64,000 bases of DNA from Deltaproteobacteria bacterium. Lineage in GTDB: Bacteria; Myxococcota_A; Polyangia; Haliangiales; Haliangiaceae. The notes below the pieces were generated by a model. That model saw only the letters and a list, made by a program, of their open reading frames with translations, had not been told where the DNA came from and did not search any database. Within the stretch, counting starts at the first letter, position 1; every line of letters starts with the position of its first letter. The stretch spans positions 1 to 64,000 of the forward strand of contig JACCRC010000559.1 in assembly GCA_013813765.1 (NCBI GenBank). Reading direction: 5' to 3'. This document shows positions 1 to 64,000 of the stretch, piece by piece. The translations under genes and the position numbers were made by a program.

Positions 1-2
1 AC

Positions 3-1865
3 ACGGATCTCGTCAGCCGCCGCCCGCGGACCTCTCCCGCCCGCCGCGTGATCGAGCTGGCACAGCTCGCGCTCGGCCGCCTGTACTACGAGCGCGATCA
101 GCCGTCGAAGGCGATCGATAGCTACCTGCTGGTCGACCGCCACTCGGACCTGTGGCCCGACGCGCTGTACGAGGTCGCGTGGGTCTACGTGAAGGCGAAG
201 CAGTTCGACAAGGCGCTGCGCGCGCTCGAGCTTCTCTCACTCTCGGATCCCACGTCGGAGAAGACGCCGACGGTACGCATCCTCGAGGGCAACCTTCGCA
301 TCCGCAAGGCGCAGCTCGTGCGCAACGCCCAGATCACCGGCACCGTCGACGCGGACGCCGAGGATCCGTCGGTCGAGTACGAGAAGGCCGCCGCGGTGTT
401 TCGCGAGACGCACGATGGCTACTACCCGTCGTACGAGGCGCTCACGCGGATGCTCGACAGCGCGTCGGCGGATCCCGCCGACTATCTCGCGCAGCTCGCA
501 GGCCGCGCGTCGAACGTGTTCCAGGCCGCACCGCCGATCCCCGAGGCCGCCGCGCAGTACCTGCGCGAGGAGCCCGAGGTCCAGCGCGCGGTCGCGAACC
601 AGGCCGATCTCGGCACGATCACCGCGCACCTGACCGAGGCAGAGGCCACGATCGCGCGGCTCGAAGGCGTGCTCGCGGCGGACGACAAGACGGTCGTGTA
701 CCCGGGCCTGTCATCGCGTCGCTCGCGCATCGGCCAGATCCAGAACGACCTGATCACGATCCGCAACCAGGTGGCCGACCAGCAGATCGCGCTGATCGCA
801 CCGTCGGGCGAGCTGTATCAGCTCACGCAGAATCGGAAGACGCTCGCCCAGACGTACTCGTCGATGCCGAACCCCGAGAACACGTACCTCGCGCTCGTCG
901 GGGAAGCGCGGGTCAAGTTCGACGAGATCGACGAGGCCACGATCGACGTGAGCGCCGCGATCGACTCGACCCAGGCCATGGCGGTCGCGCTGCGGAAGTA
1001 CGTCAACGATGTACCGGTCGAGGGCCAGACGCCCGTCCCCGAGGAGCAGCGCACGCAGATCAACTCCGAGCTCGTGACCACCGCCGGCGAGGCGTTCGCG
1101 ATCGCGAACGAGCTCAACGAGCTCCGCCGCGAGATCACGCTCGGGCGCGACCTCGCGGGCGTCGGCGACGAGTCGGTGAAGCGTGCACGCGAGATACGCA
1201 GCAACCTCAAGACCGCGCAGGACAACGAGCACCGGCTGCTCGCCGGGTTTGCGGCTGCCAGCAAGGACTCCGGCAAGTCCAAGAAGCTCGCCGCACTCGG
1301 CGACCGCGCGGCCCGGATCGCGGAGCAGCTCGAACAGACCGAGCAGCAGGTCGACACGATCGTCGACGGCGCGATGAGCCAGGCCAGGGTGACGATCGCC
1401 GAGGCGCGCCGGAACGTGGACATGTACAAGAGCGAGCTCGCGGAGTACGAGCTCGAGTCGCGCGCGGTCGGCGGAACGATCCTCGCCGGCAGCTTCAAGA
1501 ACGTGAAGGCGAAGTTCTACGACGTGATCGTGCGGACCGACGTCGGCGCGATCGACGTCGTGTGGGCGCAGAAGGAAGACGCCGACGACGATCTCAAGCG
1601 CTTGAACCTGTCTCGCCAGCGCGAGATCAAGCAGCTCACCGACGAGTTCAAGGACATCCTCGACGCGGCGCAGGCTCCGGTCCCGGCGACGCCGGGCACC
1701 GTCACGCCGCCGCCCGCTCCGACGGCGCCTTCCGGCAGCCCCGACAAGGGTGCGGGGGGCGCGCGCGTCAGCCCGGGCGCCGAGATCCCGAAGGCACCGA
1801 CCACACCGACGGTGCGCCCGGATAACGAGACCAAGCAACCCGCGCCCAAGGGAGGCTCGAAGTGA
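3..1865 (+). CDS. TPR and coiled-coil envelope protein, 5' end outside window
   Basis: The reading frame is already open at base 3, and the first visible residues read like the middle of a TPR helix (IELAQLALGRLYYE), so the true start lies upstream. A GTG at base 48 is only the first start-like codon. The visible part is about 620 residues: roughly 100 residues of TPR-type helices, then a long Ala/Glu/Gln/Arg-rich stretch likely to form coiled coil, and a Pro/Ala/Thr-rich tail over the last 60 residues. It overlaps the next gene by 4 bases (GTGA), so both are probably in one operon. The neighbours suggest an envelope scaffold related to the TPR proteins of myxobacterial Glt/Agl machines. No catalytic motif is visible. 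The function is inferred from context only. Confidence 0.8.
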   Translation, partial: TDLVSRRPRTSPARRVIELAQLALGRLYYERDQPSKAIDSYLLVDRHSDLWPDALYEVAWVYVKAKQFDKALRALELLSLSDPTSEKTPTVRILEGNLRIRKAQLVRNAQITGTVDADAEDPSVEYEKAAAVFRETHDGYYPSYEALTRMLDSASADPADYLAQLAGRASNVFQAAPPIPEAAAQYLREEPEVQRAVANQADLGTITAHLTEAEATIARLEGVLAADDKTVVYPGLSSRRSRIGQIQNDLITIRNQVADQQIALIAPSGELYQLTQNRKTLAQTYSSMPNPENTYLALVGEARVKFDEIDEATIDVSAAIDSTQAMAVALRKYVNDVPVEGQTPVPEEQRTQINSELVTTAGEAFAIANELNELRREITLGRDLAGVGDESVKRAREIRSNLKTAQDNEHRLLAGFAAASKDSGKSKKLAALGDRAARIAEQLEQTEQQVDTIVDGAMSQARVTIAEARRNVDMYKSELAEYELESRAVGGTILAGSFKNVKAKFYDVIVRTDVGAIDVVWAQKEDADDDLKRLNLSRQREIKQLTDEFKDILDAAQAPVPATPGTVTPPPAPTAPSGSPDKGAGGARVSPGAEIPKAPTTPTVRPDNETKQPAPKGGSK

Positions 1866-4800
1866 GGTTCCCGAAGCTTGTGCGCCTCGCGATGGCGCTG
1901 TCGCTCCTCGCCACCACCACGCTCGCGATCGCGCAGCCCGGCACGATGCCGTCGGATCCCGCGACGGGACCGGGCCTCGGCGGTCAACCGCAGCCGTTCG
2001 GCGTTCCGGTCGGCCCGATGCCGCCGACGATCCAGCTCACGCCGCAGGAGAAGGATCAGCTCAAGGACGTCGAGGCGGAGTACGAGCGGTTCACGCAGGC
2101 CGCCACGGAGCACGATGCTCGCATGCGGTCGATCGCGCGCCGCGAGTTCGACACGCGCACCGCCGAGCTGACGAAGAAGTACGCGGACCGGATCGCGAAG
2201 ACCGAGGCCGCTCGCGGCAAACGACACGGCGAGACCGTCGCGATGCTCGAGAAGTTCCTCGTCAACCACCCGGCGCACGAGCAGTTCACCCCCGACGCGA
2301 TGTTCCGCCTCGCGGATCTCTACATCGACCTCGCCGAGGAAGAGTTCGAGGCCCGGATGACGGCGCAGGAGCAAGGCGGAAAGCCGGCGGACGCCGATTC
2401 CGACACCGCGCAGATCGTCGACTACGCGCGCTCGGTCGCGCTCTGGGAAAAGATCCTCACGAGCTTCCCGCAGTACCGCCAGACGCCGTCCACACTGTAC
2501 CTGCTCGCGTACTACGATCGCGGCAAGAACGAGCGCCGCTCGCTGAAGATCTTCCTCGCGCTCGCGTGCGCGAACCAGCACAAGTGGAACGAGCCGCCAC
2601 CCGTCGTGCCGAGCCGCGAGGAGGCGCTGAAGCGCGTCTCGCAGAAGCAGCTCCGCGATCCGTACGCGCAGTGCACCCCGTATCCGAACGCCGAGGCCGA
2701 GCTGGTCCGTCACGCGTGGGTCCGCGGCATCGCGGATCTGCACTTCGCGGTTCCCGGCGAGATCGATGAAGCGATCGCGTCGTACCTGAAGGTCGCGAAC
2801 GGCGGCAACGACTCCAAGCTCTACGCCGAGTCGCTCTACAAGCTCGCGTGGTCCTTCTACAAGCGCGACATGATGGAGGACTCGATCAAGCGGTTCGACG
2901 AGTCGGTCCGCCTCTACGACGTGATCGTCGCGCAGGGCGGCACGCCGGCGCTCGAGCTCCGCGACGAATCGATCCAGTACATCTCGGTCGCCTTCACCGA
3001 TCCGTGGGAAGGCGAGGCCGACACGAGCCCCGTGAAGGCGATGGATCGGGCACGGGCGTTCTACAAGGGCCGCGAGAACGAGCCGCACGTGCGCGACGTC
3101 TGGGTCGCACTCGGCAAGGCGTTCACGGATCTGCAGGCGTGGGATCAGGCGGTCGATTCGTACCGCCTCGCGATCGGACCGCCGTGGGAGCTGAACCCCG
3201 GCAACCCGGTCGTCCACCAGGAGATCGTCAACGTGTTCGAGCTCAAGGGCGACAAGTTCGCGGCCGATGCCGCGGCCGCCGAGCTCGCGACTCGCTACGC
3301 GCCGGGCACGCCGTGGTTCGCCGCGAACGAGAAGGACCGCGAGGCGATGGAGAACCAGCGCCGGATCGCGGAGCGCGCGCTGTATGCGGCGACGCGCAAC
3401 ACGCACTCGGCTGCGACGACGATGCGCAAGGACTACGACGCCGCGCCGACGAAGGATCCGCAGGCGAAGGCCGACTACCTCGCGATGTACAGCAAGTCCG
3501 TCGAGCTCTACCGCGCGTTCATCACGACGTACCCCGAGAGCGACTACATCTACGAGTTCACGTTCCTCCAGGGCGAGGCACTGTACTGGAGCGAGCGGTA
3601 CCCCGAGGCGATCATCGCGTACACCTGGGTCCGCGATCACAAGGACATGGGCACCGCGTACTTCATCGACGCGGCCCGCTCGATCCTGCAGTCGTACGAG
3701 GCCCAGGCCGAGCAGCTCGTCGCCGAGGGCAAGCTCAATCCGCTCAAGGTCCCGACGATCGCCGACATGAAGGCGACGCCGCCGCCGTGGACGCCGCAGC
3801 CGATCCCCGACATCTACCTCCGCCTCCAGGCCGAGTACGACAACTACCAGAACGTGGTCCCCGATCCGAAGGCCGCGCCGGGGCAGGGCATCAACGCCGC
3901 ACTCATCTCGCTCGCGTACCTCCATATCGACGACGCGATCGCGCGCTTCACCAAGGTGATGGACAAGTTCTGCGGCGCCCCCGAAGCGGCGAAGGCCAAG
4001 GACGGCATCCTCGCGATCTACGAGGCGCAGTCGAACTACGACGCGATCGAGGCGACGAACAAGAAGTTCATCGCAGCGAAGTGCGGTGACGCCGACAGCA
4101 TCAAGCTCGCGATCTCGCAGAACCGCTCGCTGAACTTCTCGCGCGCGGCTGACCTCTACGCGGCCAAGAACTACTTGCCCGCCTCCGAGGCGTTCTACCG
4201 GTTCTACAAGACCGCGCCGGCGAACGACCCGGACCTCCCGGTCGCGCTGTACAACGCCGCGATCAGCTACAAGCTCGCCGACAAGCCGAACAACGCGCTG
4301 TCGCTGTTCAAGGAGTTCACCGCGAACCCGGCGAAGAACTTCCGCGAGAGCAGCTACTACCTCGATGCGATGCGCCTGACCGCCGCGAGCTACCAGGCGA
4401 AGTTCGACTACGACAACGCGATCCGCACGTACAAGGAGCTCCACAACCTGACGAAGGTTGCGAAGGCGAAGGGCATCAAGGCTCCGGACCCGCTGCCGGG
4501 CGAGCAGCCGCGCACTCTCGAGCAGATCGGGCTCGACGCGCTGTACAACGCCGCGCTCGCGAGCGAGCTCAACCGCGACTTCCGGGGCGCCGTCGAGCTC
4601 TACAACCAGTACGCGAGGGCCGAGCCCGATCGCCGCAAGCAGGACCGCGCGATCTGGTCGATCGGCGGCATCTATCGCCAGTCGGGCGACATCGGCAACA
4701 TGACCGAGACGTTCGACCGCTGGCGCAAGGCGTACGGCAAGGACCAGGGCAACGAGGACGACTACGTCCAGACGTTCTACGATCAGGCCGCGCTGCGGAA

Positions 4801-5395
4801 GAAGAAGGGCCAGACACCGCAGGCCAAGGCACTCGGCCAGGAGACGATCAACGCGTGGAAGGCCCGCGGCGCTCCTCGCGGAACGCGCGGCGCGAAGCTC
4901 GCCGGCGAGTGGCAGCTCGCGCAGGCCGAGGAGTACTACGCGAACACGTGGACACCGTTCGCGATCAAGAAGGCGGCGAAGACCGTTGAAGAGGCGAAGA
5001 GGCAGAACGCGGAGATCGAGAGGCTGAAGACCGCGACCGAGGACAAGTACCTCGCGCTCGATCCGTACGGTGTCGCCGAGCTGTCGATGGCGGCGAAGGT
5101 CCGTTACGCCGACGTGCAGTACGAGTTCGGCCAGAAGATCAGCGATGCCCCGATCCCGGTGCCAGTCGCGAAGAACGAGGCCGCCGTCGCCGCGTACGAG
5201 ACGCAGCGCGACAAGAACCTCACGAAGTTCCTGAACGAGGCGAAGGCCCAGTGGAGCGAGGTTCTGGACCTCGCCAAGCGTGGCGGGCTCTCCAACAAGT
5301 GGAGCCGCCGGGCGCAGGAAGCCCTCGGTCGCGAATTCCCGGGTGAGTTCACGTCCTTACGGCAGGAGCTCGTTCAGGGCACGGAGGCGCCATAA
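1862..5395 (+). CDS. Large exported TPR protein, GltD-like by position
   Basis: This 1177-residue protein has a GTG start overlapping the previous stop. It begins with a Sec signal peptide (about residues 1-25, cleavage after TLAIA), so it should be periplasmic or outer-membrane associated. The remainder is helical, with repeated TPR-like units along its length (for example SLYKLAWSFYKR and ALYNAAISYKLAD), aromatic-rich and without a TM segment. It ends one base into the next gene (TAATG). In Myxococcus xanthus a TPR protein of similar size (GltD) precedes GltE, GltF and GltG in the gliding/focal-adhesion operon. The local order here fits that, but large TPR proteins diverge quickly, so orthology needs profile comparison. 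Confidence 0.85.
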   Translation: MRFPKLVRLAMALSLLATTTLAIAQPGTMPSDPATGPGLGGQPQPFGVPVGPMPPTIQLTPQEKDQLKDVEAEYERFTQAATEHDARMRSIARREFDTRTAELTKKYADRIAKTEAARGKRHGETVAMLEKFLVNHPAHEQFTPDAMFRLADLYIDLAEEEFEARMTAQEQGGKPADADSDTAQIVDYARSVALWEKILTSFPQYRQTPSTLYLLAYYDRGKNERRSLKIFLALACANQHKWNEPPPVVPSREEALKRVSQKQLRDPYAQCTPYPNAEAELVRHAWVRGIADLHFAVPGEIDEAIASYLKVANGGNDSKLYAESLYKLAWSFYKRDMMEDSIKRFDESVRLYDVIVAQGGTPALELRDESIQYISVAFTDPWEGEADTSPVKAMDRARAFYKGRENEPHVRDVWVALGKAFTDLQAWDQAVDSYRLAIGPPWELNPGNPVVHQEIVNVFELKGDKFAADAAAAELATRYAPGTPWFAANEKDREAMENQRRIAERALYAATRNTHSAATTMRKDYDAAPTKDPQAKADYLAMYSKSVELYRAFITTYPESDYIYEFTFLQGEALYWSERYPEAIIAYTWVRDHKDMGTAYFIDAARSILQSYEAQAEQLVAEGKLNPLKVPTIADMKATPPPWTPQPIPDIYLRLQAEYDNYQNVVPDPKAAPGQGINAALISLAYLHIDDAIARFTKVMDKFCGAPEAAKAKDGILAIYEAQSNYDAIEATNKKFIAAKCGDADSIKLAISQNRSLNFSRAADLYAAKNYLPASEAFYRFYKTAPANDPDLPVALYNAAISYKLADKPNNALSLFKEFTANPAKNFRESSYYLDAMRLTAASYQAKFDYDNAIRTYKELHNLTKVAKAKGIKAPDPLPGEQPRTLEQIGLDALYNAALASELNRDFRGAVELYNQYARAEPDRRKQDRAIWSIGGIYRQSGDIGNMTETFDRWRKAYGKDQGNEDDYVQTFYDQAALRKKKGQTPQAKALGQETINAWKARGAPRGTRGAKLAGEWQLAQAEEYYANTWTPFAIKKAAKTVEEAKRQNAEIERLKTATEDKYLALDPYGVAELSMAAKVRYADVQYEFGQKISDAPIPVPVAKNEAAVAAYETQRDKNLTKFLNEAKAQWSEVLDLAKRGGLSNKWSRRAQEALGREFPGEFTSLRQELVQGTEAP

Positions 5396-6495
5396 TGGAT
5401 CGGATGTCGACGTCGCGCGTTCCTAGCTTCATGACCCGGCGCCTCGGGGCGGTCCTTCTGTGTTTCGCGGTCGCCTGTGGTGGCGGCAGCAAGAAGGACA
5501 AGACCACGCCCAAGAAGGACCAGGGCGGGCAGTCGATGAAGGACGGCGGCGATCCCGAGGCTCCGCCGACCGGTGGTGGAGCGGGCTCGGCGGGCGACGT
5601 GGCGGGCACTGGGAGCGGATCGGGAACCGGCTCCGCCGGCATCGCGTCGGAGCCCGGCGAGACCGTGCAAGCGGTTGTCTATCCGAACCTCGACCAGGAT
5701 CCCGCGCAGGCGAAGGCGAAGGTCGATGCGCACCTCGCGACCGCGAAGATGGCGCTGGCCCAGCAGAACCCCGACGGCGACACCGCGCTCAAGGAAGCTC
5801 GGCTCGCGCTGACGTTCGATGCAGCGAGCGTCGACGCCGCCGCGATGATCGCGTTCGCCTACTACCACAAGAAGCTCTACGAGACGGCCGAGCTCGTTCT
5901 CGACGACCTGTTCAAGCGCGAGACCGCGAAGAACAACGCGCAGGTCTACTACGTGTATGGCCTCGTCTACGACAAGACGAACCGGCCCGAGCGCGCCGAG
6001 CTCGCGTACCAGAAGGCGGTCGGTCTCGATGCGAACCACCAGAGCGCGCTCGTCAACCTCGGCGTGCACCAGCTGCGCAACGGCCAGTACCAGGAAGCCG
6101 AGCAGACGTTCGATTCGCTCGTCGGCAAGTTCAACCGCAAGGACGCGGTCACGCTGACGTCGCTCGGCTCCGCGTATCGCGGGCGCTCCGCCGAGTATCC
6201 GCCCGGTGGCCAGCGCGACCAGTACGTGGGCCGTGCCGACGGCGCGTACAAGCGCGCGACGCAGGCGAATTCAAACTACGGGCCTGCCTACTACAACCTC
6301 GGGCTGCTCTACCTCGAGAACTCCCCGTTTCCCGGCATCAAGGACGAGATGACTCGTCTCAGTGCGGCGAAGGGGTACTTCGATCAGTACAAGAACATGC
6401 CGGGCGTCGACATCAAGCTCTACGACGACCGCATGAAGGACGTCACGAAGCTCATCAAGCGCCAAGAGAAGCTGAACAAGAAAAAGAAGTCATAA
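5395..6495 (+). CDS. TPR lipoprotein, GltE-like by position
   Basis: This 366-residue protein has a signal peptide ending in a probable lipobox (FAVAC, Cys at about residue 28), so it should be lipid-anchored. A Gly/Ser/Lys-rich linker runs to about residue 95. At least three TPR units follow: AMIAFAYYHKKLYETAELVLDDL, VYYVYGLVYDKTNRPERAEL and LVNLGVHQLRNGQYQEAEQTF are partial examples. A Lys-rich tail closes the protein. The start shown overlaps the previous stop by one base; an internal Met (residue 13) directly before the charged n-region is an alternative. Together with its neighbours it looks like the lipoprotein part of a Glt-like envelope complex. Confidence 0.85.
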   Translation: MDRMSTSRVPSFMTRRLGAVLLCFAVACGGGSKKDKTTPKKDQGGQSMKDGGDPEAPPTGGGAGSAGDVAGTGSGSGTGSAGIASEPGETVQAVVYPNLDQDPAQAKAKVDAHLATAKMALAQQNPDGDTALKEARLALTFDAASVDAAAMIAFAYYHKKLYETAELVLDDLFKRETAKNNAQVYYVYGLVYDKTNRPERAELAYQKAVGLDANHQSALVNLGVHQLRNGQYQEAEQTFDSLVGKFNRKDAVTLTSLGSAYRGRSAEYPPGGQRDQYVGRADGAYKRATQANSNYGPAYYNLGLLYLENSPFPGIKDEMTRLSAAKGYFDQYKNMPGVDIKLYDDRMKDVTKLIKRQEKLNKKKKS

Positions 6496-6506
6496 TAAGG
6501 ACCCCC

Positions 6507-6824
6507 ATGCGCACGAACCCTTGGCTCTCCCTCCTCGCCGTGACGGCCGGTCTGGTCCTTGTCGCGCCAGCACCGAGCGCGCGTGCCGAGGGTTGTCCGG
6601 ATGATGCCGAGAGCGGCGAGAAGAAGCAGGGCAAGTTCCACATCGAGTACATCAACGGCAAGCCGGTGACGGTGATCGATACGGTCGTGTCGGTGTGCGG
6701 CAAGGTCCCGCGGCCGAGCGTGGTCTACGTGCTGACCGCGAAGAACATCGATTACGAGTGGGAGAACCTGAAGCAGGACTTCATGCCGCTCATCCTCAAG
6801 ACCGTCAAGCAGGCGCCGTTCTGA
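6507..6824 (+). CDS. Small exported protein, GltF-like by position
   Basis: This 105-residue protein starts at an ATG preceded by AAGGA about five bases upstream. It has a clear signal peptide (residues 1-27, cleavage near ARA/EG). The mature part has two cysteines (near residues 30 and 64) that could form a disulfide, and a short beta-rich segment (FHIEYINGKPVTVIDTVVSV). It ends in TGATG, sharing one base with the next gene. M. xanthus GltF is also a small periplasmic protein encoded between the TPR lipoprotein and the FHA-TonB protein, so this is a positional match. I do not recognise the sequence family. Confidence 0.8.
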   Translation: MRTNPWLSLLAVTAGLVLVAPAPSARAEGCPDDAESGEKKQGKFHIEYINGKPVTVIDTVVSVCGKVPRPSVVYVLTAKNIDYEWENLKQDFMPLILKTVKQAPF

Positions 6825-8236
6825 TGGCGACGGCACGTCCCAATCAGGCAGGCGGCACGACGATCGGCGGCGGCGGAAATCGTCCGCGCATCCTACGTAT
6901 CGGCGTGTTGCTCGGCGGCAAGATCGTCGAGGAGCGGCTGATCCGCGAGCGCACGAGCGTGACGATCGGGCAGTCGATGAAGAACACCTTCTCGATCCCG
7001 GTCGACGGGCTGCCGCTAGAGTTCACGCTGTTCTCGATGGAGGAGGGCAAGTACTCCCTCCGCTTCCTCGCGAAGATGGACGGCCGGCTCTCCGACGGGA
7101 GCGGCGGCGTCCACACGCTCGACGTCCTCAAGTCGGGCCGCGGCGCGCAGCAGGTCGGCGACTACTGGCAGGTGCCGCTCACCGACGGTGCGCGCGGCAA
7201 GCTCTCGATCGGCGACCTGACTGTTCTGTTCCAGTTCGTCACCGAGCCGCCGCGTCAGCCCAAGCCGATGCTGCCCGCGTCGGTGCGCGGCACGTTCGCC
7301 GATCGGTTCGATCCGCGGCTCAGCGTGATCCTCGCTGCGTCGATCCTCGCGCACTTCGCCGTCGTCATCATCGCGCTCCTCACCGACGTCGAGGTGCCGA
7401 GCGGCATGGCCGAGCGCGCGTACAACCTCACGTTCAAGCCCGACACCTATCAGGTCGATGTCACGCAGCCCGAGCCCGTGAAGACGGCCGATGCCGGATC
7501 TGCGGCGGGCAGCGCGGCCGCGGAGAAGAAGCCGGAGCCGAAGGTGGCGAACAATCCGAAGCCGGCGACGAAGCCGGATGACGGCGGTGGCCGCAGTGAC
7601 AGGGACACCGTCGCGATGCAGGAAGAGGAGGCCGCGCGGTTCGCCGATCTCCTCACCGGTGAAGGCGAAGCAGGCACCAGCGAAGGCGACATGAGCAAGC
7701 GCCGCCCGGGCGCGGACCTCGGTCAGCAGATCAGCGACGTCAAGGAAGGCGGCAAGACCGTCGCGATCGGCGGCGGCGCAGGCCGCGGCTCGCGCGGCGA
7801 CGGCGATCCGCGTGTCGGCACGGGCTCCGGTCCGAAGATCAGTGGCCCGACGGGCCCCGAATCCGCAGGCGGCGGCAAGACCGAGAAGCAGCCCACCGGC
7901 CGCATCAACGTCAGCGACAAGCAGACGTTCGACGAGTCGACCCTGACTCCCGACATCGTGCTCTCGAAGATCCAGTCCGCCTACATGGCCGGCCTGAAGC
8001 GTTGCTACAAGGAGTATCTGAAGAAGGACGCCACGGCGCGCGGCAAGGTCACGCTGTCCCTCACGGTCAACGAGACCGGCCGCACCACGTCAGGCAAGGC
8101 CAAGGGTTTCGCGGGCGACGTCGACGACTGCATCAGCGGCTTGATGCAGAGCTGGCGCTTTCCGATCCCGAAGGACAAGGACGGCGAGGCCACCGAGGCG
8201 AGCTTCGCGATCACGCTGCAGCTGATTCCGGACTGA
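6824..8236 (+). CDS. FHA-like / TM / AgmX-PglI C-terminal domain protein (GltG-like), copy 1
   Basis: The ATG overlaps the previous stop by one base, giving 470 residues. Residues about 20-140 are a beta-rich FHA-like domain in which the usual G-R is G-Q (VTIGQSMKN) and no canonical S..H is seen, so phosphothreonine binding is doubtful. One TM helix lies at about 166-187. A long Gly/Pro/Lys-rich periplasmic linker follows. Residues about 372-470 are the AgmX/PglI C-terminal (TonB-like) domain with its two Cys (LKRCYKEY and VDDCISG) and the SWRFP motif. This is the layout of GltG in the M. xanthus gliding motor, which links the cytoplasm to periplasmic partners. The next gene is a close paralog. 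Confidence 0.87.
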   Translation: MATARPNQAGGTTIGGGGNRPRILRIGVLLGGKIVEERLIRERTSVTIGQSMKNTFSIPVDGLPLEFTLFSMEEGKYSLRFLAKMDGRLSDGSGGVHTLDVLKSGRGAQQVGDYWQVPLTDGARGKLSIGDLTVLFQFVTEPPRQPKPMLPASVRGTFADRFDPRLSVILAASILAHFAVVIIALLTDVEVPSGMAERAYNLTFKPDTYQVDVTQPEPVKTADAGSAAGSAAAEKKPEPKVANNPKPATKPDDGGGRSDRDTVAMQEEEAARFADLLTGEGEAGTSEGDMSKRRPGADLGQQISDVKEGGKTVAIGGGAGRGSRGDGDPRVGTGSGPKISGPTGPESAGGGKTEKQPTGRINVSDKQTFDESTLTPDIVLSKIQSAYMAGLKRCYKEYLKKDATARGKVTLSLTVNETGRTTSGKAKGFAGDVDDCISGLMQSWRFPIPKDKDGEATEASFAITLQLIPD

Positions 8237-8241
8237 TCCCG

Positions 8242-8420
8242 GGGCGAAGGCCGGCGACCAGCCGGGGCTGCGACCGTCGCGGCTCGGGCGGCTCGAGCCG
8301 TACGGCCGGTTCTCGCTCGGCCTGTGCTTCAGCACAGGCGCTCGCTGCGCTTCCGGGCGTACGACTCGATCCGCCTCGAGCCGCTCGGTCTCGCGCCCGG
8401 CTGGCCACCGGCCTTCGCCC
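8242..8420. repeat. 179-nt imperfect palindrome between the two GltG-like genes
   Basis: The outer arms are 8242-8266 and the reverse complement of 8396-8420, identical at 23 of 25 positions. The symmetry continues inwards with interruptions, for example GGCTCGAG-type blocks near 8290 and 8374. It closes on a near-perfect hairpin at 8321-8338 (CCTGTGC TTCA GCACAGG). The whole element is centred near 8330 and fills almost all of the 215-base gap between paralogous genes. It could be a folded RNA element, a transcription attenuator or a REP/MITE-like insertion. There is no T-run for a classic intrinsic terminator, and I see no transposase. Confidence 0.75.
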
Positions 8421-8451
8421 TCTAGATCTTCCGCCTGGTTGGCACGTTTCC

Positions 8452-9759
8452 ATGGGGATGACCTCCCCTGTGCCCACCCGTGCTTTGCGCGTCGGCGTCC
8501 TCCTCGGTGGCAACCTCGTCGAGGAGCGCGTGTTTCGCGAGGGTGCGCCGATCACGTTCGGCCAGTCGCTGCGCTGCTCGATCTCGGTGCCGGGTGACGG
8601 CATCCCGCACGAGCACGTGCTGTTCGCGCGCGAGGAGGGACGGTTCATCCTGCGCGCAGCGCCGAAGATGACCGGCAAGCTCGCGCAGCGCGGGGAGATC
8701 AACGCCGAGCTGGTGGGCGACGTCGCCATCGACAAGGGTGCGCGCGGCAAGCTGACGATCGGCGATGCGACGCTGCTGTTCCAGGAGATGGCCGCACCAC
8801 CGCGCGCGCCGAAGCCGCTCTTGCCCGCCTCCGTGCGCGGTACGCTCGGTGATCGCATCGACCGCCGCCTTGCCGCGATCATCGGCGCCTCGGTGATCGC
8901 GCACCTCGCGATCGCGGGCTACGCGTGGTGGAACGACGTCGAGAGCGGCTCGATGCTCGAGACGCCCGTCGCGCAGCAGTACCGCCAGGAAGTGATGGAG
9001 GTGTCGTTCCCCGACGATCCAACCACACCGACACCGAGCGTCTCCACCGGGCCCGGGGCGGCGGCGCCGGCGACGCCGGTGCAGACGGCGAAGCCGATCG
9101 TGCGCCCCACGCGCGTGACGCCGAACAACCCGACTTCGACCGCCGCGACCGAGGATGATGCGATGAAGTTCGCGTCGATCCTCGCCGGCACCGAGGTCGG
9201 CCGTAACGGTGCGAACGACCTGAGCAAGCGACAGCCCGGCGCGGACCTCGGCACGCAGATCGCTGCGGTCGGTGATCGCCAGGTCGTCGTCGGCAACAAC
9301 GACAGCGGCTTCCGCCAGGGACCGCGCGACGGCATCGGTACCGACTCGAAGCAGATCACGAACGATCCGAATCAGGTCGCGACGCAGGCGCCGAAGAACC
9401 CCGAGCGCGAACCGGGCGGCCGCATCCAGATCAAGCCGCTGCCGCCCCAGGGCCCTGGCACCACGCTCACCGTGCAGATGGTCCTCGACAAGATCAAGGG
9501 CGTCTACATGACGGGCCTGCAGCGCTGCTACAAGAAGGGCCTCCTCGACGACAGCAAGCTGTCGGGAAAGATCGCGATGTCGTTCACGGTCACCGAGCGC
9601 GGATCGCTCGACGACGCGAGTGCGTCGGGCGTGTCGTCCGAGGTCGATGCGTGCATCGAGACCCTGATGTCGGGCTGGCGGTTCGGCATCCCGCGCGACA
9701 AGGACGGCGATCCGACCGAGCAGCCGTTCAAGCTGGTCCTGGCGCTCCAGCCCAGCTGA
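8452..9759 (+). CDS. FHA-like / TM / AgmX-PglI C-terminal domain protein (GltG-like), copy 2
   Basis: This 435-residue paralog of the preceding gene has the same layout: FHA-like domain at about 12-115 (ITFGQSLRC; here an H-E-H at the position where copy 1 has L-E-F), TM helix at about 141-160, Pro/Thr-rich linker, and the AgmX/PglI domain in the last 100 residues (LQRCYKKG, VDACIETL, GWRFGIP). A second ATG two codons downstream is an equally possible start. It lies 215 bases from copy 1 with the palindrome between. Two such proteins could form a hetero-complex or respond to different inputs; this is inferred from duplication alone. Confidence 0.87.
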   Translation: MGMTSPVPTRALRVGVLLGGNLVEERVFREGAPITFGQSLRCSISVPGDGIPHEHVLFAREEGRFILRAAPKMTGKLAQRGEINAELVGDVAIDKGARGKLTIGDATLLFQEMAAPPRAPKPLLPASVRGTLGDRIDRRLAAIIGASVIAHLAIAGYAWWNDVESGSMLETPVAQQYRQEVMEVSFPDDPTTPTPSVSTGPGAAAPATPVQTAKPIVRPTRVTPNNPTSTAATEDDAMKFASILAGTEVGRNGANDLSKRQPGADLGTQIAAVGDRQVVVGNNDSGFRQGPRDGIGTDSKQITNDPNQVATQAPKNPEREPGGRIQIKPLPPQGPGTTLTVQMVLDKIKGVYMTGLQRCYKKGLLDDSKLSGKIAMSFTVTERGSLDDASASGVSSEVDACIETLMSGWRFGIPRDKDGDPTEQPFKLVLALQPS

Positions 9760-9776
9760 GCGCAGAATCACCAGGG

Positions 9777-10628
9777 ATGGCCCTCCGCGTGCTGGCGTTC
9801 GTGATGCTCGCGCTGAGCACCGCCGCGGCCGCACCGAAGAAGCGGTGGGAGACCCTGCCGCTGCCTCCGGCGATGCCCGCGGCGACGACGAGCGGGCAGG
9901 TCGATGTCAACGGCGCGTCGATCTACTACGCGATCTACGGCAAGGCGGATGCGGCGCGCCCACCCGTCGTCCTCTTGCACGGCGGTCTCGGCAACTCGGA
10001 TCACTTCGGGTTCCAGATGCCGGCGCTCGTCGACAAGTTCCAGGTCATCGTGATCGACTCGCGCGGGCAGGGGCGCAGCACACTCACGAAGGCGAAGCTC
10101 AGCTACCACGCGATGGCGGGCGACGTGGTCGCGGTCCTCGACAAGCTCGAGGTCAAGAAGGCCGCGTTCGTCGGCTGGAGCGACGGCGGCGCGATCGCGC
10201 TCGACCTCGCGATCCACAACCCCGATCGCGTCGCGAAGCTCTTCATCGTCGGTACGAACTATGACTCGAAGGGCTCGAAGCCCCGCGGTGGTTCGTCGAC
10301 GCCGACGTTCAAGCTGTACTCCGCGAAGTGCAAGGCGGACCATCAGAAGCTGTCGTCGAAGCCGAAGTCGTACAACGAGGTCATCGACGCGCTGTTGCCC
10401 GTCTGGCGCAACCCCGCGGGGTTCACGAAGGCACAGCTGAAGCAGATCCAGGCGCCGAGCATGATCACGCTCGGCGCGTACGACGAGATCATCCTCACCG
10501 ACCAGATCAAGGAGATGGGAACGCTGATCCCGAAGGGACAGTCGCTGATCTTCAAGGACGCGAGCCACTTCGTGATGTGGCAGGACCCCGAGAGCTTCAA
10601 CAAGGCGCTCGTCGAGTTCCTGAAGTAG
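9777..10628 (+). CDS. Exported alpha/beta-hydrolase
   Basis: This 283-residue protein has an N-terminal signal peptide (residues 1-21, Ala-rich c-region), so it is probably periplasmic or secreted. It has an alpha/beta-hydrolase fold with the oxyanion-loop motif LLHGGLGNS, the IDSRGQGRS strand-turn and the nucleophile elbow GWSDGG. A likely acid lies in TLGAYDEI, and the catalytic His is in KDASHFVMW near the C-terminus. The substrate cannot be predicted; esterase, lactonase or proline iminopeptidase-like activity are all known for this family. It follows the GltG-like gene by 17 bases and may be read through from it. Confidence 0.85.
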   Translation: MALRVLAFVMLALSTAAAAPKKRWETLPLPPAMPAATTSGQVDVNGASIYYAIYGKADAARPPVVLLHGGLGNSDHFGFQMPALVDKFQVIVIDSRGQGRSTLTKAKLSYHAMAGDVVAVLDKLEVKKAAFVGWSDGGAIALDLAIHNPDRVAKLFIVGTNYDSKGSKPRGGSSTPTFKLYSAKCKADHQKLSSKPKSYNEVIDALLPVWRNPAGFTKAQLKQIQAPSMITLGAYDEIILTDQIKEMGTLIPKGQSLIFKDASHFVMWQDPESFNKALVEFLK

Positions 10629-10637
10629 AGTCGCGCG

Positions 10638-12944
10638 ATGCCTGAGTCGGGCGACCTCGTCGGGCCATACCGGCTCGTCTCGCAGCTCGGCAAGGGCGCG
10701 ATGGGCGAGGTCTGGCGCGCGCGCGACGAGCGGCTCGATCGCTACGTCGCCCTGAAGGTTCTGCCCGCCGATGCCGCGGGGGACGTCGAGCGCCGCGCTC
10801 GCATGCTGCGCGAGGCCCGCGCGGCCGCGGCGATCCGCCACCCGAGCGTTGTCACGCTGTTCGACATCGTCAACCACCAGGGCGACGACATCCTCGTCAT
10901 GGAGCTCGTCGAGGGCCGCACGCTGTCCGAAGCGCTGCGCAAGGACGGCGCGCCATCGCTCGAGGTCGGGCTGCGCTGGATCCACGGCATCGCCGAGGCG
11001 CTCGTCGCCGCGCACGCGCGCGGGATCCTCCACCGCGACATCAAGGCCGCGAACATCATGGTCACGCCCGACGGTGGGGTGAAGGTCCTCGACTTCGGCC
11101 TCGCGAAGCTGCTCGACGACACCGGCCCGATCCCGGTGGTGACGCGCGCGCCGAAGGTCCCGAGCGCGGCGATCGCCCTCGACGAGACGATGCCGAGCGA
11201 GTCGTCGTCGATGCCGGAGGTGGCGGCCACGCAGCCTGCGAGCATGGAGCTCGACAGCTATCAGACACACGCGGGCCAGCTGATCGGCACGCCGCTCTAC
11301 ATGGCGCCCGAGCAGATCGACGGCCAGCCGCCCGACGAGCGCAGCGAGGTGTTCTCGCTCGGCGTGCTCGCGCACGAGATCCTCTCCGGCAAGCCGCCGT
11401 ACGTCGCGGCGTCGATGGCGCAGCTGTTCCAGCAGATCAAGACCGTCGAGCCGCCGCCGATCGACGACATCCCCGACGGTGTCGCGGCGATCGTGCGCAA
11501 GGCGCAGGACAAGGCGCCCGGCGAGCGTCACGCGTCGATGACCGAGCTCCGCGATGCCCTCGCCGCCGAGCGCGCACGGCTGTTCGCTCCGCCGGCTCGC
11601 CGCTGGCCGCTCGTCGCTGCGATCGCGCTCGTCGCGGTCGCGGGGCTCGCTGCGTTCCTGTGGTGGCGCGCGAACCGTCCGGCGCCGGTGCGGCCCGGCG
11701 ACGATGTCGTGCAGACCGCGCTCGAGGAGTACGACGTGTTCTACACGGAGAAGGCGATGTCCTCGCTGCGCAAGGCGCTCGCGGTGGCACCTGATCATCC
11801 GCGCGCGAACGCGTATCTGATCCTGTTCGGCGGCGGTCAGCAGGCCGATCTCGACCTCGCGATCGCCGGTGCGAAGCGCGCTCGCGCTACGACCGACGAG
11901 CACAGCAAGGATCGCGCGCTCGTCGACGCGGCGATCGCGTATGCGGAGAAGGGCGCTCCCTCTGCGCGCGCCGCACTGATCGGCACCGGCGCACCGAGCG
12001 ACCGCGAGCTCGCATTCTGGGCGGCCGAGCTGTCGTATCGCGCAGGCCACTACGCATCTGCGAATGACGAGTACAAGGCGCTCCTCGCGGATCCCGCACC
12101 GTCCCTGCGCGGTCGGATCTACGACCACTACTCGTCGGTACTGCTCTACCTCGACGAACCCACCGAGGCGCTACGGATCGGCAAGATGTATCGCGATGCA
12201 TTCCCCGGCGAAGCCGACGCTGTCGGCGTGTACGCGACAACGCTCGCCGCGGCAGGCAAGTCGACCGAGGCGATCACCGCAGCCGAGGAAGCGCTTCGCC
12301 TCGCGGAAGGCGAGGACACGCTCGCCGGGCTCGGCAAGGTCGTCGCACTCTCCGGAGATCGCGCCCGCGCGAAGGAGCTCTACAAGCGCTCGCTGGAGCG
12401 CGCCGGTCCAGCGCGGCGCCCCGTGCGTCGCGCGGCGCTTGCCTTGTTGCAGTGGCTCGACGGCGAGCTCGACGTGGCACGCGCCACCGTCGCGCCGTGC
12501 CTTCCCGGCGGTCCCGATGCCGCGGTTCGCGAGCGCGGCGCATGCCTGTTCATCGCCGGCGTCCTCGAGCCCGCACGCGCGGCGGAGATCGCGAGCCAGC
12601 TCGACGGTCTCGCGGCCGAGGCGACTCCGGAGCGTCCCGCCTACGGCGCTCCGATGAGCCTCGGGGGTCTCGTGCGTGCGCGAGCGAGCTTCTTCGGCGG
12701 CGCTTGCATCCTCCCGCCCGAGACGATGCCCGCGGATCCAAAGCTCGAGGCCGCATTCGCCGCGCCGCTCGATTTCTACGCCGCCTATCACGTGCCGTTC
12801 TTCACGAGCTGGGCGCTGTGCGAGCGCGCCGCCCTGAAGGCCGCGCTCGGCGATCGCGCGGCTGCCGCCGAGCTGCTCGACGCGGCGGCCGCGAAGGCGC
12901 CGAACCGTACGTGGCTCGTCGAGACCGCGAAGCGCTATCGCTGA
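10638..12944 (+). CDS. Membrane Ser/Thr protein kinase with TPR-like extracytoplasmic domain
   Basis: This 768-residue protein is a Hanks-type kinase. It shows the Gly loop LGKGAMGEVW (residues 18-26), the ATP-binding Lys in VALK (about 40), the catalytic HRDIKAAN (132-139), DFG (152-154) and the APEQ motif. The activation segment carries an unusually long Ser/Thr/Met-rich insertion (about residues 160-215). A single TM helix lies at 324-343, and the C-terminal 420 residues are helical with TPR-like repeats that would lie in the periplasm. All catalytic residues are present, so it should be active. It starts nine bases after the hydrolase gene, and its stop codon abuts the stop of the next, oppositely oriented gene. 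Confidence 0.9.
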   Translation: MPESGDLVGPYRLVSQLGKGAMGEVWRARDERLDRYVALKVLPADAAGDVERRARMLREARAAAAIRHPSVVTLFDIVNHQGDDILVMELVEGRTLSEALRKDGAPSLEVGLRWIHGIAEALVAAHARGILHRDIKAANIMVTPDGGVKVLDFGLAKLLDDTGPIPVVTRAPKVPSAAIALDETMPSESSSMPEVAATQPASMELDSYQTHAGQLIGTPLYMAPEQIDGQPPDERSEVFSLGVLAHEILSGKPPYVAASMAQLFQQIKTVEPPPIDDIPDGVAAIVRKAQDKAPGERHASMTELRDALAAERARLFAPPARRWPLVAAIALVAVAGLAAFLWWRANRPAPVRPGDDVVQTALEEYDVFYTEKAMSSLRKALAVAPDHPRANAYLILFGGGQQADLDLAIAGAKRARATTDEHSKDRALVDAAIAYAEKGAPSARAALIGTGAPSDRELAFWAAELSYRAGHYASANDEYKALLADPAPSLRGRIYDHYSSVLLYLDEPTEALRIGKMYRDAFPGEADAVGVYATTLAAAGKSTEAITAAEEALRLAEGEDTLAGLGKVVALSGDRARAKELYKRSLERAGPARRPVRRAALALLQWLDGELDVARATVAPCLPGGPDAAVRERGACLFIAGVLEPARAAEIASQLDGLAAEATPERPAYGAPMSLGGLVRARASFFGGACILPPETMPADPKLEAAFAAPLDFYAAYHVPFFTSWALCERAALKAALGDRAAAAELLDAAAAKAPNRTWLVETAKRYR

Positions 12945-13667
12945 TCAGCGGATCGCGATCGAGAACCGCAGCTCTGGATTGCACGCGATCGCGTTCCAGC
13001 CGCCGAGGCTGTCGCTGCACGTATCCGGCGCGGAGGTAGCGAACCCCGAGAAGTAGGGTGCGTTCGTTCCAGTGATGCAGATCCGTCCCCACGGACCGTT
13101 GGTCCCGGTCCACGCATCCGTGCATCGGTCGTTGAAGCTGAACGAGCCGAATCGCAGCGTGGCAGGCGTTGCGGTGGCACCGCCGATGCTGACGGTGATC
13201 GGCACGTCATTCATCGCGCTGTTGAACGGCGCATCGGTGCGCCACGCGGCGGGCATGTCGAAGGTCGCGAAGTTCGACGCGGCCGTACCGGTGGATCCGC
13301 GGTAGGCGATCATCGCCTTCTGCGCGGCGGTGAGCAACGGCGGGCTCGACGACGTGTACGAGATCGGGACCATGCTCAGATTGGTGGGCGCGAGGAACAC
13401 GATCGTCCACCCGCCACCGTCGGTGGTCATGTCGCAGGTCACGTCGTACGCGGCCGCGCCACCGGCGCCGTCGGGATCGATCGTGTACGTGCCGCTCGGC
13501 ATCGAGGGGGTCGCCGTCTTGATCGCGTTGCAGCTCGCAGGCGCGGACGGAGTATCGACCATCATGTTCGTGCCGGCATCGACCTCGAAGCCGCACGCCG
13601 GCATTCCGAGCGTGCTGACCACCACGAGTATCGCTGCGCGGCCCATCGCGTCCAGACGATAACCCAA
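12945..13667 (-). CDS. Lipoprotein with fibrinogen C-terminal-like domain
   Basis: This 240-residue protein has a signal peptide with a lipobox-like GMPAC (Cys at about residue 25). The start is probably the second Met (residue 8), which would place the 5' end near 13646. After a short linker comes the signature seen in bacterial fibrinogen/COLFI-like proteins: GTYTIDPDGAGG, then DVTCDMTTDGGGW. Several Cys (SCNAIKT, DRCTDAW, ICIT, DTCSD, IACN) could form disulfides. In animals these domains bind glycans or proteins; in myxobacteria they are common on surface lipoproteins of unknown role. It is convergent with the kinase gene with no space between the stops. Confidence 0.82.
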   Translation of the reverse strand: MGYRLDAMGRAAILVVVSTLGMPACGFEVDAGTNMMVDTPSAPASCNAIKTATPSMPSGTYTIDPDGAGGAAAYDVTCDMTTDGGGWTIVFLAPTNLSMVPISYTSSSPPLLTAAQKAMIAYRGSTGTAASNFATFDMPAAWRTDAPFNSAMNDVPITVSIGGATATPATLRFGSFSFNDRCTDAWTGTNGPWGRICITGTNAPYFSGFATSAPDTCSDSLGGWNAIACNPELRFSIAIR

Positions 13668-13686
13668 GTCCTACCCGGTCGGTACT

Positions 13687-15957
13687 CTACGGGGGAGGCA
13701 GGAGCGCTCGGGCCTGCTCGATCTTGTCCAGGCGAGCCGTCACCTCGCTGCGCCGAGCGGCGGGGAGGATGCCAACATCCAGGCGCCGCAGACAGCGCTT
13801 CGCAGGCTCCCATTCACCCATTCCAATGTGCGCATCGCACAGCACGAACCAGGCGTTGACCTTCTCGTTGACAGTGCCGGTCCAGCTCTCCACGTCCCGC
13901 ACCTCGCGAGCCGCCTCGGCGAACCGCTGCTTTTGCAGCAGCACGCGTGCGAGCGCGACCCGGCGATCGCGGGCCACGACGTCGCCGCAGCGCTGGCTCG
14001 CTGCCAGCAGGGCGGGCAGCTCCTCGCGCTGCATCGCCACTCCGTACAGCGCCGTGCACGCGACGGTACTCCCCGGGTGCTCGTCGAGCACGCGCTTCAA
14101 CCACCGCGTCTGGATGTCGAACGCCTTCGCCTCCACCAGGAGCCGCAGCATCGGGTCGAGCGTCGCGATCTCGGTGGGGATCGCGGTCGCTGCCACCTCC
14201 GGCGTGAGGCGCGCGATCACCTCTGCCACCACGGGACGCGGACTCGTCGACGCTCGCAGCGTTGCTGCAAACTCGACGGCGGCTTGCTCGGGCTTTCCGC
14301 CCCGGAGCAGCATGCGCGCCGCGAGGTGATGCAGCCCGGCCAGTAGCGGATGGAGGCGCAGCGCGTGGTTGAGGACGCGCACGGTATCGGGGTCGCCCGC
14401 TCGATACATCGCCTGGCTGGCGAGCGCGTAGCCGAAGTAGTCGAGCGGGTGGCGCTCGATGGTCGCGCGGATCTCGTCGAGCGACACCTCCTCGCTCGCG
14501 GTGAGGCGTTCATGATCCTCCGCGTTGGACGTCGTGGCGCTGCCGAGGAGCAGCAGGGCCGCGAGCACGAGGCTCGCGAACTGAGCGATGCGAACGCCGG
14601 CCGCGATTCTCACCTGCTTGCCCTCGAGCTCCTTCATCGGTCCGTAGGTCAGCGTCGCGAGCAGCGCGGTGACAGGGACCGCGAGACCGAGCATCTGAAC
14701 GCCAAAATCGACGATGCTCTGCAACGCGATCGCGGCGAGCGCCGCGAGTGCAGCGGCCGCGAGCGGACCATCCCGCCAGCGCCTCAGCGCTCTCACGGCG
14801 ACCCAGCCCATCGCCAGCCCGATCAGGATCGCGCCGATCACGCCCCACTCGACGACGGCTTGCACGTACTCGTTCTCGGCGTGCGAGAACGTCGCCTTGG
14901 CGGAGGCGGGATGGACCCGCGTGATCGCGGATTCGAATGCTCCGCGCCCGATGCCGAGCCACGGGGCCTCCGACAGCAAGCTCTCCGCCGAGCGCCAGAT
15001 CGCGAACTTGCTGTTGGGCTGACTGACCTCGTCGAGGCTGGTGCGCGAGAGCTGATGGCTCACGTCTCCCGCACTCGCGTAGACGATGACGATGATCGTG
15101 CACACCACGACAACGACGACCGGCAACGATGTCGTCAGCGCGCGCGAGCGCGATCGAGGCCGCGCCTCCTCGGGGAACAGGCGCTGCCCGACGCGAACAC
15201 CCGCGAGCACGAGGAATCCGGCGACCAGCGCGAGCGTTGCACCGCGCGAATTGCCGGCGACCGTCGTCGCTCCACACGCCGCCACGACGAGCAGCCACAG
15301 CGCGCGAAGGATCGATCGCTGCCGCGGATACATCGCGAGTCCCCCGGCCACCGTGGCGCAGATCGCCATGAAGCCGCCGAGGTGGTTGTCGTTGAGCAGC
15401 GGACCGAGGAGCTTGGGCTGCGCGTGGGTGGGCTCGTACAGACCGTAGAGCCGCGTCGCGCCGGCCAGAGCGTGAAGCGCGACGAGTGCTGCCGTCACGC
15501 CGCCGATCGCGGCAATCGTCGCGAGGATCCGATAGCGCCCCTTCTCGGAGATCGAGAGTCGCAATGCCCAAACGGCGACGCCGATCAGGATCACGAGCAC
15601 CGCGACCGCGCGCAGCGTGCCCGGCGGATCGAGGGACAGCGACGGCCACGGTGACGTCCCCATCAGCGCGGCTCCGTCCTCGCGAAGGCCGTTGCCGATC
15701 GGCTGCAGGATGTCGAGGAGTGCCTGCGGCAGCGGGATCAGCTGGATCGCGCTGACCAGTGCGGCCGCGCCGAGCGCGACCACCAGCGGCGGAACACGCG
15801 CGAACACGCGGCGTGACTTCACCTGCGGAAGCAGCGCGATCACCACGAGCAGCGCGACGATCGCCTGCGACCATCGCAGCACACCACCGACCAGAAAGAC
15901 CGCACTGCACAAGGCAGCCACACCCGCGGAGAGCGTCACGCGCTCGCGGAGCGTCAC
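13687..15957 (-). CDS. Wzy/WaaL-type O-antigen polymerase or ligase with TPR-like tail
   Basis: This 756-residue protein has a GTG start four bases after the OPX gene stop, so the two form an operon. About 12 predicted TM helices cover residues 10-490. Wzy_C family landmarks are present: LLNDNHLGGFMA, GNSRGATLAL and, in the large periplasmic loop, HAENEYVQAVVEWGVIGA. The last 250 residues form a soluble helical domain with TPR-like repeats. Such enzymes either polymerise undecaprenyl-linked repeat units or ligate glycan to an acceptor; sequence reading alone does not separate these. The link to an OPX exporter favours a role in secreted polysaccharide. A second family member is encoded at 25371-26747. 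Confidence 0.85.
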   Translation of the reverse strand: MTLRERVTLSAGVAALCSAVFLVGGVLRWSQAIVALLVVIALLPQVKSRRVFARVPPLVVALGAAALVSAIQLIPLPQALLDILQPIGNGLREDGAALMGTSPWPSLSLDPPGTLRAVAVLVILIGVAVWALRLSISEKGRYRILATIAAIGGVTAALVALHALAGATRLYGLYEPTHAQPKLLGPLLNDNHLGGFMAICATVAGGLAMYPRQRSILRALWLLVVAACGATTVAGNSRGATLALVAGFLVLAGVRVGQRLFPEEARPRSRSRALTTSLPVVVVVVCTIIVIVYASAGDVSHQLSRTSLDEVSQPNSKFAIWRSAESLLSEAPWLGIGRGAFESAITRVHPASAKATFSHAENEYVQAVVEWGVIGAILIGLAMGWVAVRALRRWRDGPLAAAALAALAAIALQSIVDFGVQMLGLAVPVTALLATLTYGPMKELEGKQVRIAAGVRIAQFASLVLAALLLLGSATTSNAEDHERLTASEEVSLDEIRATIERHPLDYFGYALASQAMYRAGDPDTVRVLNHALRLHPLLAGLHHLAARMLLRGGKPEQAAVEFAATLRASTSPRPVVAEVIARLTPEVAATAIPTEIATLDPMLRLLVEAKAFDIQTRWLKRVLDEHPGSTVACTALYGVAMQREELPALLAASQRCGDVVARDRRVALARVLLQKQRFAEAAREVRDVESWTGTVNEKVNAWFVLCDAHIGMGEWEPAKRCLRRLDVGILPAARRSEVTARLDKIEQARALLPPP

Positions 15958-15961
15958 GCGC

Positions 15962-16555
15962 CTACCAGGGGCGCTCGGGCACGAAGATCTCGTCGCCCGG
16001 CATCATCGGGAAGTTGGGGCGACGGCCCTCCGCGATCATCTCGACCGGGATCTTGTACGTCTCCTTCCTCCCGTCGGTCAGTCGCGTGACGCGCACCATG
16101 TTCTTGCGCGCGAGCGGCTGAAATCCGCCGCTCTGCGCGATCGCCTCGGTGATCGTCAGACCCGGCGTGAACTTGATCGAGCCACTGCGTCCGACCTGAC
16201 CAAACACGGAGCACTTGAGAGAGTTGATCTCCGTCACGGTCAGCGACACGACCGGATCCTGGAGATATCCGTCAGCGAGTCGCTTCTGGATATCCTCCTG
16301 GACCTGACGGAGCCCCTTGCCGCCGGCGGAGACACTCCCGATGTACTGAACCTCCATCGTCCCGGAGGAATCCAGCGTGTAAGTGGCATGGATTTCCTTC
16401 GACCCATAGAAGACCGTGAGGGCGAGCTTGTCCCCAGGACCAAGCGCTAACTTGCCCGGGTCAAACGGCGCAACCGTCGGATAGGTTGCTGGCGGATTAT
16501 CCGCACATGCACCTGCGAGCAGGAGAATCGCGATGAGGGCCAGTAGAGGACGCAT
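15962..16555 (-). CDS. Short polysaccharide export outer-membrane lipoprotein (OPX, Wza family)
   Basis: This 197-residue protein has a signal peptide with lipobox LAGAC (Cys about residue 17). A Poly_export domain follows (LGPGDKLALTVF to LTVTEI), and then one SLBB domain (SVFGQVGRSGSIKFTPG to FVPERPW). The chain stops at VPERPW directly after the SLBB domain, so the C-terminal amphipathic helix that forms the Wza outer-membrane pore in E. coli is absent. Short OPX proteins in myxobacteria are thought to work with a separate outer-membrane beta-barrel; a candidate is at 55342-56667. It is the first gene of a two-gene operon with the polymerase/ligase. Confidence 0.9.
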   Translation of the reverse strand: MRPLLALIAILLLAGACADNPPATYPTVAPFDPGKLALGPGDKLALTVFYGSKEIHATYTLDSSGTMEVQYIGSVSAGGKGLRQVQEDIQKRLADGYLQDPVVSLTVTEINSLKCSVFGQVGRSGSIKFTPGLTITEAIAQSGGFQPLARKNMVRVTRLTDGRKETYKIPVEMIAEGRRPNFPMMPGDEIFVPERPW

Positions 16556-16644
16556 CGACCGTACCTAGTTGCCGACGAGCGGCGCTCGGTTCATGCCAGA
16601 TTTCAGTGAACGTTACCACCGGCCCGCGCAACCAACCCCTGACG

Positions 16645-16673
16645 TTGACCCAGTAGCTTGTTTTCCGTATCCT
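16645..16673 (+). promoter_or_regulatory. Candidate sigma70-type promoter for the gene at 16693
   Basis: TTGACC at 16645-16650 and TATCCT at 16668-16673 are separated by 17 bases. A start site near 16680 would leave a leader of about a dozen bases before the ATG at 16693. The match is 5 of 6 at -35 and 4 of 6 at -10. It lies in a 137-base gap between divergent genes, which fits its role. Confidence 0.45.
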
Positions 16674-16692
16674 TGCCCGAGGCTCGTACTCC

Positions 16693-17262
16693 ATGACTTC
16701 GCCGATCCGCCGCTTCGCTCTCGCCGTCCTCATCATGGGCGCCGCCGGCGGTATCGCGGCGACCGACACGGCAGCTCCGGCCACGCCGCCACCTCCACCG
16801 GCCGCTTCCGCGAAGGTGCAGGCGATGTCCCCGGCCGAGTTGAAGACCTCCGCCGACGGAATCCAGGCGCAGATCAAGGAGGACTACCAGCACGTCCTCC
16901 GGCTCCAGGGCATTGCACGCAAGCAGAAGGACGTCATCAAGCTCAACTGCGTGAACGACAAGCTCGTCCAGCTGAAGGTTCAGATGAACCTCGCAGACAC
17001 CTCCTACAACTCGCTGGTGGCGAACCAGTCAAAGGGTGAGGAAGCGTCGGGCATGCACGCGCAGCTCCAGGCGACCGGCCACAGCGTGAAGGAGCTCCGC
17101 GAGGCCGCGAATGCATGCATCGGCGAGCTCGAGCTCAAGCGGGAATCTCCGATCGAGGTTCAGAGCCCCGAGATCACGGATGACCCCGGTGTAATCGATC
17201 CGTACAACGGTGAGCAGGGCGTCGTCGTCGAACCGCCCGGCTACGCGTCTCCGTTCCACTGA
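16693..17262 (+). CDS. Exported helical protein of unknown function
   Basis: This 189-residue protein has a signal peptide (about residues 1-24) and a Pro/Ala-rich linker. A helical segment at about residues 45-150 is likely to form coiled coil (KTSADGIQAQIKEDY to ELRE), with two Cys (KLNCVND and NACIGEL) that could pair. The C-terminus is acidic, then Pro/Gly-rich, without a TM segment. It lies divergently from the OPX gene and upstream of the nucleotide-sugar dehydratase. It may be an envelope accessory of the polysaccharide locus, but I do not recognise the family. Confidence 0.75.
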   Translation: MTSPIRRFALAVLIMGAAGGIAATDTAAPATPPPPPAASAKVQAMSPAELKTSADGIQAQIKEDYQHVLRLQGIARKQKDVIKLNCVNDKLVQLKVQMNLADTSYNSLVANQSKGEEASGMHAQLQATGHSVKELREAANACIGELELKRESPIEVQSPEITDDPGVIDPYNGEQGVVVEPPGYASPFH

Positions 17263-17381
17263 GCGAATTCGCATAGCGCTTCCTCACGGGGAAGCCGTGG
17301 ATTCACGCATGGCCAATCCCGCTGCGGTCGGCTACCAACGTGAACGTGGCGGTGTCCCGCTGCCACTAACGACTGCCGCCT

Positions 17382-19334
17382 GTGCCTCCCCTTTTCCTCA
17401 GACTCTTCCAGCGCAGCCTGCTGTCGATCCTCGATGTGATCGGGCTGTCGATCGCGTACTGGCTCGCGTTCCTGTTCCGCTTCGAGTTCGACATCCCGTC
17501 GAGCGCGCTCGACCTCGTCTTCATCAACTGGCCGTACGTGGTCGCGACCCAGTATCTCGCGCTCTCCATCATGGGCGTGCCGCGCATGTCGTGGCGCTAC
17601 ATGACGATGCGCGACACCGTCCGCATCGCGCTCGCGATCGCGCTGTCGACCGCGGTGCTCGGTCTGCTGCGCATCGCGCTGCCGCTCCTGGTCGGGCATC
17701 GGCTCGTGTACATCCCGTTCGGCGTGATCGCGATGAACTGCGTGCTCGCGTTCCTCGCGCTCGTCGCCTCGCGCGCTCTGGTGCGCCTGCGCGGCGAGGC
17801 GATCGACCGCGAGCGCCGCAAGCCCGGGAACGCGACGCAGTTCAACGCGCTGCTCATCGGTGCCGGCGAGGCCGGCGTGATCGTGGCGCGCGAGATCCAG
17901 AATCGTCCAGACCTCGGGCTCAAGCCCGTCGGCTTTCTCGATGACGATCGCCGCAAGATCGGCACGAGCATTGGCGGTCTGCAGGTGCTCGGCACCACGA
18001 ACGACATCAAGGAGATCGCCGAGCAGAAGCGTGCGAAGCGCGCGCTGATCACGATCGCGAACGCGACTGGCCACCAGATCCGCCGGATCACGGAGCAGTG
18101 CCGCGACGCGGGCCTCGAGACGAAGATCATCCCCGGCATCTACGAGATCGTCGGCGACAAGGTGAACCTGTCGCGCATCCGCGAGGTCGCGATCGAGGAC
18201 TTGCTCGGCCGCGAGCCGGTGATCCTCGACGAGGACATCGTCGGCTCGACGATTCGCAGCCGCGTCGTGCTCATCACCGGCGCCGGCGGCAGCATCGGCT
18301 CCGAGCTCTGCCGTCAGGTCTGCCGGTTCGGTCCCGAGCGCCTGATCCTCGTCGAGCGCTACGAGAACGCGCTGTTCGAGATCCATCGCGAGCTCACCCA
18401 GGCGTTCCCGCAGGTCCCGATCGAGCCGCGCATCGGCGACGTCTGCGACGAGGAGCGCATGCTTCAGGTGTTCGAGGCGAGCAAGCCCCACGTCGTGTTC
18501 CACGCCGCCGCGCACAAGCACGTGCCGATGATGGAGTGGAACCCGGGTGAGGCCGTGAAGAACAACATCGGCGGTACGCGCGTGATCGCGGACCTGTCGG
18601 ACCGCACGGGCGTCGAGCGCTTCGTGCTCGTGTCCACCGACAAGGCGGTCAACCCCTCGTCGGTGATGGGCGCGACCAAGCGCGTCGCCGAGATCTACCT
18701 GCAGGCGCTGTCGGAGCGTTCGTCCACGCGGTTTGTCACGGTGCGGTTCGGCAACGTCCTCGGCTCGGCCGGTAGCGTGATCCCGATCTTCCGCGAGCAG
18801 ATCGCGAAGGGCGGCCCCGTCACCGTCACGCACCCCGACATGACGCGCTACTTCATGACGATCCCCGAGGCCAGCCAGCTCGTCATGCAGGCCGGCGCGA
18901 TGGGCGACGGCGGCGAGATCTTCATCCTCGACATGGGCAGCCCGGTGAAGATCGTCGACCTCGCGCGCGACCTCATCACGCTCTCGGGTCTGCGTCCCGA
19001 CGAGGACATCGAGATCCGGTTCTCGGGCGTCCGTCCCGGCGAGAAGCTCGTCGAGGAGCTCCACGCCGACGCCGAGCACGCCGACAAGACGAAGCACCCG
19101 AAGGTCTTCATCGGCCGGATCAAGCCCCACAACTGGGACATCGTGAGCTCCGCCGTCGACGTCACGCTCGACCTCGCGCAGGGCACCGACCCCGAGCTGA
19201 TCCGCAAGGCACTCGGCGAGCTGGTCCCCGAGTTCCGTGCCGTGCGGCCGTCGCGCTCTTCGCTCAAGACCACCGACCGCACCACCGACACGCTACCCGC
19301 GCTGCCGGCGCCCGAGATCACGGCGACGAACTGA
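17382..19334 (+). CDS. WbpM/PglF/CapD-type nucleotide-sugar 4,6-dehydratase, membrane bound
   Basis: This 650-residue protein has a GTG start. Four TM helices lie at about residues 13-32, 50-66, 80-100 and 110-130. A first Rossmann domain follows (LLIGAGEAG at 157-165), then the catalytic SDR domain (LITGAGGSIGSELC at 297-310). The catalytic TDK is at 419-421, and the usual SDR Tyr is Met (M429, MGATK), which is normal for this dehydratase group. These enzymes convert UDP-GlcNAc to the 4-keto-6-deoxy sugar. The facing gene pair encodes an aminotransferase and a GNAT acetyltransferase, so the set could make a UDP-4-amino or diacetamido-trideoxyhexose such as a bacillosamine or FucNAc4N type. 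The 3' end overlaps the GNAT gene by 17 bases. Confidence 0.93.
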   Translation: MPPLFLRLFQRSLLSILDVIGLSIAYWLAFLFRFEFDIPSSALDLVFINWPYVVATQYLALSIMGVPRMSWRYMTMRDTVRIALAIALSTAVLGLLRIALPLLVGHRLVYIPFGVIAMNCVLAFLALVASRALVRLRGEAIDRERRKPGNATQFNALLIGAGEAGVIVAREIQNRPDLGLKPVGFLDDDRRKIGTSIGGLQVLGTTNDIKEIAEQKRAKRALITIANATGHQIRRITEQCRDAGLETKIIPGIYEIVGDKVNLSRIREVAIEDLLGREPVILDEDIVGSTIRSRVVLITGAGGSIGSELCRQVCRFGPERLILVERYENALFEIHRELTQAFPQVPIEPRIGDVCDEERMLQVFEASKPHVVFHAAAHKHVPMMEWNPGEAVKNNIGGTRVIADLSDRTGVERFVLVSTDKAVNPSSVMGATKRVAEIYLQALSERSSTRFVTVRFGNVLGSAGSVIPIFREQIAKGGPVTVTHPDMTRYFMTIPEASQLVMQAGAMGDGGEIFILDMGSPVKIVDLARDLITLSGLRPDEDIEIRFSGVRPGEKLVEELHADAEHADKTKHPKVFIGRIKPHNWDIVSSAVDVTLDLAQGTDPELIRKALGELVPEFRAVRPSRSSLKTTDRTTDTLPALPAPEITATN

Positions 19335-19944
19335 GCAACCGCTCCATCTGCCCGCTCCACGGTCCATCATTGGCGACGCGCTGCCAGCCGAGCTGCTCGT
19401 AGAACGTCACGGCACGCGTGTTGTCGGGGTGGACCGTGAGGAGCATGCGCGGGTGCCCCCCGGCACGTGCACGCTGCTCGGCCTCGAGCATCAGCGCGCG
19501 GCCGGCACCGCTCCCGCGCACCGCCGGGTCGGTCGCGATGGAGAGCACGCCGAACGGCGGTGACTGCGCGGTCTTGGCGCTACCGATCCGCGAGTAACGC
19601 ATCGTGATCTTGATCGCACTCTTCAGCCGGTCGCGGATCATCGGGCTCAGTGCGAGCCACGGGTGCGTCGCGATGCGGAGCGCCAGGTAGCGACGGTTCG
19701 CGCGCAGGAAGCCGTTCATCGCGCCCCGGTAGATTCCCGCGGCGCAGAATCCGACGAGCTGGTGGTCACGCCACGCGCCCGTGAGCACCGCGTCGTGCGG
19801 TCCGTCCAGGAGCCACAGGTAGTAGCGGCGGATCGCCTCCGCGCCGAACGCCGTGATCGCGCTGTCGGCGAACGCACGCGTGTGAATGGTCACCACGTCG
19901 CCCAGCTGGTCATGCCGGAGCGGCGCGACGCGCACCTCGCTCAT
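19318..19944 (-). CDS. GNAT N-acetyltransferase, likely amino-sugar acetyltransferase
   Basis: This 208-residue protein has a GNAT fold with the acetyl-CoA loop VRGSGAGRALM (the Q/R-x-x-G-x-G/A pattern) after the strand VLSIATDPAV, and the C-terminal NTRAVTFYEQLGW typical of the family. The ATG overlaps the stop of the upstream DegT gene (ATGA), so the pair is co-translated. This points to acetylation of the amino group installed by that aminotransferase, as WecD does with WecE. The exact substrate is inferred. Confidence 0.85.
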   Translation of the reverse strand: MSEVRVAPLRHDQLGDVVTIHTRAFADSAITAFGAEAIRRYYLWLLDGPHDAVLTGAWRDHQLVGFCAAGIYRGAMNGFLRANRRYLALRIATHPWLALSPMIRDRLKSAIKITMRYSRIGSAKTAQSPPFGVLSIATDPAVRGSGAGRALMLEAEQRARAGGHPRMLLTVHPDNTRAVTFYEQLGWQRVANDGPWSGQMERLLSSSP

Positions 19945-21140
19945 TGTAGCGACCGGATCGCGTCCGCGACGAGCTCGACGTCATCACGGGTCATCCCCGG
20001 ATACAGCGGGAGCGTGACCAGGCGGGGCCACAACCCCGCGGCGACCGGGAACAGCTGGGTCGTGAGGGCGTAGGCCTGACGGTAGTACGGCTGCATGTGC
20101 AGCGGCTGCCAGTGCACCGACGACGCGACGCCGCGCTCCTTGAGGCCGTCGATGAACGCGTCGCGGCCCTTCGTCCACACCTCCAGATCGAGTCGGATCG
20201 AGTAGAGGTGCCACGAGTGGCGTCGGTTCGCGTCCTCGGTGGGACGTTCGAGCCCGGGGATCCCCGCGAGCGCGACCTCGTACATCGCCGCCACCGCGCG
20301 GCGTGCCTCCCACAGCTCCTCGGCGCGCGCGAGCTGGACACGCCCGATCGCGGAGGCGATGTCCGTCAGGTTGTACTTGAAGCCCGGCGCGACGATCTCG
20401 TAGTACCAGGAGCCCGCGGCGGTGTAGCGCTTCCACGCGTCCTTCGACATGCCGTGCAGCGACATGAGGCGCATGCGATCGGCGTACGTGTCATCGTCGG
20501 TGACGGCCATGCCACCCTCGCCGGTGGTGATGCACTTGTTCGCGTAGAACGAGAAGCAGGTGATCGCGGCCGTGGTGCCGACCGCGCGCCACGGTGCGCT
20601 GCCGTTCGTGCGCGTGAACGCGGGCAGCGTATGAGCGGCGTCCTCGATCACGGAGATGCCGTGCGTGGCGGCGAGCGCATTGACCGCATCGACATCGGCC
20701 ATCTGCCCGGCGTAGTGCATCGGGATGATCGCGCGCACGCGGCCGTACGGGCCGAACACGCCCGCCGCAGGTTGGCCCGCCGCGATCTGCTCGAGCGTGC
20801 GCGCGGCTGCGGCGACGTCGATGCACTGCGTGCGCGGGTCACAGTCGACGAACACCGGAACTGCGTCGAAGTACCGTACGACCTCGGCGGTCGCGGCGAA
20901 CGTCATCGTCGGCACGAGCACGAGCTCGCCGCGCTGCAGTCCAACAGCTTCGAGCGCGAGGTGCAGTGCCGCGGTGCACGAGTTGAGCGCGACCGCATGC
21001 TTCGCTCCGACATAGCGCGCGAACTCCGCCTCGAACTCCCTCGTCTGTGCGCCGGTCGTGAGCCACCCCGAGCGCAGGCACGTCACGACGGCCGCGATCT
21101 CCTCCTCGCCGATCGTCGGCTTGAAGAACGGGACCTTCAC
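19941..21140 (-). CDS. DegT/DnrJ/EryC1 sugar aminotransferase
   Basis: This 399-residue PLP enzyme has the sugar-aminotransferase hallmarks: VPTMTFAATAEVV, VIEDAAHTLPAF, and the internal-aldimine Lys in SFYANKCITTGEGG. PLP-dependent transfer of an amino group from glutamate to a 4-keto nucleotide sugar is the expected reaction. The product of the facing WbpM/PglF-type dehydratase is a good candidate substrate, and the downstream GNAT enzyme overlaps this gene by four bases. It overlaps the upstream sugar transferase gene by four bases too, so the three minus-strand genes 19318-21802 form one operon. Confidence 0.92.
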   Translation of the reverse strand: MKVPFFKPTIGEEEIAAVVTCLRSGWLTTGAQTREFEAEFARYVGAKHAVALNSCTAALHLALEAVGLQRGELVLVPTMTFAATAEVVRYFDAVPVFVDCDPRTQCIDVAAAARTLEQIAAGQPAAGVFGPYGRVRAIIPMHYAGQMADVDAVNALAATHGISVIEDAAHTLPAFTRTNGSAPWRAVGTTAAITCFSFYANKCITTGEGGMAVTDDDTYADRMRLMSLHGMSKDAWKRYTAAGSWYYEIVAPGFKYNLTDIASAIGRVQLARAEELWEARRAVAAMYEVALAGIPGLERPTEDANRRHSWHLYSIRLDLEVWTKGRDAFIDGLKERGVASSVHWQPLHMQPYYRQAYALTTQLFPVAAGLWPRLVTLPLYPGMTRDDVELVADAIRSLQ

Positions 21141-21802
21141 GACGTCGTCTCCGCGTTCAGATCCTCGATCCGGCGGCGAGCTTCCTCGACGATCGGATCA
21201 TCACCACCGCGGCGGATCACCGCGAGTGCGGTCTGCGCGATCAGCCGTAGGTCATCGGCCACCGAGCTGCGCTCGAGACCTTCGAGCGCGAGCTGCAACT
21301 TCATCGGCATCACGACCTCGGTATATGCCCGCTCGCGGTCGTGTGCGAGCGCCAGGAGCTCTTCCTCTCCTCGGAACGACAGCGAGGCGAGGTCAGTGAG
21401 GCCAGGCCGCACATCCAGCAGCGGACGCCACTCCGGGCGATAGCGCGCGACGTAGTCCGGGACCTCGGGGCGCGGCCCGACGATGCTCATGTCGCCGCGA
21501 ACGACGTTCCACAGCTGTGGCAGCTCGTCGAGCTTGGTTCGCCGCAGAAGCGCGCCGACGCGGGTGATCCGCTTGTCACCATGCGCCGTGATCTGCGCGC
21601 CCTCTCCACCGGTGGTCATCGTGCGGAGCTTCATGATCCGGAACGGTCGGCCGCCGCGACCGACGCGCGTCTGAACGAACATCGCCGGACCGGGCGAATC
21701 GAGCTTCACCGCTGCAGCGAGCACCGCGAGGAGCGGCGCACCGACGAGCAGAGCGCCCCCGGCGAGCGTCACGTCGAGCAGACGTTTGAGGCCAAGCGCC
21801 AT
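21137..21802 (-). CDS. Polyprenyl-phosphate sugar-1-phosphate transferase (initiating enzyme)
   Basis: I chose the ATG at 21802 ([11 protein letters not shown]), giving 221 residues, because the family begins with this KRLLDV motif before its single re-entrant helix (about residues 12-32). The bacterial sugar transferase core follows: [36 protein letters not shown] and [10 protein letters not shown]. It is the short monotopic type (PglC/EpsL-like), without the extra N-terminal TM bundle of WbaP/WcaJ. It should start repeat-unit assembly on undecaprenyl phosphate at the inner membrane. The downstream aminotransferase and acetyltransferase fit a diacetamido-sugar-1-phosphate donor. Confidence 0.92.
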
Positions 21803-21863
21803 CGCTGGAAGCTTAGACCACCTTGCGCCATCTCGACCAAGCAGACAGACTGTTCCCGCCGCC

Positions 21864-23264
21864 ATGGCGAGCACCGTCGACCGGGTTTATATGCGTAGCC
21901 CCATCTGGGTCCAGCAGGCCCTCGTGGCGGTGTATGGCGCATGGTGGTACCGGCGGCGGTTCAACCCAGCGTTTCATCGCATCGTCGACGAATTCGAGCA
22001 GCGCGAGCGCTGCACCGCCGATCAGTTCCACGCCTATCAAGCGACGCAGCTCGCGACGCTGTTCGGTCATGCGGCGAAGTCTGCGTACTACAAGCCGCTG
22101 CTCACGGCGCTCGACACGCGTGATCCTCACACCGCGCTCGCGAAGCTGCCGTTCCTGACGAAGGAGACGCTGCGACGCTCGGCGACACAGCTGCTCACAG
22201 CGACGCCGCCACGCGGAACGATCATCCAGCGCTCGAGCGGCACGACCGGCACCCCGAGCGAGATCTACTTCACGCGAGAGCTGCACTCGTTCGAGCTCGC
22301 GGTACCCGAGGCGCGCAATCTGCGCTGGGCCGGTGTCGACTACCGCTCGCGCCGCGTGATGTTCGGTGCGCGCAAGATCGCGCGGTGGGATCAGGCGGAG
22401 CCACCGTTCTGGCGGGTCAACCCCGTCGAGAGCATGGCGTACTGCTCCATCTACCACCTGTCGCCGAAGAACATGCACTCGTACGTGAAGTTCCTCGCCG
22501 CGTATCACCCCGCCGTCGTGATGGGCTACCCCGCGTCGCTGACCACGCTGGCGAGCTTCATCCTCGAGAACGGTCTGCGTCTCCCGTCGGCACGAGCGGT
22601 CATCACGACCTCGGAGACGGTGACCGCGGAGACGCGGCGGCTGCTCGAGCAGGTCTGGGGCTGCAAGGTATGGGATCGGTACGGCGCGGTGGAGTGCTGC
22701 CTGTTCGCGTCGCAATGCGAGCACGGTCGCTATCACGTGTCCCCCGACGCCGGCCTTGTCGAGATCGTCGACGCCGCTGGCAAGCCGTGTGCGCCCGGGG
22801 TGATCGGCGAGGTCGTCGCCACCGGCCTTCACAACATGTTGCAGCCGCTGATCCGCTACCGGCTCGGTGATGCCGCGCGGTGGGCGGTGGATCAGTCGTG
22901 TGCGTGCGGCCGTGCGATGCCAATCCTCGAGGCGATCGAGGGTCGGTTCGAGGACATTTGCGTCACGCCCGATGGCCGCGAGGTGCTGCGGTTTGACACC
23001 GTGTTCAAGGGCGTCGCGACGATCCGCGAGGCGCAGGTGATCCAGCGTGCGCCGGATCTGTTCCACATCCTCGTGATCCCGGCCGCCGGCTTCAGCGATG
23101 CCGACGTGCGCACGCTGCAGGCGAACATGCAGCTTCACGTCGGTGACGTGCGCACCGAGATCGTCCGCGTGACCGAAATCCCGCGATCGTCGTCGGGGAA
23201 GTTCCGCGCGGTGCTGTGCGAGCTGACTGCCGAGCAGAAGCGCGGACTTACCGGGCGGGTGTGA
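21864..23264 (+). CDS. PaaK/CapK-like adenylate-forming enzyme
   Basis: This 466-residue protein starts at the ATG at 21864; a further in-frame ATG at 21891 is possible. ANL-superfamily landmarks are clear: the phosphate loop QRSSGTTGTPSEIYF, GYPASLTTLASF, the adenylate motif DRYGAVECC, and the C-terminal EIPRSSSGKFRAV containing the catalytic Lys. CapK-like members of the phenylacetate-CoA ligase family often sit in capsule loci, where their substrates are mostly unknown; activation of an acyl or amino-acid group for glycan decoration is plausible. It is divergent from the sugar transferase with 61 bases between, and it overlaps the next glycosyltransferase by one base. Confidence 0.88.
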   Translation: MASTVDRVYMRSPIWVQQALVAVYGAWWYRRRFNPAFHRIVDEFEQRERCTADQFHAYQATQLATLFGHAAKSAYYKPLLTALDTRDPHTALAKLPFLTKETLRRSATQLLTATPPRGTIIQRSSGTTGTPSEIYFTRELHSFELAVPEARNLRWAGVDYRSRRVMFGARKIARWDQAEPPFWRVNPVESMAYCSIYHLSPKNMHSYVKFLAAYHPAVVMGYPASLTTLASFILENGLRLPSARAVITTSETVTAETRRLLEQVWGCKVWDRYGAVECCLFASQCEHGRYHVSPDAGLVEIVDAAGKPCAPGVIGEVVATGLHNMLQPLIRYRLGDAARWAVDQSCACGRAMPILEAIEGRFEDICVTPDGREVLRFDTVFKGVATIREAQVIQRAPDLFHILVIPAAGFSDADVRTLQANMQLHVGDVRTEIVRVTEIPRSSSGKFRAVLCELTAEQKRGLTGRV

Positions 23265-24376
23265 TGCACATCCTCCATGTCATCGATGGGCTGGGTCTCG
23301 GTGGCGCCGAGCGCATGCTCGTCGATATCGCGAACCAAACCGTTGCGGACGGCCACGAAGCCTCGGTGTGCGTGACGCGGTCCAACGTCACCCTCGAGCC
23401 CGCGCTCGATCCGCGGATCAACAGGCTCGTGCTGAACCGGAAGCGCCGAGTGTCGGTGGCGAAGATGCTCCGGTTCACCCGCTGGGTTCGTGAGCAGCGC
23501 GTCGACGTGCTGCACGTGCACCTGCGCTCGAACCTCTCGTTCGTGCTGCCGCTGCGGATCATGCGCCTCGTGCGGCAGCCGATCGTGTTTCACGATCACT
23601 TCGGCGGGATCGAGACCGATCAATCGATCCCTCCGTGGTTCCGCGTCGCGAGCCGGTTCATCGCGCACTACGTCGGCGTCTACGACCGGCTCTCGGCATG
23701 GGCGCAGCGCGCCGGCGTCCCTGCGAACCGCACCACGACGATCACGAACACGCTCGATCTGTCGCGGCTTCGCGCTGGTGTGCCGGGCGATCTGCGCAAG
23801 GAGCTCGCGGTCCCCGACGGATCAGCGCTCGCCGTGCTCGTCGCGACGGTTCGGCGCGACAAGGGCATCGAGGTCCTGCTCGACGCGGTCTCGCAATCTC
23901 GCCATCGCGGAACGTTGTGCGTGGTGATCGTGGGGGCAGATGGCGAACCCGACTACGTCGCGAGCGTCCGCAGCAGGTGGAAGGAGCTCGGACTCGAGGA
24001 CACGGTGCACTTCCTCGGCCCGCGCACGGATGTACCCGCCTTGCTGGCGGCGGCAGACCTCGGCCTCGTGACCTCGCACACCGAATCCGGCCCGCTGGTG
24101 CTGATCGAGTACCTCGCCGCCGGACTGCCGGTCGTGTCGACCGAGGTCGGTGACATCGGCCGCCGGCTCGCCGCGATGAGTGTGCCGGGCTTCGTACCTC
24201 CCGGCGATCCCCGCGCATTCGCGGAGAAGCTCGACGCGCTGCTCGATCTCCCTCGCTCCGCTCGCCAGCAACGCGGTTCCGATGGGCGCACGAAGCTCGA
24301 GACGGGCTGGGACATCCGATCGACGATGCCGAGGTGGTACGAGCTCTATCGATCAGCGATCCAGACGCGGCGATGA
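23264..24376 (+). CDS. Glycosyltransferase family 4 (GT-B)
   Basis: The ATG at 23264 overlaps the previous stop by one base, giving 370 residues. The N-terminal MHILHVIDGLGLGGAERML is the typical GT4 acceptor-domain start. The donor domain has VATVRRDKGIEVLLDAV, LGPRTDVPALLAAAD and the E-x7-E motif ESGPLVLIEYLAAG. It should be a cytoplasmic, membrane-associated retaining transferase that extends the lipid-linked glycan. Donor and linkage cannot be read. It overlaps the next glycosyltransferase by four bases (ATGA). Confidence 0.92.
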   Translation: MHILHVIDGLGLGGAERMLVDIANQTVADGHEASVCVTRSNVTLEPALDPRINRLVLNRKRRVSVAKMLRFTRWVREQRVDVLHVHLRSNLSFVLPLRIMRLVRQPIVFHDHFGGIETDQSIPPWFRVASRFIAHYVGVYDRLSAWAQRAGVPANRTTTITNTLDLSRLRAGVPGDLRKELAVPDGSALAVLVATVRRDKGIEVLLDAVSQSRHRGTLCVVIVGADGEPDYVASVRSRWKELGLEDTVHFLGPRTDVPALLAAADLGLVTSHTESGPLVLIEYLAAGLPVVSTEVGDIGRRLAAMSVPGFVPPGDPRAFAEKLDALLDLPRSARQQRGSDGRTKLETGWDIRSTMPRWYELYRSAIQTRR

Positions 24377-25443
24377 CCTTCTCAGGCGTGCTCGTCGTGG
24401 GAACGTTCCTCTCGGAGTCCGGGCGGAACGCGAGCTACTGCGAGGAGCTCGCCACGCGCCTGGAAGGCACAGGTCTCCGTGTGACGCGAACGTCGCCTCA
24501 GGTCGGTCGCATCCCTCGGCTCGTGGACATGCTCGCGACCGCACTTCGCCGGCGCGCCGACTACGACGTCGCGCACGTCGATGTGTTCTCGGGGGCCGCG
24601 TTCGTGTGGGCGGAGCTCGTCTGCTTCGAGCTTCGCCGGCTGCGCAAGCCGTACGTGCTCACTCTTCATGGAGGCAACCTGCCGGGGTTCGCGGCGCGGT
24701 GGCCCACGCGTGTACGCCATCTGCTCGCCTCGGCGGCGGTCGTCACGGCGCCGTCACGGTACCTCGGCGAACAAATGGCAGCGTACCGCCGTGACCTCGT
24801 CGTGCTGCCGAACGCGATCGATCTGCGAGCCTACAAGTTCCAGCATCGCGAGCGGCCGGCGCCGCGGCTGGTGTGGGTGCGCGCACTCCACAGCATCTAC
24901 AACCCGGTGCTCGCGGTTGACGTGCTCGCACAGCTCGTTGCGCACTCTCCCGGCGCGACGCTCGTCATGGTCGGTCCCGAGAAGGGAGACGGGTCCAAGC
25001 AGGCCGTCGAAGATCGCGCTCGCGCGCTCGGAGTCTCCGAGCGTGTGGAGCTCGTCGGCGGTGTCGCGAGGTCGGAGGTGGCGGCGCACCTCGCGCGCGC
25101 CGATATCCTGCTCAACACGACCAACGTCGACAACACCCCGCTGTCCGTGCTCGAGGCGCTCGCCTGCGGCCTCGTCGTCGTGTCCACCAACGCGGGTGGG
25201 CTGCCGTATCTGCTCTCCCACCAGCGCGAAGCGCTGCTGGTGCCGCGACGCGATGCATCGGCGATGACCGCCGCCGTGCGCCGCGTCCTTGAAGAACCCG
25301 GGCTGGCGGGCCGGCTCTCGCGCGGCGGCAGGGCGCTCGCCGAAGCGTGCGATTGGAGCGTCGTGCTCGATCAGTGGATCGGCACGCTCGCAGGCGCGAG
25401 CGTCGCAGGCGCAGGAGGTCGCGGGCGCGGGACCGACGAGTAG
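24373..25443 (+). CDS. Glycosyltransferase family 4 (GT-B)
   Basis: This 356-residue protein starts at MTFSGVLVVGTFL, overlapping the previous stop (ATGA). GT-B features are LTLHGGNLPGF in the acceptor domain, LVWVRALHSIYNPVLAVDVLAQL at the domain switch, and LLNTTNVDNTPLSVLEALACG in the donor site, where the first Glu of E-x7-E is replaced by Asp. The 3' end overlaps the convergent Wzy-type gene by 73 bases. Its position as last gene of the 21864-25443 operon suggests a later step in repeat-unit assembly. Confidence 0.9.
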   Translation: MTFSGVLVVGTFLSESGRNASYCEELATRLEGTGLRVTRTSPQVGRIPRLVDMLATALRRRADYDVAHVDVFSGAAFVWAELVCFELRRLRKPYVLTLHGGNLPGFAARWPTRVRHLLASAAVVTAPSRYLGEQMAAYRRDLVVLPNAIDLRAYKFQHRERPAPRLVWVRALHSIYNPVLAVDVLAQLVAHSPGATLVMVGPEKGDGSKQAVEDRARALGVSERVELVGGVARSEVAAHLARADILLNTTNVDNTPLSVLEALACGLVVVSTNAGGLPYLLSHQREALLVPRRDASAMTAAVRRVLEEPGLAGRLSRGGRALAEACDWSVVLDQWIGTLAGASVAGAGGRGRGTDE

Positions 25444-26747
25444 GCGATCGAGCACGCCAGTCCGAACAGGAATGAAGGCGCGGCGATTCGCATCGCATTG
25501 ATCAGCAGGAACAGCACGAACCAGACCAGCATACTGGCCACGAGCGCTCTCGCGAGCAACGACCTCGTCTGCACGATGGTCCGGAACCCGAGCACCCCGA
25601 GAAGAATCATCGCGAGCGCGCCCAGCAGGCCGTGCTCCGCGAGCGAGCGCGTGAACTCGGTGTGGGCCGCGACGCGATCGCCGTTCTCGTTGCGGATCGT
25701 GGATGCCACGCCCGGCCCCACGCCGAGCGCGATGTTGTCCGCGAAGATCTCGAGGTCCGCGCGCGCGAGCGTGTCGCGATTACTCACGCGGGTGTTCGTG
25801 TAGCGCTCGACGAGCTTGCCCTGGGTAAAGTTGTCGAGACGCGGGATCACCACATAGTTTGCCACGGCCGTGACGAGCGTCGCGACGAGGAACAGCGTGA
25901 TCCGCGTCCTGCTGCTGCGGACCAAATAGAACATTGCCGCGAGCAGGCCACCGAGCGCGACGACGAGGCCACCGCGCGAGAACGTGAGCGCGCATTGCGC
26001 TCCGAGGACGACGCCGAGCACGATCAATGGCCAGCGCATCGCCGGCGGGTGCATGCGTCCGAACAACATCAGGAACGCCAGCAGCATCCCGAGTCCCAGC
26101 ATCGCCGACACCTGGTTCGGACCGAAGCCGCCGCTGGTGATCGCGTTCGATTGACCGTTGAACGCGAGGTCTGCGGCGCTCACCGTCGAGAAGTACGAGA
26201 TCGCCGCGATGGCCACGATCGGCGCGATGGTCGCGAAGAACGTGGTGACAAGCTGCTGCGAGCTCAGTCGGAGGTTCGAAAAGAACACGACGCAAAGCGC
26301 GAGCGACAGCGGTCCCGACAAATTGAAGCTGATCACCTGCCGCGCGAGGTCCCCTTCGACGGCGAGTACCGTGAGGATGACCGACGGCAGCAGCAGCGCG
26401 AGGTAGCCGAGCGCGAGGCCAACGTTGCGGCGCAGCTGCACCCGCGTCAACGCCACGATCAGCACGACGCACACCGCGTACTTGCCGTACTCCCAGAACA
26501 CGCCGGCGCGATTCATGCGCCACAGCACCTCGGCACCGGCGATGTACCCGGCGACATACGCGGTTTGGTACAGTGGCCGACGCGCGGCGACCAGCACGCC
26601 CGCGGCGACGCACAGCAGCGCGTGAGCCGTAGCCACAAACGGGAGCGACCGCATCCCCCACGCGAGCACGATATGACCGACTACGAACGCGGCGATCGCT
26701 AGCGTGTAGGTCTTGGCGGGCAGGCCGGTGTTGGCGGTCGGCTTCAT
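25371..26747 (-). CDS. Second Wzy/WaaL-type O-antigen polymerase or ligase
   Basis: This 458-residue protein has about 11-12 TM helices. Wzy_C landmarks include GGFGPNQVSAMLGLG, the SRGGL turn (LTFSRGGLVVALGG), and the periplasmic loop ending HTEFTRSLAEHGLLGAL. It lacks the TPR tail of the homologue at 13687-15957. The C-terminus is Pro/Ala-rich and lies over the 3' end of the opposing glycosyltransferase gene (73 bases). Two such proteins in one locus suggest separate polymerase and ligase roles or two glycans. Confidence 0.88.
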   Translation of the reverse strand: MKPTANTGLPAKTYTLAIAAFVVGHIVLAWGMRSLPFVATAHALLCVAAGVLVAARRPLYQTAYVAGYIAGAEVLWRMNRAGVFWEYGKYAVCVVLIVALTRVQLRRNVGLALGYLALLLPSVILTVLAVEGDLARQVISFNLSGPLSLALCVVFFSNLRLSSQQLVTTFFATIAPIVAIAAISYFSTVSAADLAFNGQSNAITSGGFGPNQVSAMLGLGMLLAFLMLFGRMHPPAMRWPLIVLGVVLGAQCALTFSRGGLVVALGGLLAAMFYLVRSSRTRITLFLVATLVTAVANYVVIPRLDNFTQGKLVERYTNTRVSNRDTLARADLEIFADNIALGVGPGVASTIRNENGDRVAAHTEFTRSLAEHGLLGALAMILLGVLGFRTIVQTRSLLARALVASMLVWFVLFLLINAMRIAAPSFLFGLACSIAYSSVPRPRPPAPATLAPASVPIH

Positions 26748-26813
26748 CTTGGGACGGCCACGCGATCTACCACGAGGCGCGGCACATCGAGCGTTAGTTC
26801 CCGAGGGGGTCGG

Positions 26814-28442
26814 GTGCGTTCATGGCGTAAGCTCGCGACTGCCTTGCTGACCGACCTCCTCCTCACGGGCCCCAGCGCGGGGGAGTCCATCTCGTGGCCC
26901 CACGGCGAGGTCCTGCGGGTCGAGTCCCTCGGGGGTTGGCTCGCCGGGACGCGCGCGGACGCACTCTTGTTCTGGGATTCCCGGCTCGGGATCCCGGACG
27001 CGCGCGTGCTGGAGGGGTTGTTGCATGGGCGGGGTGATGTCTGGCACGCCGGACTCCGCCTCGGCACCGGAGGTCAGCCCGGCTTGCTCGACTTTGTCGC
27101 TCCCAACTGGATGCTCAACTGCGATCCGCCCGCCGACATCGAGGCAACGTCGTGGCGAGTCTCGCCCGCCGCGTGTCTCGTCCGGACCACGGTGCTTCGC
27201 CAGCTCGGGCTCCCTTGCAACGACTTCGACACGCTCGCAGGCGCCATGCTCGAGTGGGGGCATCGCGCGATCAAATGCGGCGCGTTCGTGCGACATGTAC
27301 CGCGCCTGGTGCGTTCGAGCACGAACGACGTCGAGTCACCCAGCCTCGTCGACGAGCTGCGCTTCATCTCGTATCGCTACAGCCGCTTCTGGGCGCAGTG
27401 GGCGAGTGCGCGTGCCGGGCTGACCGGCTATGCCTCGCCCGGCCAGCTGCTCCGCGCGTGGCGATCGCTGCCGGCGCAGCGGCCGTACGCAGAACCAGCG
27501 GCGTACCGAAGCGAGCGTTCTCTCGGCGTCCCGGAGCTACCGCGCGCGCGCGTGACGGTGCTGATCCCGACGCTTAACCGCTATCCGTACCTGCACGTCG
27601 TGCTCGAGAACCTGTGTGCGCAGACGCTCCCGCCGCACGAGGTGATCTTGATCGATCAGTCGGATGCGGACCGCCGCGAGCCGGATCTCGCGGCGAAGTA
27701 TCCCGATCTCACGATCCGTCACCTCTTTCGCGACTCGCCGGGTCAGTGCAGCTCGCGCAATGCCGGACTACGCGCGTCGACGGGTGACTTCATCATGTTC
27801 CTCGACGATGACGACGAGCTCGTGCCCGACCTCATCGAGCGGCACCTGCGAAACCTGTATGCATTCGACGCCGACGTTGCGTCCGGCAGTATCGTAGAAG
27901 TCGGGCAATCCGCACCGCCTGCGGGCGAGCAGTTCACGCGCGCGAGCGACGTGTTCCCGACAGGAAATAGCCTGGTCCGGCGCGAGGTGCTGCAACGCAC
28001 GGGTCTGTTCGATCTGGCCTTCGACCGAGCGCCACGCGCCGACGGCGAGCTCGGCATGCGCGTGTATCTGAGCGGCGCCTTCATGGTCCTCGATCAGTCA
28101 GTGCCGGTGATGCACCACCGCGCGTCCGAGGGCGGACTACGCACGCACCGCGCGCGTGCGGTCACCTACCGGATGAGTCGCGAGATGCTGCGGCACCGGA
28201 ACCTGCCGCACATCTCGGAGATCTATCTGCTGTCCCGCTACTTCACGGAGCGCCAGCTTCGCGAGTCGCTGTGGCTGCGCACGTTCGGAACCCTGGCGGG
28301 GCGGGGAACCGCGGCGCGTCGTGCGGTGAAAGCACTCATCGGCGGCGTCCAGCTGCCCGACACCTTGAAGCAGATCGCCGAGCGGCGGCGAGCGTCGGAA
28401 GAATGGCTGACGCGGTTTCCTCAGATCGAGACGCTAGACTGA
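26814..28442 (+). CDS. Two-part glycosyltransferase with C-terminal GT2 domain
   Basis: This 542-residue protein has a GTG start. The C-terminal part (from about residue 245) is a standard GT2 domain: VTVLIPTLNRYPYLHVVLENL, LIDQSD, GQCSSRNAGL and the metal site FLDDDDEL. The first 200 residues resemble a second, degenerate GT-A unit (DALLFWDSRLGIPDARVLEGLL, then SPAACLVRTTVLRQLGL) without a clear D-x-D. Similar tandem arrangements exist in bifunctional transferases, where one half may only bind. The gene stands alone between two minus-strand genes and overlaps the next one by 22 bases at its 3' end. Confidence 0.85.
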   Translation: MRSWRKLATALLTDLLLTGPSAGESISWPHGEVLRVESLGGWLAGTRADALLFWDSRLGIPDARVLEGLLHGRGDVWHAGLRLGTGGQPGLLDFVAPNWMLNCDPPADIEATSWRVSPAACLVRTTVLRQLGLPCNDFDTLAGAMLEWGHRAIKCGAFVRHVPRLVRSSTNDVESPSLVDELRFISYRYSRFWAQWASARAGLTGYASPGQLLRAWRSLPAQRPYAEPAAYRSERSLGVPELPRARVTVLIPTLNRYPYLHVVLENLCAQTLPPHEVILIDQSDADRREPDLAAKYPDLTIRHLFRDSPGQCSSRNAGLRASTGDFIMFLDDDDELVPDLIERHLRNLYAFDADVASGSIVEVGQSAPPAGEQFTRASDVFPTGNSLVRREVLQRTGLFDLAFDRAPRADGELGMRVYLSGAFMVLDQSVPVMHHRASEGGLRTHRARAVTYRMSREMLRHRNLPHISEIYLLSRYFTERQLRESLWLRTFGTLAGRGTAARRAVKALIGGVQLPDTLKQIAERRRASEEWLTRFPQIETLD

Positions 28443-29599
28443 CCACGCGGCCCCGCGGGTAAACCGAGATCCGCGAGCATGCGATCGATGCACGACAGGT
28501 AGTAGCGGAACGTGAAGCGATCCGCAGCCTCGGCAGAGCGCTTCGCCTCGGTGGCCCAGCGCTCGGGATCCTGCACGTAGTCCTGGATCACCGACACGTA
28601 CGCATCGAGGTCGTCCGCGTTGATCGCGGCGCCGATCCGCAGCTTCTCGAGGTACTGCGGGATCGAGCTGACCGCGCCTGCGATGGGCACGACGCCGTAG
28701 GCCATGCCCTCGCTCAGCACCTTGGGCCAACCTTCGCTCGCCGACGTCGGCAAGAGCGAGAGGTGAGAGCGCGCGTACACCTCGTGCAGCGCGGTGTGCG
28801 GAAGGGATCCGAGGAACCGCGCGTGCTCGGCGAGACCGCCCTCTACCGCCCGCCGCTCGAAGCTCTCGCGTTCCGGTCCGTCCCCCACGAGCTCGAGCGT
28901 CGCATCGACGCCGCGCTCGCGCAGCTTCGCGAGGATCTCGATCGCTCGCCCGGCCCCTTTAGGCACCTCGATCCTGCCGATGTACAGCAGGCGCAGCTCC
29001 GAGCCCAGACGCTTTGTGGCCGCGAGCCGCGCGCCGCGCTCGATATCCTTTTCGGTGAGCGACGGGTTGTAGAACGTGCGGATCCAGCTCGGCTGATCCG
29101 GCCACTCGCCGTTGACCGTCACGATGCCGCGATGAAACGAGTGTCCGAGCCACCAGCGCTGGAACGTGTAGCTTGGGGTCTCGCGACCATGCGGTCGCCA
29201 GTTCCCGGCGTACTTGAACCACCGTGGCTTGGGGTGGCGCTTCGCGCTGAGGACGACCATCGCCATCAGCGCGATGCTCGCCGGGGCGCGCACGTGCACC
29301 ATGTCGGCGGCGGGCAGCTCCTTCAGCATCGCTCGGATGTATTTCGGCGCGGCGCGCAGCGCATCCACCTTCCCGTGGAAACCGGCCCCACCGGACGGAC
29401 GAACGGGGAGGAGCTCGATGTTCTTCGCCGAGTAGCGGAGCTCGCTCGCCGGTGCCGGCTCGTCGTACAGCGGTGCGATGTGGCGGACCGAATCGAACCG
29501 CGTCGCGAGCTGGTCGAGCTCGCGCACCGTGGGTCCCCAACCGACGATCTCACCGTCGCGCACGTGGTGAGGCATGAACGAGATGATCAGCAGCCGCAC
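28421..29599 (-). CDS. Glycosyltransferase family 4 (GT-B)
   Basis: This 392-residue protein has a GTG start one base after the stop of the upstream acetyltransferase gene. The donor domain is clear: RLLYIGRIEVPKGAGRAIEIL, LELVGDGPERESFE and SASEGWPKVLSEGMAYG, containing E-x7-E. The N-terminal half is less typical and lacks the GGAER start. It probably adds a sugar to the same lipid-linked repeat as its neighbours. No specificity can be assigned. Confidence 0.9.
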   Translation of the reverse strand: MRLLIISFMPHHVRDGEIVGWGPTVRELDQLATRFDSVRHIAPLYDEPAPASELRYSAKNIELLPVRPSGGAGFHGKVDALRAAPKYIRAMLKELPAADMVHVRAPASIALMAMVVLSAKRHPKPRWFKYAGNWRPHGRETPSYTFQRWWLGHSFHRGIVTVNGEWPDQPSWIRTFYNPSLTEKDIERGARLAATKRLGSELRLLYIGRIEVPKGAGRAIEILAKLRERGVDATLELVGDGPERESFERRAVEGGLAEHARFLGSLPHTALHEVYARSHLSLLPTSASEGWPKVLSEGMAYGVVPIAGAVSSIPQYLEKLRIGAAINADDLDAYVSVIQDYVQDPERWATEAKRSAEAADRFTFRYYLSCIDRMLADLGLPAGPRGQSSVSI

Positions 29600-29600
29600 G

Positions 29601-30164
29601 TTACAAGGCTCGCGGACCGCGGAGCACCGCTGCAGGACCCATCACCACCTCGCCGTCGGGGACATCGCGAACCACCACGGCGCCAGCGCCGACGCGCACG
29701 CCATCGCCCACCGCGATCGGACCGAGCACGACAGCGTTCGCGCCGAGCGTGACGTTGTGCCCGATCTGGATCTCACCTTGCTCGAGCGTCTTGCGCGAAC
29801 CGATGCAGTTACCTCCGACGAGGAGCAGATTCTCTCCGGCAACGGTCTTGCCCGAGACCACCACCCCGAGGGTGGGATGGAGCACGCGCAAGCCGCGACC
29901 GATGTCTGCGCGATAGTGGATCTCGCAACGACCCGACCACGGTCGCAGCGCGTAGAGCGCCGGCGACATCACGGTCCGCACCGCCGGCCAGCCCTTGCCG
30001 AGCGCTAGGTACGCGGAGCGACTGAGTCGATACGACGCCGTTGCCCAGAAGGCATCCGTGAACCACACGCCGCCCCAGCGCCAGATCTTGTTCCCGTTGA
30101 GCCGATTGGTCTCGTGAACGAGGTGCTGGAGTTGCTCTGCCGCGCGGCGCAGACGCCCGAACAT
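29601..30164 (-). CDS. Serine acetyltransferase-like hexapeptide O-acetyltransferase
   Basis: This 187-residue protein has a short helical N-terminus (KIWRWGGVWFTDAFWATASYRL) followed by left-handed beta-helix hexapeptide repeats: EIHYRADIGRGLRVLHPT, IGHNVTLGANAVV and IAVGDGVRVGAGAVV. The CysE-type active-site His is in VLHPT. In polysaccharide loci such proteins usually O-acetylate a sugar rather than serine. It is co-transcribed with the downstream GT4 gene. No cysteine-biosynthesis gene is nearby, which supports the glycan role. Confidence 0.85.
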   Translation of the reverse strand: MFGRLRRAAEQLQHLVHETNRLNGNKIWRWGGVWFTDAFWATASYRLSRSAYLALGKGWPAVRTVMSPALYALRPWSGRCEIHYRADIGRGLRVLHPTLGVVVSGKTVAGENLLLVGGNCIGSRKTLEQGEIQIGHNVTLGANAVVLGPIAVGDGVRVGAGAVVVRDVPDGEVVMGPAAVLRGPRAL

Positions 30165-30219
30165 GGGGGCAGCCTACACGAGGACCCCGCTCGACGTGAA
30201 ACATTGGTAGGGTCCGGCC

Positions 30220-31053
30220 GTGCTGGACCTCGTGAAGAAGATGGCTCGGAACTTCGGGCTCGAGATCCGCCGCGTTCCCAGGCACAGCGTCACGGGCGAG
30301 CAGCAGCAGTACCCGTACATCGAGTCGTTCCAGATGAACGGAATCTCGTTCGATTACTGGATCACGGACAACATGTATCGCGACTGGTACAACCCGACCG
30401 CGCAGGCGGGTTGGTGCATCAACGAGGGCTACGTCAAGCTCGTCGCGCCGGACGACAAGGTCCTCGAGGTCGGCTGCAACGCGGGCTTCACGACGTGTCT
30501 GCTCAGCCGCGCCGTCGGCCCGAACGGGCTCGTCGTCGGTCTCGACATCATCCCGAAAAACTGCCTGCTCTCCGCGGCGCAGATCGGTCTCAACGCGATC
30601 ACCAACACGCGCATCCTCAATCGCGGTGCGGCGGACTATCCCGGCAAGATCTGGGTCACGAACAAGAACAACGGCTCGGTCGACACCAAGCGTTCGCCCG
30701 GAGCGATCGAGGTCGATGTGGTGTGTTGTGACGATCTGATCGCCGAGTACGGCCACTTCGATGTCATCAAGGTCGATGTCGAAGGCTTCGAGTCACAGGT
30801 GTTCAAGGGCGCACGAAAGCTGATGGAGAAGCGGCCGAAGTTGCTCCTCGAGGTGCATGGGTCCGACGTCGAGAAGTACGGCTCGAGTTACGACGAGCTG
30901 TTCCGGCTGATCTCCGCGAGCGACTACGAGGGCTTCATGTGCCTCGATCCGAACAGCGCGACGAGCTCGAACCAGCTCGTGCCATTCGACCGCGAGCACG
31001 TGCTTCGCACGAAGTCACACGGCAATCTGTTCCTGCGCGCTCGCGGTTCGTGA
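30220..31053 (+). CDS. FkbM-family SAM methyltransferase
   Basis: This 277-residue protein has a GTG start. SAM-binding motif I is VLEVGCNAGFTTCLLS, motif II ends in VGLDIIP, and FkbM hallmarks follow: FDVIKVDVEGFESQVFKGAR and LLLEVHGSD. The N-terminal 80 residues carry a Tyr/Trp-rich stretch (FDYWITDNMYRDWYNPTAQAGW). FkbM enzymes O-methylate hydroxyl groups, here most likely on a sugar of the polysaccharide. It overlaps a second FkbM gene by one base (TGATG). Confidence 0.87.
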   Translation: MLDLVKKMARNFGLEIRRVPRHSVTGEQQQYPYIESFQMNGISFDYWITDNMYRDWYNPTAQAGWCINEGYVKLVAPDDKVLEVGCNAGFTTCLLSRAVGPNGLVVGLDIIPKNCLLSAAQIGLNAITNTRILNRGAADYPGKIWVTNKNNGSVDTKRSPGAIEVDVVCCDDLIAEYGHFDVIKVDVEGFESQVFKGARKLMEKRPKLLLEVHGSDVEKYGSSYDELFRLISASDYEGFMCLDPNSATSSNQLVPFDREHVLRTKSHGNLFLRARGS

Positions 31054-31979
31054 TGAAGCCGCTCGCCCTCGCCAAGGCAGCGGCTCGTCGCGCGCTCGGT
31101 GCTCCGGGCGTGCGCCACGGATTGCGCTGGTTCCTCAACCAGGAGGCCCTCCCCCGCGCATGGCGCGACCGCGCTCATCGCACGATCGCGAAGCGGGCGA
31201 CGTTCGGACCGGCGCCGTTCGAATACAGCACACCGGAAGGCGTACGACTGCGCTTCCTCCACTCGGGCAGCTCGAACTACCTTTACTGGCGGAACGAGTA
31301 CGAGCCGGAGAGCACGTCGGTGTACATGCGCCTCGCGCGGCGCTCGCGCGTGATCCTCGACATCGGTGCCGCGGAGGGCGTGTATGCGATCCTGGCGGCC
31401 GCGGCGAATCCCGATGCGCGCGTGCTCGCGTTCGAACCGGGGAGTGGTGCTGCGGCGCGTACTCGACGCAACATCGAGCTCAATCTGCCGCTGACTCGCA
31501 ACGTCGAGCTCCACGATGTCGCGCTGGGGGACGAGGACGGCGAGGCCACGCTCTACGTTGCAGGTGAGACTGGTGGTACCAGCTCGCTCAATCCCGAGTT
31601 CCGATCGGAGCGGCGCGAGCAGCGCGTGAGCGTTCACACTGCCGATTCGTTCCTCGCGAAGCTCGCGATCGACCGCGTCGACCTCGTGAAGATCGACACC
31701 GAGTCGACGGAGCCCGCGGTGCTTCGCGGTCTACGAAAACGTCTCCACTCCGACCGGCCCGACGTGATCTGTGAGGTTCTTCGCGGCCGCACGGAGCGCG
31801 CCCTCGAGGAGATCCTCGCACCACTTTCGTATCGCTACTACTGGCTGTCCGACCGAGGCCCCGTGCGCAGGGAGCGCCTGGAGGGCGATCCGACGTACCG
31901 ACACCTGAACTTCCTGTTCTCCGCCCGGCCCGAGGACGAGCTGCTGGCGAGCCTACGTGAGGCAACAGCTAGTCCGTGA
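31053..31979 (+). CDS. FkbM-family SAM methyltransferase
   Basis: This 308-residue protein has its ATG in the preceding stop (TGATG). Motif I is VILDIGAAEGVYAILAAA, acidic motif II is VLAFEPGSGAAARTRRNI, and the FkbM core VDLVKIDTESTEPAVLRGLR follows. It is more divergent from the preceding enzyme than a recent duplicate would be, so the two probably methylate different positions. It ends 63 bases before a lipoprotein gene. Confidence 0.87.
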   Translation: MKPLALAKAAARRALGAPGVRHGLRWFLNQEALPRAWRDRAHRTIAKRATFGPAPFEYSTPEGVRLRFLHSGSSNYLYWRNEYEPESTSVYMRLARRSRVILDIGAAEGVYAILAAAANPDARVLAFEPGSGAAARTRRNIELNLPLTRNVELHDVALGDEDGEATLYVAGETGGTSSLNPEFRSERREQRVSVHTADSFLAKLAIDRVDLVKIDTESTEPAVLRGLRKRLHSDRPDVICEVLRGRTERALEEILAPLSYRYYWLSDRGPVRRERLEGDPTYRHLNFLFSARPEDELLASLREATASP

Positions 31980-32042
31980 TCGTCTGCACAGGGTGCGTGA
32001 GTACGGCGCATGACCGGGTGTTCTGCGGTAGCTTAACGAGAT

Positions 32043-33470
32043 ATGAAGCGCTGGATTCTCATTTGCTTGACGGTTGGCGGGTGCGGCGATGACATCAAAG
32101 GGAAGCCCGACGCATCGATGCCAGTCGATGCATCGGTGGACGCGCCCATGCAGATGGGTGTCGTGAACGTCAGCGCTCTGAACCACTACCTGACCGAGGC
32201 CGGTGACGCGACCGCGCCGGCGATGGGCTACCAGATCATCGACAGCACCGACCGGGTGATCACGCCCAGCACGGGTGCGAATGGCAATCTGCAGTTCACG
32301 AACGTGGCGCCGGGCAACTACTTCCTCTGCGACGTCAGCTTCATCACGCGCGTGAACTGCGTGCAGGGCAGCAGCTCGGTGCTCGATGTCAGCCGCTACC
32401 TCGCGGGGCGCCCGAACTTCGCGAAGGCCAGCGCCGGCACGACCCTGAACCTCACGATGACCGGACTCACGGCCTCTGCGGGCCCGAACGAGTTCATCGA
32501 CCTGCGTACGCTCAACGTCAACTACATCGAGTACCCGGGGTCACCGCCCGCGGGTACCGTGCTCTTCCAGTCCCTCAACTACAAGGACTTCGGTCTCCTG
32601 CAGCCGGCCGACGTCATGCGCGCCACGCAGCTCGTGACGAAGACGTCGGGCAGCGAGACGTACGTCGCCGCGGTTCGGTCCGGGTCGACGACCGGTATCA
32701 CGATGGCCGACGCACAGCCGACAACTGCCATGGTGAACCTCAGCACCGAGCTGCCGCAGGACACCACGCGCACCTTCAATCTGCGCCGCACGCAGTTCGC
32801 GAACGTCGCGGGTAGCCCGGGTCCCGGCTTCACGTACCTGCAGCTCGATCTCAACGGCTGGTCCGAGGCGCGCCCGTATAACTACCAACCGTGGGTGTTC
32901 TGGTACACCGGCGCCGGCAACGAGACGATGGATCTGCCGCTGACGGTGACCTATGGCGATCCTACGCCGTCAAACTACGTCGACACGTTCGAGGCGGCGT
33001 TCTGGTTCCAGAACACCATCACCGCCCCGGGCGCAACGTCGGGCGGCGTCGTGCAGACGTTCGTCGCGACCTACCGTCCGTCATCGGAGCTCACGGGTGA
33101 CGTCACACCGAAGCTGAGCCGCGTCACCGGCCTCAAGGTCAACGGCATGGACGCCACCGTGTCGCAGTCCAACCTCACCGTGACGCCGACGGTCAGCTGG
33201 ACCCCGCCGAGCCTCGGCACGGCGACGCACTACCAGGTGTACGTGTATCGCGTGATCAATCAGGCCGGTGCCTCGATCATCAGCGTCGACGGCGTGTTCA
33301 CCACCACGAACACGTCGATGCGCGTCCCGCCGATGTTCATCAGGCCGGGCGAGCCCTTCATGATCGGCGTCCGCGCCTACATGGTACCGGGCTACGATCC
33401 GCTCAAGCCGTTCGCGCGGCCCACGCACTACGACCTCGCCGATACGATCAGCACGATCCTGACGCCCTAG
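32043..33470 (+). CDS. Large surface lipoprotein of unknown function
   Basis: This 475-residue protein has a short signal peptide and lipobox VGGC (Cys about residue 14), followed by an Asp/Pro/Ala-rich linker typical of myxobacterial lipoproteins. The rest is beta-rich, Thr/Ser/Asn-rich and without TM segments. It may consist of Ig- or fibronectin-III-like domains: the C-terminal part from VSWTPPSLGTATHYQVYVYRV reads like a fibronectin-III strand pattern. It could be exposed outside the outer membrane. The 3' end overlaps the next, convergent gene by 23 bases. I do not recognise a family. Confidence 0.8.
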   Translation: MKRWILICLTVGGCGDDIKGKPDASMPVDASVDAPMQMGVVNVSALNHYLTEAGDATAPAMGYQIIDSTDRVITPSTGANGNLQFTNVAPGNYFLCDVSFITRVNCVQGSSSVLDVSRYLAGRPNFAKASAGTTLNLTMTGLTASAGPNEFIDLRTLNVNYIEYPGSPPAGTVLFQSLNYKDFGLLQPADVMRATQLVTKTSGSETYVAAVRSGSTTGITMADAQPTTAMVNLSTELPQDTTRTFNLRRTQFANVAGSPGPGFTYLQLDLNGWSEARPYNYQPWVFWYTGAGNETMDLPLTVTYGDPTPSNYVDTFEAAFWFQNTITAPGATSGGVVQTFVATYRPSSELTGDVTPKLSRVTGLKVNGMDATVSQSNLTVTPTVSWTPPSLGTATHYQVYVYRVINQAGASIISVDGVFTTTNTSMRVPPMFIRPGEPFMIGVRAYMVPGYDPLKPFARPTHYDLADTISTILTP

Positions 33471-34674
33471 GCGGAGACCTGCCGAGCACATCGTACTCGG
33501 CCAGGTACACGCGGATCTGCCGCTCGAGCGTGAACGCCTCCTCGAGCCGGCCTCGAGCGGCTCTCCCCATCGCGACGCGACGCGGTCCATCCGCGAGCAG
33601 CGCCGACACGGCCGCTGCCATGCGATCGGGCGCGCGCGGCGGCACGATGATGCCGTCGACGCCGTCGGTGATCGCCTCCGCCATCCCGCCGGCGGTGGTC
33701 GTCACGACCGGGAGCTCCATCGCCATCGCTTCGAGCGCGGCGTTGCTGAGGCCCTCGCTGAGGCTGGGCAGGAGGTACACGTCGCAGCGCTCGAGGGCCG
33801 CGCGCACCTCCGTCGAGCTCCGCTTCCCGGCGAACACGACGTGGTCATTCAGGCGCAGGTCGTCGGCTGAGAAGCGCAGGTGCTCCTCGTCGTGGCCGGC
33901 GCCGATGATCTCGTACTGTACGTCGAGGCCCTGGTCGACCAGCGCGCGGACCGCGATCAGCGCGAACTCGACGCCCTTCTTCCAGTGGAGACGGCCGGTC
34001 GACAGCAAGCGGTACGGTCCCGCGGTGCGAGCAACATATGGCGTGCTGCGCTTGAACCGCGAGATGTCGATCGCCGGGCGGTTGATGAACGCGCGGTCCA
34101 GCTCGAGCCCGTAGCGCAGGCAGGTGGTGCGCATGTCCTCCGAGACGCAGTGCACGCGGTCGACGATCCCGAAGATCTTCCGCAGCGCTCCCGCCCGCTC
34201 GGGAACCGCGAGCGGTGTGATCTGTTCGGCCGCCCCGCGACAGCTCGTGACCAGACGAGATCCAGCGAGTAGTGGCAGCGCATCGATCCAGGCGATCGCC
34301 AGGCCGCTGTACTCGAAGTGAACGATGTCGAAGCCAGCGAGCGGCATCGCGAGCAGCCACGCGCGGAACGCACGACGGTTCAGGCCGTAGAGCTTGCGCG
34401 CCCGCTGCCACAGCGCGATGTCGCGAGCCCCGGCCCCGCTGAGGTGACCTGCGAGCCGGCCGAGGCTCGTGCCCGCCGAGCCGCTGAGGATCGCCTGCAC
34501 GATCGGACCGTCGTACTTGAGCCCGTCGAAGTCAGAGAACATGTGCCCATCGCGCGAGGGCCGCGCCGCGATCACGGTGACGTCGAGCCCGGCCGCACGC
34601 AGGCCGGCCGCGTGGTTGTAGATAAAGGTCTCGGAGACCGACGGAAACGCGTTAGTGACGAGTGCGATCTTCAT
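33448..34674 (-). CDS. Glycosyltransferase family 4 (GT-B)
   Basis: I chose the start at MKIALVTNAFPSVSETFI (34674), the standard N-terminus of this GT4 group, giving 408 residues. The donor domain has LLSTGRLHWKKGVEFALIAV and LPSLSEGLSNAALEAMAMELPVV with E-x7-E. The N-terminus resembles colanic-acid-type WcaL/AmsK transferases. The 5' end overlaps the upstream amidotransferase gene by 23 bases, so they are co-transcribed. Confidence 0.92.
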   Translation of the reverse strand: MKIALVTNAFPSVSETFIYNHAAGLRAAGLDVTVIAARPSRDGHMFSDFDGLKYDGPIVQAILSGSAGTSLGRLAGHLSGAGARDIALWQRARKLYGLNRRAFRAWLLAMPLAGFDIVHFEYSGLAIAWIDALPLLAGSRLVTSCRGAAEQITPLAVPERAGALRKIFGIVDRVHCVSEDMRTTCLRYGLELDRAFINRPAIDISRFKRSTPYVARTAGPYRLLSTGRLHWKKGVEFALIAVRALVDQGLDVQYEIIGAGHDEEHLRFSADDLRLNDHVVFAGKRSSTEVRAALERCDVYLLPSLSEGLSNAALEAMAMELPVVTTTAGGMAEAITDGVDGIIVPPRAPDRMAAAVSALLADGPRRVAMGRAARGRLEEAFTLERQIRVYLAEYDVLGRSPPRASGSC

Positions 34675-36523
34675 CCGGATTTCCGTGCTTGCGATTCCAT
34701 AGCGCGAGCGACAGCAGGAGCCATAGCCCCCAGGCCTTCGTATTGTCACCGGCCTCGAGCCGAGCGTAGATCGTCTCGATCGCTCCAGCGCGCACCGGAA
34801 GGCCCAGGAAGTGTGTCCGCGAGAGCAGCAGCTCGCGTACGAGCGGCTTCAGTGCGGTACGTAGCCAGTCCGCCATCGGCACCTCGAAGCCGCGCTTCTT
34901 CGTCGTCTGTCGTGCCACGCGGCGTGCGAGCGCGCGGCGCAGCGGCTGCTTGCCGATGCGGGTGCGGAGATCGAGGCAGGATTGCCAGTCGGTCGCCCAC
35001 GCCACCTCGATCACGGCCCGGTCGAGCAGCGGTACGCGGACCTCGAGTGACTCGTGCATGCTCGCACGATCGACCTTCGCGAGGACGCGCGCGAGATGGA
35101 ACCGGAACTCGTTCCAGCGCGCCCACTGCGCGACGAGATCCGGGTCGGTCTCGTTGCACTCGAACTGCGTGAAGTCGCGCGGCAGGTCGGGCAGGGAAGG
35201 GAACACCGAAGCCAGATCGCGCTCCGCCATCAGCGTGTGCTTGCGCTGGTAGAGGCGGCCGATCGAATCGAAACGCAGGACGTCGCGCGTGGCCGCGCCG
35301 CGGTTGGTCAGGCGACGCTTCGCGATGGCCGCCACTCGCAGCGGGCGCGGCCAGGCGAAGTACTTCGCCTGCTCGATCGTGGTGGCGAACCGGCTCGGAT
35401 ATCCCCAGAACAGCTCGTCTCCGCCGTCTCCCGAGAGCACGACCTTCACCTGCCTGCGGGCGATCCGGCTGACGAGCAGGGTGGGGAACATCGAGTAGTC
35501 GGCGGTCGGCTCGGTTGCGGCCTCGATGACATCGTCGAGCAGCGTCAGCACGTGGCTCGTGGTCACGCGCTCGAGCACGTGCTGGAGACCCGCCTCGCGC
35601 GCGTACATCCGCGCGTCGTCACCTTCGTTCAGCTCCGCGCGCTCCACCTCGATCGTGAAGGCATGCAGCGGCTTCGCGTGCCGCGCCGCTTCCAGCGCGA
35701 CCAGCGGTGAGTCGATGCCGCCCGAGAGGAGCACCCCGATCGGCACGTCCGACACGAGCTGCCGCTTCACTGCCGCGACCACGGCAGCATCGCAGGCTTC
35801 GATCGCTTCCTCGCCACGCAAGGTGGGCACCTGCTTGCGCGGGAGCTCGAAAAACCTGCCCGTACGCTCGCTGCCCTTCACATCGATCTCGAGCCACTGA
35901 CCGGGCTCGAGCTGACGTGTGCCGCGGTGCAAGCCATAGGGCGCCGGAACGAAGCCGAACCGGAGGTAGAGTCCGAGCACGCCCGGATCCACGGCGGCAT
36001 CGCGGCACCAGGGGTGCGCGCGGATCTGATCGTGCTGCGATGCGAACACGATACCCCGCGCGGTGCGGGCGTAGTGCAGTGGCTTGATGCCAGCGTGATC
36101 GCGCGCGAGCAGGAGCCGCTGTTCGCGGACGCTGTAGAACGCGAGCGCGAACATTCCGTTGAGCCGATCGAGGCCTGCGGTGCCCCACTCGCGAAGCGCG
36201 AGCAACAGCACCTCGGCATCCCCGCTCGAACGCGGACGATGCCCGTGCGCCGCGAGCGCCTCGCGAACCTCGCGGAAGTTGTAGATCTCGCCGTTGAACA
36301 CGAGCACGTGCTCGCTGTCCTGCGCGAGCATTGGCTGGTGGCCGGCTGGGCTCACGTCGAGGATCGAGAGCCGGCGAAACCCGAGTGCGCAGCGGCGATC
36401 GGACCAGAAGCCCTCATCGTCAGGACCTCGACGCGCCATCCGCGACGTCAGCTCGCGGATCGGACCCGTCAGCTCGCCAGCGGGCATCTCCTCGAACGCC
36501 AGGGCTCCGATCAGGCCACACAC
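34652..36523 (-). CDS. asnB: Asparagine synthetase (glutamine-hydrolysing)-like amidotransferase
   Basis: The start is taken as the GTG at 36521-36523, because the next codon is the Cys that must become the N-terminal nucleophile (Met-Cys-Gly-Leu-Ile-Gly); the open frame continues upstream but would bury this Cys. This gives 623 residues. The glutaminase domain has RRGPDDEGF, FNGEIYNFRE and the synthase domain has LLSGGIDSPLVAL and LSGDGGDELFWGY. In polysaccharide loci AsnB-like enzymes are thought to amidate uronic acid carboxylates or related groups rather than aspartate. Uronate-forming enzymes at 51063-53137 and 57819-59117 fit that reading, but true asparagine synthesis cannot be excluded. 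Confidence 0.92.
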   Translation of the reverse strand: MCGLIGALAFEEMPAGELTGPIRELTSRMARRGPDDEGFWSDRRCALGFRRLSILDVSPAGHQPMLAQDSEHVLVFNGEIYNFREVREALAAHGHRPRSSGDAEVLLLALREWGTAGLDRLNGMFALAFYSVREQRLLLARDHAGIKPLHYARTARGIVFASQHDQIRAHPWCRDAAVDPGVLGLYLRFGFVPAPYGLHRGTRQLEPGQWLEIDVKGSERTGRFFELPRKQVPTLRGEEAIEACDAAVVAAVKRQLVSDVPIGVLLSGGIDSPLVALEAARHAKPLHAFTIEVERAELNEGDDARMYAREAGLQHVLERVTTSHVLTLLDDVIEAATEPTADYSMFPTLLVSRIARRQVKVVLSGDGGDELFWGYPSRFATTIEQAKYFAWPRPLRVAAIAKRRLTNRGAATRDVLRFDSIGRLYQRKHTLMAERDLASVFPSLPDLPRDFTQFECNETDPDLVAQWARWNEFRFHLARVLAKVDRASMHESLEVRVPLLDRAVIEVAWATDWQSCLDLRTRIGKQPLRRALARRVARQTTKKRGFEVPMADWLRTALKPLVRELLLSRTHFLGLPVRAGAIETIYARLEAGDNTKAWGLWLLLSLALWNRKHGNPDEDRTRH

Positions 36524-36546
36524 GCGGAACGCGAACGATAGCCCGA

Positions 36547-37266
36547 CTACTGCCGTCGCGCGACGACGACATAGCCGAGAGTGGTGACCGCGCTCGATCC
36601 GATCAGGCCTGCCGCGCGTGGGGAGAGCCGCTCTGCTGCGCTGGCGCCGAACGCGACGATGCGCTGCGGTGCCACCACCGCGGCTCCGAGCACCGCACGC
36701 TGTGCCAGCGCCGGTACGCGCAGCGCCTTCATGGAGCGTCGCGTGATTCGATTCACGAGCTTCGCCGTGAGATCGCACACGACCGAGACCGCGCCGCCGC
36801 GCCGGATCAACTCGACCGGCTCGAGCCCCGCCGCCCCGAGCAGCTGGCGCAGCCCGTGCTCGGTGAAGCGATAGTAGTCGTGCGGCTGCTCGTGAATGCC
36901 GTAGAGGAATGGCACCGAGAGGATCACGTGTCCACCCGAGCGCACGACGCGCGAGAGCTCGCCGATCACGCGACCTGGATCACGGACGTGCTCGAGGACC
37001 TCGGTGCACAGGACCGTGTCGAAGCTCGCCGCCGCGAATGGCAGCGCGCCCGCATCCGCGTAGACGTCGATCGCGTGCTTTTGATGAAGCGTGCTCGGCC
37101 AGTCGCACGTCATGTGCAGCTCGACGTCGAAGAAGCCGCGGTACGGAGCCTCACCGCAGCCCACGTCGAGGAGGTCGCCGCGGCCGTAGCGGCGCGTGAG
37201 CTCGAGTGCGCGCCGGAGCCACCAGGTCGACAACCAGCTCGAGGCGGCGGGCTGCCCACGCTCCAT
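36547..37266 (-). CDS. Class I SAM methyltransferase (Methyltransf_11 type)
   Basis: This 239-residue protein has motif I GDLLDVGCGEAPYRGFF, the post-II region PFAAASFDTVLCTEVLEHVRDP, and GGHVILSVPFLYGIHEQPHDYYRF, a combination common in methyltransferases of O-antigen loci. The last 60 residues are hydrophobic with possible membrane-associating helices. It is the first gene of a minus-strand operon with asnB and a glycosyltransferase, and is divergent from the next glycosyltransferase with only 26 bases between the start codons. Confidence 0.86.
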   Translation of the reverse strand: MERGQPAASSWLSTWWLRRALELTRRYGRGDLLDVGCGEAPYRGFFDVELHMTCDWPSTLHQKHAIDVYADAGALPFAAASFDTVLCTEVLEHVRDPGRVIGELSRVVRSGGHVILSVPFLYGIHEQPHDYYRFTEHGLRQLLGAAGLEPVELIRRGGAVSVVCDLTAKLVNRITRRSMKALRVPALAQRAVLGAAVVAPQRIVAFGASAAERLSPRAAGLIGSSAVTTLGYVVVARRQ

Positions 37267-37292
37267 CAGTCGCTATCATAGGGCGGAACCCG

Positions 37293-38198
37293 ATGCTAAG
37301 GTCGCCGCGAGTGCCGGGTTCTTCTCCGACGGTGAGTATCGGCTTGCCGGTCTACAACGGTGAGGCGTTCGTCGCCGCTGCCATCGACTCGCTGCTCGCT
37401 CAGGACCACGCCGATCTCGAGCTCGTGATCAGCGACAACGCATCCACGGACCGCACTCCGATGATCTGCGAGGACTACGCGCGCCGCGATCCCCGCGTGC
37501 GGTTCTCCCGCAATGACACGAACATCGGTCCGAACCGAAACTTCTTGCGTGTGCTCGAGCTCTCGAGCGGCGAGCACTTCATGTGGGCCTCGCACGACGA
37601 CGTGTGGGCGCCGGACTACGTGAAGCTGTTGCTCGCGGGGTTCGCGGCCGGAGACAGCGTCGCGCTCTCCGCGGGGCGCACGGTGTACATGACCGAGGAG
37701 GGCGAGCCGTCCACCGTGCCATCGGCGAGCGCTCCCCCGGAGCACGTCGAGAGCGCACCGGAGGTCACTCGCTTGTTGCTGCAGCAGCACGCCACGAGCT
37801 GGTTCTACGGCCTGTTCCGGCGCACCGTCGCGATCGAGCTCATGGAGCTGTTGCGCGACGTTCCGGTGTGGGGCGGCGATCTGATGATCCTGCTGCGGCT
37901 ATGCCTGCGCTATCCGGTGGTCGGCGACGACCGTGCGATCATTCACAAGCGCCTGCGCACGCACACCTCGCATCAGCCGAAGACGCCGCGCGAGTGGGTG
38001 CGCTGGCAGCGGACGTTCGCGGCGGGAATGCTGCGCGAGGTCGCGTCTGCACGGCTGCCTCTGCCAGAGGCGACCGCCGTGCTCGGGCACCTGGTGCCGT
38101 TCCTGCGCAAGATCCTGTTCCGGAAGGGTGCGAAAGGGACCGCACTGATGTGGCTGCGTGCGGCGTATCAGCTCGGGCAAGGACGAGATCACGCATGA
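37293..38198 (+). CDS. Glycosyltransferase family 2 (GT-A)
   Basis: This 301-residue protein starts at the ATG at 37293, just after the divergent gene. GT2 features are TVSIGLPVYNGEAFVAAAIDSLLAQ, LVISDNASTDRTPMI and the metal site WASHDDVWAPDYV. An inverting transfer from a nucleotide sugar at the inner-membrane face is expected. It overlaps the next gene by four bases (ATGA), opening a four-gene + strand operon to 41465. Confidence 0.92.
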   Translation: MLRSPRVPGSSPTVSIGLPVYNGEAFVAAAIDSLLAQDHADLELVISDNASTDRTPMICEDYARRDPRVRFSRNDTNIGPNRNFLRVLELSSGEHFMWASHDDVWAPDYVKLLLAGFAAGDSVALSAGRTVYMTEEGEPSTVPSASAPPEHVESAPEVTRLLLQQHATSWFYGLFRRTVAIELMELLRDVPVWGGDLMILLRLCLRYPVVGDDRAIIHKRLRTHTSHQPKTPREWVRWQRTFAAGMLREVASARLPLPEATAVLGHLVPFLRKILFRKGAKGTALMWLRAAYQLGQGRDHA

Positions 38199-39382
38199 GG
38201 CTCCTGAGCTTCTCGTCGGGACTGAGCATCTGCGGGATCGCCGACTACAACCGGCACCTGATGCCCGAGCTCGCGCGGCGCATGGACGCGGAGACGGTGA
38301 AGATTCCGATCGCGCGCGCGAGCCGCGACGACGTCAGGGGGCTGCTCGCGCTGCGCCGAGAGTTCACCTCGCTGGCAGCACGGGCCGATTCCTTCGACGT
38401 CGCGCTCGTGCACTTGGTCACCCGGTACTGGAACGGTGTGCGCCCCGTCGAGAACATGTTCCCCGCGTTCCTCAACCGGCTGAAGCGGCCGATGATCCTC
38501 GTGCTGCACGAGTGGCCCACGATCCCGCAGGTGCACCACTATGCTGGTGCACTGCCCGCACGGCTCGCGAAGCGAGCGCTGACGTCGGCGTGGCTCGCGC
38601 ATGAGGTCGGTCAGCTCGATTACGTGCGGTGGCTCGAGCGCGACATGTTCCGCCGCGCGAGTAGGATCGTCGTGCACACGACGGAGCTTCGCGACCGGCT
38701 GACGGCGACGGGAATTCCCTCGGGCACCATCTCGGTGCAGCGCTTCCCGCTGCACGAGATGCCCGCGCCGGCGTGGTCCACTGACGAGGTGCTCGACCGC
38801 TTCGGGCTACGCGGCAAGCGAGCGCTGCTGCTGCTCGGGTACCCAATCGAGCGCAAGGGGTTCGATCTCGCCGTGCGAGCGCTCGCGAAGCTGCCGCCGG
38901 ATGTCGTGCTGTTCCTCGTGTGTCCCCAGCAAGACCCCGGGCAGCGCGCCAACGTCGAGACGTTGGGTGCGCTCGCCCGGGAGCAGGGCGTGGCGGATCG
39001 GCTGATCACCTCCGACTACCTCGACGACGCGCAGCTCGCCTCGGTCTTCCACGCCGTGACGATGGCGCTGTCGCCGTTCCGCAGCGTGACGGGGTCGAGC
39101 TCGCTCGCGCACTTCCTCGCCGCGGGCGTGCCGGTCGTCGCGTCGGATCTGCCACCGATCCGCCGCGCGCTCGAGGATGGCGCAGGGATCCGCGTATTTC
39201 CCGCGGGTGAGGCCGGCGAGCTCGCGCGAGTGATCGCCGGCGCGCTCGCCGAGCCGGGTGCGCTTGCGGCCATGCGATCGGCGAACGCGCGCTACGGCGA
39301 CGAGACCTCGTTCGCCGCGCTGGCGGATACGATCGCGGGGCTCGCCGAGGACGTGACTCGCAAGCGGCGGGTTGCACCATGA
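38195..39382 (+). CDS. Glycosyltransferase family 4-like
   Basis: This 395-residue protein begins MRLLSFSSGLSICGIADYNRHL, the acceptor-domain start seen in GT4 enzymes with a GI-A-Y pattern. The donor domain has ALLLLGYPIERKGFDLAVRAL, LITSDYLDDAQLASVFHAV and SSSLAHFLAAGVPVVASDLPP, where the first Glu of the E-x7-E motif is missing. Members with this change are known, so activity is likely. It overlaps both neighbours by four bases. Confidence 0.88.
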   Translation: MRLLSFSSGLSICGIADYNRHLMPELARRMDAETVKIPIARASRDDVRGLLALRREFTSLAARADSFDVALVHLVTRYWNGVRPVENMFPAFLNRLKRPMILVLHEWPTIPQVHHYAGALPARLAKRALTSAWLAHEVGQLDYVRWLERDMFRRASRIVVHTTELRDRLTATGIPSGTISVQRFPLHEMPAPAWSTDEVLDRFGLRGKRALLLLGYPIERKGFDLAVRALAKLPPDVVLFLVCPQQDPGQRANVETLGALAREQGVADRLITSDYLDDAQLASVFHAVTMALSPFRSVTGSSSLAHFLAAGVPVVASDLPPIRRALEDGAGIRVFPAGEAGELARVIAGALAEPGALAAMRSANARYGDETSFAALADTIAGLAEDVTRKRRVAP

Positions 39383-40590
39383 AGATCCTGCACCTCGTCC
39401 ACAACTACTATCCGTCGATCGGCGGAAGTCAGCTGCTGATCCAGAAGCTGTCGGAAGGCTTCGTCGCGCGCCACCGCGACGACGTCACCGTGTTCACGAC
39501 GAACGCGATCAAGAGCCCCAGCTTCTCGCAGAACGAGCTGATCCCCGTCGGAGACGAGCAGCTGAACGGTGTGCGCGTGCGGCGGTTTCCATTCTGGCGC
39601 AGACCACTTCCACTGCTGAAACGGCTGAAGAAGCTCGCCGAGCTCGCGCCGCTCCGAGTGCGCGAGTACCTCGAGCCGATCACGGCAGGCCCGATCTCCC
39701 CCGCGATGTATCGCGAGACCGAGCGCGCGGATGTCGATGTGGTCGGCTGCATGTCGTTCCCGTTCCTGCAGATGTACTACCCGCGGCGCAAGAACCGCCG
39801 CATCGTCCTGTTCGGTGCGCTCCACATTCGCGACGGTCACGTCGCAGCCCCGATGCTGCGAGCGATCGAGAACGCCGACGCGTACATCGCCTTCACGCAG
39901 TTCGAGGCAGACACGCTCGTGAAGAACGGGGCGCGCCCGGATCGCCTGCACGTCGTCGGACTCGGCGTCGACGTCGCGGACTCTGCCGTCGCGAATGGCC
40001 GCGAGATCCGCGCGCGGTTCGCGATCGGCGACGCTCCGGTCGTGGGCTTCATCGGCCGTCAGGCGCCCCACAAGGGCTGCGACACGCTGGTCCGCGCGAT
40101 GACCCTCGTCTGGGCGCAGCGACCCGACGCGTATCTCCTCCTCGCCGGGGGACGGACCGCGTACTCGCCGCGGATCGATGCGCTGGTCGCCGAGCTGCCG
40201 GCCGATCGGCGCGCGCGCGTGATCGTCGTCAATGACTTCACCGATGCCGAGAAGCCCTCGTGGTACGCGGCGTGCGACGTGTTTGTCACCGTGTCTACCG
40301 ACGAGTCGTTCGGGCTCTCGTTCGTCGAGGCGTGGGCGGCGCAGAAGCCGGTGATCGGTGGGCGGATCGGCGCGATCGAGTGCGTGATCCGAGAGGGCGA
40401 GGACGGGCTCCTGGTCCCGTGCAATGACCCTCCCGCGCTCGCGACCGAGATCGCGAAGCTCCTGGGTGACGCAGGGCTCCGCGCGCGGCTCGCGAAGGCC
40501 GGTCACGCGAAGGTGCGGGCCGAGCACGACTGGCCTATGGTCGTGGACCGCATCCGGCGCATCTACGAAGGAACGCTGACCGCACCATGA
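39379..40590 (+). CDS. Glycosyltransferase family 4 (GT-B)
   Basis: This 403-residue protein has a classic GT4 start, MKILHLVHNYYPSIGGSQLL. In the donor domain VVGFIGRQAPHKGCDTLVRAM, LLLAGGRTAYSPRIDAL and STDESFGLSFVEAWAAQKPVIGG (complete E-x7-E) are seen. The start overlaps the previous stop, and its own stop overlaps the methyltransferase start, so translation is coupled. Donor is unknown. Confidence 0.93.
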   Translation: MKILHLVHNYYPSIGGSQLLIQKLSEGFVARHRDDVTVFTTNAIKSPSFSQNELIPVGDEQLNGVRVRRFPFWRRPLPLLKRLKKLAELAPLRVREYLEPITAGPISPAMYRETERADVDVVGCMSFPFLQMYYPRRKNRRIVLFGALHIRDGHVAAPMLRAIENADAYIAFTQFEADTLVKNGARPDRLHVVGLGVDVADSAVANGREIRARFAIGDAPVVGFIGRQAPHKGCDTLVRAMTLVWAQRPDAYLLLAGGRTAYSPRIDALVAELPADRRARVIVVNDFTDAEKPSWYAACDVFVTVSTDESFGLSFVEAWAAQKPVIGGRIGAIECVIREGEDGLLVPCNDPPALATEIAKLLGDAGLRARLAKAGHAKVRAEHDWPMVVDRIRRIYEGTLTAP

Positions 40591-41465
40591 GCCGCAACAC
40601 CCGGTCCCTGATCGCCGAGCTGACGCCGCCGATCGTCGTGCGTCTCGCGCGGCAGATCGCGCCTGGGATGTTCTCCGCGAAGAAGCTCCTGCCGCGCTAC
40701 ATGGCCGGAAGGTTCGCCACGTACGGCGAGGCGAGCCGCGCCGCCGGCGTTGGTTACGAGAGCGAGCAGATGGCGGATGCGGTCCTCGCGAAGACGCAGT
40801 CCTTCCGCGAGCTGCTCGCCGAGGGCAAGCTCGTCACCTCGACGTTCGATCGCGTCGCGATGGCGCTGATGGCCGTCGGTGACGTCGGACCGGAGCTCCG
40901 CGTGATCGACTTCGGCGGCGCGTTCGGCACGCACTACTGGATCGCGAAGTCACTGCTCGGCGACCGAGTGCGGCTGCGCTGGCACGTCGTCGAGACGCCG
41001 GTGGTGTGCGCACGCGGTGCGCAGCTCGCGAATGACGAGCTAAAGTTCTTCGACTCGCTCGATGCTGCGAAGCGAGCACTCGGTGAGCCGCACCTCGTGT
41101 ACTCCGACGGCGTGCTGCACGCGCTGCCGGATCCCATCGATGCGCTGCGCCGATTGATCCAGTGCCGCGCGCGCTATCTCTGCCTGCGCCGGATCGGGAC
41201 GACCGAGCCCGCGACGTTCACCGTGCTGCACATCCGGCTCTCGGATCACGAGCCCGATGTTCCGCTGCCGGCGTCGATCGAGGACGGTCCGAGCCCGCTC
41301 GCGCTCGCATGTCCCACGCGCGACAGCGTCGAGCGCGCGCTCGGCGAGCGCTACACCATTCGCTACCGGTTCGGCGGCCCGTCGCAGGTCTATCCGCACG
41401 GAGACGTGACGGTGAGCATGTTCGGCTACTTCTGCGAGCTGAGCTCGGGCCAGTCGCGCCAGTAA
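40587..41465 (+). CDS. Putative glycan methyltransferase (TIGR04325-like)
   Basis: This 292-residue protein has the motif RVIDFGGAFGTHYWIAKSLLG in the SAM-binding position, then WHVVETPVVCARGAQLAN and LVYSDGVLHALPDPIDALRRLI. These are features of a methyltransferase family common in O-antigen clusters. The N-terminal 80 residues are helical and basic. As last gene of the 37293-41465 operon it probably decorates or caps the sugar added by the neighbouring transferases. The 3' end overlaps the convergent wbqC-like gene by 40 bases. Confidence 0.78.
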   Translation: MSRNTRSLIAELTPPIVVRLARQIAPGMFSAKKLLPRYMAGRFATYGEASRAAGVGYESEQMADAVLAKTQSFRELLAEGKLVTSTFDRVAMALMAVGDVGPELRVIDFGGAFGTHYWIAKSLLGDRVRLRWHVVETPVVCARGAQLANDELKFFDSLDAAKRALGEPHLVYSDGVLHALPDPIDALRRLIQCRARYLCLRRIGTTEPATFTVLHIRLSDHEPDVPLPASIEDGPSPLALACPTRDSVERALGERYTIRYRFGGPSQVYPHGDVTVSMFGYFCELSSGQSRQ

Positions 41466-42172
41466 CGGGCCTTCGTCGTCAGATACGTCGGTGCCTCGGG
41501 CCCGGTGTGGAACAAGAGATCGATGATCGACACGTATGGGTTGAACGAGCCGTGCAGCTGCGGATACGGCGCGAGCGCGTAGTCCATGTAGCTGACCTTC
41601 ACGGATGCCGCCTCGAACCGATCGTGTGCGATGTAGCGCATCCCGCCCTTGCCGCTCACGTAGTCGGTCGCGCCGAAGCGCTGGCAGATCAGGATCAATC
41701 GCTCGGTCGGATCCTCGGTGGCGATGTCAGTGAGCTGCGACGAGCGATGAAATTCACGATCGAGGCCGAGGTAGCGCGCGACCCGGCTCATCGACTCGAT
41801 GCACAGCTCCGACAACAGATCCGTCTCGAGCTGGAGGATCGGATCGATCAACTCTGACCACACGCGCTCGAAGTGCGGTGCCTTGCGATACGATTGCTCG
41901 ATCGCGCGCTGGTGCTTCTTGCGCCACGTCTGGTCGACGAACTTCGTCTGATCGATGCGTTGAAGGCGCGAGTCCTCTCGCTGCACCGGGATGGACAGCC
42001 ACTGCCAGCCCTGCTCGGAGTCGTTCTTGATCTGCACGCGCGTGTTGAAGCCCTTGCCGCGCGGTAGCTGAACATCGTCGTAGTACACGAGGACATCGGC
42101 GAGCCGGATCTGCTCGTAGATCCCCGGCCACGGCAGGTACATCGGCTGCGTGATGACAACCGTGCGGCTCAC
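41426..42172 (-). CDS. WbqC-family protein
   Basis: The GTG at 42170-42172 is taken as start because the family begins with VVITQPMYLPWPGIYEQIRLADV; it overlaps the Wzt stop by four bases. The protein has 248 residues. Family motifs continue with YYDDVQLPRGKGFNTRVQIKN, WLSIPV and GATDYVSGKGGMRYI. WbqC-like proteins occur in many O-antigen loci and have no proven biochemical role; some are suggested to be thioester- or acyl-handling enzymes. Here it is the last gene of the 15-gene run and sits with the ABC exporter and PLP aminotransferase. Confidence 0.9.
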   Translation of the reverse strand: MSRTVVITQPMYLPWPGIYEQIRLADVLVYYDDVQLPRGKGFNTRVQIKNDSEQGWQWLSIPVQREDSRLQRIDQTKFVDQTWRKKHQRAIEQSYRKAPHFERVWSELIDPILQLETDLLSELCIESMSRVARYLGLDREFHRSSQLTDIATEDPTERLILICQRFGATDYVSGKGGMRYIAHDRFEAASVKVSYMDYALAPYPQLHGSFNPYVSIIDLLFHTGPEAPTYLTTKARYWRDWPELSSQK

Positions 42173-43437
42173 GCGGTGCCCTGGAGGGCCGACCACGTCG
42201 AGGGGACGAAGTAGGTTCCCCACTCGCGGGTGAGCTGGAGGTCGACCTCGCGCTCTGCGGGAACCACGTCGAACGCCGCGCACATCCGCGGGAAGTCGAC
42301 ATCGCGCTTGCAGGCAGCGTCCGTGATCCACGGGCTGAGGAAGTAGTTCCCCGGATACAGCCCGAGGTTCTTCACCTCCAGCTCGAGCGTCACCGGCCCG
42401 AGGAGGCGGCCGAGCTTGAGACCTGCGTGAACCGAGCGGAGGTCGATGAGCGGCGTGCCCATCGAGTCGTGGATCAGTACGCCGAACACGGGATCGACGA
42501 GGGGCTCCTTGATCTCCGCGCGGATCCGCATGCGCAGCGTGTCGCCCATCCTGATCGCGCTATCCTCGGGTTCGCCAGGCTGCAGCTCGAGCTCGAGGAT
42601 GCGTCCCTCACCGCTGGTGATCCGATCCTGCCAGTCGTCGAGCGACACCTTGCGCGCGCGTACTGCCTCGCTGAGGTACTGCCCGATCGCTGCATCGGGG
42701 GCGCCGATCAACGCCACGCGCCCTTTGTCGAGCAGGCATACCCGCTGACATAGCTGTCGAATGCTCGCCATGTTGTGACTCACGAACAGCACGGTGCGGC
42801 CCTCGGCCTCTGCGAGTCCGCGCATCTTGCCGAGGCACTTCTGCTGGAACGCCGAGTCGCCGACCGCGAGCACCTCGTCGACGATCATGATCTCCGGCTC
42901 GAGGTGTGCGGCCACGGAAAACGCGAGCCGCACGTACATGCCGCTCGAGTAGCGCTTCACCGGTGTGTCGAGAAACTTCTCGACCTCGGAGAACGCGACG
43001 ATCGCGTCGAAGTTCTTCCGGATCTCCACGCGCGTCATCCCGAGGATCCCGCCGTTGAGGTAAATATTCTCGCGACCGGTCAGCTCGGGATGAAACCCCG
43101 TGCCGACCTCCAGCAAGCTCGCGACGCGGCCGCGCAGGTGGACCCTGCCTTCGGTCGGATCGGTGATCCGTCCCAGCACCTTGAGCAGCGTCGACTTCCC
43201 CGCGCCGTTGCGTCCGATGACACCGATCACTTCGCCTCGCGCGACGTCGAACGTGACGTCGCGGAGTGCCCAGAACTCTTCGCGGCTCGCCTGCTTCGGC
43301 GCGGCCTCGCGGAACGGGCGCTTGACGACGCCGGCGAGCTCCTCGCTCAGCGTGCGTCGCTCGCTGCCGCGCGCCACCTTGTGGCGGATCGTGTAGCTCT
43401 TGCCGAGCTTCTCGATGCGGATCATTGGTTCAGACAT
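42169..43437 (-). CDS. wzt: Polysaccharide ABC transporter ATP-binding protein with C-terminal glycan-binding domain
   Basis: This 422-residue protein has a nucleotide-binding domain (about residues 5-240) with Walker A GRNGAGKST (75-83), signature YSSGM (163-167), Walker B IMIVDEV (183-189) and the H-loop SHN (220-222). The extra 150 residues at the C-terminus form a beta-rich Wzt_C-like domain. In E. coli O8/O9a this domain binds the methyl- or phosphomethyl-capped end of the chain before export. The permease is directly upstream. Capping methyltransferases could be any of those in the locus. Confidence 0.94.
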   Translation of the reverse strand: MSEPMIRIEKLGKSYTIRHKVARGSERRTLSEELAGVVKRPFREAAPKQASREEFWALRDVTFDVARGEVIGVIGRNGAGKSTLLKVLGRITDPTEGRVHLRGRVASLLEVGTGFHPELTGRENIYLNGGILGMTRVEIRKNFDAIVAFSEVEKFLDTPVKRYSSGMYVRLAFSVAAHLEPEIMIVDEVLAVGDSAFQQKCLGKMRGLAEAEGRTVLFVSHNMASIRQLCQRVCLLDKGRVALIGAPDAAIGQYLSEAVRARKVSLDDWQDRITSGEGRILELELQPGEPEDSAIRMGDTLRMRIRAEIKEPLVDPVFGVLIHDSMGTPLIDLRSVHAGLKLGRLLGPVTLELEVKNLGLYPGNYFLSPWITDAACKRDVDFPRMCAAFDVVPAEREVDLQLTREWGTYFVPSTWSALQGTA

Positions 43438-43446
43438 CGCAGGGCT

Positions 43447-44280
43447 TTAGATGATGTCCGCGAACTTGTTCTCGGCGCGGCGGAAGTACCAGACGCCGAG
43501 CATCAGGGAGAGAACAGCGATGCCGGCCGCGGTCGCAATACCGAGCGTGTTGAGCTCCGAGTTGCCGCCGAGGATCGCCCAGCGGAAGCCATCGATCACG
43601 CCGACCATCGGATTCAGGCAGTATGCGGCGAACGCAGTGTCACCGAGCCGCTCGCGCACGAGCGTGCTGCTGTAGCCAACCGGTGAGATGTAGAGCCCGA
43701 ACTGCACGAGGAACGGGATCACGTAGCGGAAGTCGCGGTACTTGACGTTCAGCGCGGCGAAGAACAGTCCGAGCCCGGTCGCGACGAGCGCAGCCAGCAT
43801 CGCGAACAGCGGCAGCGTGACGATGCGCCAGTCCGGGAGGAACCGGAACCACACCATCATGCCGAGCAGGATGGTGAAGCCGATCAGCAGATCGACGAGG
43901 CTGGTCACCACGGACGCCGCTGGGATGATCATGCGCGGGAAGTAGACCTTGGAGATCAGCGCAGCGTTCGAGAGGAGGCTCATGCTCGCGGCGGACAGCG
44001 AGCCCGCGAAGAACTGCCAGGGCAGCATGCCCGCGATCACCATCAACGCGTAGGGCGCAGCGCCCTCGGACTCGAGCTTCGCGACGCGGCTGAACACGAT
44101 CGTCATCACGATCATCGTGACCAGCGGCTGCAGCACCGCCCACGCGACGCCGACCACCGTCTGCCGGTAGCGCACCGAGACATCGCGCCAGGCGAGCGTG
44201 AAGAACAGCTCGCGATAGCGCCACAGGTCGCGCCAGTAGCGGCGCGCGCGGGACCCGGGCTCGAGAATCAGCTCGTACAT
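43447..44280 (-). CDS. wzm: Polysaccharide ABC transporter permease
   Basis: I take the ATG at 44280 (MYELILEPGSRARRYWRDL), giving 277 residues, since this amphipathic N-terminus followed by RYRELFFTLAWRDVSVRYRQT is the family standard. Six TM helices follow, with the gate region QPLVTMIVMTIVFSRVAKLE and NPMVGVIDGFRWAILGG. Together with Wzt it would export finished undecaprenyl-PP-linked polysaccharide across the inner membrane. It lies nine bases before wzt and five bases after the aminotransferase stop. Confidence 0.95.
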   Translation of the reverse strand: MYELILEPGSRARRYWRDLWRYRELFFTLAWRDVSVRYRQTVVGVAWAVLQPLVTMIVMTIVFSRVAKLESEGAAPYALMVIAGMLPWQFFAGSLSAASMSLLSNAALISKVYFPRMIIPAASVVTSLVDLLIGFTILLGMMVWFRFLPDWRIVTLPLFAMLAALVATGLGLFFAALNVKYRDFRYVIPFLVQFGLYISPVGYSSTLVRERLGDTAFAAYCLNPMVGVIDGFRWAILGGNSELNTLGIATAAGIAVLSLMLGVWYFRRAENKFADII

Positions 44281-44285
44281 AGCGA

Positions 44286-45392
44286 TTACCGACGAGCCTC
44301 CGCGCGAACGACATCGCACACACGCTGCACGGTCGCTCGGTCGAGGTTGAGCGCGCTCGGCAAGTTGATGCCGAACGGCGCGAGCTCGTAGCTGACCGTG
44401 TTGCGCGTGCGCGCGACCGCTGCCTGTTCGGTGCCCTCGTACGCCGGGATCGAGCTCAGCGGATGGAAGAACGGTCGGCAATCGATGCCGTTCTGCGGGA
44501 GCAGCTCCATCCAGCGCTGTTTCGGCGTGCCCGGCGTGATCATCGAGACCATCCAGTAGGTGTTCTTCGTGCCCGGCGCCTCGCTGTTCATCACGAAGTC
44601 CGGAAGCTCCTCGCGGTACCAGGCGAAGATCTGACGCTTCTTGTCGACCAGCTCGTCGATCCGCTCGAGCTGCGCGAGGCCGAGCGCTGCCTGCATGCTG
44701 CTCATCTTGTACTTGAAGGCGACCTCGCGATTGAAGAAGTAGCGGTCGCCGGGCGCGCGGCCGTGGTCCCGCAGGAACATCGCGCGCTCGTAGAGGTCGG
44801 TGCGATCCGTGACGAGCATGCCGCCTTCGCCGGTGGTCAGCGTCTTCGACCCGTGGAAGCTGAACACGCCGACATCGCCGAAGCTGCCCGAGCGCTCGCC
44901 CCCCTGCTCGGAGCCGTGCGCCTCGGCGGCGTCCTCGATCACCGCGATGCCGCGCGCCTTGGCCACCGCACGCAGTGCTGCCATGTCGGGCATGTTGCCG
45001 TAGAGATCGACGACGATCACCGCCTTCGTGCGCGGCGTGATCACCGCGTCGAGCGACGTGGCCGAGATGCACCACGTATCGCGATCGATGTCGGCGAACA
45101 CCGGAATCGCGCCGACGTACTGGATCGGCGCGGCGGTCGCGATCCAGGTGACATCGGGGACGATCACCTCGTCACCCGGGCCGATACCGAGCGCCGCGAG
45201 CGCGAGGTGGAGGCCCGAGGTGCACGAGGGCAGGCTGATCGCGTGCTTCACGCCGGTGTAGTCGGCGAACGCGCGCTCGAACCGGTCGTGATAGAGGCTG
45301 TGGTTCCCGTACCAGGCGTTGGTCACGGCGTCGGTGACGTACGCGATCTCCTTCTCGGTGATCCACGGGCCTGAGATCGGGACCTGCGCCAT
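44286..45392 (-). CDS. DegT-family sugar aminotransferase, perosamine synthase-like
   Basis: This 368-residue protein starts at MAQVPISGPWITEKEI. Features are VPDVTWIATAAPIQYVGAIPVF, VIEDAAEAHGSE and SFHGSKTLTTGEGG. The Lys in FHGSK keeps PLP aminotransferase chemistry and rules out the His-containing CDP-4-keto-6-deoxyglucose 3-dehydratase (RfbH/E1), the usual partner of RfbF/RfbG. The spacing and motif set resemble PerA/RfbE, which aminate the C4 of a 4-keto-6-deoxyhexose. It could thus aminate the RfbG product or another keto sugar. Confidence 0.92.
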   Translation of the reverse strand: MAQVPISGPWITEKEIAYVTDAVTNAWYGNHSLYHDRFERAFADYTGVKHAISLPSCTSGLHLALAALGIGPGDEVIVPDVTWIATAAPIQYVGAIPVFADIDRDTWCISATSLDAVITPRTKAVIVVDLYGNMPDMAALRAVAKARGIAVIEDAAEAHGSEQGGERSGSFGDVGVFSFHGSKTLTTGEGGMLVTDRTDLYERAMFLRDHGRAPGDRYFFNREVAFKYKMSSMQAALGLAQLERIDELVDKKRQIFAWYREELPDFVMNSEAPGTKNTYWMVSMITPGTPKQRWMELLPQNGIDCRPFFHPLSSIPAYEGTEQAAVARTRNTVSYELAPFGINLPSALNLDRATVQRVCDVVRAEARR

Positions 45393-45394
45393 GG

Positions 45395-46129
45395 TCAGTC
45401 CTTCACGCAGCGAAGGAAGCCGTCGGGCGCCACGGTGAGCTGCAGCTTGTCGGCGATCGAGGTATCGATTTCGAAGCGGTCGTTCGTCTTCATGAACGCC
45501 TGCACGGCGGTCCACGGGTTGTCGCCCTTGCCCCACGGGCGATCCTGGAAGAAGTCCTCCGGCATCTGCTCGATCGCCGTGTCGAACACGACAAGGTAGC
45601 TGCCGGCGGTGACCAGCGGGCTGTAGAGCCGGAGCTCCTCGAGCACGTGCGCGTGCGAGTGCATCGAGTCGAGGGACACGAGCACCCGCTTCCTGCCAGC
45701 GATCAGCTCCTTGACCTTGGCGACGATCGCTTCGTCGATCGCCGAGCCCTCGACCATCCGCACGTAGCGCGACATCGGGTGTCCCTCGATCGCGCTGCGG
45801 TTGTGCGTGCGGATGTCGATGTCGACACCGACGACGATTCCACCGTTGTCGAGCAGGTGCAGCATTGACGCGTAGAAGATCAGCGAACCGCCGCGCGCGA
45901 TGCCGGTCTCGACGATCGCGTCGGGCTTGATCTCCCAGATCAGCTCCTGCATCGCGATGATGTCCTGCGGCATCTGGATGATCGGTAGGCCCATCCAGCG
46001 GAAGTGATACGTGTACTGGTGGCGGGAGCTCTTCACCAGCCAGTCGATCGACGACGCGTGCAGGTCGCGGTCGCTACCCATCTTCGCGATCATCGTCTTG
46101 TTGACCGCGCGGAACTCGGCGTCATCCAT
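45395..46129 (-). CDS. CmcI-like (cephalosporin hydroxylase family) methyltransferase
   Basis: This 244-residue protein has the family's motifs: GLPIIQMPQDIIAMQELIWEIKP, IVETGIARGGSLIFYASML in the SAM-binding site, VVGVDIDIRTHNR, and VLVSLDSMHSHAHVLEELRLYSPLV. Homologues with this signature include rhamnosyl O-methyltransferases, and the family occurs beside rfbF/rfbG and C-methyltransferase genes. A sugar O-methyltransferase role is the best guess. The start overlaps the end of the epimerase gene by eight bases. Confidence 0.88.
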   Translation of the reverse strand: MDDAEFRAVNKTMIAKMGSDRDLHASSIDWLVKSSRHQYTYHFRWMGLPIIQMPQDIIAMQELIWEIKPDAIVETGIARGGSLIFYASMLHLLDNGGIVVGVDIDIRTHNRSAIEGHPMSRYVRMVEGSAIDEAIVAKVKELIAGRKRVLVSLDSMHSHAHVLEELRLYSPLVTAGSYLVVFDTAIEQMPEDFFQDRPWGKGDNPWTAVQAFMKTNDRFEIDTSIADKLQLTVAPDGFLRCVKD

Positions 46130-46664
46130 GGTGGCTCTCCGACAGCAGGGGATAGTTGGCGTCGCGTGCGCCGAGAACGCGCGGTTCTGCCGGCCACTCG
46201 ATGCCGAGCGATGGATCGTTCCAGCGCAGGCCGCGCGCGGACTCGGCGTGGTACTCGGCAGACATCTGATAGAGGACGGTCGCACCGTCGGTGAGCGACA
46301 GGAACCCGTGCGCGAAGTCCGCGGGGATGTACAGCGCGGTCATCGCCTCCGCCGTCAGCGTGTGCGCGTACCACTGGCGGTACGTCGGCGAACCGGGGCG
46401 CAGATCGACGATCACGTCGTAGACGGCTCCCGCCGAGCAGCGCACGAGCTTGGTCTCCTGGTGGGGAGCCGTCTGGTAGTGCATGCCGCGCAGCGTGTGC
46501 CGGCGCGGATTGACGGAGACGTTGCACTGCGCGACGTCGGCGACGAGACCGCGCTCGGTGAACTCGCGACGGCAGAACGTGCGCGCAAACATGCCGCGCT
46601 CGTCCTCGATCCTGTCGAGTTCGATCACGAACGCACCGGCGAGCGTGGTCTCCGTGAGCTTCAC
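46122..46664 (-). CDS. dTDP-4-dehydrorhamnose 3,5-epimerase-family protein (RfbC-like)
   Basis: The GTG at 46662-46664 overlaps the stop of the C-methyltransferase gene, giving 180 residues of an RmlC-type cupin. The family's catalytic His is in LRGMHYQ and the Tyr in ATVLYQMSAEYH; LYIPADFAHGF and GLRWNDPSLGIEWP are also standard. No rmlA, rmlB or rmlD is nearby, and the surrounding genes make CDP-linked sugars. It is therefore more likely a 3- or 5-epimerase for a CDP-4-keto-6-deoxyhexose, perhaps after C-methylation. Confidence 0.9.
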   Translation of the reverse strand: MKLTETTLAGAFVIELDRIEDERGMFARTFCRREFTERGLVADVAQCNVSVNPRRHTLRGMHYQTAPHQETKLVRCSAGAVYDVIVDLRPGSPTYRQWYAHTLTAEAMTALYIPADFAHGFLSLTDGATVLYQMSAEYHAESARGLRWNDPSLGIEWPAEPRVLGARDANYPLLSESHHG

Positions 46665-47893
46665 GCGACGATCTCCGGAACGGGGATCGGGACGATGAAC
46701 TTGCCGCCCCACTCCGAGATGCCGCGCATCTGCGCGATGATCTCGTCGCGGATGTTCCACGGCAGGATCAGCACGAAGTCCGGCTTGTCCTCGAGGATCT
46801 TCGCGGGCGCGTGGATCGGCAGGCGCGTCCCTGGCAGGAATCGCCCCTGCTTGTGCGGGCTCGAATCGACCGTGTAGTCGAGGAAGTCGCCGCGGATTCC
46901 ACAGTAGTTGAGGAGCGTATTGCCCTTCGCCGGCGCGCCGTAGCCGACGATCCGCTTGCCCGCGCGCTTCAGCTCGACGAGGAGCGTCAGCAGCTTGCGC
47001 TTGGTCTCGACGACCTGCTCGCGGAACTTCGTGTAGGTGGCCAACGACCGCAGGCCGGCCGCCTCCTCGGCGGTGCGCAGCGCGGGGACGCGTGCCTCGA
47101 CGGCATGCGTCCCCGTTGCCTTCAGTTGCGCGTAGATCCGCAGCGAGCCGCCGTGCGTGGGCAGCTCGTCGACGTCGAAGATCACGAGGCCGTGACGCTC
47201 GAACAGCGCCTCGACGGCGATCAGCGACAGGTACGAGAAGTGCTCGTGATAGATCGTGTCGAACTGGTTCGCCTCGAGCATGCGCACGAGGTGCGGGAAC
47301 TCGAGGGTGGCAATGCCCGTCGGCTTCAGGACGCGCGCGATGCCGCCGACGAAGTCGTTGATGTTCGGGTTGTGCGCGAGCACGTTGTTGCCGGCGAGCA
47401 GATCGGCGAGCTGTCCACGCGCGCGCATCGCCTCGGCTTGCGCGACGCCGAAGAACACGATCTCGGTCGGTATCCCCTTCGCGATCGCAGCGTTCGCGAC
47501 GCTCGCCGCCGGCTCGATTCCCAGCAGCGGAATGCCCTTGTCGCGGAAGTACTGGAGCAGGTAGCCGTCGTTGGACGCCACCTCGACGACGAACGACTCA
47601 CGGTCGAGCCCGAACCGCGCGGTGACATTCTCGGTATACGTGCGACAGTGCGCGAGCCAGCTGGCCGAGAACGACGAGAAGTACGCGTAGTCCTCGCTGA
47701 AGATGTGATCGGCGCGCTGGAATTCGTCGAGCTGGACGAGCCAGCACTGCTCGCACACGTGCAGGTCGAGTGGCCACGTCGGCTCCATCGCCGAGAGCTG
47801 CTCCGCGCGCAGATACGCGTTCGACACCGGCGAGGCCCCGAGCGACAGGAACGGCGCACCGAGCGGCGCGGCACATGATCGACACTCGTTCAT
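46661..47893 (-). CDS. NDP-hexose C-methyltransferase (TylC3-like)
   Basis: This 410-residue protein has the three-part layout of sugar C-methyltransferases. There is an N-terminal zinc site (Cys4, Cys7, Cys47, Cys50 in CRSC and CEQC), a SAM-binding Rossmann domain (FVVEVASNDGYLLQYF at about 101-116), and a C-terminal domain with IVGYGAPAKGNTLLNYCGI. The catalytic YHEHFSYLSL motif is intact. Known relatives add a methyl group at C3 of a 4-keto NDP-sugar. It overlaps the genes on both sides by four bases and directly follows rfbG, so the CDP-4-keto-6-deoxyglucose made by RfbG is the obvious substrate. Confidence 0.92.
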   Translation of the reverse strand: MNECRSCAAPLGAPFLSLGASPVSNAYLRAEQLSAMEPTWPLDLHVCEQCWLVQLDEFQRADHIFSEDYAYFSSFSASWLAHCRTYTENVTARFGLDRESFVVEVASNDGYLLQYFRDKGIPLLGIEPAASVANAAIAKGIPTEIVFFGVAQAEAMRARGQLADLLAGNNVLAHNPNINDFVGGIARVLKPTGIATLEFPHLVRMLEANQFDTIYHEHFSYLSLIAVEALFERHGLVIFDVDELPTHGGSLRIYAQLKATGTHAVEARVPALRTAEEAAGLRSLATYTKFREQVVETKRKLLTLLVELKRAGKRIVGYGAPAKGNTLLNYCGIRGDFLDYTVDSSPHKQGRFLPGTRLPIHAPAKILEDKPDFVLILPWNIRDEIIAQMRGISEWGGKFIVPIPVPEIVA

Positions 47894-48954
47894 GGCAACT
47901 CGCGGAACGCGCTGATTTGCATCGCGCGGTGGGCGTAGATCGCCGCGGCGTCGTCGCGCTCGGCGCGATATCCCTGGACTGTCGCCGCGATCGCCTGCGC
48001 GAGCGAGAGCTTCGGCGACCACGCGAGCTGCTCGCGCGCCTTCGCGATGTCGAGGTGGAGGATGCGTGCTTCGGCGGGCGCCCCTGCATCCGCCTCGACG
48101 CGGTACGTGCCCGAACCCCAGGCTGCGATCATCTGCTCGACGAGCCCGCTGACCGGTACCACCTCCCCAGGCGCGGGGCCGAAGTTCCACGCCTCGGCAT
48201 ACCGATGGCCATCGGCGAGCAGCTTCGTGCCGAGCACGAGGTACCCGTTCAGCGCGTCCATCACGTGCTGCCATGGTCGGATCGCCGATGGATTGCGCAC
48301 GACGATCGGCTCGAGTGACGCGAGCGCACGGATGCAGTCCGGCACGATCCGGTTCGCGGCCCAGTCGCCCCCACCGATCACGTTACCGGCGCGCGCCGTG
48401 GCAATCGCCGCGTCGCCTGGCTCGGTGAAGAACGAGCGCCGCATCGACGACGCTGCGATCTCTGCGGCGCCCTTCGACGCGCTGTACGGGTCGCGCCCTC
48501 CGAGCGGATCGGACTCGCGATAGCCGCGGTCCAGGCCCTGATTCTCGTAGCACTTGTCGCTCGTCACGACGACGACGGCACGGACCGACCGTGCGTAGCG
48601 CACGGCCTCCAGCAGATTGACCACGCCCATCACGTTCGTCGCGAACGTGCCGCGCGGATCCTTGTACGAGTCGAGCACCAGTGCCTGCGCGGCGAGGTGA
48701 AAGACGATGTCGGGCTGGTGCTCGCCGAGCACCGTGGTGAGCGCGTCGTAGTCGCGGACGTCGCCGTCGACGTGCGTGATCGAGCGCGCGACCTCGCAGA
48801 TCACGAAGTTGTCGCGCGGTCCCGCGGGCGGCAGCGCAAAACCGATGACCTTCGCGCCGAGCTCGGTCAGCCAGATCGCGAGCCACGATCCCTTGAACCC
48901 GGTATCGCCGGTGATCAGGACCGTCTTGCCGCGATAGGTGTCGCCGAGCTCCAT
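47890..48954 (-). CDS. rfbG: CDP-glucose 4,6-dehydratase
   Basis: This 354-residue SDR enzyme starts at MELGDTYRGKTVLITGDTGFKG. The NAD-binding motif GDTGFKGSW, HLAAQALVLDSYKDP, the catalytic TSDKCYENQG and YSASK, and the CDP-sugar dehydratase-specific NVIGGGDWAANRIVPD and RPWQHVMDALNGYL are all present. The last set distinguishes it well from dTDP-glucose dehydratases. It produces CDP-4-keto-6-deoxy-D-glucose. The gene lies four bases after rfbF. Confidence 0.95.
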   Translation of the reverse strand: MELGDTYRGKTVLITGDTGFKGSWLAIWLTELGAKVIGFALPPAGPRDNFVICEVARSITHVDGDVRDYDALTTVLGEHQPDIVFHLAAQALVLDSYKDPRGTFATNVMGVVNLLEAVRYARSVRAVVVVTSDKCYENQGLDRGYRESDPLGGRDPYSASKGAAEIAASSMRRSFFTEPGDAAIATARAGNVIGGGDWAANRIVPDCIRALASLEPIVVRNPSAIRPWQHVMDALNGYLVLGTKLLADGHRYAEAWNFGPAPGEVVPVSGLVEQMIAAWGSGTYRVEADAGAPAEARILHLDIAKAREQLAWSPKLSLAQAIAATVQGYRAERDDAAAIYAHRAMQISAFRELP

Positions 48955-48958
48955 CGGA

Positions 48959-49735
48959 TCACCAGCGCTTCCAGAACGCGTGACCCTCGGTCCACAGGTT
49001 GTTGAGGTACGTGCGGTCGCGATCGGTGTCCATGCACGCCCAGTTGTCGGTGTGCTTGAACACGCGAAGCTCACCCTTCTGCGCCAGGTCCTCGAGCGCG
49101 CCGACCTCGAGGTCGCAGCTGTCGTCGGTGGAGAGGTGCTCGAAGATCCCGCGGTTGAACACGAAGTAGCCACCGTTGACGAGGCTATTCGCGGCTCGTG
49201 GCTTCTCGCGAAAGCTGGTCACGGTCTCGCCGTCGATCCCGAGCTCGCCGAACCGCGACGTCGGGTTGATGCCCGTCACCGTGGCGAGCCGGCCGTGCTC
49301 CTCGTGAAACTTCGCGAGCTGCTGGAGATCGACGTTCGCGAGGCCATCGCCGTACGTGACCATGAACGTGTCGCCCTTCACGTGGCGCTGGACCTTCTTG
49401 AGCCGCGCACCCTTCAGCGCCTCGAGGCCGGTATCTGCGAGCGTGATGTTCCAGCCCGCCTCGTCATGCGAGTGATGGATCGTCCGCTGCTCCGGCTTGC
49501 CGAGCTGGAGCGTGATGTCGTTGTTCATCAGCTCGTAGTGCCAGAAGTACTCCTTGATCAGGTGCCCCATGTACCCGAGGCTGAGCACGAAGTCCGTGTG
49601 ACCGAACGACGCGTAGTACTTCATGATGTGCCAGAGGATCGGCCGTTCACCGATATGCACCATTGGCTTGGGACGGAACTGCGTCTCCTCGCGAAGCCGC
49701 GTTCCGAAACCGCCGCACAGGATGACGACCTCCAT
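48959..49735 (-). CDS. rfbF: Glucose-1-phosphate cytidylyltransferase
   Basis: This 258-residue enzyme is a complete RfbF. The nucleotide-binding signature is VILCGGFGTRLREETQFRPKP, metal and sugar contacts are in MVTYGDGLANVDLQQL and GGYFVFNRGIFEHL, and the C-terminus WACMDTDRDRTYLNNLW is diagnostic. It makes CDP-glucose from CTP and glucose-1-phosphate, the first step for the following rfbG and C-methyltransferase. It lies three bases after the methyltransferase stop. Confidence 0.96.
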   Translation of the reverse strand: MEVVILCGGFGTRLREETQFRPKPMVHIGERPILWHIMKYYASFGHTDFVLSLGYMGHLIKEYFWHYELMNNDITLQLGKPEQRTIHHSHDEAGWNITLADTGLEALKGARLKKVQRHVKGDTFMVTYGDGLANVDLQQLAKFHEEHGRLATVTGINPTSRFGELGIDGETVTSFREKPRAANSLVNGGYFVFNRGIFEHLSTDDSCDLEVGALEDLAQKGELRVFKHTDNWACMDTDRDRTYLNNLWTEGHAFWKRW

Positions 49736-49738
49736 CGA

Positions 49739-50395
49739 TCAGTCCTTGTACACGTACAGGGTGTAGTCGTAGTACTTGCCGCGCCCGTTTGCGAGGCTCG
49801 AGTACCCGTGGTCGATCCGGACGCGCGGCGAGAGCTCGCCGAGGCACCACGCGAGCCACTCGGTCGGGCTCGTGTAGTAGAGGTTCGCGACGGTGAAGTT
49901 CACGCGGTTCGACATGAGGTTCCACGCGATCCCGTGGTTCGCGAGGTCGAACATCCTTCGCACGAGCTTCCGCGCGAACGCCTCCATGTCGATCGACGAC
50001 GCGGCGAGCTTCTGGGTCAGCGTTCCATTGCAGACCACGAAGTCATAGCGCTGCGATGCGTCGAGCTCGAGCACGTCCCCGGCGATGAAGCGCGAGCTCG
50101 GGTGCCGCTCGCGGCCACTCGCGACCATGCTCTCGACGATGTCGATGCCGGTGTAGTCGAGCTGGATGCCCTGCTCGGTCGCCCACGTCAGGAGGCCGCC
50201 ATACCCGCATCCGACGTCGAGCAGCGTCGGCACGCGATCACCGTCGAGGAAGTCCTTGTCGAGCACCGCAAGCATCTTGCTGTAGCGGAACAGGAGCTCG
50301 CGCTCGTCCTTCCAGTCGACGCCGAGCGGCGTGGCACCATGCTCCTCGAATAGCTTCGAGTGGTGCTCCTTGAAGGCGGTGGTGATCTTGTCCAT
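49739..50395 (-). CDS. Class I SAM methyltransferase
   Basis: This 218-residue protein has motif I TLLDVGCGYGGLLTWA, acidic loop DYTGIDIVESMV and the catalytic region YDFVVCNGTLTQKL. The Tyr-rich C-terminus (GRGKYYDYTLYVYKD) is unusual. It sits between the acetyltransferase and rfbF genes. Methylation of an activated sugar or of the growing glycan is plausible; the acceptor cannot be told. Confidence 0.87.
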   Translation of the reverse strand: MDKITTAFKEHHSKLFEEHGATPLGVDWKDERELLFRYSKMLAVLDKDFLDGDRVPTLLDVGCGYGGLLTWATEQGIQLDYTGIDIVESMVASGRERHPSSRFIAGDVLELDASQRYDFVVCNGTLTQKLAASSIDMEAFARKLVRRMFDLANHGIAWNLMSNRVNFTVANLYYTSPTEWLAWCLGELSPRVRIDHGYSSLANGRGKYYDYTLYVYKD

Positions 50396-50427
50396 GACGG
50401 TCGAGGTTCGTTAGTGGTACCGCAGGA

Positions 50428-51030
50428 TTACGGCTGCTTGGGCTCGATTCGCTGCTTCTTGCCGTCGCCCGTGACCTTGTACCTGGTCCCGCAGCCGCTG
50501 CACGCGAGCTTCTTTCCACCCTTCGGGAGGGACACGCCGCACTTGCAGACCCAGCCGATGCGCTTCGCCGGGACGCCGGCCATCAGCGCGTACGGCGGGA
50601 CGTCCCTCGCCACGACCGCACCCGCCGCGATGAACGAGTACGCGCCGACGCGATAGCCGCAGACGAGCGTCGCGTTCGCGCCGATGCTCGCGCCTTCGTC
50701 GATCTCGGTGCGCTTGTACTCGTCCTTCCGGACGACGAACGCGCGCGGGTTGATCACGTTCGTGAACACCGCCGAGGGGCCGACGAAGACGTCGTTGCCG
50801 AGGATCACGTCGTCGTAGACCGAGACGTTGTTCTGGATCTTGCAATTGTCGCCGATCACGGCCTTCGAGCCCACGAACACGTTCTGCCCGAGCGAGCACT
50901 TTGCTCCGATCTTCGCGCCCGACATCACGTGCGAGAAGTGCCAGACCTTCGTGCCGTCGCCGACCGTCGCGGGCGCGTCGACGAGCGCGGTCGCGTGTGC
51001 CCAGTACCCTGTAGTGCTTGTCGTGTTCAT
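50428..51030 (-). CDS. WlbB/WbpD-like sugar N-acetyltransferase with C-terminal zinc ribbon
   Basis: This 200-residue protein has left-handed beta-helix hexapeptide repeats throughout (VGDGTKVWHFSHVMSGAKIGAKCSLGQNV is only part). The WlbB-type active-site stretch VFTNVINPRA is present, and a C-terminal zinc ribbon is formed by two Cys pairs (CKC and CSGC). A strong Shine-Dalgarno (TGAGGGG) precedes the ATG. WlbB and WbpD N-acetylate UDP-2-acetamido-3-amino-glucuronic acid. The neighbouring oxidoreductase and aminotransferase complete that pathway. The zinc ribbon is known in some family members and probably only structural. Confidence 0.9.
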   Translation of the reverse strand: MNTTSTTGYWAHATALVDAPATVGDGTKVWHFSHVMSGAKIGAKCSLGQNVFVGSKAVIGDNCKIQNNVSVYDDVILGNDVFVGPSAVFTNVINPRAFVVRKDEYKRTEIDEGASIGANATLVCGYRVGAYSFIAAGAVVARDVPPYALMAGVPAKRIGWVCKCGVSLPKGGKKLACSGCGTRYKVTGDGKKQRIEPKQP

Positions 51031-51062
51031 GGTTTCCCCTCAGGATTCCGACGATCAACGCG

Positions 51063-52052
51063 TTACTCCAGCGGCATCACGACGGGATGCCCGTGCGTGA
51101 CGAGCGAACGTTGGGCCGCCTGCAGCACGCGCAGTACGCGCAGGGCGCTAGCTCCGTCGGTCAGCGGCTGTCTCCGTGTGCTGATCGCGGACAGGAATGC
51201 CTCGCACTCGAGGCGGAGCGGCTCCGCGGAGTCGTACGGGATCAGGGTGCCATCACCTTTCACCGGCACGGGCTCGCCGTCTTTCAGATCGACGTGCTGC
51301 TCGTGCAGCGTGAGCTGGCGCGCGATATCGTCGAACGTTGCCATCCGGCGCGAGCCGACGACGACGAGCTTCTGCTCCTTGAACGGGTTCAGCCACGACA
51401 CGAAGATGTGCGCGGCCACGCCGTTGTCAAACAACAGCTGCGTGACGGTGACGTCGGCGATGTTCGGTTGCACGTAGCTGCCGCCGGTGGCGATGACCTG
51501 GAACGGCGGTGCACCGACGAGCCGCAGGATCACCGCGATGTCGTGCGGTGCGAACGACCACAGGATGTTCTCCTCGCGCCGGACCTTCCCGAGGTTCGTA
51601 CGGTTCGAGTAGACGTAGCGGATCTTCCCGAGTTGCCCTTCGACGATCAGCTCCCGCAGCTTCTTGATCGCGGGGTGGTATTCGAGGATGTGGCCTACCA
51701 TCAGGATGCGATCGCGCTCCACGGCGAGGTCGCAAACGCGCCTGGCATCCTCGTAGCGCAGCGCGAGCGGCTTCTCGCACAGCACGTCCTTGTCCGCGCG
51801 GATCGCGCGCTCGCAGAACTCCGCATGTGACTCGGCCGGGGTCGCGATCACCACACCAGCGATCGAGGTGTTGGCGAGCACGGCGTCGAGGTGCTCGTAA
51901 ACCGGAACGCCCGGAGCGATCTGCGCTGCAGTCGCGCGCCCTTGCGGTGATGGATCGGCGACCGCAGCGAGCGAGCCGAGCGCGTGGAAGTTGCGGACGA
52001 GGTTCTTGCCCCAGTCACCGCAGCCGATGACCGCGATCTTGGGAGAGCTCAC
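51063..52052 (-). CDS. Gfo/Idh/MocA-family oxidoreductase, WlbA/WbpB-like
   Basis: The GTG at 52050-52052 overlaps the aminotransferase stop by four bases, giving 329 residues (PKIAVIGCGDWGKNLVRNF). The NAD site GCGDWG, the EKPLAL motif with the conserved Lys, and EYHPAIKKLRELI support the family. WlbA/WbpB oxidise C3 of UDP-GlcNAc-uronic acid, providing the ketone for the adjacent PLP enzyme. The 3' end is followed after 32 bases by the acetyltransferase gene. Confidence 0.9.
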   Translation of the reverse strand: MSSPKIAVIGCGDWGKNLVRNFHALGSLAAVADPSPQGRATAAQIAPGVPVYEHLDAVLANTSIAGVVIATPAESHAEFCERAIRADKDVLCEKPLALRYEDARRVCDLAVERDRILMVGHILEYHPAIKKLRELIVEGQLGKIRYVYSNRTNLGKVRREENILWSFAPHDIAVILRLVGAPPFQVIATGGSYVQPNIADVTVTQLLFDNGVAAHIFVSWLNPFKEQKLVVVGSRRMATFDDIARQLTLHEQHVDLKDGEPVPVKGDGTLIPYDSAEPLRLECEAFLSAISTRRQPLTDGASALRVLRVLQAAQRSLVTHGHPVVMPLE

Positions 52053-53137
52053 GAGGCGCTCGCGTAGAACGAAGTCACCTGGTCCACGACGTACTGCTGC
52101 TGCTGCTCTGCGAGCCCGGGATAGATCGGTAGCGCGAGCGCTTCGTCGGCCGCGCGCTCGCTGTGTGGGAACGCACCGCGCTGGTAGCCGAGGTTTTGGA
52201 AGCACGGCTGCAGGTGGAACGGAACCGGGTAGTAGATCTCCGTCCCGATCTTCGCCTTCGCCAGGTGCTCGCGCAGCGCATCTCGCCGAGGCACGCGCAG
52301 CGAAAACTGGTTGTAGATGTGACCCGGCGCGTCGGCGGGCAGGATGACCTCGGCCGGAAGCTTCGCGGCGGCGAACATCGCCCGATAGCGGTGCGCGTTG
52401 CGGCGGCGCGACTCGATCCAGCCCCCGAGGTGCGGCAGCTTCACCGAGAGCACCGCGGCCTGCAGCGCGTCGATGCGGAAGTTGCCGCCGATCGCCTGGT
52501 GGTTGAAGTTCGGTCGGCCGCCGTGCATGCGCAGCAGCTTGACGCGTTCCGCGAAAGTGTTGTCGTCGGTGTAGACGGCGCCGGCATCACCGAACGCGCC
52601 GAGGTTCTTCGACGGGAAGAAGGAGAGACATCCCGCGATCCCGCGGAGCATCGAGGCGCCAATCGATTGCGCCGCATCCTCGATGACCGGCACCGATGTC
52701 TCGGGGATCGGAGCGGCGCGGCCGAACAGGTGGACCGGGATGATCGCCTTCGTCGTCGAGCTCACCGCCGCTGCGGCTGCTGCGGGATCGAGGTTGAAGG
52801 TCGCCGGATCAATATCGACGAACACCGGCTTCGCGCCGAGCCGCGCGACCGCACCGGCCGTGGCGATGAAGGAGAACGGCGTGGTGATCACGCTGTCGCC
52901 GGGGCCAACGCCGAGCGCCATCAGCGCGACCAGGAGCGCGTCGGAGCCCGACGACACGCCGATCGCGTGCTTCGTGCGCGTCACCGCGGCGAGCGAGGCC
53001 TCGAGTTTCTCGACGTCAGGCCCCAGGATGAACCGGCCGCTGTCGACGACCCTGCCGATCGCCGCCATGATCTCGTCGCGCAGAGGCTGATTCTGCGCCG
53101 CGAGATCGAGCAGGGGAACGGACATCAAAGCCGACAT
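52049..53137 (-). CDS. DegT-family aminotransferase, WlbC/WbpE-like
   Basis: This 362-residue protein (or 358 from an internal Met at 53125) has TTPFSFIATAGAVARLGAKPVFVD, VIEDAAQSIGA and the PLP Lys in SFFPSKNLGAFGDAG. The FFPSKNLG form is characteristic of the WbpE/WlbC group, which transaminates UDP-2-acetamido-3-keto-glucuronate. It forms a co-translated trio with the WlbA- and WlbB-like genes. The C-terminal YYPVPFHLQPCFQNLGY is also typical. Confidence 0.93.
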   Translation of the reverse strand: MSALMSVPLLDLAAQNQPLRDEIMAAIGRVVDSGRFILGPDVEKLEASLAAVTRTKHAIGVSSGSDALLVALMALGVGPGDSVITTPFSFIATAGAVARLGAKPVFVDIDPATFNLDPAAAAAAVSSTTKAIIPVHLFGRAAPIPETSVPVIEDAAQSIGASMLRGIAGCLSFFPSKNLGAFGDAGAVYTDDNTFAERVKLLRMHGGRPNFNHQAIGGNFRIDALQAAVLSVKLPHLGGWIESRRRNAHRYRAMFAAAKLPAEVILPADAPGHIYNQFSLRVPRRDALREHLAKAKIGTEIYYPVPFHLQPCFQNLGYQRGAFPHSERAADEALALPIYPGLAEQQQQYVVDQVTSFYASAS

Positions 53138-53156
53138 GAGCGGTGCCTCTACCTCG

Positions 53157-55331
53157 CTACGTCGATGCAGGGGAGTTCTGCTCTTTCTCGGTATAGCCGT
53201 AATACGAGTAGTAACCGCTGCGGTTGTTCGGCTCGATGCCGTTGACGATGACGCCGAAGATGGTCGCGCCGACCGCGCGAACCTGCTTCGCCGACCGCCG
53301 GATGTCCTCGCGGAGCGTCTTCTCTGCGCGCGCGACGAGAATCACGCCGTCGACCTGCTTGGCCAGCACCACGGCATCGGTCACCACCTGCAGCGGCGGC
53401 GAATCGAGGATCACGCGGTCGAAGCGCTTCGTGAGCTCGGCGAGCACGGCGCCAAAGCGCTGCGACATCAGGAGCTCGGCCGGATTTGGCGGCAGCGGGC
53501 CGCAGGGCAGCACGTACAGGTTCGGGATCTCGGTGCTCTTGATGACGGTGTCGTACTCGGCGTCACCGACGATCAGGTTCGAGATGCCCACCTGGCGAGA
53601 GACGCCGGTCGACACGTGCAGGCGCGGGCGGCGCATGTCGGTGTCGATGAGGAGCACCTTCTGGCCGCTCTGCGCCATCGTGGTGCCGAGGTAGATCGCG
53701 GTCATCGTCTTGCCCTCGCGCGGGTTCGCGCTGGAGACGACGATGGTCTTGATCTTGCGGTCAGCGCCCGAGAACAGGATGTTCGTGCGCAGCGAGCGGC
53801 AGCACTCGGCGATCCGCGATGTCGGGTGCTTGTGGACGTAGAGGTCGCGCGCGCGGTCGTCGGCCGGAGCGATCTCCGCCTGGTCGAACGCGGGGATGAT
53901 GCCGAGCACCGGAGCGCCGGTCGCTTGCTGCGCATCGGCGGTGCTCTTGATCGACCGATCGAACAGCACGATCAGGAACACGAGGCCGAGGCCGAGCAGC
54001 AGCGAGAGCGCGCCACCGATGACGATGTTCCTGCGCAGGATCGGGTACACCGGCGCGATCGGGACGCGCGCCTCGTCGAGTGGCCGGACGTTCGTCGAGT
54101 CGATGTTGCGGTTCATCCGGTCGGTCAGCTCGCTGGTGGACAGGCGCGACCGCAGGATGTTGTAGCGATCCTCGGTGCTCTTCTTGCGGCGGAGCAGCTC
54201 GTTGTACGCGACGACCTTCGGTCCGAGCGCGAGGGCTTCCTTCGTGGCCTTCTCGACCTCGTTCTTCAGCGCGGACTCGGTGGCAAGCACCGCCTGCACC
54301 TGCTCTTCGAGGCCGCCGAGCATCCGCTTCGCCTCGGTTTCGAGGGCGCTGTAGATGTCGTCCATCTTCGCCTTCTGCATCACGTACTGCGGATTCTTCG
54401 GGCCGACTTCCTTCTCGAGCTCGATGAACTTGTTGCGCTCCGAGTAGTACTGGGCGCGCAGCGAGTCGAACGAGTTGTTCTCCTTGCTGTCACCGATCAT
54501 GAGGATCGGCGACGTCAGGACCTCCTCCTTCGCCGCCTTGCGCATGCGATCGAGCCGGGCAGCCAGCTCGATCCGGCGCGCGCGCGTCTCGTTGAGCTTG
54601 TTCGTGTAGGTGGTGATCCCGCTCGACACCATGCTCTGCCGCTCTTCCAGCGTCACGGCGAGCAGGTCGTTGTCCTTCTGGAACGTGTAGAGCGCCGACT
54701 CGGCCTCGCGAAGCTTGCCCTCGACGACATCGAACTCGGTGGAGAGCGCGTTCGACGCCTGCTTGGTGTCAGTCGAGAGCAGGCCCCTCGCGTAGTCGAC
54801 GTACGTCGCGATGTGCGCGTTCGCGATCTGCGCGGCGAGCGGTGGGCTGCCGTTGCGGACCACGACGTACATGATGCGATCCTGATCGGGATAGCGGATC
54901 GACAGCATCCCGCGCACGCGCCCGGTCGCCATCGCGATCTGATCCTCGATCTTGACGTCCTTGCGCTCGAGGTCCGAGAGCACGACGTCCTGGAGGTGGT
55001 GGCTCTGCACCGTTTGCTGGACGAGCCGGTAGCTCGAGAGCACCTGGCGCTGCTGCTTGTAGTAATCGACGGTGCCTGCGGTTGCGACGCCGGAGAGGAT
55101 CTCCTGGCCCTGACCGAGGAGATCCGGGATGCGCGGCTCGATCTGTACCGACGCTTGCGCCTCGTAGATCTTCGGCTGGCGGTTCGTGTAGATCACCGCG
55201 CCCGTGATCGCGAGCGCCATGATCGCGATCACCGCCCACACGTACTTGCGCAGGGCGTCGAGATAACGCTGGAAGTCGATTCCGAGAACGGGCTCGTTAT
55301 CTACAACCGCTTCTTCGGGCTCGTCGTCCAC
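53157..55331 (-). CDS. Wzc-type polysaccharide co-polymerase / tyrosine autokinase
   Basis: This 724-residue protein has a GTG start. A Wzz domain with TM1 at about residues 31-48 and TM2 around 428-450 (LRRNIVIGGALSLLLGLGLVFL) flanks a long periplasmic coiled coil. The cytoplasmic BY-kinase domain has Walker A ANPREGKTM (about 535-543), Walker A' LLIDTDMRRPRLH, Walker B VILDSPP, and a C-terminal Tyr cluster YYSYYGY (707-713) for autophosphorylation. It should control chain length and export of the polysaccharide at the inner membrane, like BtkA in M. xanthus. It is second in the minus-strand run, ten bases after the beta-barrel gene. Confidence 0.95.
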   Translation of the reverse strand: MDDEPEEAVVDNEPVLGIDFQRYLDALRKYVWAVIAIMALAITGAVIYTNRQPKIYEAQASVQIEPRIPDLLGQGQEILSGVATAGTVDYYKQQRQVLSSYRLVQQTVQSHHLQDVVLSDLERKDVKIEDQIAMATGRVRGMLSIRYPDQDRIMYVVVRNGSPPLAAQIANAHIATYVDYARGLLSTDTKQASNALSTEFDVVEGKLREAESALYTFQKDNDLLAVTLEERQSMVSSGITTYTNKLNETRARRIELAARLDRMRKAAKEEVLTSPILMIGDSKENNSFDSLRAQYYSERNKFIELEKEVGPKNPQYVMQKAKMDDIYSALETEAKRMLGGLEEQVQAVLATESALKNEVEKATKEALALGPKVVAYNELLRRKKSTEDRYNILRSRLSTSELTDRMNRNIDSTNVRPLDEARVPIAPVYPILRRNIVIGGALSLLLGLGLVFLIVLFDRSIKSTADAQQATGAPVLGIIPAFDQAEIAPADDRARDLYVHKHPTSRIAECCRSLRTNILFSGADRKIKTIVVSSANPREGKTMTAIYLGTTMAQSGQKVLLIDTDMRRPRLHVSTGVSRQVGISNLIVGDAEYDTVIKSTEIPNLYVLPCGPLPPNPAELLMSQRFGAVLAELTKRFDRVILDSPPLQVVTDAVVLAKQVDGVILVARAEKTLREDIRRSAKQVRAVGATIFGVIVNGIEPNNRSGYYSYYGYTEKEQNSPAST

Positions 55332-55341
55332 GGCATCGGTC

Positions 55342-56667
55342 TCAGAGCGCCACGCGGAGGCCCGCGAGAAGCTCGTGGCGGACGAAGCTCGGGTTATCCG
55401 ACGCGCCAGCGAAGACGTACATGTAATCGGTGGAGACCATCGAGAAGCGATAGTTCACCGTCGCGGCGATCCAGTTGCGGAAGTTGTAGTGAACGCCGCC
55501 GATGAGCGAAAAGATCACATCGTTGCGAACGGCGGGCCCCGTGAGCCCGGGGATCGCGAGCGTCACGCCGTTGTACTGGCGGAAGTGAACCTCCGGCTGC
55601 AGCATCACGACGAACGGAGCGACGAGGTGCTGGAGCGTTCCGCGGATGGTGTGGTCGCGATAGTAGTTCGCGTTGATCGAGTCCTCGTACTGTAGCGAGT
55701 ACCCGATCGAGACGCGGCCGAGCGGCGAATAGCGGTAGCCGATGGTCGCGCCGATCACCGGAGCGGAGAAGCTCGGGCCGCTCGAGTAGAAGCCGTTGGT
55801 GTAGCCGGCGTCGAGGTTCAGCGTGGTCTTCAGCGAAAGCAGCGTCGCGAGGCCGGCGCGCACCGTGAGCGGGTACGAGCCTGACTTCGGGTTCGTGCTG
55901 CCGAGCGGAGCGACGTTGCCCCACGACAGATCGAGGTACGCCTGCGTCTGCGGCAGGAAGCGCCAGTGCGGGTGAACGCCGACCCGGTTGCTCCAGCGGT
56001 CGACGAAGCTCTGCTCGTCGCGCTCGAAGATGTCGATCGTGTTGTGATAGTAGAGGTACCCGCCCAGGGCGCTCGACCGCGGCCGGTAGAGCAGCAGCAA
56101 CCTGAGGTTGTTGATGTCGCGATTGGTGTTCGCGTCGGTCTCCCAGTTCGCGGCGCGGATCAGGCGCTGGAAGTCCTCGTCGAATCCGAAGGCGAACGTG
56201 CCCATCGGATTGACCATGCCCTTGAACGACGCGCCGATGCCGAGGCCACCGGTCTCGTCCGCCGTGTCGTTGTCCGAGAACACGAGATCGTACGAAAGGC
56301 GGAGGCTCGCGCGATACTCGAGCTGGCCCAGGTTCATGGGCGCCTCGGTGTCCAGTGCGTTCGGGTTCAGTCGCTGCGATCCGAGCGATGCGACACCCGC
56401 CTGCGCGATCAGGCGCAACAGGCCGGCGGGTTGCTCGTCCTTGTCCTCGTAGAAGACGTTCGAGATGAAACCGGTCTCGACGCCGAACACCGGCCGGAGC
56501 ACCGTCCCTTCGCCCACCTTGATGCCCGGACCCTCGACGGTCGACGCAGGCGCGACAGCGTCTTCGGGATTGAACGACGAGATCGAGATGTCGTTCGGGC
56601 TGATGTCAGCTGCGGCCGTCCCGGCGAGTGCTGCCAGGAGGCTCAGGCTAACAAATAGGCGAGTCAT
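55342..56667 (-). CDS. Outer-membrane beta-barrel protein, candidate polysaccharide porin (Wzp-like)
   Basis: This 441-residue protein has a signal peptide (residues 1-20, cleavage after GTAAA) and no TM helix. From about residue 60 it shows alternating amphipathic strands with aromatic girdles (RPVFGVETGFISNVFYED, LGGYLYYHNTIDIFERD, TIGYRYSPLGRVSIGYSLQYE, FRNWIAATVNYRFSM). It ends in a hydrophobic strand, ELLAGLRVAL. In M. xanthus, exopolysaccharide systems with short OPX proteins use a dedicated beta-barrel (Wzp) to cross the outer membrane. The position at the head of the operon, next to Wzc, fits that role. Confidence 0.88.
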   Translation of the reverse strand: MTRLFVSLSLLAALAGTAAADISPNDISISSFNPEDAVAPASTVEGPGIKVGEGTVLRPVFGVETGFISNVFYEDKDEQPAGLLRLIAQAGVASLGSQRLNPNALDTEAPMNLGQLEYRASLRLSYDLVFSDNDTADETGGLGIGASFKGMVNPMGTFAFGFDEDFQRLIRAANWETDANTNRDINNLRLLLLYRPRSSALGGYLYYHNTIDIFERDEQSFVDRWSNRVGVHPHWRFLPQTQAYLDLSWGNVAPLGSTNPKSGSYPLTVRAGLATLLSLKTTLNLDAGYTNGFYSSGPSFSAPVIGATIGYRYSPLGRVSIGYSLQYEDSINANYYRDHTIRGTLQHLVAPFVVMLQPEVHFRQYNGVTLAIPGLTGPAVRNDVIFSLIGGVHYNFRNWIAATVNYRFSMVSTDYMYVFAGASDNPSFVRHELLAGLRVAL

Positions 56668-56695
56668 TTCAGGATCCTGTATCTAGGTGTGGGAA

Positions 56696-56724
56696 TGTAT
56701 CGCATCAGAACGCGCACGCGTCAA
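56696..56724 (-). promoter_or_regulatory. Candidate sigma70-type promoter of the beta-barrel/wzc operon
   Basis: On the minus strand TTGACG (complement of 56719-56724) is followed after 17 bases by GATACA (complement of 56696-56701), preceded by TGC as an extended -10. Transcription would begin about 20 bases before the ATG at 56667. The -35 is strong and the -10 is moderate. It is well placed to drive the 15-gene run down to 41426. Confidence 0.45.
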
Positions 56725-56806
56725 CGGAAGGCTGAGTTAGATGCTCATGAAGCGGCGGCGTTCATCGTGTGTGATGATCGAGGGGACGTAGCATAAGTCG
56801 GGCGAT

Positions 56807-56832
56807 CTAACGCATTCATCACGGTGTGTTAG
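56807..56832. promoter_or_regulatory. Inverted repeat before the epimerase gene, possible operator
   Basis: CTAACGCA (56807-56814) and TGTGTTAG (56825-56832) form an inverted repeat with seven of eight pairs and a 10-base loop. It lies just before the ATG at 56844 in the AT-richer divergent region. A further TTAGAT-type motif occurs near 56735. It could bind a dimeric regulator of the two divergent operons. Confidence 0.3.
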
Positions 56833-56843
56833 CGTTTGCCGTG

Positions 56844-57806
56844 ATGCATGTCGTGGTCACCGGCGGAGCCGGGTTCATCGGTTCGCACACCACGGAACGC
56901 CTCGTCGCCGCCGGCCACCGCGTAACCGCGCTGGATTCCTTCGATTCCTATCTCTACCCCAGCGAGCGCAAGCAGCGGAACGCCGCAGCGCTCGCGACAC
57001 TCCCCGGCTTCCGCCTGGTCACCGGCGACATCGGCGATCCGGCCGCGGTCGCCCAGGCGATCACTCCGGATGTCGATGTCGTGTTGCACCTCGCGGCGCT
57101 CGCCGGGGTGCGGCCATCGCTCGCGCAGCCGCTGCGCTACCTCTCGACGAACATCTCCGGCACCGGCGTGATCATCGAGCGCATGCGCGAGCTCGGTCTG
57201 CGCCGTCTCGTGTTCGGGTCCTCGAGCTCGGTCTACGGGGCGCAGCCGGGAGCCGTCGAAGCGTTCCGCGAGGACGATCCGTGCCTGACGCCCGCGTCGC
57301 CATACGCCGCGACGAAGCGCATGAACGAGCTGCAGCTCTCCGCATATCGCGATCTGTTCGGGCTCGGCGTGTTCGCCCTGCGGTTCTTCACGGTCTATGG
57401 CCCGCGCCAGCGCCCCGACATGGCGATCTCGAAGTTCCTCGACGCGGTCGCAGCGGGCAGGACAATCACGGTATTCGGCGACGGCTCATCCCGTCGGGAC
57501 TATACGTTCGTCGATGACATCGTCTCCGGCGTCGTCGCCGCGATCGAGCGGGTCACGCCCGGCGCGTTCGAGATCTACAACCTCGGCGGCACGCAGACGA
57601 TCTCGCTCACCGATCTGGTCACCGTGATCGAGAACACGGTCGGCAAGCCCGCGGTGATCGATCGGCAGCCGGATCAGCCCGGCGATGTACCGATCACGTA
57701 CGCGAACATCGATCGCGCCCGCGCGGCACTCGGCTATCAGCCGACGACAAATGTCGAAACGGGCATCGCACGACAGTGGGAGTGGCGTCAGGCGAACGCG
57801 TGGTAG
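56844..57806 (+). CDS. NAD-dependent epimerase, UDP-glucuronate 4-epimerase-like
   Basis: The ATG at 56844 (MHVVVTGGAGFIGSHTTERL) is preferred over an upstream GTG because it places the NAD motif at the N-terminus; the protein has 320 residues. TGGAGFIG, FGSSSSVYG and the catalytic SPYAATK are intact. RFFTVYGPRQRPDMAISKF is typical of UDP-GlcA 4-epimerases and related UDP-sugar epimerases. It would make UDP-galacturonate from the product of the UDP-glucose dehydrogenase twelve bases downstream. Confidence 0.9.
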   Translation: MHVVVTGGAGFIGSHTTERLVAAGHRVTALDSFDSYLYPSERKQRNAAALATLPGFRLVTGDIGDPAAVAQAITPDVDVVLHLAALAGVRPSLAQPLRYLSTNISGTGVIIERMRELGLRRLVFGSSSSVYGAQPGAVEAFREDDPCLTPASPYAATKRMNELQLSAYRDLFGLGVFALRFFTVYGPRQRPDMAISKFLDAVAAGRTITVFGDGSSRRDYTFVDDIVSGVVAAIERVTPGAFEIYNLGGTQTISLTDLVTVIENTVGKPAVIDRQPDQPGDVPITYANIDRARAALGYQPTTNVETGIARQWEWRQANAW

Positions 57807-57818
57807 CGTCCGTCCGCC

Positions 57819-59117
57819 ATGAAGATCGCTGTCGTCGGCACCGGATACGTAGGCCTCGTGACCGGGGCGGGGTTCTCTGACTTCGGCCACGATGTCACCT
57901 GCGTCGACATCGATCCCAAGCGCGTCGAGACGCTGCGGCGGGGCGAGGTTCCGTTCTACGAGCCCGGCCTCCACGATCTGATCAAGCGCAATGCGGGTCT
58001 CGATCGCCTGCACTTCACGACGTCGACCGTCGACGCGGTGAAGGGCGCCGAGGTCGTTTTCATCGCGGTCGGCACGCCGTCGACCGAAGATGGCAGCGCG
58101 GATCTCTCGTACGTGATCGAGGCGGCGAAGCAGATCGGAGCCGCGCTGACCGGATTCACGGTCATCGTCACCAAGAGCACCGTGCCGGTCGGCACCGCCG
58201 CAAAGATCACGGCCGCGGTCGGATCGGTCGCGAAGCAGCCGTTCGCCGTTGCTTCCAATCCCGAGTTCCTCAAGGAAGGCGACGCGGTCAACGACTTCCT
58301 CCGTCCGCCGCGCGTGATCGTCGGTGCGGAGGATCCGCAGGCGATCGCCGTGCTGCGCGAGCTCTATCGCGGCGTGCTGCGCACGAACGATCGGATCCAG
58401 GTGATGGACATCGCGTCGGCGGAGCTGACGAAGTACGCGGCGAACGCGATGCTGGCGACGCGGATCTCGTTCATGAACGAGCTCGCGCGCCTGTGCGAGG
58501 TCGTCGGCGCCGACATCGAGAACGTGCGCAAGGGAATCGGTTCGGACCCGCGCATCGGCAACAAGTTCCTCTTCGCAGGGGCAGGCTTCGGCGGGAGCTG
58601 TTTCCCGAAAGATCTGCGCGCGCTCCGTCACACCGCGCAGTCACTGGACGTTCCGCTCCACGTCGTCGATGCGGTCGAGCGGGCAAACGAGCGGCAGAAG
58701 CGTCTGCTCGGCGAGCGCGTGCTCGCGCACTTTGGCGGCTCGCTCGCCGGCAAGCGGATCGCGATCTGGGGCCTCGCGTTCAAGCCCGAGACCGATGACA
58801 TCCGCGAGTCGCCCGCGCTCGTGCTGATCGAGCAGCTGCGCGGCGCCGGTGCGACGATCGTCGGCTACGACCCCGCGGCCATGAAGAACATCGAGGCCGC
58901 CGGCACCGGCATCGAGCTCGTGAAGGATGCGTACGCCGCGGCTGCGGGTGCGGATGCGGTCGTGCTCGTCACCGAGTGGCACGAGCTCCGCGATCCGGAC
59001 CTCGAGCGTCTGAAGTCGTCGATGCGCACACACGTGCTCGTCGATGGGCGCAACGTGTGGCCGATGGCCGACGCGCGCGCCGCCGGGTTTACGTACTACG
59101 GCATCGGTCGCGGATAG
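57819..59117 (+). CDS. ugd: UDP-glucose 6-dehydrogenase
   Basis: This 432-residue enzyme is complete. The NAD site is VVGTGYVGLVTGAGFSDFGH, VGTPSTEDGSADLSYV is the substrate loop, and the catalytic Cys261 lies in GFGGSCFPKDLRAL. KPETDDIRESPAL follows in the C-terminal domain. Double oxidation of UDP-glucose gives UDP-glucuronic acid. A UDP-GlcNAc or UDP-ManNAc dehydrogenase role cannot be fully excluded and would feed the Wlb-like cassettes, but the motif set fits UDP-glucose better. Confidence 0.94.
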   Translation: MKIAVVGTGYVGLVTGAGFSDFGHDVTCVDIDPKRVETLRRGEVPFYEPGLHDLIKRNAGLDRLHFTTSTVDAVKGAEVVFIAVGTPSTEDGSADLSYVIEAAKQIGAALTGFTVIVTKSTVPVGTAAKITAAVGSVAKQPFAVASNPEFLKEGDAVNDFLRPPRVIVGAEDPQAIAVLRELYRGVLRTNDRIQVMDIASAELTKYAANAMLATRISFMNELARLCEVVGADIENVRKGIGSDPRIGNKFLFAGAGFGGSCFPKDLRALRHTAQSLDVPLHVVDAVERANERQKRLLGERVLAHFGGSLAGKRIAIWGLAFKPETDDIRESPALVLIEQLRGAGATIVGYDPAAMKNIEAAGTGIELVKDAYAAAAGADAVVLVTEWHELRDPDLERLKSSMRTHVLVDGRNVWPMADARAAGFTYYGIGRG

Positions 59118-59153
59118 CGAACGCGCGCGATCAGCTCGGCCGTGTCGCCGTGT

Positions 59154-59201
59154 CCGGTAACCGCACCGGGCGACCGCATGCAACGCCGAGGTTGTTACCG
59201 G
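59154..59201. terminator. Inverted repeat between convergent genes, possible bidirectional terminator
   Basis: CCGGTAAC (59154-59161) and GTTACCGG (59194-59201) are perfectly complementary with a 32-base loop. The downstream arm covers the stop codon of the minus-strand gene. No T-run follows, so an intrinsic terminator is uncertain. Confidence 0.3.
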
Positions 59202-59479
59202 TGGATGACGCGCGCGACCGGAAGGCGCTTGAGCTGACGAATCTCGTGCGCGCTGAGGAGCGTGCGGACGCCGCCCTCGATCGTCGACGAGATTCCGACG
59301 ACGAGCGCCGTGAACGATGCGGGGACGCCGACGACCACCGCGAGTGGGACGCCACCGACCACGCGGCAGGCCGTGCACAGTCCGATGGCGAACGCGATCC
59401 AGGCGAGGCCACGTGTGAACCTGCGACTCTCGGACACCAGCTCCGCCTCCAGCAGCTCGAGCTCGGTATCGCCCGTCAC
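59195..59479 (-). CDS. Small membrane protein of unknown function
   Basis: This 94-residue protein has a GTG start and two probable TM helices (about residues 24-43 and 44-66, separated by a Gly-Pro turn) with a charged acidic N-terminus and a basic C-terminus (EIRQLKRLPVARVIHR). It lies alone between ugd and a divergent lipoprotein gene. I do not recognise it. Coding nature is supported by the hydrophobic helix pattern, but the gene is short. Confidence 0.6.
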   Translation of the reverse strand: MTGDTELELLEAELVSESRRFTRGLAWIAFAIGLCTACRVVGGVPLAVVVGVPASFTALVVGISSTIEGGVRTLLSAHEIRQLKRLPVARVIHR

Positions 59480-59523
59480 GCGAGTAGTGTGCCACCAACC
59501 GGGGTCCCTGCTACGCTCGAAAC

Positions 59524-59970
59524 ATGCGGCGTATGCAGTGGGTCCTGGTCGTCGGAGTTGTCCTCGCAGGCTGCGCCTACAAGGCAGCGTCCTCGAATGA
59601 GACGACGCGCGAAGTCCGCGACAGGAGCCGAGTTGGTTGCCTCGATGTCGGGGTCGATCGGCACCGCGACCTCGGCAACACCGCGGTCGTTAGCTACTCG
59701 ATCGAGAACCACTGCGGGCAGATGCAGAAGATCGATCTCGGCTGGGCGCAGGTGATCGGCCGCACCGCCGAGGGCAACGAGGTCGCGCTCGTGCCGGCGA
59801 AGAAGGAGAGCTCGGTCGCCGTCGCGCCGCACGCGACCGGAGAGACCACTCTTGCGTATCCCGCACCCGCACCGATAGGTCAGCTGTGCATCGACATCGC
59901 ATCGCTCGCCCAGCAGGCACCCGCGCAGTGGCGCTGCTTCGGAAATCCCGAACCGGTCGCGCTCCGCTGA
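59524..59970 (+). CDS. Small lipoprotein of unknown function
   Basis: This 148-residue protein has a signal peptide with lipobox VLAGC (Cys at residue 17). The mature part has about 130 residues of beta-rich sequence with four further Cys (VGCLD, NHCGQ, QLCID, WRCFG) that may form two disulfides. It resembles the many small myxobacterial lipoproteins without known role. It is divergent from the small membrane protein. Confidence 0.78.
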   Translation: MRRMQWVLVVGVVLAGCAYKAASSNETTREVRDRSRVGCLDVGVDRHRDLGNTAVVSYSIENHCGQMQKIDLGWAQVIGRTAEGNEVALVPAKKESSVAVAPHATGETTLAYPAPAPIGQLCIDIASLAQQAPAQWRCFGNPEPVALR

Positions 59971-59990
59971 GCGGCAGCCGACTTCCCGGT

Positions 59991-60019
59991 TTGATCACAT
60001 CTCGAAGCTACGGTATGTG
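59991..60019 (+). promoter_or_regulatory. Candidate promoter of the 60038-63926 operon, with strong ribosome binding site
   Basis: TTGATC (59991-59996) and TATGTG (60014-60019) are 17 bases apart. A GGAGG at 60026-60030 lies seven bases before the GTG start at 60038. The -10 element is a weak match. Confidence 0.35.
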
Positions 60020-60037
60020 TCACCCGGAGGTCGCTAG

Positions 60038-61099
60038 GTGCTGAGATTTGCGCTCGTCGGTTGTGGGCGGATTGCGACCCGCCATGCCGAGTTGCTGGCC
60101 GGCGGGCATATCCGTGGCGCCACTCTCGCGGCGGTCTGCGACGTGGTGCCGGAGCGGGCCAAGGCGTTCGCCGAGAAGTACAAGATCCCCGGCTACACCG
60201 ACATGCATGCGATGGCGCGTGCCGGCAACGTGGATGTCTTCAGCGTGCTGACGCCGAGCGGGCAGCATGCAGAGCACGTGATCGCGCTGGCCCCGCACGG
60301 CAAGCACATCGTCGTGGAGAAGCCGATGGCGCTCACCCTCGACGACGCCGACGAGATGATCCGGGTGTGCGATCGCAACTCGGTGAAGCTGTTCGTGGTC
60401 AAGCAGAACCGGTTCAACGTGCCGGTGGTGAAGCTGCGCGAGGCAGTCGAGGCCGGACGATTCGGCAAGCTGGTCATGGGCACGGTGCGCGTGCGCTGGT
60501 GCCGGACGCAGGCCTACTACGACCAGGATCCGTGGCGCGGTACGTGGGCGCTCGACGGTGGCGTGCTTTCCAACCAGGCTAGCCATCACGTCGATCTGCT
60601 GGAATGGATGATGGGACCCGTCGAGAGCGTGTTCGCAAAGGCCACGACCGCGCTGGTCAAGATCGAGGCCGAGGACACCGCGGTGGTCGTGCTCCGGTTC
60701 AGGAATGGCGCGCTCGGCATCATCGAAGCGACCACGGCGGCGCGCCCGGTCGACCTGGAAGGCTCCATCTCCATCCTGGGTGAGAGCGGCACCGTCGAGA
60801 TCGGCGGCTTCGCCGTCAACGAGATGAAGACCTGGCGCTTCGCCGAGCCTCATGCGGGCGACGACCTGGTGATGAAGGAATTCTCGGTCAATCCGCCCAA
60901 CGTGTACGGGTTCGGCCACCAGGCCTACTACGACCACGTGGCGCACAGCATCACCCACCACGCCCAACAGCTGGTCGACGGGCTCGAGGGCCGCAAGAGC
61001 CTCGAGCTCATCTCGGCCATCTACGAGTCCGTCGAGACGGGGCTCGAGATCCCGCTGCGCTTCGCCCCCAAGCGCTGCCGGCTGGGTCAGAGGGCGTGA
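60038..61099 (+). CDS. Gfo/Idh/MocA-family oxidoreductase, WlbA/WbpB-like (second copy)
   Basis: This 353-residue protein has a GTG start behind a GGAGG. The NAD motif GCGRIATRHAELL, the EKPMALTLDDADEMI segment with the conserved Lys, and the KQNRFNVPVVKLREAVEAGRFGKLV stretch are standard for the WbpB/WlbA branch. GGVLSNQASHHVDLLEWMMG contains the active-site His pair. It is expected to oxidise C3 of UDP-2-acetamido-glucuronate or a similar sugar. It overlaps the next gene by one base, or four with the GTG start. Confidence 0.92.
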   Translation: MLRFALVGCGRIATRHAELLAGGHIRGATLAAVCDVVPERAKAFAEKYKIPGYTDMHAMARAGNVDVFSVLTPSGQHAEHVIALAPHGKHIVVEKPMALTLDDADEMIRVCDRNSVKLFVVKQNRFNVPVVKLREAVEAGRFGKLVMGTVRVRWCRTQAYYDQDPWRGTWALDGGVLSNQASHHVDLLEWMMGPVESVFAKATTALVKIEAEDTAVVVLRFRNGALGIIEATTAARPVDLEGSISILGESGTVEIGGFAVNEMKTWRFAEPHAGDDLVMKEFSVNPPNVYGFGHQAYYDHVAHSITHHAQQLVDGLEGRKSLELISAIYESVETGLEIPLRFAPKRCRLGQRA

Positions 61100-61581
61100 T
61101 GGGATTCGAGCCGATCGTGCATGAGGCCGGCATCTCCGACGTGGTGTTCGGCGAGAACGTCCGTCTGGTCAGGCCGGTCAACCTGTACGGCTGCCGCATC
61201 GGCGACGGCACCTTCATCGGGCCGTTCGTCGAGATCCAGAAGGACGTGACCATCGGCGCGCGCTGCAAGATCCAATCGCACGCCTTCATTTGTGAGCTGG
61301 TCACCGTCGGTGACGACTGCTTCATCGGTCACGGCGTCATGTTCGTCAACGATCTCTTCGCCGACGGGCGGCCGGCGGCGGGCGACCGCACCAAGTGGAA
61401 ATCGACACACATCGGCCATCGGGTGTCGATCGGCTCCAATGCCACCATCCTGCCCGTCACCATCGGTGACGACGTCGTCATCGGCGCCGGCGCGGTAGTG
61501 ACCAAGGACCTCACTCGGCCGGGCATCTATGCTGGCAACCCGGCCCGCTACCTGCGTGCCTCCACCCGAACGGCACCGTGA
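61099..61581 (+). CDS. WlbB/WbpD-like hexapeptide N-acetyltransferase (second copy)
   Basis: This 160-residue protein starts at ATG 61099 (or at GTG 61096). Left-handed beta-helix repeats run through it: VNLYGCRIGDGTFIGPFVEIQ, VTIGARCKIQSHAF and VTIGDDVVIGAGAVV. The loop GHGVMFVNDLFADGR is the usual acceptor-site insertion. Unlike the copy at 50428-51030 it has no zinc ribbon. It overlaps the aminotransferase by four bases (GTGA). Confidence 0.9.
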   Translation: MGFEPIVHEAGISDVVFGENVRLVRPVNLYGCRIGDGTFIGPFVEIQKDVTIGARCKIQSHAFICELVTVGDDCFIGHGVMFVNDLFADGRPAAGDRTKWKSTHIGHRVSIGSNATILPVTIGDDVVIGAGAVVTKDLTRPGIYAGNPARYLRASTRTAP

Positions 61582-62681
61582 AGATTCCTTTCGTCGATCT
61601 GCTCGCCCAATACCGCGCCCACCAGGCCGAGATCGACGGCGCGCTGCGCGACGTCATCGAGAGCACGGCGTTCATCGGCGGCCGGTTCGTCAAAGAGTTC
61701 GAGGAGAGCTACGCGCGCGAGTACGGCATCAAGCACTGTGTTTCGGTCGCCAACGGCACCGACGCGATCTACATCGTGCTGCGCATGCTCGGGATCGGGC
61801 CTGGCGACGAGGTCATCACCACCGCGCACAGCTGGTTCTCCACCGCCGAGACCATCGGCCAGACCGGCGCAACCCCGGTGTTCGTCGACGTCGACGAATT
61901 CTACAATATCGATCCTGCGCGCATCGAGGCCGCGATCACACCGCGCACGCGCGCCATGATCCCTGTGCATCTGTACGGGCAGGCTGCGCGCATGGAGCAG
62001 ATCCAGGAGATCTGCCTGCGTCGCGGGCTGCAGCTCATCGAGGACTGCGCCCAAGCGCACTTCGCCACCCATGCCGGCAAGCGCGTCGGCACCTTCGGCG
62101 TGGCCGCGACCTTCAGCTTCTATCCCGGCAAGAATCTCGGCGCGTACGGCGACGCCGGCGCCATCATCACCGGCGACGACGAGCTGGCAACGCGCTTCCG
62201 CATGTATGCCAATCACGGCCAGCTCAAGAAGCACGAGCATCAGATCGAAGGCGTGAACAGCCGTCTCGACGGGCTGCAGGCCGCGCTGCTGTCGAAGAAG
62301 CTGCCGCACATCCACGATTGGACGCGCCGCCGCCAAGCGGTCGCCGAGCTGTATCGCCAGCAGCTCGCAGGGTTCGAGCCGGTCACCGTGCCGGAGTGCG
62401 CACCGGGCTCGACCCACGTCTATCATCTCTACGTCGTACGTGTGCCGAACCGCGAGCCGCTGCGCGAGTTCCTGCGCGATCGCGGCATCGAGACCGGTGT
62501 CCACTATCCGACCGCGCTGCCGTTCCTGACCGCCTATCGCGCCCGCAACCACCAGCCGCAAGAGTTCCCGCGCGCGCATCACAACCAGGACACCATCCTG
62601 TCGCTGCCGATCTACCCGGAGATGACAGAGGAGATGGTGACCTACGTCGTCGAGGCCATCCGCGCCTTCTACGGCAAGTAG
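61578..62681 (+). CDS. DegT-family aminotransferase, WlbC/WbpE-like (second copy)
   Basis: This 367-residue protein has a GTG start. TTAHSWFSTAETIGQTGATPVFVDVD, LIEDCAQAHFAT and SFYPGKNLGAYGDAG (with the PLP Lys) define it. HYPTALPFLTAYRARNH is the conserved substrate-side loop. It completes a second oxidoreductase-acetyltransferase-aminotransferase trio, with a different gene order from the one at 50428-53137 and without close sequence identity to it. Confidence 0.93.
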   Translation: MKIPFVDLLAQYRAHQAEIDGALRDVIESTAFIGGRFVKEFEESYAREYGIKHCVSVANGTDAIYIVLRMLGIGPGDEVITTAHSWFSTAETIGQTGATPVFVDVDEFYNIDPARIEAAITPRTRAMIPVHLYGQAARMEQIQEICLRRGLQLIEDCAQAHFATHAGKRVGTFGVAATFSFYPGKNLGAYGDAGAIITGDDELATRFRMYANHGQLKKHEHQIEGVNSRLDGLQAALLSKKLPHIHDWTRRRQAVAELYRQQLAGFEPVTVPECAPGSTHVYHLYVVRVPNREPLREFLRDRGIETGVHYPTALPFLTAYRARNHQPQEFPRAHHNQDTILSLPIYPEMTEEMVTYVVEAIRAFYGK

Positions 62682-62687
62682 CTCATC

Positions 62688-63926
62688 TTGGCGCGCGTCC
62701 TCTACATCAACCACTACGCCGGGTCGGTCGCCCACGGCATGGAGTTCCGGCCGTTCTACATGGCGCGCGAGTGGCAGCGGCTCGGCCACGAGGTCTCCAT
62801 CGTCGCCGCGACGTTCTCGCACCTGCGCCAGGTCAATCCCGAGGTCAGCGCCACCCTCAGCGACGAGCTGGTCGAGAGCATCCGCTACTTCTGGATCAAG
62901 ACACCGGCCTATGCGGGCAACGGTCGCGGGCGCATCTCCAACATGCTGCGCTTCCTCGCCGGCCTGTACGCGCATCGCACCGAGCTGATCGAGCGCTGTC
63001 GGCCCGATGTGGTTATCGCGTCGTCGACCTATCCGCTCGACATCTTCCCCGCCGCATCGATCGCGCGGCGCACCGGCGCCCGACTGATCTTCGAGGTCCA
63101 CGACCTGTGGCCACTCAGCCCGATGGAGCTGGGGGGGATGAGCCGCTTCCACCCCTTCATCATGGTCATGCAGCGCGGCGAGGACTATGCGTGCAAGCAC
63201 GCCGACACCATCGTGTCGATGCTGCCCAAGGCGGATCAGCACCTGGTGACGCGCGGTATGGCGCCGTCGAAGTTCGTGTATGTCCCGAATGGCGCCGTGA
63301 TCGAGGAGTGGAACCTCGACGGGCCGCGACTACCCGCCACGCACGAGGCGGTGCTCGCGCGCTATGCCGCCGACGGGCGTTTCGCCATCGTGTACGCCGG
63401 CGCGCACGGGCTCTTGAACAACCTCGGTCTCGTGCTCGACGCCGCGCGCGAGCTGCGCGACACGCGCGCCAGCTTCTGCCTGGTCGGCCAGGGACCGGAG
63501 CGCGAGGCTTTGCAGCGACGCGCCGCCGAGCTCGGACTGACCAACGTCGACTTCCTGCCGTCGGTGCCCAAGGCATCGGTGCCGCTCCTGCTCGACCGCG
63601 CCGATGCGCTCTTCCTGAGCTTCGCGCCCCAGCCGCTGTTCAGGTTCGGCGTGAGCCCGAACAAGCTGGTGGACTACATGCTGGCCGCGAAACCGGTGAT
63701 CGCGGCGATGCGCGCCGGAAATGATCCGGTCACCGAGAACGGCCTCGGCTTCACCGTCTCGCCGGAGGATCCGCACCAGCTGGCCGACGCGGTGCGGAGA
63801 CTGGTGGCGGTGTCGGTAGAGGAACGCCGCGCGATGGGCGAGCGCGGCCGTCGCACCGCCGAGGAGCAGTTCGCCTACCCGCCCCTGGCGCGCCGATTTG
63901 CTGACTGCTTCGGGCCGTCGCGCTAG
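62688..63926 (+). CDS. WbuB-like glycosyltransferase family 4
   Basis: This 412-residue protein has a TTG start six bases after the aminotransferase stop. The N-terminus (VLYINHYAGSVAHGMEFRPFYMAREW) and LIFEVHDLWPLSPMELG are characteristic of the WbuB/L-fucosamine transferase group. The donor site is RFGVSPNKLVDYMLAAKPVI, where the usual E-x7-E is changed. It probably transfers the diacetamido sugar made by the three preceding genes. Confidence 0.92.
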   Translation: MARVLYINHYAGSVAHGMEFRPFYMAREWQRLGHEVSIVAATFSHLRQVNPEVSATLSDELVESIRYFWIKTPAYAGNGRGRISNMLRFLAGLYAHRTELIERCRPDVVIASSTYPLDIFPAASIARRTGARLIFEVHDLWPLSPMELGGMSRFHPFIMVMQRGEDYACKHADTIVSMLPKADQHLVTRGMAPSKFVYVPNGAVIEEWNLDGPRLPATHEAVLARYAADGRFAIVYAGAHGLLNNLGLVLDAARELRDTRASFCLVGQGPEREALQRRAAELGLTNVDFLPSVPKASVPLLLDRADALFLSFAPQPLFRFGVSPNKLVDYMLAAKPVIAAMRAGNDPVTENGLGFTVSPEDPHQLADAVRRLVAVSVEERRAMGERGRRTAEEQFAYPPLARRFADCFGPSR

Positions 63927-63933
63927 ATCCGCG

Positions 63934-64000
63934 CTAGATCGTGATCTCTTCGCCTTCGCGCGCGGGCACGAGCTCGATCTCCTTGCCGCCGTGCGCGTCG
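63934..64000 (-). CDS. Possible C-terminal end of a minus-strand gene running off the window
   Basis: Read from the right edge, 21 codons (DAHGGKEIELVPAREGEEITI) end in TAG at 63934-63936. They have a plausible amino-acid mix and the local codon style. The piece is too short to identify and may be chance in this GC-rich sequence. Confidence 0.35.
   Translation of the reverse strand, partial: DAHGGKEIELVPAREGEEITI

Follow-up and report, generated by a model that had tools for sequence, protein, structure and literature searches.

A paralogous Glt-type module in Myxococcota with a conserved link to OPX-type polysaccharide export genes

The window analysed here (64,000 nucleotides from the start of contig JACCRC010000559.1, assembly GCA_013813765.1) opens with genes resembling those of the Glt gliding machinery of Myxococcus xanthus. 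Is this the organism's gliding machine, or a relative with another job? The window start is the contig edge, which cuts the first gene, A; the run reads:

3–1865, forward strand: A, GltC-like exported TPR/coiled-coil protein, C-terminal part only.
1862–5395, forward strand: B, GltD-like exported TPR protein of 1177 aa, with signal peptide and TPR matches.
5395–6495, forward strand: C, GltE-like TPR lipoprotein.
6507–6824, forward strand: D, GltF-like small exported protein of 105 aa.
6824–8236, forward strand: E, GltG-like TonB-type protein without FHA1.
8452–9759, forward strand: F, second GltG-like protein, a duplicate of E.

The exported TPR protein, TPR lipoprotein, 105-residue protein and two AgmX/PglI proteins described in the initial annotation are all present at 3–9759, and its gltD-E-F-G-like order is confirmed by the GltD-, GltE-, GltF- and GltG-like genes. 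It had all genes overlapping, which holds for A/B (4 bp), B/C and D/E (1 bp each); C and D are 11 bp apart, E and F about 215 bp. Downstream of F lie a hydrolase gene, then a Ser/Thr kinase gene. Relatives keep the module in the same order at 50–88% identity (62–68% for B), which rules out chance. A, whose full length in relatives is 745–840 aa, matches the GltC family NF033756 weakly (4.6e-7; 4.5e-15 for a full-length relative, L023); we therefore rejected its reading as an extra fifth gene in front, since a GltC homologue is an expected core member. C matches GltE (NF033758, 3.7e-13, under the family cut-off) and carries the lipobox LLCFAVACGGG, as read from the sequence. Family and Pfam searches with D gave no match.

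E and F share a β-rich N-domain, one transmembrane helix, a disordered linker and an AgmX/PglI C-domain, for which NF033768 exceeds its cut-off in both; in E the β-domain spans about 22–140, the helix about 164–186 and the TonB-like C-domain 376–467. The match of E to GltG (NF033760, 7e-17) covers GltG 204–632, that is, without the true FHA domain, and Pfam identifies an FHA domain in neither E nor F. An AlphaFold model of E is good in the N- and C-domains only. In Foldseek searches the C-domain matches TonB-CTDs and the β-domain weakly matches FHA and FHA-fold (IRF) domains, a weak call because no match reached E ≤ 0.001; the FHA-like domains first proposed thus survive as a fold-level resemblance, with the Pfam FHA domain and that of GltG absent. 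The doubling of GltG itself stands: E and F are 39% identical, those of the window's family form a single clade in our tree (support 1.0), and the duplicate, found solely in this family, has no FHA part.

The missing upstream end is on contig C69, which holds obgE, a new exported protein, Z, and the N-terminus of A (locus L125, 3–647, minus strand); we infer the join to the window, as the sequences at the two ends do not overlap exactly. Z precedes A and was found in 262 of 379 genomes; its AlphaFold model, made from two sequences (pLDDT 44), offers at most a helix plus β-strands. The arrangement obgE-Z-A-B-C-D-[ExbB-ExbD-ExbD]-E is widespread in Myxococcota, and Z-A-B-C-D-E is kept in over a dozen families, often behind rplU/obgE. 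In a tree of E, all obg-linked proteins group apart from canonical GltG, at a node of low support (0.305). Genes were called with a home-made caller, and the 30-locus counts below exclude loci where calling failed or was poor (L134, L148, L133, L136, L152 and others truncated at contig ends).

Outside the window's family, what follows E gives the main functional clue. Profiles built from these operons for three downstream genes, X1, X2 and X3, find all of them in the window, at positions (15962–17262 and 55342–56667) beyond the region covered by the initial annotation:

13687–15957, reverse strand: Wzy_C-domain polymerase/ligase with C-terminal TPRs (PF04932, 1.2e-19), adjoining X3.
15962–16555, reverse strand: X3, class-3-type OPX lipoprotein (X3 profile 6.7e-53; Pfam Poly_export and SLBB).
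16693–17262, forward strand: X1, exported protein of about 190 aa (X1 profile 9.1e-26).
17382–19334, forward strand: CapD-like nucleotide-sugar enzyme (PF02719, 1.1e-119), adjoining X1.
53157–55331, reverse strand: Wzc-type chain-length regulator with fused kinase-like domain (PCP-2A type; Wzz, GNVR, AAA_31), adjoining X2.
55342–56667, reverse strand: X2, predicted Wzp-like outer-membrane β-barrel (X2 profile 4.5e-67), adjoining the Wzc gene.

X3 has no Wza_C match in Pfam, and together X3 and X2 have the predicted features of a class-3 OPX/Wzp pair, a short Poly_export/SLBB OPX without Wza_C plus a barrel; one member of the X2 family (L112) is BBP2_2-like, under the Pfam cut-off. X3 is the sole OPX found in this genome, where absences are weak evidence because searches were targeted and the assembly is 88% complete in 562 contigs. 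X1, elsewhere an operon partner of E, gives a single strong match in all 18 genomes searched, two of which also hold weaker additional ones. At 28 of the 30 loci outside the window's family, X1, X2 or X3 lies within three genes downstream of E, against 0 of 20 canonical FHA-GltG loci (Fisher p about 5e-12). In the window all three sit 6–46 kb from F, outside the operon, in the adjacent Wzx/Wzy polysaccharide (EPS) cluster or next to it; X2 and X3, neighbours in other families, are 39 kb apart here, and the wzy-X3-X1 order is kept in the window's family (L234–L236). Sharing an operon with an OPX/Wzp pore suggests a job for the core complex in sugar-polymer export. We think it reasonably likely, judging by homology and gene order, that the module is a trans-envelope Glt/Nfs paralogue, putatively energised, which serves a Wzx/Wzy pathway ending in OPX X3 and barrel X2.

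The best-surviving alternative, in our view an unlikely one, is Tol-Pal-like envelope maintenance, with the obgE and polysaccharide linkage a side effect of the module and those genes all being conserved envelope genes. The near-universal, usually single-copy presence of the module, its place beside housekeeping rplU/obgE and a motor of Tol-like type would all fit; against it, X1, X2 and X3 follow E in 13 families and, where separated from E, are found with wzc or wzy instead, and this genome has a separate Tol-Pal-like cluster on contig C121.

Less probable again is an Nfs-like machine for a spore or cyst coat, which would arrange surface polymer rather than secrete it, much as the Agl-Nfs machinery moves Exo polymer on M. 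xanthus spores (PMC3858216). Nfs (NfsA-H) is likewise a Glt paralogue associated with a polysaccharide pathway and takes its Agl motor from elsewhere. The window module differs in its link to a Wzx/Wzy cluster of vegetative type together with the OPX/Wzp pair of that cluster, and the WzaB/BPS pathway is active in vegetative cells (PMC7310880). It also has no gltA/B/H-type barrels: neither NfsA/B-type barrels nor an NfsH homologue was found at 1–13 kb or on C69. Such genes occur in C43, a Glt-type cluster of the same genome with two OMP_myx_plus barrels and a CglE/GltH-like gene, which is closer to the nfsA-H set and the better Nfs/Glt-like match. C43 is homologous to the module gene for gene, the operon profiles finding its GltC-like (A, 2.9e-36), GltD-like (B, 1.8e-127), GltE-like (C, 2.4e-32) and GltG-like (E, 1.1e-35) genes and its GltF-position protein (D, 7.5e-8); D has weak relatives phylum-wide.

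We regard it as highly improbable that the module powers gliding in this organism as a true GltC-D-E-F-G orthologue acting at focal adhesions. It shares homologues and relative gene order with the M. xanthus Glt/Agl machinery (G1, G2, M1), including the gltD-E-F-G architecture, and weak matches to the GltC, GltE, GltG and GltJ families. Yet every score falls far under its NCBIfam equivalog cut-off (in bits, GltC 28.9 of 450, GltE 49 of 225, GltG 61 and 34 of 650, GltJ 30 and 28 of 450), and the genome holds better, FHA-bearing GltG matches on C86 and C205 (235 and 185 bits, against 58 for the window protein). Canonical glt loci lie on separate contigs, with a GltJ-like gene on C255, and relatives also hold intact canonical clusters. 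No GltH, GltI, GltJ, GltK or AglRQS gene was found at the window locus, in agreement with the initial annotation on GltH and GltI/J; and Luciano et al. (PMC3169522) saw no motility role for the G3–G5 paralogues. Orthology was accordingly rejected on low scores, the absent FHA domain and canonical paralogues in the same genome. No GltG exceeded the curated cut-off in 379 sampled genomes, a sample with no M. xanthus-type genome. The module is thus a paralogous core complex, a second, most probably non-gliding Glt relative: of the two options first left open, orthologous or paralogous, the latter holds, and the accompanying guess of an 'ancestral or non-gliding' version fits. Further Glt and motor homologues, which were to be sought elsewhere in the genome, are there.

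In 14 of the 30 loci outside the window's family an ExbB-ExbD-ExbD motor lies between D and E; no family-f1 (Kofleriaceae) locus, the window included, has ExbB/ExbD genes. This could mean a decaying or passive scaffold, but all frames are intact, the mature part of D is almost unchanging and B and E about 52–88% identical across the family, and same-clade orphan motors are present, so we give that reading very little credence. Kofleriaceae have orphan motor loci instead, and some Kofleriaceae carry a second GltG-like gene as well. Every sampled genome without an in-operon motor carries a same-clade orphan R, here on C146 and C259. Judged by similarity, the motor of the window's family is probably supplied in trans by such loci, with C146, C259 or both as the candidates here.

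In the polysaccharide-export reading that we favour, a proton motor of the inner membrane, ExbB-ExbD-ExbD, would act on TonB-like E (and F), by analogy with M. xanthus, where AglR makes contact with both GltG and NfsG (PMC3858216). The long linker and TonB-like C-domain of E would extend into the periplasm and connect, perhaps as one complex, with A and B (both TPR proteins), exported Z and D, and the outer-membrane lipoprotein C. A–D and Z could then relay movement or a shift in conformation to X1 and the X2/X3 translocon, and so drive, gate or move polymer at the surface.

The closest known counterpart is the 'core complex' (group B) of gltC, D, E, G and aglRQS homologues, stated by Luciano et al. 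in 2011 to be of unknown function (PMC3169522). A, B, C and E supply its clustered GltC-, GltD-, GltE- and GltG-like genes in the same order, and in many lineages its motor lies between the GltF-like and GltG-like genes, as here outside the window's family. Our module adds Z, GltF-like D and X1–X3 as conserved partners, and the window version differs in its second GltG-like gene and in having no motor at the locus. X3 (about 200 aa) and X2 (a barrel of about 440 aa) match class-3 OPX/Wzp translocons (WzaB/WzpB, EpsY/EpsX, ExoA/ExoB; PMC9603273, PMC9601211), whose WzpX/EpsX component is experimentally required for polysaccharide secretion in M. xanthus; the texts of these two papers, as searched, link the translocon to neither a Glt core complex nor an ExbB/ExbD motor.

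The module is probably equivalent to M. xanthus cluster G4, whose gltD homologue is MXAN_1922 (PMC3169522), near wzaB/wzpB (MXAN_1915/1916). This assignment rests on locus-tag numbers, because our sample has no M. xanthus-type genome; the distance from MXAN_1915/1916 to MXAN_1922 is what the operon order predicts. Neither a polar MXAN_1922 mutant nor an MXAN_3004 deletion had an appreciable motility defect (PMC3169522), whereas BPS-pathway mutants are impaired in T4P-dependent swarm spreading (PMC7310880). Because these phenotypes differ, the module is unlikely to be essential for BPS export, barring a conditional defect.

The conserved operon of core complex and OPX/Wzp genes offers a concrete candidate function for a complex described since 2011 without one. 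If correct, it would explain why wzaB/wzpB look like an 'orphan' pair far from the biosynthesis genes in M. xanthus, and would add to OPX-dependent export a proton-motor component not described in the papers cited. It also points to a polysaccharide-transport machine as the origin of gliding. More speculatively, myxobacteria may secrete at least one major (BPS-like) polysaccharide through an OPX/Wzp translocon energised by a dedicated, motor-driven Glt-type machine that spans the envelope, with G4 (with or without M2, MXAN_3003–3005) as the motor-linked export unit and with Glt gliding and the Nfs spore coat as later specialisations of this ancestral machine.

We confirmed all six genes of the Glt-like module that the initial annotation had proposed at 3–9759. 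The host genome G000 is a MAG of 8.1 Mb (562 contigs, 88% complete), the window starts at a contig edge (G000:C427:1), and its closest named relatives are Myxococcales/Kofleriaceae MAGs. On that basis the host probably belongs to the Kofleriaceae.

Genes of the module in the window
3–1865: A, GltC-like; 5′ end cut, weak GltC match
1862–5395: B, GltD-like; confirmed gene
5395–6495: C, GltE-like; GltE match
6507–6824: D, GltF-like; confirmed gene
6824–8236: E, GltG-like; GltG match 7e-17 over GltG positions 204–632, AgmX/PglI C-domain cut-off passed
8452–9759: F, GltG-like; GltG match weaker than that of E, AgmX/PglI C-domain cut-off passed

None of A–F reached an equivalog cut-off in the family search, and Pfam detected only TPRs in them. 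E and F are without the first ~200 residues of GltG, FHA domain included. The AlphaFold model of E comprises a confident β-domain (~22–140), a TM helix (164–186), a disordered linker and a TonB-like C-domain, the last matched by Foldseek to TonB-CTDs (probability up to 0.99, E 0.01–1). Its N-domain matches FHA and FHA-fold (IRF) structures weakly, and the earlier label 'FHA-like' for both proteins survives only to that extent. In a tree, E and F of the window's family group together with full support, F on a branch of its own; F adjoins E in the window and in locus L021, lies several genes off in L023 and L024, and is not found within the fetched sequence of L026, L105, L106 and L107. F is therefore a duplication within this family, later lost or relocated. 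Within this family, genus g2 has two tandem copies of GltF-like D (L105 9456–10051, L106 10210–10826). An α/β hydrolase and a Ser/Thr kinase whose C-terminal half bears TPRs lie 3′ of F (9777–12944), a block preserved together with F in L021, L023 and L024.

The missing front can be read from relatives L023 and L026, where obgE is followed by an exported protein, Z (268–289 aa), and a full-length A (809–839 aa). In the host, this part (obgE, Z and 215 aa from the N-terminus of A) occupies a small contig, C69; its sequence and that at the start of the window do not overlap exactly, so we infer the join. Z has neither a Pfam nor an NCBIfam match, and combines a coiled-coil segment with a conserved domain predicted to be β-rich (AlphaFold model poor). 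It is present, nearly always in single copy, in 262 of 379 sampled Myxococcota genomes (186 of the 237 of high quality), and the order Z-A-B-C-D-E recurs in fetched loci from more than a dozen families, often straight after rplU/obgE. The module is a real, well-conserved system and represents a variant form of the already described core complex (gltC, D, E and G plus aglRQS), whose function was given as unknown (Luciano et al. 2011, PMC3169522).

Further Glt genes, looked for elsewhere in the genome, were found on four contigs. C43 (L055, 2271–14178) carries a fuller Glt/Nfs-like cluster, with GltC-, GltD-, GltE-, GltF- and GltG-like proteins, a lipoprotein, a CglE/GltH-like protein, two OMP_myx_plus barrels and a Z-like protein, and is a candidate gliding or Nfs-type system of the host. 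C205 has GltE- and CglF/GltF-like genes and a GltG-like gene with FHA; a GltG with FHA is also encoded on C86 (237 bits), and C255 carries a GltJ-like gene. Operon-derived profiles match six C43 proteins in the same order (Z 4e-11, A 3e-36, B 2e-127, C 2e-32, D 8e-8, E 1e-35). Of the two options first offered, orthologous or paralogous, this gene-for-gene match and the FHA-bearing GltG genes elsewhere point to the latter: judged by sequence, the window module appears to be a paralogous Glt/Nfs-type core and not the gliding cluster. Four other genomes of the family (G300, G086, G306 and G335) have a canonical FHA-GltG locus in addition to a module of the window type.

The module is also linked to OPX/Wzp polysaccharide export, a new observation. 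Most loci encode, downstream of E, X1 (exported, ~190 aa), X2 (a Wzp-like outer-membrane barrel, ~430–460 aa; BBP2_2-like in L112) and X3 (a class-3 OPX lipoprotein, ~200 aa, Poly_export plus SLBB). At least one lies within three genes of E at 28 of 30 loci outside the window's family, spanning 13 families; the remaining two loci come from two congeneric species. Neither X1–X3 nor Z occurs at any of 20 canonical FHA-GltG loci (up to ~20 kb fetched each). For X1–X3 a Fisher test gives p ~5e-12; as it takes no account of common ancestry, the family count is the more reliable guide. When not next to E, X1–X3 sit with wzc or wzy: X1-X2-X3-wzc in family f24, X2-X3-wzy-wzc in genus g31 and, in the window's family, wzy-X3 divergent from X1-capD.

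X1–X3 in the window (operon-derived profiles)
15962–16555, − strand: X3, 7e-53
16693–17262, + strand: X1, 9e-26
55342–56667, − strand: X2, 5e-67

Their neighbours encode Wzy, a CapD-like enzyme, a sugar-phosphate transferase and a UDP-sugar dehydrogenase, with a PCP-2A Wzc adjoining X2; no OPX other than X3 was detected in the genome. The same region holds a Wzt-type ABC ATPase (Wzt_C) and a neighbouring probable Wzm-like permease (42169–44280) amid the Wzy/Wzc genes, and may thus code for two polysaccharide routes side by side.

An ExbB-ExbD-ExbD motor (subunits R, Q and S) lies between D and E at 14 of the 30 E-bearing loci outside the window's family (families f8, f26, f36, f52 and f54), and is absent from every fetched locus of the window's family, f1. 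R of the in-operon type was found in all 26 genomes tested; those without an in-operon motor have at least one orphan R (170–214 bits), usually in a divergent pair of complete motors. The window's genome has orphans on C146 (177 bits), nearest relative of the in-operon R clade in a quick tree, and C259 (145 bits). Such orphans suggest that a motor is available to the window module in trans, and presumably used. Several families carry two complete motors back to back (for example L244, G178:C1:577000-595000; L245; L246), to which C146 and C259 are probably equivalent, on separate contigs here. In-operon Q has Asn at the expected ion-coupling Asp of ExbD/TolR proteins (for example PIMNIM, PVMNIM; L113, L114, L119, L124, L137, L138, L139, L153, L157, L158 and L163); in-operon S keeps Asp where readable, and the C146 and C259 motors have Asp in both ExbD-like subunits.

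Myxococcus xanthus has paralogue clusters G3 (nfs), G4 (gltD homologue MXAN_1922), G5 (MXAN_1327) and M2 (MXAN_3004), none with a motility phenotype (PMC3169522). Agl-Nfs machinery transports Exo polysaccharide, and AglR contacts both GltG and NfsG (Wartel et al. 2013, PMC3858216). WzaB (MXAN_1915) and WzpB (MXAN_1916) form the class-3 OPX/barrel pair for BPS (PMC9603273), their genes remote from other BPS genes. Counted by locus-tag numbers, MXAN_1915 and MXAN_1922 are seven genes apart, as the order X3-X2-X1-E-(one gene)-D-C-B would predict. Among the papers searched, MXAN_1922 appears only in Luciano et al., MXAN_1918–1921, 1923 and 1924 are not mentioned, and the text of PMC9603273 contains neither 'Glt' nor 'AglRQS'; as far as we have seen, this putative G4–WzaB/WzpB link has therefore not been made before.

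Gene content and linkage of the module are established; by analogy with Agl-Glt/Nfs, its proteins would form one complex, with a motor supplied in trans, that energises polymer transport. The strongest counter-evidence to an export role is the reported absence of a motility phenotype in the MXAN_1922 mutant (PMC3169522), given that BPS mutants are impaired in swarm spreading (PMC7310880). Set against each other, these phenotypes make a modulatory or surface-transport role more likely than an essential role in export.
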